Shown here: positions 1-33,924 of the stretch, piece by piece
Layout: every line of letters starts with the position of its first letter
How positions within the stretch are numbered: position 1 is the first letter of the stretch
Assembly (NCBI GenBank): GCA_018815555.1
Contig: JAHIWF010000270.1
Location: forward strand, 1-33,924
From: Spirochaetota bacterium
GTDB taxonomy: Bacteria; Spirochaetota; Spirochaetia; Treponematales; UBA12059
Length of the DNA stretch: 33,924 nucleotides
Direction of reading: 5' to 3'
Notes under the pieces: generated by a model
Seen by the model: only the letters and a program-made list of their open reading frames with translations
The model's database searches: none
What the model was told of the DNA's origin: nothing
Made by a program: the position numbers and the translations under genes

Positions 1-351
1 CTGAACGAGGTGGAGAAAAAATCGCTTAAAAAAGACGGCGCAGCTGGTGCTGCCGCTACTGCTGCCGCCGAGAAGCCGGTCGCGGCCGAACCCAAGGTCC
101 CAGCCGGTCCGGTGGTTATCGACGTGCGCACCCCGATGGAATACAGCTACGGCGCCTACCCCGGAGCCATCAACATACCGTTGGATGATCTGCCCGAACG
201 AGCACTGGAGTTTACTGACAAGAACCAGGAAATGATACTGTACTGTGCCAGCGGGGCACGCAGTGCTTACGGCCAGCGTATCCTTAAACAGATGGGCTTT
301 ACCAAAGTAAAGAACGGCGGCGGCCTGTCCGACATTATGTCGCGTCGCTGA
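1..351 (+). CDS. Rhodanese-like domain protein, 5' end outside window
   Basis: The reading frame is open from base 1, so the gene probably begins to the left. A GTG at 10 is the first start codon inside the window but has no ribosome binding site. A Lys/Ala/Pro-rich linker of about 30 residues is followed by a single rhodanese fold: DVRTPMEY, then PGAINIPLDDL, then the active-site loop YCASGARS with the persulfide-carrying cysteine. Rhodaneses of this size move sulfane sulfur between carriers; the substrate here cannot be told. The flexible linker suggests another domain or a membrane or signal segment upstream. It converges with the diguanylate cyclase gene across a shared terminator. Confidence 0.85.
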   Translation: MNEVEKKSLKKDGAAGAAATAAAEKPVAAEPKVPAGPVVIDVRTPMEYSYGAYPGAINIPLDDLPERALEFTDKNQEMILYCASGARSAYGQRILKQMGFTKVKNGGGLSDIMSRR

Positions 352-377
352 GATTGCTGAACAGCCTGAAAAAAACG

Positions 378-416
378 CAGCCTGCCAGATCACTCTGGCC
401 TGGCTGTGTTTGTATT
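378..416. terminator. Bidirectional terminator hairpin
   Basis: CAGCC (378-382) and CCAGA (385-389) pair with TCTGG (394-398) and GGCTG (402-406) around a TCAC loop, with a small internal bulge. On the plus strand a T-rich stretch follows (TGTTTGTATTTG). On the minus strand the stem is followed by CG and seven Ts. It lies between two convergent genes and can serve both. Confidence 0.65.
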
Positions 417-437
417 TGTGGTTACAATCGCCGGACT

Positions 438-2054
438 TTAAGCTGAAACAAAAAGCCGGTTGCGGCCGTTGCGCTTTGCCTGGTACAGTGCGCTGTCCGC
501 CCTTGCAATAGCCAGCTCCAGGGCTTCGCGGCTTTCACAATCGTTAGTGCCGGCGACACCGATACTTATTGTCACTTGTGGTGCTGTAGGTGAATCGGCG
601 TGTGGAAGCGCTTGATGACACAAGGTTTGCATTAGACGTTCAGCTACTGCCTGTGCACCATCAAGGCCGGTTCCCGGAAGAATAATAACAAATTCTTCAC
701 CACCATAGCGGCATGCCATATCACCGGGACGGTGCAGGCAGCTGCGCAGCAAATCGGCGACAGTGCGCAGACATTCGTCTCCGGCCTGATGCCCGTAATA
801 ATCATTGTACAGCTTAAAGTGGTCAAGATCGCAGAGCAGGATGGATGTAAAGAATTCCGGCTGGCTCTGGCGGTATAAGCGGGACATACGGCGCAGCTCA
901 TGGTCAATATGTTCATCGAAGCGCCGCCGGTTGGCCAGGCCTGTAAGCGGGTCTATGGAGGCCTTTTCCTCCAGACGGATGTTGGCCAGCTCCAGATCCT
1001 GCTGCCTCTTGTTAAGCGCAGCCAGCAGGTCATCTATGTGGTCCGCCACCTGACCTATTTCATCGGTACGTCCGCAGGCTGTTCCAAGGCTTAGGGGCAG
1101 GCTGCGGGTAAGGCCGCGGGCGCGGGCCTGCAGGAAATCGGATATTGTTTCCAGCGGCCGGATAACCAGGCTGCGCAGCAGCAGGCGCAGCGCGAGCGCC
1201 GCAGTGAGTACAGTAAGCATGGTAAAGATGACCAGCAGTACAATTACTCTTGTAAACACTGGCAATAGGGGGCGTTCTCGCGACAGTTCCAGTGTGCCCA
1301 GTAGTTCGCCCTGCAGATTTTTGACCGGGATGTGAAAGATGCGCAGGCTGTCGCGGTTAAAAAAGACAGGTTCTATTGCAGCAGCTTCACCGGCTTCGCC
1401 TGGATCAGCGACAAGTGAATAGAATATCCCGCTGGTCAGGCCGGTGCGCTCACTGAGGTGTTCCTGCAATCTGCCGTCATAGTTCCGGCCCATGATTATC
1501 CAGCCGACCGGTTCTGCGTTAAAGCTGGTATTGGTAACAGGCCAGGCTGCCACCAAAAACAAGCCGGCTCTGCCCATATCCCAGGCCGCTGCAGCGCTGT
1601 TTTCGGTCAGGCTAGCCAGCACAGGCAATCCTGTGCCGATTCCCAGATAATCATGTTCGCAATTCCCCCAGCTCCAGAGTACCCGTGTAGATGCGTCTGC
1701 TACAGCTATGAGGTCCATATCCAACTGGGCTAGCCATTCGTCCCCAAAGTTGTCGGCAATATATTCCGGATAGCTGCCGAGTACATAGTTGCGGGTGTCG
1801 TCCCAGGCGCCATATTCTTTGGCGACATCAAGCAAGCGCTGTTTTTCGTCCTGAACGGCATTTTGAATGCGGCTGACATCATCTCTGCTGGCAATATTTT
1901 CGATCTGATTATAGCTTTGCAGACTGAGCAGCAAGAGTCCGGCAGCCTGCAGCAAACCTAGTGCGGACAGCAGGGCTGCTATCAGCAAACTTGCTTTGAG
2001 CCCCAGTTTTTGTGGTGTACGAATCATGGCAGGCATAATAAAAGCATACTGCAT
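438..2054 (-). CDS. Membrane diguanylate cyclase (CHASE4-like sensor, HAMP, GGDEF)
   Basis: 538 residues. Order: short cytoplasmic N-terminus, membrane helix at about 18-40, extracytoplasmic sensor of about 210 residues with a CHASE4-like start (EYGAWDDTRNYV), second membrane helix near 258-288, HAMP-like segment, short coiled coil, then GGDEF. The GGDEF domain has DPLTGLANRRR, LCDLDHFKLYND and the catalytic signature GGEEF at 451-455. An RPGD motif sits five residues before it, which matches the inhibitory I-site for c-di-GMP feedback. The protein should make cyclic di-GMP from two GTP in response to an extracellular cue. The start is uncertain: the first ATG (2054) has no good Shine-Dalgarno, and an in-frame ATG nine codons in gives a more ordinary N-terminus. 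Ligand unknown. Confidence 0.9.
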   Translation of the reverse strand: MQYAFIMPAMIRTPQKLGLKASLLIAALLSALGLLQAAGLLLLSLQSYNQIENIASRDDVSRIQNAVQDEKQRLLDVAKEYGAWDDTRNYVLGSYPEYIADNFGDEWLAQLDMDLIAVADASTRVLWSWGNCEHDYLGIGTGLPVLASLTENSAAAAWDMGRAGLFLVAAWPVTNTSFNAEPVGWIIMGRNYDGRLQEHLSERTGLTSGIFYSLVADPGEAGEAAAIEPVFFNRDSLRIFHIPVKNLQGELLGTLELSRERPLLPVFTRVIVLLVIFTMLTVLTAALALRLLLRSLVIRPLETISDFLQARARGLTRSLPLSLGTACGRTDEIGQVADHIDDLLAALNKRQQDLELANIRLEEKASIDPLTGLANRRRFDEHIDHELRRMSRLYRQSQPEFFTSILLCDLDHFKLYNDYYGHQAGDECLRTVADLLRSCLHRPGDMACRYGGEEFVIILPGTGLDGAQAVAERLMQTLCHQALPHADSPTAPQVTISIGVAGTNDCESREALELAIARADSALYQAKRNGRNRLFVSA

Positions 2055-2098
2055 CCAGACTGCGACAGCAAGTAAAGCGAAGATTCAGTATGTGCTTT

Positions 2099-2127
2099 TT
2101 GACAAATAATGCTGATTGCTTCATACT
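2099..2127 (+). promoter_or_regulatory. Sigma-70 type promoter for the YbjN-domain gene
   Basis: A perfect -35 TTGACA (2099-2104), 17-bp spacer and -10 CATACT (2122-2127, 4 of 6) lie between the divergent diguanylate cyclase and YbjN-domain genes. The expected transcript start is about 35 bases before the chosen start codon. Confidence 0.6.
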
Positions 2128-2168
2128 CTTGCTGTATTGTTATCTGTGCAATACATAAGGAGGAAATG

Positions 2169-2711
2169 ATGTGCCGAAAATTGATGCTGTTGGTATTGGT
2201 GCTGTTGCTTTCGCCACTGGCCCTGCTGGCCCAGCAAAAGGGTACGGTTCCGGCCAATGTTCTGGAAACTACAAGGACTTTGGAGGCTTTTTTAACCGAT
2301 GATGAATGGTATCCTACAAAATCCGATGATGGCTATACTTACCGCTATCGCTTTAAAGGTGATAACGGCAGCTACAGCTGCTTTGCCAAGATCATGCCTG
2401 AGCAGCAATATCTGCTCTGTTACATTATTGCTCCGGCCAACATAGCCGAAGACATGCGCGGAGCGGTTGCCGAGTATATTACCCGGGCCAACTATGGCCT
2501 GTATATCGGCAATTTTGAAATGGACTATTCTGACGGCGAGGTTCGCTACAAGGTCTCGGTTGATTTCGAGGGCTCAAGCCTGTCTACCTTGATGATCAAA
2601 AATGCGGTTTACCCCACAGCCCGCATGATGGACAAGTACTACGCAGGTATATTGACCATGCTCTATGGCGGCAAGTCTGCAGAAGACGCAGTTTACGATG
2701 TAGAAAACTGA
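2169..2711 (+). CDS. Secreted YbjN-domain protein
   Basis: 180 residues from the ATG at 2169. The Shine-Dalgarno AAGGAGG ends at 2163, which suits this ATG better than the adjacent one at 2166. An N-terminal hydrophobic signal ends with LALLA and QQ, consistent with signal peptidase I cleavage, so the product is probably periplasmic or exported. The rest resembles the YbjN family (type III secretion chaperone-like fold): an early FLTDDEWYPT segment, then AEYITRANYGLYIGNFEMD, then DGEVRYKVSVDFEG. YbjN proteins are usually cytoplasmic and of unclear role, so the signal peptide is a variation. It has its own promoter. No biochemical activity can be assigned. Confidence 0.75.
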   Translation: MCRKLMLLVLVLLLSPLALLAQQKGTVPANVLETTRTLEAFLTDDEWYPTKSDDGYTYRYRFKGDNGSYSCFAKIMPEQQYLLCYIIAPANIAEDMRGAVAEYITRANYGLYIGNFEMDYSDGEVRYKVSVDFEGSSLSTLMIKNAVYPTARMMDKYYAGILTMLYGGKSAEDAVYDVEN

Positions 2712-2736
2712 TATTGCCCTGCTCTGAGTTTCCAGA

Positions 2737-2766
2737 TTGACCCGGAGGGCTTCCAGGCAGTATTAT
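2737..2766 (+). promoter_or_regulatory. Candidate promoter of the panC-coaBC-coaX-panD operon
   Basis: -35 TTGACC (2737-2742, 5 of 6), 18-bp spacer, -10 TATTAT (2761-2766, 5 of 6). It lies 25 bases after the YbjN-domain stop and would give a leader of about 220 bases before panC. Confidence 0.5.
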
Positions 2767-2800
2767 TGAATACAGCCGGAAGCGCCAAGCACTGTATCCG

Positions 2801-2818
2801 GCCAGCCTGCGGGCTGGC
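2801..2818. other. Perfect hairpin in the panC leader
   Basis: GCCAGCC (2801-2807) and GGCTGGC (2812-2818) form a perfect 7-bp GC-rich stem with a TGCG loop. No T-run follows on either strand, so it is not a standard intrinsic terminator. It could be an RNA leader element, or the old 3' end of the aminotransferase remnant on the minus strand. Confidence 0.5.
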
Positions 2819-2837
2819 GGAACGGTAGCCCAGCCGT

Positions 2838-2948
2838 TTACCCGGCCAACTTTAGACAAGTCTCCAGGAAGGACTCGACCTTAGGGCGGGTACCGGCACG
2901 GACACTGATCCGGACTGCTCCTTTCTGAGAGCGGGAGACGCAGATGTT
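2838..2948 (-). pseudogene. Possible C-terminal remnant of a HisC-like aminotransferase
   Basis: Between YbjN and panC the minus strand reads 36 codons ending in TAA at 2838. The peptide contains KGAVRISVRAGTRPKVESFL, which looks like the last strand and helix of class I/II PLP-dependent aminotransferases (the '..RISvGT..e...FL' ending of HisC-type enzymes). An in-frame TAG stands directly before it (2949-2951), and further upstream lies panC in another frame, so the rest of the gene is gone. The family reading is by eye on a short segment; chance coding-like sequence is the alternative. Confidence 0.4.
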
Positions 2949-2996
2949 CTATTCTACTCGCAGATTCCCTGCCGGCAGCCGGCAAGGTGGTAGCTG

Positions 2997-3818
2997 ATGG
3001 CTGCCACCCGAAGTTCCCCCCTTCCTGTATTGATCCGAGACCCAGCTGAATGGCAGGCTTTTTGTACTGCCCGTCGGGCTGAAGGCAGCCTGGGCTTTGT
3101 GCCGACTATGGGCGCTCTGCATGAAGGCCATTTGTCTTTGTGCCACCGGGCGGCCGCCGAAAACCATAGCGTTGTGGTCAGTATATTTGTCAATCCAACC
3201 CAATTTGACGATAAAAAAGACCTGGCTGCCTATCCACAGGTGCTGGATGCCGATATGCAGAAACTGGCCGGCGCTGGAGTGCAGGCAGTTTTTTCTCCGT
3301 CGTACGAAGCCTTGTATCCGGACGGCTACCGCTACCGGGTATCAGAAGACACTGTGTCGCGACGGTACTGCGGCGCTCACCGGCCTGGCCACTTTGACGG
3401 TGTCCTGACCGTGGTGCTGAAGCTCTTGAGCCTGAGTGCCGCCGATGCCGCCTACTTCGGCGAAAAAGACTATCAGCAATACATGCTGGTGCGCGATATG
3501 GCGGCGGCTTTTTTTGTGCAGACAAAAATCGTGGCCTGTCCGATAGTGCGGGAGTCGAACGGGCTGGCCATGAGTTCGCGCAACGAACGCCTGAGCCCGG
3601 CCGACCGCGCCGCGGCCGGTGCTTTCTATACTATTATCTCCGGTGCTCCGGATGCCGGAGCGGCTATCGAACAGCTTGCGGCTGCCGGTTTTGATCCAGA
3701 TTATGTGGAAGATGTGGAGGATCCGGTAATGGGTCGCCGGCGACGACTGGCTGCCATCCGCTTCGGCGGGGTGCGCCTGATCGACAATGTGCCGGTACCG
3801 GAAGGCAGGCGCACATGA
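2997..3818 (+). CDS. panC: Pantoate-beta-alanine ligase (pantothenate synthetase)
   Basis: 273 residues, close to the usual 280. It joins D-pantoate and beta-alanine with ATP to form pantothenate through a pantoyl-adenylate. Visible motifs: VPTMGALHEGHLSL with the HIGH-type nucleotide site, SIFVNPTQF, GHFDGVLTVVLKLL, YFGEKDYQQ and the SSRNERL loop. The start is the ATG at 2997, with AAGGTGG six bases before it. The stop overlaps the coaBC start as ATGA. It is the first gene of a CoA operon whose last gene, panD, makes its beta-alanine substrate. No panB or panE is in the window, so pantoate must come from elsewhere. Confidence 0.97.
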   Translation: MAATRSSPLPVLIRDPAEWQAFCTARRAEGSLGFVPTMGALHEGHLSLCHRAAAENHSVVVSIFVNPTQFDDKKDLAAYPQVLDADMQKLAGAGVQAVFSPSYEALYPDGYRYRVSEDTVSRRYCGAHRPGHFDGVLTVVLKLLSLSAADAAYFGEKDYQQYMLVRDMAAAFFVQTKIVACPIVRESNGLAMSSRNERLSPADRAAAGAFYTIISGAPDAGAAIEQLAAAGFDPDYVEDVEDPVMGRRRRLAAIRFGGVRLIDNVPVPEGRRT

Positions 3819-5170
3819 GTACACTTGCTCCGGAACGCCCGGTTCGCGGCACTGCGCTGAATATAGCCTTGATTGTGTCCGGCTCGATTTCCTGCTACAA
3901 GGCCTGTGAGCTTATCAGCATGCTGCTGAAAGACGGGCATCAGGTACAGGTGGTTGCGACCAAGGCCGCCCTGCGCTTTGTAGGCACGGCCAGCTTCGAA
4001 GGCCTGACCGATCGCAAGGTGTATACCAGCATGTGGGCACCGCGCGAGAGTAAAACGCATATTTCGCTTAGACGCTGGGCCGACCTGTTCGTGTTTTATC
4101 CGGCTACCGCCAACCGCATCAACCAGCTGGCCGCCGGAATGGCCGAAGACCTTATCGGCGCAAGCTTTCTGGCCAACAATTTCGAAAAACCATTCTGGAT
4201 TGCTCCGGCCGCCAACACCAATATGATGCTGCATCCGGCTACCCAGCAGGGGCTTAAGATTCTGGAAGGCTGGGGCTGCAGTATCGTGTACGGCGAGTCC
4301 GGCCGGCTGGCCTGCGGCGATGTCGGTATCGGTCGATTGGCTGAACCGGCGGTACTGCGCAGCATGATACGCGAATATGCGCGTACCCTGGCGCAGACCA
4401 GGCGCAGCGGCTTGCTTCATGGCGGCCGTGGCGAAGGCGTTTCCGGCCGCCCGCCGCGGGCCCTGGTTAGCGGCGGTGCCATGACGCTGCCAGTGGATGC
4501 CGTCCGGTCTATTGTAAATACCTCTTCTGGCCGCACCGCCGCCGCCACAGTTGCCGCGTTACTGGATGCAGGATGGTCTGTCACCTATCTGGCCCATCAG
4601 AGCGCTTCGGTGCAGGACTGCGAAGGCGCGCGCATTCTCCGCTATTCCACTTTCGCCGATTTTGAAGCTATCCTGCGCCAGCAGCTTGCCGCGGATGATT
4701 TTGATCTGGTGGTACATGCCGCGGCCGTGAGTGATTATTATCTAGCTGCCGGCGGAACCGCTGCCAAACAGGAAACCGGCGACAGTTTCAGTCTGCAGCT
4801 GGCACCCAATCCCAAACTGCTGCCGCAGGTAAAGGAAATGGCCGCCGGCAGCGGCCGCAAAGAACCTTTTGTTATTGGTTTTAAACTTACGGTGCACCAG
4901 AACGAGCAGGAAGGCAGAGCGCGGGCGCTTTCCTATTTCCGTGACGGCCGGGTAGATCTGGTAATCTGGAACGACCTGGACGGGGTGAGTGGTGAACAGC
5001 ATGCCTTCAGCATCCTTGCGCCGCCACCAGCAGAGCAATCCGTGTCAGCGGCCCAGGCTCCAGTGGTCGGCCGCGGTACTACACTGGCGGAATTGTCAGC
5101 TGAAGTGCTGCGTCTGGCCGAATTTGCCATCGTTACGGTGCCGCCGGGACAGCAGGCCTCGGCGCGATGA
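3815..5170 (+). CDS. coaBC: Bifunctional phosphopantothenoylcysteine decarboxylase / phosphopantothenate-cysteine ligase
   Basis: 451 residues. The N-terminal flavoprotein half (CoaC, about 1-190) has the SGSISCYKA nucleotide loop, HISLRRWADLFVFYPATAN with the active-site His region, and the flap GRLACGDVGIGRLAE carrying the catalytic Cys. Its usual PAMNxxMW motif reads PAANTNMM. The C-terminal half (CoaB, about 210-435) has SGGAMTLPVDAVR, NTSSGRTAA, NPKLLPQVKEM and GFKLTVHQNEQEGRARAL. That last segment looks more like the FKLET...RA..AL pattern of eukaryotic-type ligases than the E. coli lysine-rich strand. The enzyme adds cysteine to 4'-phosphopantothenate and then decarboxylates the product. 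It overlaps panC and coaX by ATGA, implying translational coupling. Confidence 0.95.
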   Translation: MSTLAPERPVRGTALNIALIVSGSISCYKACELISMLLKDGHQVQVVATKAALRFVGTASFEGLTDRKVYTSMWAPRESKTHISLRRWADLFVFYPATANRINQLAAGMAEDLIGASFLANNFEKPFWIAPAANTNMMLHPATQQGLKILEGWGCSIVYGESGRLACGDVGIGRLAEPAVLRSMIREYARTLAQTRRSGLLHGGRGEGVSGRPPRALVSGGAMTLPVDAVRSIVNTSSGRTAAATVAALLDAGWSVTYLAHQSASVQDCEGARILRYSTFADFEAILRQQLAADDFDLVVHAAAVSDYYLAAGGTAAKQETGDSFSLQLAPNPKLLPQVKEMAAGSGRKEPFVIGFKLTVHQNEQEGRARALSYFRDGRVDLVIWNDLDGVSGEQHAFSILAPPPAEQSVSAAQAPVVGRGTTLAELSAEVLRLAEFAIVTVPPGQQASAR

Positions 5171-6054
5171 AGCGGATCCTACTACTGGATATCGGCAACA
5201 GTACCCATGTGCTTACGCTGTTCGGTCCGGTCGACTGGCAACAAGCAGCCGGGCTGGCCGCCGTTGCCACGCCTGTGCTGTCGCGTACCAGCCTGCCCAA
5301 CGAACAGTTGCGGCCGGCCGGAGTACTCGCCGAAGAAATCCGCAGAATCCTGGAGATCCCGTCGAACTGGCCCTCTGTTGATAGCGCAGTAACTTTGGCG
5401 GACGATCTTGCAGCCTTTGTCTGTTCGGTAGTACCGGCCCTGGCTGCCGCCGCTGCCACAGTTTTTGCTGATTTGGGTATCCAGGCTGTAGTTCTGGATT
5501 CGACTATGGCTGCCGGGGTGCTTAATCCGTATAAAGAACCGGGGCGGCTTGGCGCTGACCGGCTGGCAGCGGCAGCCGGTGCCCGGCTGCTGTTTCCGGG
5601 AAAGGACTGCATCATTGTCGACTGCGGTACTGCCTGCACTGTCGATGCCCTATGCGCCGACGCTGCAATGGCCGGTGGCTACATCGTGCCGGGGCCGGCT
5701 ACCTGGCTGGGCTCGCTGCGTTCCGGTACCGCCCAATTGCCGTCCCTGGAGCTGCAGCTGCAGGGCGAACATGGTCCGGGCCGAACAACTGCCGCCTGCA
5801 TAGCTAATGGACTGCGCGTCGGCTATCCGGCCATGCTGGACGGTCTTTGCCGTACACTGCAGGCAACGGTGTTTGTCGATCGCAGTCCGATGTATCTGTT
5901 CTGCGGCGGCTGGGCGGCCATGCTTATGGCTGCTTTGAAAGAAACGATTCCGCAATGGACGGGCATAGCGGCTGAGTTGAGCCCTGATTTGCTGGCCCGC
6001 GGCGCATTATATATGGGGTTATCAGCCTTGCCGGCCGTAAGCCCCAGTGTCTGA
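5167..6054 (+). CDS. coaX: Type III pantothenate kinase
   Basis: 295 residues. It phosphorylates pantothenate, the first committed step of CoA synthesis, and unlike type I PanK is not feedback-inhibited by CoA. An actin-like ASKHA fold is shown by [14 protein letters not shown] near the start, the [14 protein letters not shown] motif, [14 protein letters not shown] and [11 protein letters not shown]. Its start overlaps the coaBC stop as ATGA. It supplies 4'-phosphopantothenate directly to the CoaBC product encoded just upstream. It is a little longer than the typical 250-260 residues, with no obvious extra domain. Confidence 0.94.
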
Positions 6055-6070
6055 AAATAAAGGAGCAATC

Positions 6071-6451
6071 ATGCGTATAGAAATGTTAAAAGGAAAAATT
6101 CACCGGGCTACTGTTACCGGTGCCGACCTGAACTACGAGGGGTCCATAAGCATCTGCCCGGATTTGCTTGCCGCTGCCAAATTCAGAGTCTGGGAGCGCG
6201 TGGATATCTACAACGTGACCAACGGCGCCCGGCTGTCTACTTATATTATAGAAGGCAAGCGTGGTGAGGTTTGCCTGAACGGCGCGGCCGCCCGTCTGGT
6301 GCATGCTGGCGACCTGGTCATCATTGCATCGTACTGCAGCGTCGACGAGAGCGAGGCGGACGGTCATCAGCCGACCATAGTGCTGGTTGATGAGCACAAC
6401 CGTCCGAAGGCGGCCGAAGCTCATCGAAATGGCGGCGCACACTTGAATTGA
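6071..6451 (+). CDS. panD: Aspartate 1-decarboxylase precursor (pyruvoyl enzyme)
   Basis: 126 residues from the ATG at 6071, which has AAGGAG about six bases before it; an in-frame upstream start at 6047 would lie inside coaX and is not needed. The proenzyme cleaves itself between Gly24 and Ser25 in the motif YEGSIS, turning Ser25 into the pyruvoyl cofactor. Lys9 in [12 protein letters not shown] and the YCSVDE end segment are as in the family. It decarboxylates L-aspartate to beta-alanine for PanC, so the operon both makes and uses beta-alanine. No PanM-like maturation factor is seen nearby. Confidence 0.96.
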
Positions 6452-6486
6452 CGGCAGTCTATCTGCCGGCGCGCTTGTCTTTTTTG
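6452..6486 (+). terminator. Weak terminator candidate after panD
   Basis: CGGCAG (6452-6457), loop TCTAT and CTGCCG form a short hairpin starting at the panD stop. A six-T run (6480-6485) follows only after an 11-base gap, so termination is probably incomplete. Confidence 0.35.
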
Positions 6487-6505
6487 CGCTACAACGATAG
6501 TATGG

Positions 6506-6544
6506 GGCCTGTGGTTGGTTGAATTTTGCAACTAACTACAGGCC
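6506..6544. promoter_or_regulatory. Operator-like long dyad before the ROK kinase gene
   Basis: A 16-base arm (6506-6521) and its partner (6529-6544) match at 14 of 16 positions around a 7-base centre. The core GTTGGTTG-N7-CAACTAAC (6514-6536) occurs identically at 10899-10921 next to the ROK repressor gene, apart from the N7. No T-run follows, so an operator fits better than a terminator. It lies just upstream of the candidate kinase promoter. ROK repressors bind dyads of this general size; the assignment to the nearby repressor is inference. Confidence 0.7.
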
Positions 6545-6548
6545 TGAC

Positions 6549-6577
6549 TTGTATCCGGGGTTAGGCTGGAAGATAAT
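6549..6577 (+). promoter_or_regulatory. Candidate promoter of the ROK kinase-GNAT pair
   Basis: TTGTAT (6549-6554, 3 of 6), 17-bp spacer, GATAAT (6572-6577, 5 of 6). A second AT-rich -10-like stretch (TATATAAC) lies a few bases downstream, so the exact element is uncertain. The operator-like dyad ends five bases before the -35. Confidence 0.4.
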
Positions 6578-6611
6578 TTGTATATAACATACCTGAAAGC
6601 AGGAGTTGATT

Positions 6612-7580
6612 GTGGAACATTATCTAGGCATGGATCTCGGCGGCACCGACGTAAAGATGGGTGTGGTGGACAGTAACGGTACGATAGTCGTCAAGCAGAG
6701 TTATCCGACGCCCGTAGGCCTTGCTGGCGACAAGCTGGCTGATTATTTTGCCGAGTGCATGCGCAAGACTGCGGCCGCGGCCGGCCTGCGCCTGGAAACG
6801 TTGGCCGCGGCCGGTATCGGCGCTCCCGGCCTGGTCAATACTACCACTGGCATTCTGGATTTCGTAACCAATATCCCCTCCCTGAATGATTATCCGCTTG
6901 GTCCGCAGATGGCCAAACGTCTGAACATTCCGGTGGCAGTGGATAATGACGTGAATGCCATGGTGCTTGCCGAATTGTATTATGGAGCAGCCAGATCGTA
7001 CCGCAATATTGTAGCCCTTACCGTCGGTACTGGAGTGGGCGGCGGTCTGATCTTTAACGGTCAGCTGTATCGCGGCTCGTCTTTTGGTGCCGGCGAAATC
7101 GGCCACATGAGTATTGAGACCAATGGTCCCTTATGTAATTGCGGTAATTATGGCTGCCTGGAGCGCTATATCGGGCGTGAGGCGATTGTAGCCCGTTTTG
7201 ATGCCTTGTACCGTCATAAAAAGCTGCCCAGCAGCATCGACCGGCATCTGGAGCAAGGCGCGATAACACCACGAGCCATAGCCATGGCAGCGGCTGAAGG
7301 CGACGAGCTGTCCCTGTTTGTGATGGACGAAATCGGCCGCTACCTTGGTAATGGTTTGGCCACTATAGTGAATATTTTGAACCCGGAGCTGATTGTAATC
7401 GGCGGCGGCATAGCCAATGCCGGCGAGTTGCTGCTGGAGCCGGCAAGGCGCGAGATGTTCCGCCGGGCGGCGGTAATGCCGGCGCGCATGGTCAAAGTGG
7501 TTCAGGCAAAATTTCTTAACGACGCCGGAATCCTCGGCGCGGCTTCTTTGGCCCGGGAGGGCTCTGACCGGACCGATTAA
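6612..7580 (+). CDS. ROK-family sugar kinase (glucokinase / N-acetylglucosamine kinase type)
   Basis: 322 residues from the GTG at 6612, six bases after CAGGAG; a TTG at 6606 is in frame but abuts the binding site. The ATP phosphate loop MDLGGTDVK is at the N-terminus, followed by GIGAPGLVN, the catalytic DNDVNAMVLAE, VGTGVGGGLI, then GEIGHMSIE and the zinc signature CNCGNYGCLE, and a C-terminal IVIGGGIA adenosine loop. Unlike the repressor at 10982 it has no DNA-binding domain and keeps all kinase motifs. It phosphorylates a hexose at O6. The neighbours nagA and nagB make GlcNAc the best guess, with glucose or mannose as alternatives. It shares an operator-like site with the repressor region. 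Confidence 0.88.
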   Translation: MEHYLGMDLGGTDVKMGVVDSNGTIVVKQSYPTPVGLAGDKLADYFAECMRKTAAAAGLRLETLAAAGIGAPGLVNTTTGILDFVTNIPSLNDYPLGPQMAKRLNIPVAVDNDVNAMVLAELYYGAARSYRNIVALTVGTGVGGGLIFNGQLYRGSSFGAGEIGHMSIETNGPLCNCGNYGCLERYIGREAIVARFDALYRHKKLPSSIDRHLEQGAITPRAIAMAAAEGDELSLFVMDEIGRYLGNGLATIVNILNPELIVIGGGIANAGELLLEPARREMFRRAAVMPARMVKVVQAKFLNDAGILGAASLAREGSDRTD

Positions 7581-7595
7581 AAAGGAGAACACGCC

Positions 7596-8258
7596 ATGCA
7601 CATACGCGATTACCATCCAGCCGACCTGCCCTGGCTCTATCATATCTGCCTGAAAACCGGTTTGTCGGGTCAGGATGCCACGACGCAGTTCAGCGATCCG
7701 TATCTGCTTGGAGCAGTGTGGGCGGCTCCGTATGCCCAATACAACAGCCGTGCCGTATTGATACTCGAAGAGGCCGGGCAGCCGCTTGGTTATATTCTTG
7801 GTACACCAGACACGGCTGCTTACAGCGTCTGGGTGGAGGCAGCCTGGCTGCCCCTGCTGCAGCAGCGATATCCGGTGCCTGAAGCCGCAGAGCTCAACAA
7901 GGCCAGTTCCGCCAGCGGACTATCCCCGCGGGAACTTGCCCTGCGGCAGCTGCTGTTTAGCCAGCGCGACCAGGATTCGTGGCAGGTGGACTATCCGGGG
8001 CATCTGCATATCGACATTTTGCCGGCCGGGCAGGGCGGCGGTTGGGGCCGTAAACTGATGGATGCATACATGCAACGCTTGCACGAACTGGGCTGCCCGG
8101 CAGTGCAGCTGGGCGTAGCCCGTGAAAACAGCGGCGGGGTGCGCTTTTATGAACGCTACGGCATGTCCCGGCTGCATGAGGACGCGTGGACCATCTATTT
8201 CGGCTGCCAGACTCGTCGGCCGGTTTCGGAGTCAGACCTCAGGGTATCTGGGGCCTGA
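7596..8258 (+). CDS. GNAT-family N-acetyltransferase
   Basis: 220 residues, ATG at 7596 after AAAGGAG. The GNAT fold appears as an N-terminal MHIRDYHPADLPWLY, a central strand HIDILPAGQGGGWGRKLM that provides the acetyl-CoA pyrophosphate loop, then GVARENSGGVRFYERYGM. The whole outline (ICLKTGLSGQDAT, then PYLLGAVWAAPYA) recalls the acetyltransferase-like family related to the C-terminal domain of O-GlcNAcase; this is from memory and needs a search. It is probably co-transcribed with the ROK kinase 15 bases upstream and converges on the GH2 gene with only 16 bases between stops. Acceptor unknown; an amino sugar is a reasonable guess from context. Confidence 0.8.
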   Translation: MHIRDYHPADLPWLYHICLKTGLSGQDATTQFSDPYLLGAVWAAPYAQYNSRAVLILEEAGQPLGYILGTPDTAAYSVWVEAAWLPLLQQRYPVPEAAELNKASSASGLSPRELALRQLLFSQRDQDSWQVDYPGHLHIDILPAGQGGGWGRKLMDAYMQRLHELGCPAVQLGVARENSGGVRFYERYGMSRLHEDAWTIYFGCQTRRPVSESDLRVSGA

Positions 8259-8274
8259 TCTCGAAAGCCGCCAC

Positions 8275-10824
8275 TTAGAAGCTGGCTTGCAGGTGCATAA
8301 AGCGCAACCGGGAGGCAAGATCGCCGGGCTTGAGCACAGGCTCGGCGACAGTCCCCGATGCTGCCGTTGCCACTTCGGTTCCCGTACCCGCTAAGAATTC
8401 CACCCGCTTTTGCATTCCCGGCAGCAGCAGGAAGCCGGCGTCACTGAAGTTTCCTGGCAGGCCTTCGGCCTGTGCCGTTACATAAAAGGCCGGCCGGCTG
8501 CATGAAACCGTAAAGGCGGCACTGCCGTCGGCCGTCAGCTCCCAGCTAAGTTCAGGATCAGGCAGTTCACAGCGTTTCGGCTCGGCGATGAAAGACCAAG
8601 CCGGCTCCGTTTGCTCGAGGCTATGCGCAGTGCTGTCTGGCGCTTCAGGTTCCAGCTCGGCAGTAATAAAACATTGCTCCGCCGGCAGCGGCAGTTCGGC
8701 ATCAGTGCGGCTCCAGATTTCCAGGCCCAATGGGCCGCATATGGTACCCTGCAGCGTTTCGCTGTAGGCAATGCTGCCATCGAAGCGGCGCAGGCAGACC
8801 CTTACCGTCCAGGCCGTTTCAGCCTTGCTTTCGTGCGTCATGAACACCCGGGTGCAGCCGTCTTTACGGGTAATGAGCGGCCGGGTGGGGCTATAAAAAC
8901 GACGGGCAGCGTGGTGCAGCAGTTTCCAGAATCCACCATATTCGATGCTGGACCAGCTGGCGCAGGGCCATACATCATTCAGCTGCCAGTACAGGGTTCC
9001 CATGCAGCGCGGCATAGTGCTGCGCCAATGGTCTACCGCCGTCTGAATGGCCATGGCCTGCTGCACCTGCGACAGATACACCGTTTCGGCAAAACCCTTG
9101 GGCATGCGGAAATGCTGCAGCATGGTGCCCAGTATCAGCTCGTTGCCGCGCGGATGCCGCTGGTGGTGCTCCATGACCGGACTTGTTATATTTAAATCAC
9201 TTTCTTCCAGAACCGTGCGCATGGTCGGTATGGACGAAAAAGACTGGAAGCCGAATTCAGAACAGAAGCGCGGATTGATGTCCAGATAGGCACTGAAGGG
9301 TTTGCCCTCATGCCAGACCGCCCAGTAGTGCATGTCGCCGGAAGCGTCCGAATGCCAGTTGTCCGAATAGTCGTCCGGTCCGGCCGAAGGCGAACTTGGC
9401 CACCAGGGGCGCGACGGGTCAAGCTGGCGGACGGTGCTGCCGATAACGCCTTCGTTCAGCCGGTCGTAGTCCACCAGGTAACGGGCCGGGCTGCTGCGCG
9501 ATTCTTCGAACCAGTTGATGGCGCCAAGATCCTCATTGTTGCCGCACCAGAGCATGATGGCCGGATGGTCCATCAGCCGCGGAATCTGATGTTCCAGCTC
9601 GCTGCGCACATTTTCCAGAAAATCGCTATTCGACGGGTAGGTGGCACAACCGAACATAAAGTCCTGCCAGACCATCAGACCATGCTGGTCGCAGTAATCA
9701 TAAAAGAAATCGCTTTCATAGCGGCCGCCGCCCCAGACCCGTATCATGTTCATGTTGGCGGCCAGCGCGCTGTCCAGCAGCTGCTGTATTGTGGCTTCGG
9801 TCCAGGCGGATGGCAGAGCGTCGGCCGGTATCCAGTTAGCGCCTTTGGCAAAAACCGGCACCCCGTTTACCACAAAGGTCATGGCCTTGCCGCCCAGATC
9901 GGCGCTGGTGTCGATATGCACCGTGCGGAAGCCGATGTTTTTTACAAGGTGCTGGATAGTTTTGGGATCGCTTCCGGTTGACTTGGGGGCTATCAGGCTA
10001 ACGCTGGCCTCGTGCAGGGCAGGACGGCCATAGCCGGCCGGCCACCACAACTCCGGCGCTTCTATCTGCAGCTCCAGCGCCTGTTTCGTCGCCCCCGCCG
10101 GCAGTTCCAGGCGCACCCGCCGCTCCAGCCCGCAAAGCCGGAACACGATTTCCACCTCCGCCGGCCGGCTGCATTCCAGCCGCAGGTCTGCCCGCACCGT
10201 CCAACTGCCGTCGCCGGCGGCTGTGGAAACGAAATTCGCGGCGTCCAGGCGGGGTCCGCTCCAGGCCAGCAGCCGGATTCCTCCATATATGCCGCCGGTC
10301 ATCAGACAGGGCCCCCAGTCCCAGCCGGACATGTATTGCGACTTGCGCACCAGGTTGCGGTGCGGCGAATGCACCGGGTAGGCCGAGGCCGGATAGTTGC
10401 AGGGCAGTATTTCGGCAGCGGCGGCGGCCGCCTTTACCGGGGATAGGATTTCTACGCACAGCCGGTTGGGCCCACTTTGCAGCAGCTGGCCGATCGGTAG
10501 CTGCAGGCCGGTAAACATGTTCTGGCCGCTGCCGGCCGGCTTTCCGTTGATGCTGATGCGGCCGAAGGTATCGAGGCTGTCTATCTGCAGTACTATCGAG
10601 TCCGCTGCCGCCAGCAAGTGGTCAAGCTGAAATTCGGACTCCAGTATCCAGTCTGCTTCGCCGATCCACTGCAGCTCCAGTTCGTTGAGCCCCTGGTAGG
10701 GTTCGGCAATAATGGAGGCTTCTTGCAAGGCGCTGATGATGTCTCCGGGGATGAAAATGGGACAGCTGATATTTCGGGCGGGACAGGACAGGGTCCAACG
10801 GCCGCCCAGATTGATCTGCTTCAT
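8275..10824 (-). CDS. Beta-mannosidase, glycoside hydrolase family 2
   Basis: 849 residues with the family's domain order: N-terminal jelly roll with DWGPCLMTGGIYGGIRLL, an immunoglobulin-like domain, a TIM barrel from about 300 to 610, and C-terminal beta domains. The acid/base Glu is at about 431 in WCGNNED and the nucleophile Glu at about 523 in CSEFGFQSF. NMIRVWGGGRYE and VWQDFMFGCATYP are typical of beta-mannosidases rather than beta-galactosidases. No signal peptide, so it acts in the cytoplasm on imported oligosaccharides, removing terminal beta-mannose, for example from Man-beta-1,4-GlcNAc. The start has CAGGAGG six bases before it. It is transcribed divergently from the ROK repressor through overlapping promoters. 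Confidence 0.93.
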   Translation of the reverse strand: MKQINLGGRWTLSCPARNISCPIFIPGDIISALQEASIIAEPYQGLNELELQWIGEADWILESEFQLDHLLAAADSIVLQIDSLDTFGRISINGKPAGSGQNMFTGLQLPIGQLLQSGPNRLCVEILSPVKAAAAAAEILPCNYPASAYPVHSPHRNLVRKSQYMSGWDWGPCLMTGGIYGGIRLLAWSGPRLDAANFVSTAAGDGSWTVRADLRLECSRPAEVEIVFRLCGLERRVRLELPAGATKQALELQIEAPELWWPAGYGRPALHEASVSLIAPKSTGSDPKTIQHLVKNIGFRTVHIDTSADLGGKAMTFVVNGVPVFAKGANWIPADALPSAWTEATIQQLLDSALAANMNMIRVWGGGRYESDFFYDYCDQHGLMVWQDFMFGCATYPSNSDFLENVRSELEHQIPRLMDHPAIMLWCGNNEDLGAINWFEESRSSPARYLVDYDRLNEGVIGSTVRQLDPSRPWWPSSPSAGPDDYSDNWHSDASGDMHYWAVWHEGKPFSAYLDINPRFCSEFGFQSFSSIPTMRTVLEESDLNITSPVMEHHQRHPRGNELILGTMLQHFRMPKGFAETVYLSQVQQAMAIQTAVDHWRSTMPRCMGTLYWQLNDVWPCASWSSIEYGGFWKLLHHAARRFYSPTRPLITRKDGCTRVFMTHESKAETAWTVRVCLRRFDGSIAYSETLQGTICGPLGLEIWSRTDAELPLPAEQCFITAELEPEAPDSTAHSLEQTEPAWSFIAEPKRCELPDPELSWELTADGSAAFTVSCSRPAFYVTAQAEGLPGNFSDAGFLLLPGMQKRVEFLAGTGTEVATAASGTVAEPVLKPGDLASRLRFMHLQASF

Positions 10825-10866
10825 GAAGCCTCCTGTAAAAGTAGCAAAAATTCGTCAAAAAAATTG

Positions 10867-10895
10867 TTGACAGCCTGATATACCCATGTTATACC
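10867..10895 (+). promoter_or_regulatory. Strong sigma-70 promoter of the ROK repressor and sugar operon
   Basis: TTGACA (10867-10872, 6 of 6), exactly 17 bp, then TATACC (10890-10895, 4 of 6). Transcription should start near 10902, inside the operator-like dyad. No other good promoter or terminator is seen until after nagB apart from internal hairpins, so it may drive the whole operon. Confidence 0.7.
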
Positions 10896-10916
10896 TTAGT
10901 TGGTTGGATAAATCAA
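10888..10916 (-). promoter_or_regulatory. Divergent promoter of the beta-mannosidase gene
   Basis: Reading the minus strand: -35 TTGATT (10916-10911), 17-bp spacer, -10 TATAAC (10893-10888, 5 of 6). It overlaps the plus-strand promoter's -10 region, and the operator-like dyad covers its spacer and -35. Confidence 0.6.
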
Positions 10917-10921
10917 CTAAC
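10899..10921. promoter_or_regulatory. Operator-like dyad in the divergent promoter region
   Basis: GTTGGTTG (10899-10906), seven bases, CAACTAAC (10914-10921). A longer TTAGTTG...CAACTAA dyad overlaps it. The half-sites are the same as in the dyad at 6514-6536. A repressor bound here would block both divergent promoters. Binding by the adjacent ROK protein is inferred. Confidence 0.7.
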
Positions 10922-10934
10922 CGAGAGCGATTAT

Positions 10935-10963
10935 TTCCTGCCGCAGGGCCAGTGCGGCAGGAA
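10935..10963 (+). promoter_or_regulatory. Leader hairpin before the ROK repressor gene
   Basis: TTCCTGCCGCA (10935-10945) and TGCGGCAGGAA (10953-10963) form a perfect 11-bp stem with a 7-base loop, ending 18 bases before the start codon. There is no T-run. It could stabilise the mRNA, restrict translation of the repressor, or be a second DNA operator. Confidence 0.6.
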
Positions 10964-10981
10964 CCTTTAGAAAGGCAGACC

Positions 10982-12091
10982 ATGACGACGATACCAAAGA
11001 ATTCGGCAGCCGCGCGCATCCTCAGGTGTATCTGGAAGCACCCGCGCAGCAGTCGTGTCGTCATTGCCGACCGGCTCGGTCTGGACAAATCTACGGTAAC
11101 CAATCAGGTAAGCAATCTTATCGGCAAGGGTATCATAGAAGAGATCGAAGAGGGAGAGTCTTCGGTTAAGGGCGGCCGCAAGCCGATTCACCTTGGCATC
11201 TGTAAATCCTACGGACGGATTTTGGGCATAGAGCTGCAGGCAAAGTCCTGGGTAGCGCTGGAAGTAGATCTTGCCGGCAATATTCTGGCCGAGCGCCGCG
11301 GCAAGTGCCATGTGAACGCTGATAATTTCGTTGATATTGTGCAGTCCATTACTGCCGAGAGCCATACCAGCGTGGAAAACGGTTTCGGACCGCTGCTTGG
11401 TGTGGGCGTTGGTACCGGCGGTCTGATCGACAGCAAGCAGTGCCGGATTCGTTATTCGGTTCCGCTGGCTATTTATAATCCGCTGGAGCTGGCCGAACAG
11501 TTCGCCTTTAAGATTCCAGTGCCCTGTTTTGTGGAAAACGATGCGAATTGTTGTGCCTGGGGCGAGCTGGCTTTTGCCCGCAGCGACGATCCGCGTAACT
11601 TTATCTTTGCACTAGTGGAATACCGGCCGGATGTTGAGGCTGTACATACCCATGGCGGTATCGGTGTCGGTTTCGGCATTGTGCTGGGCGGAAAAGTATA
11701 TATGGGTTCGCACGGAAATGCCGGTGAGTTCCGCAGTGCTTTTTGTGACGGTTCGGGGGCCGCCCAGTTTTCGCTGCCGGCCCAGGATCTAGCCCGGGTA
11801 TTCAATGACCGCGAGGTGCTGGAAAAAGTCTGTGACGAATTCTCGCGTAATCTTGCCCTTCTGGTTAATACTATGGATTTTGAGCACATTTTTATCGGCG
11901 GCGATATCGAAGAACCCGGCATTGATTTTTTGTCCATGCTGCGCCGCCGTCTGGAAGAAAACTGGATGTATCCCTTTCCCAAGAATATCGAGATACGCTA
12001 CTCGAGTCTTGGCGGCCGGGCGGTTGCGTACGGTGCCGCCGGCATGTTGCTGGACAAACTGTTCAGCGAAAATCTGCTGCACGATTTCTGA
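10982..12091 (+). CDS. ROK-family transcriptional repressor
   Basis: 369 residues. The N-terminal 80 form a winged helix-turn-helix: ILRCIWKHPRSSR, then DRLGLDKSTVTNQVSNLIGKG and a wing ending GGRKPIHLGI. The rest is a ROK sugar-binding fold with ENDANCCAWGE and GGIGVGFGIVLGGKVYMG, then HGNAGEFRSAF. The CxCGxxGC zinc motif found in ROK kinases is absent, and the phosphate loop (ILGIELQAKSW) is degenerate, so it should sense sugar but not phosphorylate it. NagC, Mlc and XylR are the precedents. It lies at the head of the sugar operon beside a matching dyad, so autoregulation is likely. An ATG at 10982 is chosen because the helix-turn-helix begins right after it. Confidence 0.9.
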   Translation: MTTIPKNSAAARILRCIWKHPRSSRVVIADRLGLDKSTVTNQVSNLIGKGIIEEIEEGESSVKGGRKPIHLGICKSYGRILGIELQAKSWVALEVDLAGNILAERRGKCHVNADNFVDIVQSITAESHTSVENGFGPLLGVGVGTGGLIDSKQCRIRYSVPLAIYNPLELAEQFAFKIPVPCFVENDANCCAWGELAFARSDDPRNFIFALVEYRPDVEAVHTHGGIGVGFGIVLGGKVYMGSHGNAGEFRSAFCDGSGAAQFSLPAQDLARVFNDREVLEKVCDEFSRNLALLVNTMDFEHIFIGGDIEEPGIDFLSMLRRRLEENWMYPFPKNIEIRYSSLGGRAVAYGAAGMLLDKLFSENLLHDF

Positions 12092-12182
12092 TCGGAAATC
12101 GTTGCGGCCTTAATGAGGAAAATATCCGCCGGGACGGCAGCGCGCGCCTGTTCCGGCTGGGTATAATTTTTAGGAGGTTCCC

Positions 12183-13496
12183 ATGAAGAGACTCTTGTTT
12201 GTCCTGCTGGCCCTTGCCATGGTTCTGCCGGTTTTTGCCGCCGCAGAAAAAGACCAGGCCGCCGAAGGCCCGATCACCCTGCGTGTTCTCAACTACGCAG
12301 ATGCCACCACTCCCGCGTATGCCGTGGAAAAAGAAATCTGGGATACATTCCGGGCACAGAACCCCGACATTGTCCTGGAATACGAGGAATTGTTTGATGA
12401 GGCTTTCCATACCAAGACAGAAGCTTACGCCGCAGCCGGTCGTCTTCCCGATGTCATGTTCATGTGGCCGTCCGGACGTTCTAGCACTTTGTACAACCGC
12501 AACCTGGTAAAAGACCTTACCCCGCTGATGGCCCCGGTTAAGAATGAATTCGTTCCGATCGCCACCAGTCCCGGGCAGTTCGGCATCCTTGGCCAGATTC
12601 CCCAGTCTACTACCAACACCCATGTGTTGTATGCCAACCTCGGTCTGCTGAAGAAGCTCGGTCTGTCCGAGCCTAAAACATATGCCGATCTGGTAGCCAT
12701 GGTTCCGGCTGCCCGCGCCGCCGGTGTAGAAGTGGTTTTAATTCCCGCCAAATCCGACTGGGTCATGCAGTCCTGTCTGTTCTCGATGGTACTCGGTCGT
12801 ATCGCTGGTGATGAATTCATCAATGACGTACTGGCTGGAAAAGCCAACTTTACCGACAAACCCTTCGTTGATTCACTTGCCTTTATTAAGCGCCTGTATG
12901 ACGATGGTGTTATTTCCCGCACAGCCCTGCAGATTGATTACGGCGAAGGCCCCGCTCTGTTTGCCAGCGAAAAATCGTTGTTCTACATTGACGGCGCTTG
13001 GCGCGTTGGTGAATTTATCACCAGCCCCGATTCCGGTGTGGCCCTCATTCCGCCGGCCAAGCAGCAGAGTGATTTCAAACTCATGAATTTCCCGGTTATC
13101 CCCGGTGAAAAGAATGCCAATTCCAGCTCTGTTATCGCCGGTACCGGTTTTGGTATGAATGCCAACATCGAAGCTGGTTCAGCTAAAGAAGCTGCCGCCT
13201 GGAGACTGATAAGCTATCTTAACAGCGCTGAAGTTCTCAAGAAGCGCCTGGAGACCGGTGCCTTCTCCAATGTTACCCGCATCGGTGTTACCGCTTCCAA
13301 GATGGAGCCCTTGCAGGTTATGAACGCCCAGCTGGCTCCGGCCAAGGCAACCTACGTGGTTGATGGTATTCTTGATGCCTCTGTATATGGTCCGATCAAC
13401 ATTGGTCTGCAGGAAATGGCACTTGGTACCGCAACTCCCGAGCAAGTGGCTCAGACTACCCAGAAAGCTTTTGAAGAATGGGAAATCAGCAACTAA
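12183..13496 (+). CDS. Sugar ABC transporter solute-binding protein (family 1)
   Basis: 437 residues with a clear cleaved signal: basic MKRL, a hydrophobic run, and VFAAAEKD. No lipobox cysteine is present, so it is probably free in the periplasm. The mature part resembles family 1 binding proteins for oligosaccharides (FRAQNPDIVLEYEE, PDVMFMWPSG, SLFYIDGAWRVGEF, AAAWRLISYLNS). AGGAGG lies five bases before the ATG. It is followed by a strong hairpin and then two permease genes. The ligand is not readable; the downstream GH1, GH20, nagA and nagB suggest a beta-linked oligosaccharide containing GlcNAc. Confidence 0.92.
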   Translation: MKRLLFVLLALAMVLPVFAAAEKDQAAEGPITLRVLNYADATTPAYAVEKEIWDTFRAQNPDIVLEYEELFDEAFHTKTEAYAAAGRLPDVMFMWPSGRSSTLYNRNLVKDLTPLMAPVKNEFVPIATSPGQFGILGQIPQSTTNTHVLYANLGLLKKLGLSEPKTYADLVAMVPAARAAGVEVVLIPAKSDWVMQSCLFSMVLGRIAGDEFINDVLAGKANFTDKPFVDSLAFIKRLYDDGVISRTALQIDYGEGPALFASEKSLFYIDGAWRVGEFITSPDSGVALIPPAKQQSDFKLMNFPVIPGEKNANSSSVIAGTGFGMNANIEAGSAKEAAAWRLISYLNSAEVLKKRLETGAFSNVTRIGVTASKMEPLQVMNAQLAPAKATYVVDGILDASVYGPINIGLQEMALGTATPEQVAQTTQKAFEEWEISN

Positions 13497-13515
13497 GCTG
13501 ACAGCTTTATTCGAT

Positions 13516-13542
13516 AACCGCCGGCCAATTTGGCCGGCGGTT
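13516..13542 (+). terminator. Strong intercistronic hairpin between binding-protein and permease genes
   Basis: AACCGCCGGCCA (13516-13527) and TGGCCGGCGGTT (13531-13542) form a perfect 12-bp stem with a 3-base loop, 20 bases after the binding-protein stop. Only CTTTACCC follows, so read-through is likely. Such elements commonly protect the upstream mRNA and lower permease expression. Confidence 0.65.
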
Positions 13543-13598
13543 CTTTACCCGCTACACTGTTTCTTGCCAGATTTTATTTAGGGTACAGGGGGAGACCA

Positions 13599-14507
13599 AT
13601 GAGACAATTGACCGGAACGCTGGAAAGAAAACAGGCTTATCTGCTTCTTGTACTGCCGGCTGTAATGATATATTTTGCTGTTATTGCATTCCCGACTATT
13701 TTTTCCATCGTATTGAGTGTGTCCAATTATCAGGGCGGCGCTGTATTTGGCGAGAAAGCGAATTGGTCACTGGTTGGATTTAAACATTATTTACGAATGT
13801 TCAAGGACCAGTACTTCTGGATTTCCTTCAAAAACAATATCTGGATCATGCTTATGTCATTGTTTATCCAGATTCCTTTAGGTTTTGTGCTTGCTTATAC
13901 TATCTTTCGAAAATTGATCGTCGGCCGTGAATTCTTTCAAACGGTCATCTATATGCCTACGATTATCTCGGTTATTGTTGTCGCCATTCTGTGGCAGAGT
14001 ATTTTCTCGCCCTATGGACCGGTTACCTCGTTCATGCGCATGTTCATTCCTGGTTGGGAAAACAAACTGGTAAGCCATCCACAGCTGGCCATTGTTCCAG
14101 TACTGTTCGTCATGGTCTGGTACTATACCGGAATGTACCTGATAATCTTTTTGGCCAACCTGCAGAAGATTGACCAGCAGGTAATTGAATCGGCCCAGAT
14201 CGACGGCGCAAATGAGTGGCAGATGCTGAAAGCTATAATCCTGCCGGCCCTCTCTGGGGTAATCGTAACTACCGCCATCCTGGCCATTTCCGGCTCTTTA
14301 CGCAGTTTCGGTCTGATATGGGCCATGACAGCCGGAAACCCGGCGCGTCGTACTTCGGTGCTTGCCTTGTACATGTATGATAACGCCTTTAAAGGTGCCC
14401 CTAACTTTCCGCTGGCCAACGCCATATCTACCTTCATGGTTACGGTTAGTTTTGTATTCATTGTCATAGCCAAGAAGATAGAAAAACGCTTCGGCGGCAA
14501 GGAGTAA
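13599..14507 (+). CDS. Sugar ABC transporter permease (CUT1, MalF/UgpA type)
   Basis: 302 residues from the ATG at 13599, preceded by GGGGGAG; an earlier in-frame start at 13530 would lie within the hairpin and is rejected. About six membrane helices, starting with AYLLLVLPAVMIYFAVIAF. The ABC-coupling EAA loop is QVIESAQIDGANEWQMLKAI. It pairs with the next permease four bases downstream. No ATP-binding subunit is encoded in the operon, so a shared MsmK-type ATPase elsewhere in the genome is probably used. Confidence 0.92.
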   Translation: MRQLTGTLERKQAYLLLVLPAVMIYFAVIAFPTIFSIVLSVSNYQGGAVFGEKANWSLVGFKHYLRMFKDQYFWISFKNNIWIMLMSLFIQIPLGFVLAYTIFRKLIVGREFFQTVIYMPTIISVIVVAILWQSIFSPYGPVTSFMRMFIPGWENKLVSHPQLAIVPVLFVMVWYYTGMYLIIFLANLQKIDQQVIESAQIDGANEWQMLKAIILPALSGVIVTTAILAISGSLRSFGLIWAMTAGNPARRTSVLALYMYDNAFKGAPNFPLANAISTFMVTVSFVFIVIAKKIEKRFGGKE

Positions 14508-14510
14508 ATC

Positions 14511-15374
14511 ATGACACAGATACAACCAATGCTAAAGCCGAAGCTTTCTATCGGGGCAATTATCGCCCGTGTGCTATTGGTGGCAATATTGATCGGCTTT
14601 ACCGTAATGACGATATATCCCATCATATGGCTGATCATCAACTCGTTTAAAACCAGCAAGGAATTTCAGATGAACCGTCTGGGCTTGCCAATTGCCCCGA
14701 CTTTTATCAATTATCCGCAAGCCTGGAAAATTGGTAACTTCAGCATGTTGTTCGTTAACAGTATCTTCTATACCGGCGTTGCCACCCTGGCAATCGTTAT
14801 ACTGTCGCTTTCAACCTCCTTTGCTTTTGCAAAAATTCAATCTAAGGCAACCAAGCCTCTGTACAACTCGTTTGTTATAGGAATATTGCTTGCGCTCGAG
14901 TCGATTATGGTTCCGTTGTTTATCATGTCGATTGTTACCGGTGTGTATGATACGCGCATAGGAATTCTTATTCCGTATATCGGACTGGGTTTGCCGATCG
15001 GGGTATATTTGGGTACTGAATTTATTAAAAGTATTCCCGACGCGCTTATAGAATCTGCCCGTCTGGAAGGTGCCAGCTACCTGCGTATTTTTTTCAGCAT
15101 CATCCTGCCGATGTGCATTCCGGTCGCTATGACTCTGGCTATTCTTACAGTTACCTCTCTTTGGAACGAGTTTATGCTGGTAAACATTCTGGCTTCACGT
15201 GAGTCGCTTAAAAGTCTGCCGGTCGGCATACTCAAGTTTTCCGGCTCATTGGCTTCGGATTACGGCAAGCAGTTTGCAGCCCTGGTTATCGGAATGTTGC
15301 CGATGCTGATTTTCTATTTGTCCTTCCGCAAGCAGATTCAGCGTGGTCTGGCTGCCGGCGCGGTTAAGGGCTGA
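14511..15374 (+). CDS. Sugar ABC transporter permease (CUT1, MalG/UgpE type)
   Basis: 287 residues with six predicted helices and the MalG-like opening (MTIYPIIWLIINSFKTSKEF). The EAA loop is ALIESARLEGASYLRIFFSI. The ATG at 14511 follows AAGGAG closely behind the previous stop. It forms the transmembrane channel with the preceding permease. The glycosidase gene begins four bases after its stop, which ties transport to cytoplasmic hydrolysis. Confidence 0.92.
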   Translation: MTQIQPMLKPKLSIGAIIARVLLVAILIGFTVMTIYPIIWLIINSFKTSKEFQMNRLGLPIAPTFINYPQAWKIGNFSMLFVNSIFYTGVATLAIVILSLSTSFAFAKIQSKATKPLYNSFVIGILLALESIMVPLFIMSIVTGVYDTRIGILIPYIGLGLPIGVYLGTEFIKSIPDALIESARLEGASYLRIFFSIILPMCIPVAMTLAILTVTSLWNEFMLVNILASRESLKSLPVGILKFSGSLASDYGKQFAALVIGMLPMLIFYLSFRKQIQRGLAAGAVKG

Positions 15375-15378
15375 CGGA

Positions 15379-16710
15379 ATGGCATTATTGGAAAGCAGGC
15401 TCAAGTCTCCGGATTTCCTCTGGGGAGTTTCCAGCTCTGCTTATCAGATAGAAGGCTCGGTGCTGGCCGACGGACGCGGTGAATCGATCTGGGACAGTTT
15501 TTGCCGCCTGCCGGGCAAGGTAAAAAATGGTGATACCGGAGCTTATGGCAGCGACTCGTATGTACGCTGGCAGGAAGATGTGGACATGCTGCACGAGCTG
15601 GGAGCAGGTGCCTACCGTTTTTCTATAGCTTGGCCGCGCATCAAACCCGATGGATCCGGAGCGGTTAATCATCGCGGTTTCGGCTATTATCATCGCCTTA
15701 TCGAGGAGTTGTTGGCCAAAGATATCGAGCCGTGGGTTGCCTTGTATCACTGGGATCTGCCGCAGGCACTGCAGGATCGTGGCGGTTGGCTGAATCGCGA
15801 TACCGCCTTCTATTTTGCCGATTACGCCGAGCTATGCTTCCGTGAATTCGGCGGTCTGGTAAAAAACTGGGTTACCTTAAACGAGCCCTGGTGTTCGGCT
15901 TTTCTGGGCCATGGTGTCGGTGTACATGCTCCTGGCCTGGTCGATGTACAGGCCCCTTTTACTGCTGCACATCATCTGCTGCTGGCCCATGGGTTGGCGG
16001 TAAAAGAGTGCCGTGAGCTGCTGCCTGCGGCCCGTATCGGCATTGTCTTAAACCCTTGGACGCCCCGGTCTGCCACTGCCCGTGACGAGGACAAGCAGGC
16101 AGCCTTGCTGGCTTCAGTTGAACGAACCGGCCTCTGGTGTGATCCTTTGTTTAACGGGCAGTATCCGGAGGCCTATTGTGAAGCGGCCGGAGCCAAACTG
16201 CCGATACTGCCGGGTGATATGGCTTTAATCAAGGCTCCTTTGGATTTTCTTGGTATCAATTACTATAATGAGGATGCGGTATGTGCCGCTCCGGCACAAG
16301 CTGCCGGGTATAAAAATGTCCCTACCTGGCAGAAAAAGACCGAAATGCAATGGGATATTGTCCCTGACGGCCTGGTGCGGGTGCTTTCGTTCATGTCGGA
16401 ACACTGGAAGGTTCCGGAGTATTATATAACTGAAAATGGCGCGGCATTTTCTGATTCTGATACAGACGGCAAAGTTATCCATGATAATGACCGAATAGAA
16501 TATTTACAGGATCATGTGCTTGCTGTTCAGAAAGCCTGCGAGCTTGGCCTTCCGGTAAAAGGTTACTTTGTCTGGACTATGCTGGATAATTTTGAATGGT
16601 CTCATGGCTACGAAAAACGCTTTGGTATGGTTGCTATAAAACAGCCCGAAGGTGAGCGGATCAGGAAAAGCAGTTTCTATTTTTATCGTGACCTTATCGC
16701 TGGCTATTGA
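15379..16710 (+). CDS. Beta-glycosidase, glycoside hydrolase family 1
   Basis: 443 residues, the usual length. The start is the ATG at 15379, four bases after the permease stop; translation then enters FLWGVSSSAYQIEGS at once. The acid/base Glu169 is in LNEPW and the nucleophile Glu352 in YITENGAAF; LYHWDLPQAL and WTMLDNFEWSHGYEKRFG complete the family signature. There is no signal peptide and no 6-phospho-specific phosphate-binding tail that I can recognise, which fits an ABC rather than PTS route. Family members cleave beta-glucosides, beta-galactosides or beta-mannosides; the exact substrate is open. Confidence 0.93.
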   Translation: MALLESRLKSPDFLWGVSSSAYQIEGSVLADGRGESIWDSFCRLPGKVKNGDTGAYGSDSYVRWQEDVDMLHELGAGAYRFSIAWPRIKPDGSGAVNHRGFGYYHRLIEELLAKDIEPWVALYHWDLPQALQDRGGWLNRDTAFYFADYAELCFREFGGLVKNWVTLNEPWCSAFLGHGVGVHAPGLVDVQAPFTAAHHLLLAHGLAVKECRELLPAARIGIVLNPWTPRSATARDEDKQAALLASVERTGLWCDPLFNGQYPEAYCEAAGAKLPILPGDMALIKAPLDFLGINYYNEDAVCAAPAQAAGYKNVPTWQKKTEMQWDIVPDGLVRVLSFMSEHWKVPEYYITENGAAFSDSDTDGKVIHDNDRIEYLQDHVLAVQKACELGLPVKGYFVWTMLDNFEWSHGYEKRFGMVAIKQPEGERIRKSSFYFYRDLIAGY

Positions 16711-16797
16711 GTTAATAATACGGGGTGGCTGGAGCCCTGTGGTTTCAGTATAATCAGTGCCCTGCAGGATGCCGGTTTTCGGCTGGAGGTTTTTAAC

Positions 16798-18315
16798 ATG
16801 TACGGATTAATTCCGGCTCCCGTCTCTGTTGAAGTTTCAGAGGGGCATTGCCTTATTGGCTGCCTTCCTGGCTTTGGCTATGAAAAACAATTTGAGCCCG
16901 AGGTTTCGGTGGTGGCTTCCTGGTTGGCCCAGCAGCTGCCAAAGACGATACCAGAAGAATATCGTCAGGCTGATATAATTTCGATAAATGTGTATAACGA
17001 TCTTGTTAAAGGCGGGACTGAGGCCTACAAGCTGTTTATCCGTCCGACGGTTATCGAGATACACGTTGCTTCGGCTGCCGGTGTTGTGAGGGCTGGCGCT
17101 ACCCTGGCCCAGCTGGTCTCGGCGCATGGCTGCCGGCTGCCCTGCCTTTCGATCGAAGACCAGCCGCGTTATTCCTGGCGTGGTTTTATGCTTGACACCG
17201 TGCGCAACTTTTTCAGTGTCGACTTTATCCTGCGTCAGTTGGATCTGGCAGCCTTGCACAAGCTTAACATGTTTCATTGGCATCTAAGTGATGACCAGGC
17301 CTGGCGCCTGGATCTGGAAGAAATGCCAGAGCTGGCTGCGCATGGTGCTCAGCGTCTGGATCGACGTTTTAATGTAGTAAAATGGAAGGGTGGTTCCTAT
17401 AGCGCGGCTGATGTTCGCCGTGTTGTAGAGTTTGCTGCTTCTCGCCATATTTCTGTCATTCCCGAGATAGATGTGCCCGGCCATTCCAGTGCACTGCTGG
17501 CTTCCCATCCGGAGCTCTGGTGTCGCTCCGCACATGATGACCGGCATTTCCTGCCCGAAGACCGTTACGGAATTTTTGATGCGGTGCTCTGTGCCGGCCG
17601 AGACGAAAGCCTGAACCTGGTCGGCCGGGTATTTTCTGGATTGTCCGGACTATTCCCGGGCAAGTACCTGCATGCCGGGGGCGATGAAGTACCTAAGGAA
17701 CAGTGGCTGGTCTGCGAACACTGCCGGGCAAGGATGCGCGACGAAGGTTTACAGGACAAGCATGGCAATTTTGATCCGGAGCGCCTGCAGGCCTGGTTCA
17801 TGGAACAGGTGCAGGTGGGCATCAACGGATTGGGTCGCACCATGGTGGGCTGGGACGAGCTGGTGGACGGCGGCTGCAGTCGTGATGTTTTGATCATGGC
17901 CTGGCGCAGTACCGGCCACGGCGCAAAAGCTGCCGAGCTCGGTTATAAAGTTGTAATGTGTCCGCAGAACAAAGCTTGCTACCTGGATCATAAACACCTG
18001 GATCTGGAAGAAGAACCCGGGCAGCTGGGTATCTGTACGGTGCGTGATGCTTATGCTTTCGATCCACATCCCGAAGGGCTCTCCGCCGCCGCCGCCGCCA
18101 ACATCCTCGGCGGTCAGGCCAATCTCTGGACCGAGCTGGTGTATTTCGGCAAGCAGGCCGAATATATGCTGTACCCCCGCCTCAGTGCCATCGCCGAGGC
18201 CCTGTGGTCGCCTAAGGCCGTCAGAGATTTTGCTTCCTTTGCCAGTCGTCTGGAACTGCACGGCCGCTTTTTGGACCGCCTGCAGGTAAACCGATATCGC
18301 GGACCCTTGGAGTAA
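16798..18315 (+). CDS. Beta-N-acetylhexosaminidase, glycoside hydrolase family 20
   Basis: 505 residues. A small N-terminal GH20b domain (about 1-115) precedes the TIM barrel, which begins at PRYSWRGFMLDTVRNFF. FHWHLSDDQAW, PEIDVPGHSSALL and the catalytic pair Asp296-Glu297 in HAGGDEVPKEQW are present; GGQANLWTELV near the end shapes the sugar pocket. It removes terminal beta-GlcNAc or GalNAc by substrate-assisted catalysis. No signal peptide, so it works on imported chitobiose-like or N-glycan-derived oligosaccharides. TGGAGG stands about ten bases before the ATG. The next gene, nagA, starts one base after its stop. Confidence 0.95.
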   Translation: MYGLIPAPVSVEVSEGHCLIGCLPGFGYEKQFEPEVSVVASWLAQQLPKTIPEEYRQADIISINVYNDLVKGGTEAYKLFIRPTVIEIHVASAAGVVRAGATLAQLVSAHGCRLPCLSIEDQPRYSWRGFMLDTVRNFFSVDFILRQLDLAALHKLNMFHWHLSDDQAWRLDLEEMPELAAHGAQRLDRRFNVVKWKGGSYSAADVRRVVEFAASRHISVIPEIDVPGHSSALLASHPELWCRSAHDDRHFLPEDRYGIFDAVLCAGRDESLNLVGRVFSGLSGLFPGKYLHAGGDEVPKEQWLVCEHCRARMRDEGLQDKHGNFDPERLQAWFMEQVQVGINGLGRTMVGWDELVDGGCSRDVLIMAWRSTGHGAKAAELGYKVVMCPQNKACYLDHKHLDLEEEPGQLGICTVRDAYAFDPHPEGLSAAAAANILGGQANLWTELVYFGKQAEYMLYPRLSAIAEALWSPKAVRDFASFASRLELHGRFLDRLQVNRYRGPLE

Positions 18316-18316
18316 A

Positions 18317-19504
18317 ATGATGAGCGCAGTTCCCGGAATCTGTTTGCACAATGCTACTCTTCTGGCTGGCTATGCCCAGATGGATCGTTGTGCCGTATAC
18401 ATAGAAGACGGCCGGATTGCCGATGTATTTTCCGAACGCCGGTATCAGAAGAAGACCTTTCACCCTTCGGTAAAGCAGATCGATGTGCATGGATCCTTCG
18501 TGGCACCGGGTTTTATCGACACCCATATACACGGCTTTGCCGGCTACGGCACCGAGGACAAATCGGTAGAGGCAATCCTGGCCATGTCGGTGGAACTGGG
18601 ACGTTTTGGCGTAACCAGTTTTTGCCCCACCATCTATCCTATGACCGTTGCCGATATGGAGGCATCCATTACGGCCTGTGTAGATGCCATGGGGCACGAG
18701 CGCGGCGCGCGTATAGCCGGCGTGCATCTGGAGGGACCTTTCATTTCGCCGCAGCGCCTGGGAGTGCAGAATCCGGCACATATCAAAGCGGTGGATATGG
18801 AGTTGATGGAACGTCTGCATGCGGTTGCCCGCGGCAATATTTGCAATATGACGGTAGCTCCAGAGCTAAAGGGCATGCGCGAGCTGGCCCTGTTCTGCAT
18901 CTCGCACAATATTGTGCTGCAGGCCGGCCACACCAATGCCACCTACGAAAACATGCTGGAAGGCATGCAGGCCGGCATTCTGCATTCAACCCACTTTTTT
19001 AACGCCATGAGCCGGCTGCATCACCGCGACCCTGGAGCGGTGGGGGCTATCCTGATTCATCCGGAATTGTCCTGCGAGATTATCGCCGATGGTAAACATG
19101 TGCACCCGGATTTGATCCGCCTGCTGATGCGCGACAAACCCCAGGACAAGGTGGTCCTGGTTACCGATGCCCTTAAGCCGACCGAGCAGCATGCCTGCAT
19201 TCTGTACGCAAATAACGAGGAAGTTGAATTTGTGGACGGCCTGTTCCAGCGTAAGAGCGACGGTGTTATTGCCGGTTCGGCGCTGACTATGATACGCGGC
19301 GTGCAAAATCTGGTAGAATGGGGTGTGCCGCTGCAGCAGGCGGTAAAGTTTGCCTCGGCCAATCCGGCCAAGATCATGCAGCTGGGCAAACGCGGACAGC
19401 TGGTGCCCGGCCATGAAGCCGATATCGTTGTCTTTAACCAGAGCTTCGATATTCAGGCGGTATTGCGCGCCGGTTGTTTCATCCGCAACGAATTAGCTGA
19501 GTAA
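18317..19504 (+). CDS. nagA: N-acetylglucosamine-6-phosphate deacetylase
   Basis: 395 residues; two consecutive ATGs (18317 and 18320) could start it. It removes acetate from GlcNAc-6-P to give glucosamine-6-phosphate. Amidohydrolase motifs: APGFIDTHIHG with the HxH metal pair, HLEGPFIS with the metal Glu, QAGHTNATYE and THFFNAMSRLHHR with metal His residues, and the catalytic Asp in LVTDALKP. HxH suggests a two-metal enzyme like the Bacillus type. It is tightly linked to the hexosaminidase before it and nagB after it. The substrate should come from the ROK kinase at 6612. Confidence 0.96.
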   Translation: MMSAVPGICLHNATLLAGYAQMDRCAVYIEDGRIADVFSERRYQKKTFHPSVKQIDVHGSFVAPGFIDTHIHGFAGYGTEDKSVEAILAMSVELGRFGVTSFCPTIYPMTVADMEASITACVDAMGHERGARIAGVHLEGPFISPQRLGVQNPAHIKAVDMELMERLHAVARGNICNMTVAPELKGMRELALFCISHNIVLQAGHTNATYENMLEGMQAGILHSTHFFNAMSRLHHRDPGAVGAILIHPELSCEIIADGKHVHPDLIRLLMRDKPQDKVVLVTDALKPTEQHACILYANNEEVEFVDGLFQRKSDGVIAGSALTMIRGVQNLVEWGVPLQQAVKFASANPAKIMQLGKRGQLVPGHEADIVVFNQSFDIQAVLRAGCFIRNELAE

Positions 19505-19534
19505 AATATTGCATGATTCCATTTGGAGGATATT

Positions 19535-20425
19535 GTGAGACTTGTTGTACGAAGCGACTATGAAGCTGTTTCCGATTGGGCCGCCCGCTATCTGGCCGCC
19601 CGCATTAAAGCCAAACGGGAGGGGGAGCGCGCAGCAACAGCGGCCGGAAACCCTGCGGCCAGTTCTCCGGCGGCTGGAAACCAGGCAACCGGTACCCCGG
19701 CGGCCGGCGCGGCATCCTTTGTTTTGGGCCTTCCCACCGGATCTACTCCCATAGGCATGTACCGTCGACTGGTAGAGCTGCACAAGGCCGGTGAGCTTTC
19801 CTTCGCCGATGTGCGCAGCTTTAATATGGACGAGTATATCGGCCTACCTGAGGACCATCCGCAGAGCTACCACAGTTTTATGCGCCAGCATCTGTTCGAC
19901 CATGTGGACATTCCTGCTGGCAACTGGCAGCTGCCGGACGGAAACGCCGCCGATCTGCAAGCCGAATGCGAGCGCTATGAGGCTGCAATCGTGGCGGCCG
20001 GCGGCATAGACCTCTTTGTCGGCGGTGTAGGCGTGGATGGCCATATTGCCTTTAACGAGCCGGGTTCTTCCCTGGCCTCACGTACCAGGATCAAAACTCT
20101 TACGCGCGATACCCGCGAGACCAACGCCCGTTTCTTCGGCGGCAAGACCGAGGCTGTACCGGCTACCGCCTTGACCGTCGGCGTCGGCACCATCATGGCC
20201 GCGCGCGAAGTGCTTATTCTGGTAAGCGGCGCGTCCAAGGCGCGGGCACTGCGCCATGCCATCGAAGAAGGCGTAAACCATCTGTGGACCTTCTCCTGTC
20301 TGCAGCTGCATCCCAAAGGCATCGTCGTGTGCGACGAAGATGCCACGGCCGAGTTGCGGGTCGGCACGGTTCGCTATTTTAAGGAGATTGAAGCCAGTAA
20401 TCCAACGATCCACCTTCCCCTATAA
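19535..20425 (+). CDS. nagB: Glucosamine-6-phosphate deaminase with repeat insertion
   Basis: 296 residues from the GTG at 19535, which has TGGAGGA four bases before it. It isomerises and deaminates glucosamine-6-phosphate to fructose-6-phosphate and ammonia. Hallmarks: [41 protein letters not shown] (catalytic Asp-His-Glu), SRTRIKTLT and the allosteric-site-like C-terminal region. Compared with E. coli NagB as I recall it, an Ala/Pro/Gly-rich insert of about 27 residues sits between the first helix and the first core strand (residues 30-61). It is coded by a decayed 30-bp tandem repeat and should form a surface loop. It ends the operon before a strong terminator. Confidence 0.96.
19640..19717 (+). 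repeat. Decayed 30-bp tandem repeat within nagB
   Basis: Units begin at 19640, 19670 and 19700. The first two match at about 22 of 30 positions and open with GCGGCYGGAAACC; the third is partial. They encode [20 protein letters not shown] and AAGAAS. The period is a multiple of three, so the frame is kept. Confidence 0.8.
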
Positions 20426-20444
20426 ACCTCCTGACATCGTTTTT

Positions 20445-20484
20445 GGCCCCGGAAGTCTTGGATCGGACTTCCGGGGCCTTTTTT
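20445..20484 (+). terminator. Strong intrinsic terminator after nagB
   Basis: GGCCCCGGAAGTC (20445-20457) and GACTTCCGGGGCC (20466-20478) form a perfect 13-bp stem with an 8-base loop followed directly by six Ts. It ends the sugar operon. Confidence 0.95.
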
Positions 20485-20498
20485 ATAGCTGTTTCAGT

Positions 20499-20527
20499 TT
20501 GACCCGGCCGGTGCCAGCTGCTATCCT
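20499..20527 (+). promoter_or_regulatory. Sigma-70 type promoter of the M19 dipeptidase gene
   Basis: TTGACC (20499-20504, 5 of 6), 17-bp spacer, TATCCT (20522-20527, 4 of 6), directly after the nagB terminator and 22 bases before the start codon. Confidence 0.5.
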
Positions 20528-20549
20528 GAATGTAAGCAAGGAGTTAATA

Positions 20550-21542
20550 ATGACAGACAGTCTGTTGCCCGAAGATCTGCTTATCATCGACGGTCATTGC
20601 GACACTGTGCTGGAAATGGCCGGCATCAACGAACCATCCGGCTGCAACAGTCCGCGTCCCCTGCTGCAGCGCAGTACGCGCGGCCACATCGACCTGCCGC
20701 GGCTGCTTGAAGCCGGTGTAAGTTGCCAGTTTTTTGCGCTTTTTACCAGTGACGAATATCTGCCGGTCGCCAACGAGCATTGTCAGGGGCTGCTGGAGCT
20801 GGTTCTGCGCACAATCACTCAGTCCGGCCGGCTGCAGCTTGCCTGCAGCAGCGCCGACATTTTGGAAGCCCGGGCCAGCGGCAGGATAGCCGTCATGCTG
20901 GCCATCGAGGGCGGTGAGGCCATTGGCAGCAGTCTGGATCAATTGCAGGCATTTTACGAACAGGGCGTGCGGCTGCTAACACTTACCTGGAACCACCGTA
21001 ACGCCATCGGTCGCGGCGTCGGCGCTGAGGGGATCGATGGACTGAGTCCCTTTGGCGAGGCTGTACTGCGCGAGATGGAAAATCTGGGTATGCTGGTGGA
21101 TGTGTCCCATCTGGCCGACACGACCCTGACTGATGTGCTTAGGCTTGCCCGGCGACCGCTGGTGGCTTCACATTCCAACTGCCGGGCGTTATGTCCGCAC
21201 CGACGTAACCTGACTGATGACCAGATCAGGGCCATTGCAGCTACCGGCGGTCTGGTGGGGCTGACCTTCGCCGGCAGTTTCGTCGATTCCGACCCAGCTA
21301 AAGTAAACCTGGAGCGCTTTCTGCAGCATCTGGACCACATGGTGGAAGTTGCCGGTGTGGACCACGTAGGCATTGGCAGCGATTTTGACGGCTTTTCCGA
21401 TGAATTCGGCCTGGTAATGTCTGATTGCACCGGGCTTCCCGGCTTGGCTGTCAGCCTGTTAAAACGCGGCTACGCGTTGTCTGCCGTCCAGTCCATTATG
21501 GGCGGCAACTGGCTGCGCGTTATCAGCCAAGTACTCGCCTAA
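20550..21542 (+). CDS. M19-family (membrane dipeptidase-type) dipeptidase
   Basis: 330 residues from the ATG at 20550, with AAGGAG six bases before it. Zinc-site motifs of renal dipeptidases are in order: DGHCDTVLEM (HxD), MLAIEGGEAIG (bridging Glu), MLVDVSHLADT, PLVASHSNCRAL (His), then HVGIGSDFDG (Asp). Despite the family name there is no signal peptide or anchor, so it is cytoplasmic. M19 enzymes split dipeptides, often accepting a D-residue at the C-terminal side. It is the first gene of the peptide-nitrogen island and lies directly before the sigma-54 promoter of iadA; its own promoter looks sigma-70 type. Confidence 0.92.
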   Translation: MTDSLLPEDLLIIDGHCDTVLEMAGINEPSGCNSPRPLLQRSTRGHIDLPRLLEAGVSCQFFALFTSDEYLPVANEHCQGLLELVLRTITQSGRLQLACSSADILEARASGRIAVMLAIEGGEAIGSSLDQLQAFYEQGVRLLTLTWNHRNAIGRGVGAEGIDGLSPFGEAVLREMENLGMLVDVSHLADTTLTDVLRLARRPLVASHSNCRALCPHRRNLTDDQIRAIAATGGLVGLTFAGSFVDSDPAKVNLERFLQHLDHMVEVAGVDHVGIGSDFDGFSDEFGLVMSDCTGLPGLAVSLLKRGYALSAVQSIMGGNWLRVISQVLA

Positions 21543-21579
21543 CGGATTTTTTACCCTTTCAAGTGATTTTCTTGATGCC

Positions 21580-21595
21580 TGGCACGCTGCTTGCA
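21580..21595 (+). promoter_or_regulatory. rpoN-dependent promoter: Sigma-54 -24/-12 promoter of iadA
   Basis: TGGCACG-CTGC-TTGCA matches the sigma-54 consensus TGGYACR-N4-TTGCW at every defined position, in the 85-base gap before iadA, about 32 bases upstream of its ATG. A TCAAG-N7-CTTGA inverted repeat (21559-21575) ends four bases before it. An activator for sigma-54 is encoded one gene downstream. Confidence 0.88.
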
Positions 21596-21627
21596 TTAAA
21601 GGAAAGCATACAAAGAGAGGGTAATTC

Positions 21628-22797
21628 ATGCTGCTTATCAAAAACGTCCTAGTGTATGATCCGGCTCCTGCGGGTCTCTGCGATATACTTATTGCCGGCG
21701 GCCGTATCGAGGCTGTTGCCGCCGGTCTGGCGGCCTCGCTGCCGCCCGGACTTTGCAAGATAATCGAAGGGGAAGGTCTGACGGCCGTTCCCGGCTTTAT
21801 AGACGCACATGTGCACATAACCGGCGGCGGCGGCGAGGGTGGTTTCCGTACCCGTACTCCGGAGCTTACCCTGGGTGGTGCCATCCGGCATGGTGTTACC
21901 ACGGTAATCGGGGTTTTGGGCACCGACGGCGTAACGCGTAGCCTGCCTGCCTTGGTGGCCAAAGTGTATGCGCTACGCGAAGAAGGCTTGTCTGCCTGGT
22001 GCTATACCGGCTCGTATCACGTGCCGGTGCCTACGCTAACCGGCGACATCATGAAAGACATCATGCTGATAGACCCGGTAATCGGCGTGGGTGAAGTTGC
22101 CTTGTCTGACCATCGCTCCAGCCAGCCGACGCAGGCGGAGCTGGCTCGTCTGAGCAGTGACGCCCGGGTGGCCGGCATGCTTTCCGGCAAGGCTGGCGTG
22201 GTCAATCTGCATCTTGGCGATGCTCCGGCCGGAATGCGCATGCTGCGCGAGCTATGTGCCAGTAGTGAACTGCCCTTTGATCAGTTTATTCCTACTCATT
22301 GTAACCGCAATCTGCAGCTTTTTGCCGAGGCTCTGGATTGGCTGCGGATCGGCGGCAATGTTGACTTTACCGCCAGTTCAAACGAAAGTATTCTGGAGGA
22401 TGGCGAATTAAGTGCGGCTGCCGCCCTGTTTCAGGTGCATGCGGCTGGTTTAAGTCTGGAGCGGGTCAGCATTACCAGTGACGGCCAGGGCAGCCTGCCA
22501 GTTTTTGACAGTCAGGGGCGTCTAAGCGGTCTGGATGTGGGAAACTGCGGCAGTCTGTTTGCGGCGCTGCGCGAGGCTGTGCAGCAGTTTGGCCTGCCGC
22601 TGGAGTCGGTTTTGCCAGTGCTAAGCGCCAATCCGGCGCGCATGCTGAAACTTGCCGGCAAGGGGCGCTTACAGGCCGGAATGGATGCCGACCTGCTCTT
22701 GCTGGACCAGGATCTGCAGTTGCGCAGTGTAATGGCCGGCGGCCGGCTTATGCTGCATAATGGAGCACAGCTGGTGCGCGGAACCTTTGAGTCGTAA
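21628..22797 (+). CDS. iadA: Isoaspartyl (beta-aspartyl) dipeptidase
   Basis: 389 residues, almost exactly the E. coli IadA length, and alignable by eye from end to end. It hydrolyses beta-aspartyl dipeptides such as beta-Asp-Leu or, in cyanophycin users, beta-Asp-Arg. Motifs: GFIDAHVHITGGGGEGG with metal His61 and His63, the gating Tyr in SYHVPVPTLTG, LSDHRSS with the substrate Arg, PTHCNRN, and the catalytic Asp285 in TSDGQGS. Where E. coli IadA has its carboxylated bridging Lys (IGVKCAISDHRS) this protein reads IGVGEVALSDHRS, so Glu156 probably bridges the metals. Its promoter is sigma-54 type. The activator gene follows after 15 bases. Confidence 0.94.
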   Translation: MLLIKNVLVYDPAPAGLCDILIAGGRIEAVAAGLAASLPPGLCKIIEGEGLTAVPGFIDAHVHITGGGGEGGFRTRTPELTLGGAIRHGVTTVIGVLGTDGVTRSLPALVAKVYALREEGLSAWCYTGSYHVPVPTLTGDIMKDIMLIDPVIGVGEVALSDHRSSQPTQAELARLSSDARVAGMLSGKAGVVNLHLGDAPAGMRMLRELCASSELPFDQFIPTHCNRNLQLFAEALDWLRIGGNVDFTASSNESILEDGELSAAAALFQVHAAGLSLERVSITSDGQGSLPVFDSQGRLSGLDVGNCGSLFAALREAVQQFGLPLESVLPVLSANPARMLKLAGKGRLQAGMDADLLLLDQDLQLRSVMAGGRLMLHNGAQLVRGTFES

Positions 22798-22812
22798 TGG
22801 AAATGGGGGATC

Positions 22813-24951
22813 ATGAAAACACTGGCCCTGATCGGCGGTAGCGAACGCACTGCCCGAGTACTTTCGGCACAGCTGGACAGCTACCTGGGCGACAAGGTTC
22901 AGATTCGCAGTTTCTGGATAAACGGCGGTATTTCCGCGCCGGTAGAAGCCGATATCGTGGTGCTTTCCAGTGCTTTGGTACAGGAAGACTTGCAGGAGCT
23001 GGGCTACCTGCCAGCTGAATGTGTGCTGGTTATCGGCCGGCGCACGGTGGATCCGGATGCGCTGGAGCGGATTGTCGCCCTGCCCCCGGAAACCAAGGTG
23101 CTGTTTGTAAACGACCGCCCGGAAACCGCCCGCGAATGTGTCGAGGCTGTGCTCGAGTTAGGTCTGACCGCGGTGCATTGGCTGCCCTGGCATCCGGAAT
23201 CCCCGCCGCCTCCCGCCGAATATCTTACTGCCGCGGTGGCCGGCGAGCCTGGCCTGGTCCCTTCATCAATTTCTACTATTATCGACATAGGCACCCGTAT
23301 ACTGGATTTTGGCACAATAGCCGAAATCCTCAGCCGGCTGGATATCGCCTACGAGGAGATTGGCCTGTTCTCACGCCGTTACCTGGCTAAAATTGTCAGC
23401 CTGGCCCGGCGTTTGTCGCGCTCCAACGAGGAGGCCCGGCGTCTGTCCGGTCATCTTGGCTCAGTTATCGACAGCCTGCGGCATGGCATTCTGGTGTATG
23501 ATGCCGAAGGCCGGGTAAGTGTCTGCAACGACGAAGTAAAGGAATTACTGGCCATCCGGGGCGGTACGGCTATCGGCAGTACCCTTCCCATGCTGATACG
23601 ACATAAAGAATTGCTCGAGTTTCTGGAATGCCGCTGCGGCGAAGACGATGTAGTTTTCAAATTGCCGGCCGGGTCGGTGGTGGTGCGCCGCTTTGATCTG
23701 GCGGAGGGCGGGCATACAGTGGCGGTTTTTCGCGGCGAAGGCGATGAAGCGGCCGAGGCGGCTCGTCTGGGTCGGGAGTACCGGCGGCGCGGCCACGTAG
23801 CCAAATGGACGCTGCAGGATATTGTCGGTGAAAGCGAGCCGCTGCGCCGTGCCAAGCGTATTGCCGAGCGCTTGGCGGTTACCGATTTGTCAATACTTAT
23901 ACATGGCGAGAGCGGCACCGGCAAAGAATTGTTTGCCTCGGCCATCCATGCTGCCAGCGCCCGGGCCAACGGACCCTTTCTGGCCCTCGATCTGGGCGCA
24001 TTGTCCGACGAACTGGTAGAGAGCGAGCTGTTCGGCTATGAAGAAGGGGCCTTTACCGGAGCCCGCAAGGGCGGCAAGCCGGGCTTTTTCGAGCTGGCCA
24101 ATGGCGGCAGCCTGTTCCTGGATGAGATTGGCAATGTGTCGCCCAAGGTACAGACCCGCCTGCTGCGTGTACTGCAGGAAAAAGAAGTGATGCGGGTTGG
24201 AGGCGCCGATATCAAGCATGTGGATGTGCGCATAATCGCCGCTACTAATGAAGACCTCCTGGCTAAAGCGCATCGCGGCGAGTTCCGCGAGGATCTGTAT
24301 TTCCGTCTTAAAATGGGTTGGGTTCGTATACCTTCACTACGCGAACGTCGGCAGGATATTGCCGCCTTGGTGCAGCGTTTTCTGCAGCAGGAGAACGTGC
24401 GCGACCTGGTGGTGGAACCCGAGGTGCTGGCTGAGCTGGCCGCTCGCGATTGGCCGGGCAATGTGCGTGAGTTACGTAATGCGCTTACCTATATGCTGGC
24501 CGTGCACGAGGGCCAGAGTATTACCATGGCTGATCTGCCGGATGCAGTGTATTTCTCGACCGCCTGTGATGACCTAGATGCTCCAAAGTCTACCGAAAAA
24601 GTCTTTGCTGCTTCCGTGGCCGCTAATGATTCGTCCCTAGTGACTCAGCCTCCGGCAGCTGATCCGGCTGCAGCTCCGGCTTTACCAGCGCTTGGCCCTG
24701 AAGGTCAGGCTTTGGCGCTGGACGACCAGTTTGTGCTGGCTGCTCTGGCGGCTTTTCATGTAGCCGGCCGCTCGGCCGGGCGTGAGGCCATTACCTCCTG
24801 GATTGTAGAGCACGGCCGGCTGATGGGACCGGGTTCGGTGCGCGCTTCGATGGAACGACTGGCCGCACTTGGTTTACTTGACAGTTCGAGAGGGCGCCGG
24901 GGGACTTGTCTTAGCCTTCGTGGACGGTCGCTATTTACCCACTTCATATAA
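22813..24951 (+). CDS. Sigma-54-dependent transcriptional activator
   Basis: 712 residues. Order: an N-terminal receiver-like or PrpR-N-like region (1-150), a STIIDIGTRILDFGTIAEIL helix and linker, a PAS domain (about 215-315), the AAA+ activator domain (about 335-560) and a C-terminal winged-helix-like domain (about 635-705). AAA+ motifs: Walker A GESGTGKE at 365-372, the sigma-54 contact loop GAFTGA at 412-417, Walker B GGSLFLDEIG, and REDLYFRLKMGWVRIPSLRER. The C-terminus (REAITSWIVEHGRLMG, then SMERLAALGLLDSSRGRRGT) is not the usual Fis helix-turn-helix. It should hydrolyse ATP to open sigma-54 promoters, plausibly the two in this island. Lying downstream of iadA, it may activate itself. 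The sensed signal is unknown. Confidence 0.94.
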   Translation: MKTLALIGGSERTARVLSAQLDSYLGDKVQIRSFWINGGISAPVEADIVVLSSALVQEDLQELGYLPAECVLVIGRRTVDPDALERIVALPPETKVLFVNDRPETARECVEAVLELGLTAVHWLPWHPESPPPPAEYLTAAVAGEPGLVPSSISTIIDIGTRILDFGTIAEILSRLDIAYEEIGLFSRRYLAKIVSLARRLSRSNEEARRLSGHLGSVIDSLRHGILVYDAEGRVSVCNDEVKELLAIRGGTAIGSTLPMLIRHKELLEFLECRCGEDDVVFKLPAGSVVVRRFDLAEGGHTVAVFRGEGDEAAEAARLGREYRRRGHVAKWTLQDIVGESEPLRRAKRIAERLAVTDLSILIHGESGTGKELFASAIHAASARANGPFLALDLGALSDELVESELFGYEEGAFTGARKGGKPGFFELANGGSLFLDEIGNVSPKVQTRLLRVLQEKEVMRVGGADIKHVDVRIIAATNEDLLAKAHRGEFREDLYFRLKMGWVRIPSLRERRQDIAALVQRFLQQENVRDLVVEPEVLAELAARDWPGNVRELRNALTYMLAVHEGQSITMADLPDAVYFSTACDDLDAPKSTEKVFAASVAANDSSLVTQPPAADPAAAPALPALGPEGQALALDDQFVLAALAAFHVAGRSAGREAITSWIVEHGRLMGPGSVRASMERLAALGLLDSSRGRRGTCLSLRGRSLFTHFI

Positions 24952-25007
24952 TTGGATAAATAGGTTTATTAGAATCCCGTATAGCCAAATTAACCATATT
25001 GCAAAAG

Positions 25008-25036
25008 CTGGTATGTACGGTACCAGTATTTTATCT
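25008..25036 (+). other. Inverted repeat and T-rich stretch before the cyanophycinase gene
   Basis: CTGGTA (25008-25013) and TACCAG (25021-25026) are separated by 7 bases and followed by TATTTTAT. The 95-base gap around it is clearly more AT-rich than its surroundings. It may be a weak terminator after the activator gene or an operator; no convincing sigma-54 site is present. Confidence 0.35.
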
Positions 25037-25046
25037 CGGAGGTTTC

Positions 25047-26255
25047 ATGTCGAAAGGGAGCTTGATAATAGCTGGCGGAGCTATTCGTGATTCTGCCTTA
25101 GTTATTTTTGCAGAGTTTGTGCGTCTTGCTGGTGGTTCCAACCGCCGCTTTGCGGTATTGCCCTGTGCTACTGCCAGGCCAGAGGCCGGGCTGGCTGATT
25201 TTACGGCTTTTATGTCGGCACTTGGTGTTGCTGCCAACCAGATTAGCCTGCTTGAAGTATCTCCTACAGTCGAGGGCTGGCAGTCCGGAGCCAGTGATCC
25301 GGCTGTACTTGACCTGGCGCAGGCGGCTGACGGCATCTGGATGCTGGGCGGCAATCAGAATAATATTATCAAGAGTCTGATTAATGCTGACGGCAGCGAC
25401 AGTCCGCTGGCTGCCCTGATGCGCCAGCGCCTGGCCGCCGGGGCTGTTATCGGCGGAACCAGCGCGGGAGCGGCGGTAATGAGTCGGCTTATGATCGGTG
25501 GTGGAACCAGCTATGGGGCTTTAGCTTTGCCGCGGGGGCAGGCCGAGGCTGATACTGAAGTTTCCGACGCCTTATTTGTTACCCCCGGGCTTGGTTTCTT
25601 CCCGGCCGGTATGGTCGATCAGCATTTTGACGCCCGGGCCCGCCTGGGGCGCTTACTGGAGGCGGCGCTGGTGGAAGGTGGCGGCTGCCTTCCGGCTTTT
25701 GGTGTTGCCGAGGATACAGCTATGGTCTGGAACGCGGAAGCCAATACCGTTACAGCAATTGGCAGGGGCGGTGTATATGTGCTCGAAGTGCAACATGCAC
25801 TGTGTGACCAGGTAGCTGGCGTGCGGCGCATACGTAACACTCGGCTGCATTATCTTACCCGCGGCGATTCCTTCAATATTGATAACGGAACTTGTGTGTT
25901 TTCCGGCAAGCAGCGTTTGTCAGTCGCTGATACACAATTCACGGTGGTCGGACCGGAGGCAAGCGGCTGTTTTTCAGCCTATGGTCAGTTGGCGGATTTT
26001 ATTTCCAATTATCTGCTGGATAATGATCCGGCTGGCTTATTTGTTGATCCGGCTGATGGTTCACGCTATGTTCGCAGCTATCTTTGGGGCCAGGCTGGAG
26101 CAGACTCCTCGACCCCGGACTGTCGCGTTGGTTGGGAATTGCGTTTCAGTCGTGCCGAAAACAGTACAGAGCTCTGGCATGGCGGCGTCTATGGCTTTCG
26201 CAATGTTGGAGTCAGCTTGATTCCGGCAAGCTTGCAAATAAAGACACTTGAATAA
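25047..26255 (+). CDS. cphB: Cyanophycinase-like serine peptidase (S51 family)
   Basis: 402 residues from the ATG at 25047, six bases after CGGAGG. The catalytic core (1-240) has MSKGSLIIAGGAI, WMLGGNQNNII, the nucleophile Ser139 in GGTSAGAAVMS, and GLGFFPAGMVDQHFDARARLGRLLEAAL with His193. The DQHF..R.RLGRL signature is characteristic of cyanophycinase rather than of dipeptidase E. Cyanophycinase cuts the poly-Asp backbone of cyanophycin (multi-L-arginyl-poly-Asp) into beta-Asp-Arg. No signal peptide, so it acts inside the cell. About 150 extra C-terminal residues beyond the ~270-residue CphB core form an unassigned domain. Pairing with iadA gives a complete route to Asp and Arg; other branched aspartyl peptides could be the true substrate. 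Confidence 0.85.
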   Translation: MSKGSLIIAGGAIRDSALVIFAEFVRLAGGSNRRFAVLPCATARPEAGLADFTAFMSALGVAANQISLLEVSPTVEGWQSGASDPAVLDLAQAADGIWMLGGNQNNIIKSLINADGSDSPLAALMRQRLAAGAVIGGTSAGAAVMSRLMIGGGTSYGALALPRGQAEADTEVSDALFVTPGLGFFPAGMVDQHFDARARLGRLLEAALVEGGGCLPAFGVAEDTAMVWNAEANTVTAIGRGGVYVLEVQHALCDQVAGVRRIRNTRLHYLTRGDSFNIDNGTCVFSGKQRLSVADTQFTVVGPEASGCFSAYGQLADFISNYLLDNDPAGLFVDPADGSRYVRSYLWGQAGADSSTPDCRVGWELRFSRAENSTELWHGGVYGFRNVGVSLIPASLQIKTLE

Positions 26256-26262
26256 GCGAACT

Positions 26263-26278
26263 TGGTACGCATCTTGCA
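26263..26278 (+). promoter_or_regulatory. rpoN-dependent promoter: Sigma-54 -24/-12 promoter of the peptide transporter operon
   Basis: TGGTACG-CATC-TTGCA fits TGGYACR-N4-TTGCW at every defined position, eight bases after the cyanophycinase stop and about 108 bases before the binding-protein start. A perfect palindrome GCAAGCTTGC (26226-26235) lies 27 bases upstream. The leader contains a CGGAAG/CTTCCG hairpin (26295-26316). Confidence 0.85.
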
Positions 26279-26386
26279 TAATAGTAGCAAGTGCCGGAAG
26301 AATTGTATGTCTTCCGACAGTGCCGGTTCAGTCTGCGCTTCCTTTCGGGGGTCTGCTGTCCGGAATACGTCAAGGAGGAATGTGAA

Positions 26387-28318
26387 ATGAAACGGATCCC
26401 TATTGGATTAAGTGCTCTGATTCTGGCACTTGCATTGCTTACCGCTTGCGGCGGCTCTGAAGCCAAGACCATCGACAAGTACAGTGCCACCTATGCCGAA
26501 GAAGCCAAGGTGCTGAACTACTTTCTGATTCCCGATGTTACCGGCCAACGTGTGGCTGCCAACACCCAGGATCAGTTGGTGGAGAACGACCGCTTTGGTC
26601 GCTTTGTGCCTGCTCTAGCCGAAAGCTGGACAATCAGTCCGGATAATCTGGTCTGGACCTTCAAGCTGCGCCAGGGCCAGTATTGGGTTGACCATACCGG
26701 TGCCAAGACCCAATACGAAGTAACGGCCGACGATTTTGTGGCCGGCTTCCGTTATGTCTCCGACCCGAAGAATGGTATCCGCAATGTGCGTACGGTGCGC
26801 AGCGTAATCAAGGGCCTGTACGATTACTACTATAACCTGATCGATTTTGACGACGGTGTGCTGGAAAATACCACCCGCGAGCAGCTGTTGGCTGATTTCG
26901 ACAAGAATGTCGGCGTTAAGGCCCTCGACAAATATACCGTACAGTATACCCTCGACCAGATTACGCCCTTCTTCTTGTCCTACCTTACTATGGATGTTTT
27001 CTTCCCGGTAGAGAAGGCCTTTATCGACCAGCTGGGGCAGGACTTCGGTACCGCAGCTGACCGCCTGTTGTATTCCGGCGGCTACTATCTATCCAGCTGG
27101 CAACGTGATAAAGAAATAGTAATGACCAAGAACGAACATTACTGGGATGCCGAGAATATTACCGCCAAGACCGTGCACCTGCAAAAATCCAGCGATTCCG
27201 CGGTTGAGCTGCAGATGTTCATGCGCGGCGAGCTCAGCTCCGCCACTCTTACAGCCGATCAGGTTCAGGGCATCACCGGAACCGCCTACCGCGACAAAGT
27301 TTACATGTCCGACCTCAGCTCGGTTACCTTCTGGTGGCATCCGAACTTTGCCAGTGACAATCCCGAGTTCGCTGCGTTTATCCGTAACGAAAATTTCCGC
27401 AAGGCCATGTTCTACGGTATTGACCATGTAAAGCTGCTTTCCCTGGATGATCCGGTTAATCCGCTTGGATTGATGCGCACAACCATCATTCCCGAAGAAA
27501 ATTGTTTTGACGAAAACGGCAAAGATTATACCGATTATCCTGGTGTCCGTGAGTGGAAGCAGGCAGGTAACCCCTACGATCCGGCCAAGGCCCGTGATTA
27601 CTTTGCCAAAGCATTGGCCGAACTTACTGATGGCAACGGCAACATCAATGGTGTACAGGAAACTATTGTAAACCAAAAACCGGTAGTCGAATTCAAGGTT
27701 GATGGCAAGCTGCCCTTGCAGATGGTGTATGTGCATTCTGCCGGATCGCGCAGTACCACCCAGGCGCTTCTTTTCCAGGCCATGATGCAGGAAATGTTCC
27801 AGGGCCAGGTCGAAGTTGTGCTGGGCCAGTTTGTGGATGACGATTATGACGAAGTTATTCTACCTAATCGCTATGACATGATGTACTCCAGCCTGCGTTT
27901 CTCCTATGCCGATCCGCTGGCCCAGTTTGGCCGTATTGTAGAGGATGATGGTTTATTGAATGTAGCTGTGGACTCGGCCGCCGCCCGTGAACGCCAGGGC
28001 TTCTATGACCCTGAAATCAAAGTACTGATTGATCAGGCCGCCGCTGAAACAGTTCTGTCCAAGCGTTATGAACTATTCGCTAAAGCCGAGAATCTGATGC
28101 TGCAGCGGGCTTATTTGATTCCTTTCCGTGCCGGTGGCGGATCATATACCATTGGAAACGTTGTTCCTTATACCATGCCGCGTGGCGGTTTCGGTGTTAC
28201 CCGTTTCAAGTACAAAGGCATGCAGATCGAGAACGAGCCGCTCACCGAGGCTCGGGTACGGCAGTTGCGTGAACAGTTCTATAAAGATCTTGAAGTCGCC
28301 GTAGGCGCAAAAAAATAA
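26387..28318 (+). CDS. oppA: Oligopeptide ABC transporter binding lipoprotein (family 5)
   Basis: 643 residues from the ATG at 26387 with AAGGAGG eight bases before it. A type II signal ends in LLTACGGS, so Cys is lipidated and the protein is membrane-tethered. The mature part has the OppA/DppA plan: VLNYFLIPDVTGQ, LAESWTISPDNLVWTFKLRQGQYW, ADDFVAGFRYV, then a long peptide-binding lobe ending near AENLMLQRAYLIPFRAG. It is larger than most OppA proteins (about 540). It captures peptides for the two permeases and two ATPases downstream. A sigma-54 promoter and the nearby iadA and cyanophycinase genes suggest beta-aspartyl peptides as cargo, but specificity is not readable from sequence. Confidence 0.93.
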   Translation: MKRIPIGLSALILALALLTACGGSEAKTIDKYSATYAEEAKVLNYFLIPDVTGQRVAANTQDQLVENDRFGRFVPALAESWTISPDNLVWTFKLRQGQYWVDHTGAKTQYEVTADDFVAGFRYVSDPKNGIRNVRTVRSVIKGLYDYYYNLIDFDDGVLENTTREQLLADFDKNVGVKALDKYTVQYTLDQITPFFLSYLTMDVFFPVEKAFIDQLGQDFGTAADRLLYSGGYYLSSWQRDKEIVMTKNEHYWDAENITAKTVHLQKSSDSAVELQMFMRGELSSATLTADQVQGITGTAYRDKVYMSDLSSVTFWWHPNFASDNPEFAAFIRNENFRKAMFYGIDHVKLLSLDDPVNPLGLMRTTIIPEENCFDENGKDYTDYPGVREWKQAGNPYDPAKARDYFAKALAELTDGNGNINGVQETIVNQKPVVEFKVDGKLPLQMVYVHSAGSRSTTQALLFQAMMQEMFQGQVEVVLGQFVDDDYDEVILPNRYDMMYSSLRFSYADPLAQFGRIVEDDGLLNVAVDSAAARERQGFYDPEIKVLIDQAAAETVLSKRYELFAKAENLMLQRAYLIPFRAGGGSYTIGNVVPYTMPRGGFGVTRFKYKGMQIENEPLTEARVRQLREQFYKDLEVAVGAKK

Positions 28319-28323
28319 CAGCA

Positions 28324-28345
28324 GCGCGAACCGGAGGGTTCGCGC
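28324..28345 (+). other. First hairpin after oppA
   Basis: GCGCGAACC (28324-28332) and GGTTCGCGC (28337-28345) form a perfect 9-bp stem with a GGAG loop, five bases after the oppA stop. No T-run follows. It probably protects the oppA transcript from 3' decay. Confidence 0.65.
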
Positions 28346-28357
28346 GCCTGGAGGCTG

Positions 28358-28389
28358 CGGGAGAATAAAGTTTTCCCGTGGCCTTTTTT
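28358..28389 (+). terminator. Attenuating terminator between oppA and oppB
   Basis: CGGGAGAA (28358-28365) pairs with TTTTCCCG (28371-28378), with one G-U pair and a 5-base loop; TGGCC and then six Ts (28384-28389) follow. The T-run is offset, so termination is likely partial. Confidence 0.5.
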
Positions 28390-28392
28390 AAG

Positions 28393-28444
28393 GCAGGAGC
28401 TGCGTGCTGTACCAGCGGCTCCTGCTGCCGCTAATCCTTTTTTC
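28393..28444 (+). other. Third hairpin and T-run before oppB
   Basis: GCAGGAGC (28393-28400) and GCTCCTGC (28418-28425) form an 8-bp stem around a 17-base loop, with a six-T run around 28438-28443, just before the oppB binding site. It may act as a second attenuator or limit access to the oppB start. Confidence 0.4.
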
Positions 28445-28454
28445 TGGAGCGCGA

Positions 28455-29411
28455 ATGAAAGCGTACATAGTCAAGCGTTTCTTCGAATCCCTGTTAACCG
28501 TTTTCTTTGTGGTAGTCGCGGTGTTTATGTTGCTGCGCTTTATGCCAACTGACGGATATTTTGACCGGGACGATTATACCGAAATGAGCGAAGCTGCGCG
28601 CAACGCCTACCTGCGTACACTTGGTTTGACCGACAACCCGCTGGTACAGCTCGGCCGCTTTGTTGTTAATCTTGCCCAAGGGGACTGGGGCCGATCTATT
28701 ACTGTGTATCCGCGCACCTCAATATCGGAAATTTTACTTGAGAAAATTCCTTATTCTCTTTCCTTTGGCCTGTCCGCCATAAGTATATCCATTGTACTTG
28801 GTTTACTGATGGGTATTCTGATGGCGCAATACAAGGATGGCATTGTAGATGGCGTCGGCACGGCGTATGTGGTGCTGGTGCGGGCCATTCCTAGTCTGAT
28901 CTATCTCTTTCTCATACAGATTTGGGTAACCAAACTTCTGGGCTGGCCTATGCTCTTTAACGAGCGCAATCCGGTTTCCTGGATATTACCTGCCATTTCA
29001 TTAGCGCTGCCCAATATCGCCTGGTATGCCATCTGGCTGCGCCGCTTTATGGTGGACGAGGAAAACAAGGATTATATAAAATTTGCGGTTTCTAAAGGTG
29101 TGCCAAGGCGCACCATCATGTTCAAGCATGTTTTGCGCAATGCCGCCGTGCCGCTGGTGCAGTATCTGCCCAGCCAGATCCTGCTTACTGTAGGCGGTTC
29201 GCTTATCATAGAAAGCATATACTCGATTCCCGGACTCGGAGGCTTGCTGGTGTACGCAATTCGCCAGCAGGACAATCCCTTGGTACAGGCCCTGGTGCTT
29301 ATCTTCTCGGTGCTCGGTATCTTTGGTGTTTTTATGGGCGACGTACTTATGGTGCTGGTTGATCCGCGCATCAAATTGGGCAAAGCTGCCAAATCCGGAG
29401 GTCATGCATGA
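28455..29411 (+). CDS. oppB: Oligopeptide ABC transporter permease (OppB type)
   Basis: 318 residues from the ATG at 28455, preceded by GGAG; an upstream in-frame start at 28404 lies in the hairpin region. It opens with MKAYIVKRFFESLLTVFFVVVAVFM, the first of six helices, followed by an extracytoplasmic loop (PLVQLGRFVVNLAQGDWGRS). The EAA-type coupling loop is KFAVSKGVPRRTIMFKHVLRNA, and ESIYSIPGLGGLLVYAI is the family's late motif. It overlaps oppC by ATGA, implying coupled translation. It forms half of the peptide channel. Confidence 0.94.
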   Translation: MKAYIVKRFFESLLTVFFVVVAVFMLLRFMPTDGYFDRDDYTEMSEAARNAYLRTLGLTDNPLVQLGRFVVNLAQGDWGRSITVYPRTSISEILLEKIPYSLSFGLSAISISIVLGLLMGILMAQYKDGIVDGVGTAYVVLVRAIPSLIYLFLIQIWVTKLLGWPMLFNERNPVSWILPAISLALPNIAWYAIWLRRFMVDEENKDYIKFAVSKGVPRRTIMFKHVLRNAAVPLVQYLPSQILLTVGGSLIIESIYSIPGLGGLLVYAIRQQDNPLVQALVLIFSVLGIFGVFMGDVLMVLVDPRIKLGKAAKSGGHA

Positions 29412-30358
29412 CAGCGATTGAAAACGCCATGGCAAAAATCGACATCGACCCTGCCTTGTTTGAGCGTGCCCCATTTGACGCGGCCAATGCGGAGCGTACC
29501 GGCTACGAACGGTACTCGTATTGGCGTTCTACTATGCGCACCTTTCTGAAAAGTCCGGTATCGCGTTTTTTGCTGGTACTGATGCTTGTGCTTACCCTGT
29601 TTTCTTTTATATATCCGCTGCTTTCTTCGCTGGATCCGAATGTGGTGTCACTGGATCTGGCTACTTGGAATCAGCGTCCCGGTAAAGGGCACGGTATTTT
29701 CGGCACCGATCCTCTCGGCCGTGATATCTGGGCACGCACCTGGTACGGCACACGCACCAGCCTTACCTTGGCTTTTGTAATAGCCTTTTTTGATGTCGGC
29801 ATCGGCATGATAGCCGGCGCGTTGTGGGGTTACGTAAAAAAGCTGGACCGCATAATGACCGAAATCTACAATGTGCTTACCAATATTCCCCAAACTGTTT
29901 TCCTGGTGTTGCTGGCCTATATCCTGCGCCCCGGTTTCTGGACAATCGTATTGGCCATGTGCGCTACCGGCTGGATCGGAGTTGCCCGCTTTGTGCGCAA
30001 TAAGGTAATCACACTCAGGGATTCGGAATTCAACGTCGCATCGCGCTGTCTCGGCACGCCGCTTAAACGCATTATTTCGATGAACATTCTGCCGCATATA
30101 GTCAGTCTGGTTATCATGCAGATTGCCCTGACTGTTCCCTACTCGATTGGTGCAGAGGTGTTTTTGGGCTTTATCGGCCTGGGGTTGCCTGTGAAAACGG
30201 TTTCGTTGGGCAACCTGATCAATCTTGGCAAGAATAATTTCCTTTTATACCCATATCAGCTGGCCTGGCCGACACTGGTGCTTTCAGCTGTAACCATTTC
30301 TTTTTATATTGTTGGAAATAAATTTGCTGATGCATCCGATCCGAGGAACCACGTATGA
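29408..30358 (+). CDS. oppC: Oligopeptide ABC transporter permease (OppC type)
   Basis: 316 residues. A cytoplasmic N-terminus of about 50 residues, then six helices beginning at RFLLVLMLVLTLFSFIYPLL. HGIFGTDPLGRDIWARTWYGTRTSL is the standard OppC/DppC signature; the coupling loop is ASRCLGTPLKRIISMNILPH, and the end carries GAEVFLGFIGLGLP. It overlaps both oppB and oppD by ATGA. It makes the second half of the channel and contacts the OppD/OppF ATPases. Confidence 0.94.
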   Translation: MTAIENAMAKIDIDPALFERAPFDAANAERTGYERYSYWRSTMRTFLKSPVSRFLLVLMLVLTLFSFIYPLLSSLDPNVVSLDLATWNQRPGKGHGIFGTDPLGRDIWARTWYGTRTSLTLAFVIAFFDVGIGMIAGALWGYVKKLDRIMTEIYNVLTNIPQTVFLVLLAYILRPGFWTIVLAMCATGWIGVARFVRNKVITLRDSEFNVASRCLGTPLKRIISMNILPHIVSLVIMQIALTVPYSIGAEVFLGFIGLGLPVKTVSLGNLINLGKNNFLLYPYQLAWPTLVLSAVTISFYIVGNKFADASDPRNHV

Positions 30359-31494
30359 AGTATGAAGTACCGGTACTGGACCCTGCTCCGGTCAGCACAG
30401 GCTCAGTGCTGCTCGAAGCAGATAACATGGAAATACAGTTTAATCTGCGCGGGCGCACCCTTACTGCGGTGCGCAAGGCCTCGCTGCAGCTACGGGCTGG
30501 TGAAACTCTCGCCATCGTCGGAGAATCCGGTTCGGGTAAAAGCGTTTTTGCAAAAAGCTTTTTGGGGATGCTGGACCGCAACGGCCGTATTTCCGGCGGA
30601 ACCGCGCTGTATCGTGGTGTAAATCTGGCTGCTTTAAAAACTGAGCAGCAGTGGCTGGCTATTCGTGGACGGCGCATAGCCATGGTGTTTCAGGATCCGA
30701 TGACTGCTCTCAATCCGCTCAAGCCGGTCGGCGAGCAGATCCGCGAGGCGGCAGCCCTGCACCGCACAATGGACAAGGAAGCTTCGCGCCTGGTTGCCCT
30801 AGAAATGCTCGAACGGGTTGGCATATCCGAGCCGGAACGGCGCTATAAACAGTATCCGCACGAATTTTCCGGTGGTATGCGCCAGCGCGCTGTCATAGCC
30901 ACGGCCATAGCCTGCGGGCCGGAGATTTTGGTGTGCGACGAACCTACTACCGCGCTTGATGTAACAATCCAGGCGCAAATCCTCGAGCTGATTAAAAACC
31001 TGCAGCGCGATATGGGAATGAGTGTTCTTTTTATAACTCATGATCTTGGTGTTGTGGCAAAGATGGCCGACCGTATCGCGGTTATGTATGCCGGGCAGGT
31101 GGTGGAAGAAGGCATGGCGGATGAAATATTCTACGATGCCCGGCACCCCTACACCTGGGCTTTGCTGGCTTCTTTGCCGCAGCTCGGCATAAAGGGTGAG
31201 GATTTGTTTGCAATCAGCGGTACCCCTCCTTCGCTGTTCAGGACAATTAAAGGTGACGCATTCGCGCCACGCAACCCGCTGGCCCTAAAAGTGGATTTTG
31301 AATATGAGCCGCCATTTTTCCAGGTTAGTCCCACCCACCGCGCCAAAACCTGGCTGTTGGATCCGCGTGCGCCCAAAGTGGAAATGCCCGAGACGGTTAA
31401 GCGTTTGCGCCAGAAGCTGAAAGATAAAAAGGCCGAGGATATCGCCGCTTCCGGTACCGGAAAGGCCAAGGCCAGAAAGGAGACTTCCCGATGA
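30355..31494 (+). CDS. oppD: Oligopeptide ABC transporter ATP-binding protein (OppD type)
   Basis: 379 residues. Walker [10 protein letters not shown]-loop [12 protein letters not shown], signature FSGGMRQR, Walker [13 protein letters not shown] and switch His in FITHDLG form one ABC domain; the C-terminal oligopeptide/dipeptide transporter extension follows. In that extension many OppD/DppD proteins have four Cys that bind an iron-sulfur cluster; here the positions read [16 protein letters not shown] and HRAKTWLL, with no Cys, resembling streptococcal AmiE. A Lys/Ala-rich tail of about 25 residues is extra. It energises peptide import with OppF, whose gene it overlaps by ATGA. Confidence 0.94.
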
Positions 31495-32411
31495 GCCAGG
31501 AAATAATCCTTTCCGCGGAAAATATGTCTGTAACGTTTGGATCCGGACGCAAGGCTTTCCGTGCGGTTAATGATGTAAGCTTTTTTGTGCGTAAAGGCGA
31601 GACCTTGTCGCTGGTAGGCGAGTCCGGATCAGGAAAAACCACTATCGGCCGGGCAATCATGCGCGTGCATCCGATCTCTGGCGGGGCAATCCGCTGGAAG
31701 GATACGGTCATTAGCGGCAAGGTAAACGGCAGCGCTGAACGAGCCTTACGTCAGAAAATCCAGATGATTTTTCAGGATCCGATGGCTTCGCTCAATGAGC
31801 GGGCTAAGATCGACTATATTGTCAGCGAGGGTTTGTACAATTACAAGCTGTTTACTACCGAAGCCGAGCGCCGGGCCAAGGTAGAGGCCGCGTTGCTGGA
31901 AGTCGGTTTGCTGCCGGAGTTTGCCAGTCGCTTTCCGCATGAGTTTTCCGGCGGCCAGCGGCAGCGTATCGGTATTGCCCGGGCCTTGGTTATGGAACCC
32001 GAATTGTTGATAGCCGACGAGCCCATTAGCGCTCTGGATGTCTCCATCCGGGCCCAGGTTATTAACCTGCTTAACCGTCTTAAAAAAGACCGTGGCCTGT
32101 CTTTTCTTTTTATTGCTCATGATCTATCGGTTGTGCGGTTTATTTCCGACCGCATAGCTGTTATTTACCGTGGTAAGTTGGTGGAACTTGCACCAGCCGA
32201 AGTACTGTTTGAGCATCCTGTGCATCCTTATACCCGGGCCCTGCTCTCGGCGGTACCTGTTCCTGATCCGGAAATAGAAAAGGAGAAATGCCTGGTTGTA
32301 TACGATCCGGCGCAGCATGACTACAGTAAAGTCGCGCCGGCGTGGACTGAATTAAGCCCCGGGCATTTTGTGTACGGATCGGACAAGGAAATTGCCGGCT
32401 GGCAAAAGTAA
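31491..32411 (+). CDS. oppF: Oligopeptide ABC transporter ATP-binding protein (OppF type)
   Basis: 306 residues. Walker [11 protein letters not shown]-loop [15 protein letters not shown], signature [15 protein letters not shown], Walker [13 protein letters not shown], switch His in FIAHDLS, and the C-terminal [19 protein letters not shown] motif of the OppF type. It pairs with OppD as the heterodimeric motor. It is the last gene of the transporter operon and ends before a strong terminator. Confidence 0.95.
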
Positions 32412-32432
32412 TGTAAAAATAGTCTGTTTTCT

Positions 32433-32472
32433 GAAGGCTCTGCAAAGCGGACATTGCAGAGCCTTCTTTTTC
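32433..32472. terminator. Strong terminator after oppF, shared with yigZ
   Basis: GAAGGCTCTGCAA (32433-32445) and TTGCAGAGCCTTC (32454-32466) form a perfect 13-bp stem with an 8-base loop and a TTTTTC tail on the plus strand. On the minus strand the tail is weaker. It separates the convergent oppF and yigZ genes. Confidence 0.88.
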
Positions 32473-33098
32473 TATAAGGGCAGCCGCCGGTCGCTTGTTT
32501 CAATTATCTCTGGATGGATCCCTCCGGCGCTCATTTCGGCAATTTGAGCGCAGAACGCGTCAAAACCGTCACAGGCAATTTGCAGCCGAATTTGTACCGA
32601 TGCAGTAAAAGCTTCTTTAATTATTTGAGCTCCACCCGTGTCGCATTCTTGCCTGCAGCGTTCGTACAGGTGATAGGGAAGTTCCAGGTTTACAGTATGT
32701 GATGGAACCAGTCGGGCCCGCTGTGTCTGTGCCAGTACGCGCTGGGCGGCTTCGGTGTAGGCTTTTACCAGCCCGCCGGTCCCAAGTTTTGTGCCGCCGA
32801 AATAACGCACCACTACCAAGACAACATTTCCCAATCCGGAGCCTTTAAGGACCGCTAAGACCGGACGGCCGGAGGTGCCGGACGGTTCCCCGTCATCGGA
32901 GCAGAACTCGCTTGAGCTGTTGCCGCCGCCAATGATAAATGCCGGCACATGATGGCTTGCGTCCGGAAATTCCTGCTTTATTTGCTGGATAAAATGCCGG
33001 CCCTCCTCTGCGGAGGCAACCGGTGCAAGGCAGCCGATAAATCGCGAGTTGCTGACCTGATGCTCGGCCCTGGCTTCGGCCAAGGGTACTGTCAACAT
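32472..33098 (-). CDS. yigZ: YigZ/IMPACT family protein
   Basis: 208 residues, the usual length. The N-terminal UPF0029/Impact domain has SRFIGCLAPVASAEEG, SDDGEPSGTSGRPVL and VVVRYFGGTKLGTGGLVKAY; the C-terminal DUF1949 ferredoxin-like domain begins after HTVNLELPYHLYE. Family members are widespread and their exact role is unsettled; a link to translation or nucleic acid binding has been proposed from structure. The start overlaps the end of purN by seven bases, so the two are translated together. Confidence 0.93.
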   Translation of the reverse strand: MLTVPLAEARAEHQVSNSRFIGCLAPVASAEEGRHFIQQIKQEFPDASHHVPAFIIGGGNSSSEFCSDDGEPSGTSGRPVLAVLKGSGLGNVVLVVVRYFGGTKLGTGGLVKAYTEAAQRVLAQTQRARLVPSHTVNLELPYHLYERCRQECDTGGAQIIKEAFTASVQIRLQIACDGFDAFCAQIAEMSAGGIHPEIIETSDRRLPL

Positions 33099-33661
33099 GT
33101 TTTTTCGGCTATATTATTTAGTAATTTAATGATTACATCGGAATACAGTAGGTGTTCCGTGGCATGAATTGCCGCTTCAGTGGCCGCCAGATCGCCTTGT
33201 CTTGGCACACGCGCCTGCGCCAGTATCGGGCCGGTATCCATGCCTTCGTCCACTAAATGCACGGTAACCCCGAGTTCGTTGTCCCCGGCAGCGAAAGCCC
33301 TTTCGATGGAATGGGTCCCCGGCCAGGCCGGCAGCAGTGAGGGATGAATATTTACTAGACGGCCCCGGAATCTGCGTACTAATTCGGGGCCAAGCAGGCG
33401 CATGAAGCCGGCTAGGGCAATCAGATCCGCTCCGTTTTCTTCTAATAGTTCTGCCAGTTCGGATTCTGCTTCATTTTTCGGGCGGCCTTTATAACTGATC
33501 AGGCGGGCGGGAACCTCCAGTCGGGCCGCCCGTTCAAGTACCATTGCGCCGGGGCGGTCGCAGAGCAGCAGGCAGACTTCATGGCAAGAGCCGCGCAGTG
33601 CCACTGTTAGTGCTTCAAAATTGCTGCCGCTGCCGCTGGCAAGAATCGCGAGCTTGGCCAT
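33092..33661 (-). CDS. purN: Phosphoribosylglycinamide formyltransferase
   Basis: 189 residues from the ATG at 33661-33659, which begins MAKLAILASGSGSNFEAL at once; the open frame extends further upstream, but that part overlaps purM and is not needed. It transfers a formyl group from 10-formyl-THF to GAR, the third step of purine synthesis. Motifs: the phosphate loop GSGSNFEAL, LAGFMRLLG, the catalytic Asn and His in LVNIHPSLLPAWPG, and Asp in DEGMDTGPI. It follows purM by 11 bases. Its own ribosome binding site is weak, so translation may depend on purM. Confidence 0.96.
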   Translation of the reverse strand: MAKLAILASGSGSNFEALTVALRGSCHEVCLLLCDRPGAMVLERAARLEVPARLISYKGRPKNEAESELAELLEENGADLIALAGFMRLLGPELVRRFRGRLVNIHPSLLPAWPGTHSIERAFAAGDNELGVTVHLVDEGMDTGPILAQARVPRQGDLAATEAAIHATEHLLYSDVIIKLLNNIAEKTC

Positions 33662-33672
33662 ATTACAGCCGC

Positions 33673-33924
33673 TCAGGCTCGCGCCAGTGTTCCCATGCGG
33701 AAGCACTCTATGTTTTTATCACGGGCATAGGCCAGAACTTCGTCGGCATCGCGGGCCTTGGTCACCATGGCTATACCGACACCCATATTGAATACATTGC
33801 GCATTTCCTGTTCAGGTACATTACCGCCTTTGGCAATTTTACGGAAGATCTCCGGTACCGGCCAATCCCAGCTGTATGCGCCGCGCAGGGTTTTGGGAAT
33901 CACGCGCTCGAAATTGCCGTCCAG
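33673..33924 (-). CDS. purM: Phosphoribosylformylglycinamidine cyclo-ligase, C-terminal part
   Basis: Only the last 83 codons are inside the window; the frame runs off the right edge. The segment carries FERVIPKTLRGAYSWDWP, VPEIFRKIAKGGNVPEQEM and RNVFNMGVGIAMVT, the standard C-terminus of AIR synthetase, which closes FGAM to AIR with ATP. It lies directly upstream of purN on the same strand, a common gene order. Confidence 0.93.
   Translation of the reverse strand: MDGNFERVIPKTLRGAYSWDWPVPEIFRKIAKGGNVPEQEMRNVFNMGVGIAMVTKARDADEVLAYARDKNIECFRMGTLARA

Follow-up and report, generated by a model that had tools for sequence, protein, structure and literature searches.

We identify a pair of inverted-repeat elements that are very probably the operators of a ROK-family repressor encoded next to one of them, and that would together define a small, local regulon for the uptake and breakdown of beta-linked mannose and GlcNAc oligosaccharides. 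Both lie in a 33,924-nucleotide contig (the window), which is contig 232 of a spirochaete assembly comprising 415 contigs and 3.66 Mb and estimated to be 96% complete. The result gives a clade of ROK proteins that recurs in uncultured spirochaetes related to Treponema and Spirochaeta a predicted cognate operator and its first predicted regulon; in the literature searched, we found no earlier description. It further predicts a role for a hitherto unassigned kinase, whose gene lies behind the first of the two elements. Moreover, it offers some 30 naturally occurring versions of a compact two-way promoter that has a single repressor site, as material on the control of bidirectional promoters, which has been described as hardly studied (PMC12825309).

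Two dyads that travel with a ROK repressor

The dyad, GTTGGTTG-N7-CAACTAAC, occurs twice in the window, in each case as a putative operator to which no strand is assigned: at 6514-6536, upstream of a ROK sugar kinase gene (site 1; GTTGGTTGaattttgCAACTAAC from 6514), and at 10899-10921, between the repressor gene and a divergently transcribed GH2 beta-mannosidase-type gene (site 2; GTTGGTTGgataaatCAACTAAC from 10899). The preliminary description had reported two dyads with the same half-sites and unlike centres, one before the ROK kinase gene and the other in the mannosidase/repressor promoters; its coordinates and sequences are exact and its placement agrees with the gene map, except that the inverted repeat at site 1 continues outward to cover 6506-6544. 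The 8-bp arms are the same at both sites and the 7-bp centres differ (aattttg at site 1, gataaat at site 2). The fourth position of the arm is R, with G opposite T, and hence the complementarity of the arms is imperfect.

With up to three mismatches allowed, five matches to the dyad are found in the window against 0.21 expected in shuffled sequences, and none of the shuffles reached five. A genome-wide scan for the dyad, as had been proposed in the preliminary description, recovered exact copies of GTTRGTTG-N7-CAACYAAC in the 3.66-Mb assembly solely at sites 1 and 2, and just two further places at up to two mismatches. At up to three mismatches the same genome has no excess of dyads over a reversed control (20 vs 23), and the search for a larger regulon by this means likewise returned no excess beyond the two sites. 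One further place (C198:39512) was set aside, as it lies inside a long open frame that appears chemoreceptor-like by eye. Given the low expectation in the window and the two exact copies in the genome, we take the pair to be real and specific. There is next to no chance that it is a functionless chance repeat or a recent duplication: the presence of just two copies in the genome might be read that way, but against this stand the 0.21 matches expected in the window at three mismatches, the strong conservation across species described below, and the fact that sites 1 and 2 differ in centre and flanking sequence, which argues against recent duplication.

The adjacent repressor gene (10982-12091, forward strand) codes for a protein with the domain architecture of ROK repressors, namely an N-terminal winged HTH followed by a ROK sugar domain, with Pfam matches to ROK (2.5e-21), HTH_24 (6.3e-09) and MarR (3.4e-07). 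A Gly/Arg-rich linker follows the HTH, reading GGRKPI in the window protein and containing GGR in nearly all aligned homologs. The alignment also indicates that the sugar domain has retained the ENDAN motif and lost the zinc cysteines, the position of the CXCGXXGCXE-type zinc motif being occupied by AGEFRSAFCDGSG in the window protein. Its nearest relatives of solved structure are XylR (4ija, the best match) and 2hoe. A further mark of ROK repressors, a dyad at their own promoter that is conserved in orthologs, is also present.

We collected orthologs of this repressor from 39 relatives and added those of named spirochaete assemblies, which comprised Spirochaetaceae, Treponema, Rectinema subterraneum and numerous MAGs. 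Thirty-two of these share at least 45% identity and have sufficient upstream DNA; with the outer base of the dyad left free, it is present upstream without mismatch in 18 of the 32, with at most one mismatch in 28 and with at most two in 30, whereas dinucleotide shuffles of the same 32 upstream regions gave means of 0, 0 and 0.06, respectively. Of 31 distant ROK genes, with identities below 38%, just one has the dyad. Thus, the dyad tracks the orthologs of the very ROK repressor that had been singled out as the candidate binder by its adjacency (28/32 at up to one mismatch vs 1/31). Furthermore, a matrix built solely from the sites of other species gives both window sites a score of 25.6 out of a possible 28.3.

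A strict form of the pattern searched across 394 genomes of the order matched 27 places in 25 genomes, compared to 2 for the reversed control. Nineteen of these matches lie between an orthologous ROK repressor gene and a divergent GH2 beta-mannosidase gene; two adjoin a more distant ROK gene together with a binding-protein gene; two are upstream of GH130 genes, one is upstream of a GH94 gene, and one is site 1 itself. The dyad is thus not widespread in unrelated places, a prospect that the preliminary description had raised against its own reading, as 25 of the 27 strict matches are beside a ROK repressor or before sugar genes of the matching kind. The two strict dyads lacking an evident link of this type (L194:1501-1523 and L205:1501-1523) have no ROK or sugar gene nearby, and no repressor homolog was found in either genome; they are due to chance or to another regulator. 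A genome of the same genus (G001) has no repressor ortholog, and its sole one-mismatch match (L058) is without sugar-gene context.

A predicted two-way promoter at site 2

Alignment of the orthologous regions on the dyad revealed, at fixed distances from it, TTGAC[A/G]-N17-TATA on the repressor strand and TTGAT[T]-N17-TATA on the opposite strand. In the window, the predicted promoter of the repressor operon (10867-10895, forward strand) comprises TTGACA at 10867-10872, a 17-bp spacer and TATACC at 10890-10895, and its distance to the dyad is kept in nearly all aligned orthologs. The predicted promoter of the GH2 gene (10888-10916, reverse strand) has its -35 element, TTGATT, at 10916-10911 and its -10 element, TATAAC, at 10893-10888, again with a 17-bp spacer, and the same spacing recurs in nearly all aligned orthologs. 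A single TATA box is therefore common to both predicted promoters, and the features that define a bidirectional promoter, namely opposed -35/-10 pairs spaced by 16-18 bp with overlapping -10 elements, are seen in the window and in nearly all aligned orthologs. The dyad begins 3 bp past the -10 element of the repressor operon, and the -35 element of the opposing mannosidase promoter falls within its right half. Strict sigma-70 and terminator scans returned nothing, site 2 being missed because its -10 boxes end in C, and the ortholog alignment was more informative. The minus-strand promoter usually scores 8 of 12 in the aligned orthologs; its -35 is independently supported by the AAAT of the centre alone, as its TTG is needed by the operator and its TATA box by the other promoter.

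This AAAT, the right half of the centre, is conserved in orthologous site-2 regions and has no mirror image on the left; it is missing at site 1 and altered at the GH94 site, neither of which faces such an opposing promoter. Hence, these patterns are most simply read as conservation of the site-2 centre on account of the -35 element rather than of the repressor. The preliminary description had taken the variable centre as a sign of protein binding: the centre does differ between the two window sites, but in the orthologs of site 2 it is partly conserved, probably as the holder of the divergent -35 element.

Site 2 might be viewed as a bidirectional promoter that is both conserved and regulated, with one ROK operator in a double role: it would block the start of the repressor-transporter operon and would itself provide the -35 element of the opposing beta-mannosidase promoter, while the shared TATA box would let polymerase fire in only one direction at a time. 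We offer this as a tentative proposal, for which the odds are somewhat less than even. If true, synthesis of the repressor and importer would compete with that of the enzyme, even once the system is induced. A recent study of bacterial bidirectional promoters by Warman et al. (2026) described them as pseudo-symmetric DNA, in which promoters on opposite strands share a -10 element and can compete for polymerase (PMC12825309). The window differs in that its predicted promoter takes the -35 element for one direction from a repressor operator, an arrangement kept in some 30 species; it is a useful case of a strictly conserved repressor site inside a bidirectional promoter, and not a new principle.

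Between the operator and the start codon, the leader of the repressor operon contains a perfect 11-bp inverted repeat (TTCCTGCCGCA / TGCGGCAGGAA) at 10935-10963. A different strong hairpin is present at a similar position in L027.

Site 1 and the ROK kinase gene

At site 1 the inverted repeat is extended by GGCCTGT at 6506-6512 and ACAGGCC at 6538-6544 (6506-6544 in all, no strand assigned), and if transcribed on the plus strand it would form a 17-bp RNA stem of -29.1 kcal/mol with a z-score of -8.1, which has no comparative support. This raises the alternative that site 1 is a structured RNA, a hairpin in the kinase leader with a role in stability or attenuation, and that it resembles site 2 partly by coincidence; besides the extended arms and the strong fold, it can draw on the fact that both mismatches become G-U pairs on the plus strand. 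Nevertheless, we regard it as very improbable, because there is no U-run for a terminator at site 1, no credible Rfam match was obtained, and arms of this sequence are also found ahead of unrelated genes. Extending the RNA reading to the pair was likewise rejected: the asymmetry of GTTGGTTG and CAACTAAC allows G-U pairing on the plus strand only, yet the orthologs of site 2 are mostly symmetric as DNA and at the GH130 sites the asymmetry is reversed relative to the gene, with the result that the strand logic expected of an RNA fails.

Returning to site 1 as an operator, the gene downstream of it (6612-7580, forward strand) codes for a ROK sugar kinase (Pfam ROK, 1.2e-68) lacking an HTH, whose closest NCBIfam model is TIGR00744, below the cut-off of that model, and whose nearest relatives of solved structure are glucokinases. 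The annotated open frame begins with TTG at 6606; GTG at 6612, which is preceded at six bases by AGGAG (6601-6605), appears the more likely start. A tentative promoter recognized by eye, TTGTCT-N17-TAGTAT (6475-6503, forward strand; 8 of 12 to consensus), ends 10 bp upstream of site 1. A second candidate, TTGTAT-17-GATAAT, lies downstream at 6549-6577 and would place the dyad upstream of its -35 element. Both are weak, and the promoter scan listed neither of the two; we prefer the former, as the dyad would then cover the start region as it does at the GH130 and NagB-like targets discussed below.

The best match of this kinase in 393 genomes of the phylum has about 40% identity, and as the gene is not kept in the relatives they have no orthologous site 1. 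For this reason, the case for site 1 as an operator is made solely by its sequence identity and its uniqueness in the genome. Even so, it is probably through site 1 that a ROK sugar kinase joins the GlcNAc/mannoside regulon. In several relatives (G006, G025, G021, G022, G038 and G028) nagA is adjoined instead by an unrelated, standalone kinase of the PF01869 family: in G006 (G006:C41:98493-100829) this kinase, which is closest to a MurNAc/GlcNAc kinase, occupies 98493-99386 beside nagA at 99672, and in G025 the corresponding locus is G025:C156:19201-21414. In the 96%-complete assembly containing the window no standalone PF01869 kinase was seen, the family being represented by fused proteins of 887 and 1461 aa, and the standalone form is likely absent from this genome. 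Given this distribution, the ROK kinase may, despite its closest resemblance being to glucokinases, have taken over the GlcNAc-kinase step and been set under the same operator.

Predicted regulon and relation to known ROK systems

The GH2 gene divergent from the repressor (8275-10824, reverse strand) is recognized by the Pfam domains Glyco_hydro_2_N2 and Ig_mannosidase, and its place is kept in most of the orthologous loci. On the other side, the repressor gene is followed on the forward strand (12183-20425) by genes for a sugar-binding protein, two permeases, GH1 and GH20 enzymes, nagA and nagB, as assigned by family matches; from their close same-strand spacing, the repressor, transporter, GH1, GH20, nagA and nagB genes probably constitute one operon. 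The order GH2 / ROK-SBP-permease-permease-GH1-GH20 is preserved in most orthologous loci. In the 39 relatives, a scan at up to one mismatch revealed no separate dyad for nagA. As for the dyads elsewhere, the GH94 protein has chitobiose phosphorylase as its nearest solved relative and the GH130 proteins have 4-O-beta-mannosyl-glucose phosphorylase. At three additional loci (L118:131, L119:3747 and L120:2912) the same arms precede a NagB-like gene that is followed by genes for a ROK repressor, 30-31% identical to that of the window, and a ROK kinase, indicating that this type of operator extends beyond the ortholog group. The sites before GH94, GH130 and the NagB-like/ROK/ROK-kinase operon are consistent in their sugar theme.

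Placement of the dyad over a start region or a -35 element fits repression, and classical repression with release by sugar is the most likely mode of action. We infer that in the absence of the sugar a repressor dimer would occupy site 2, covering the -35 element of the divergent beta-mannosidase gene and, in the other direction, the region where transcription of the repressor-transporter-GH1-GH20-nagA-nagB operon would start, such that one site would close both directions and the repressor would be autoregulated; bound at site 1, it would close the ROK kinase gene. The ABC transporter is predicted to import the sugar in unphosphorylated form, and once a monosaccharide has been set free in the cell, the kinase would phosphorylate it for use by NagA and NagB. 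Release of the repressor would be brought about by a sugar, for which the most likely candidates are beta-linked disaccharides such as Man-GlcNAc or chitobiose and the monosaccharides that compose them. Apart from the compact two-way promoter, which is unusual, the system is of an ordinary kind, namely ROK-regulated glycoside utilisation.

The closest parallel in operator layout is the XylR/xyl system of Bacillus and Paenibacillus, which likewise combines a ROK repressor with a divergent promoter region, an N7 spacing and outer arms of the TTNG type (PMC9104551). However, the XylR operator is GTTT-N7-AAAC (PMC9104551), whereas the half-sites of the window read GTTG-N7-CAAC, with G/C in place of T/A at the innermost base, and its two sites are associated with beta-mannosidase, GH1, GH20, ABC transporter and nag genes rather than with xylose genes. 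This innermost base also bears on the possibility that a different ROK protein in the cell is the main, or an additional, binder of the dyads, for example the paralog encoded on contig C366 (G000:C366, ORF from about 5771). This paralog is 32% identical to the window repressor and has just upstream a XylR-like dyad of its own, GTTAGTTTATAATGTAAACCAAC (G000:C366:5722-5744 = L004:1501-1523), which differs from the window operators symmetrically at the innermost base; moreover, XylR of P. polymyxa reportedly tolerates variation at the fourth base of GTTT (PMC9104551). We nevertheless judge such cross-binding to be quite improbable, as the GTTG form goes with orthologs of the window repressor rather than with more distant members of the family, and in some 30 species site 2 directly precedes the gene of this repressor itself. 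Thus, a single base may separate the regulons of the window repressor and the C366 paralog within one cell.

In regulon content the window resembles Thermotoga maritima, where ManR (mannoside) and ChiR (chitobiose/nagAB) are local, autoregulated ROK repressors of operons with ABC transporters, ManR responding to mannose and ChiR to chitobiose but not to GlcNAc (PMC3750489). Compared by regulon content only, the window differs in having both gene sets under one repressor and in its GH2 and GH20 enzymes. E. coli NagC and Mlc are likewise ROK repressors with an N-terminal HTH, and the window repressor weakly matches NagC. However, its scores of 83.9 of 650 bits for NagC and 45 of 530 bits for Mlc are far under the NCBIfam cut-offs; moreover, it lacks the zinc-binding cysteines, and its regulon is local and not global. 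As the features tested for XylR, NagC and Mlc are absent, we classify the system as a ROK repressor regulon distinct from all three.

Farther downstream in the window, the region 21628-26255 codes for an isoaspartyl dipeptidase (TIGR01975), a sigma-54-type regulator and a cyanophycinase (TIGR02069, above the cut-off), followed by an oligopeptide-type ABC system. From these family matches, it is probably a cluster for the use of cyanophycin and isoaspartyl dipeptides.
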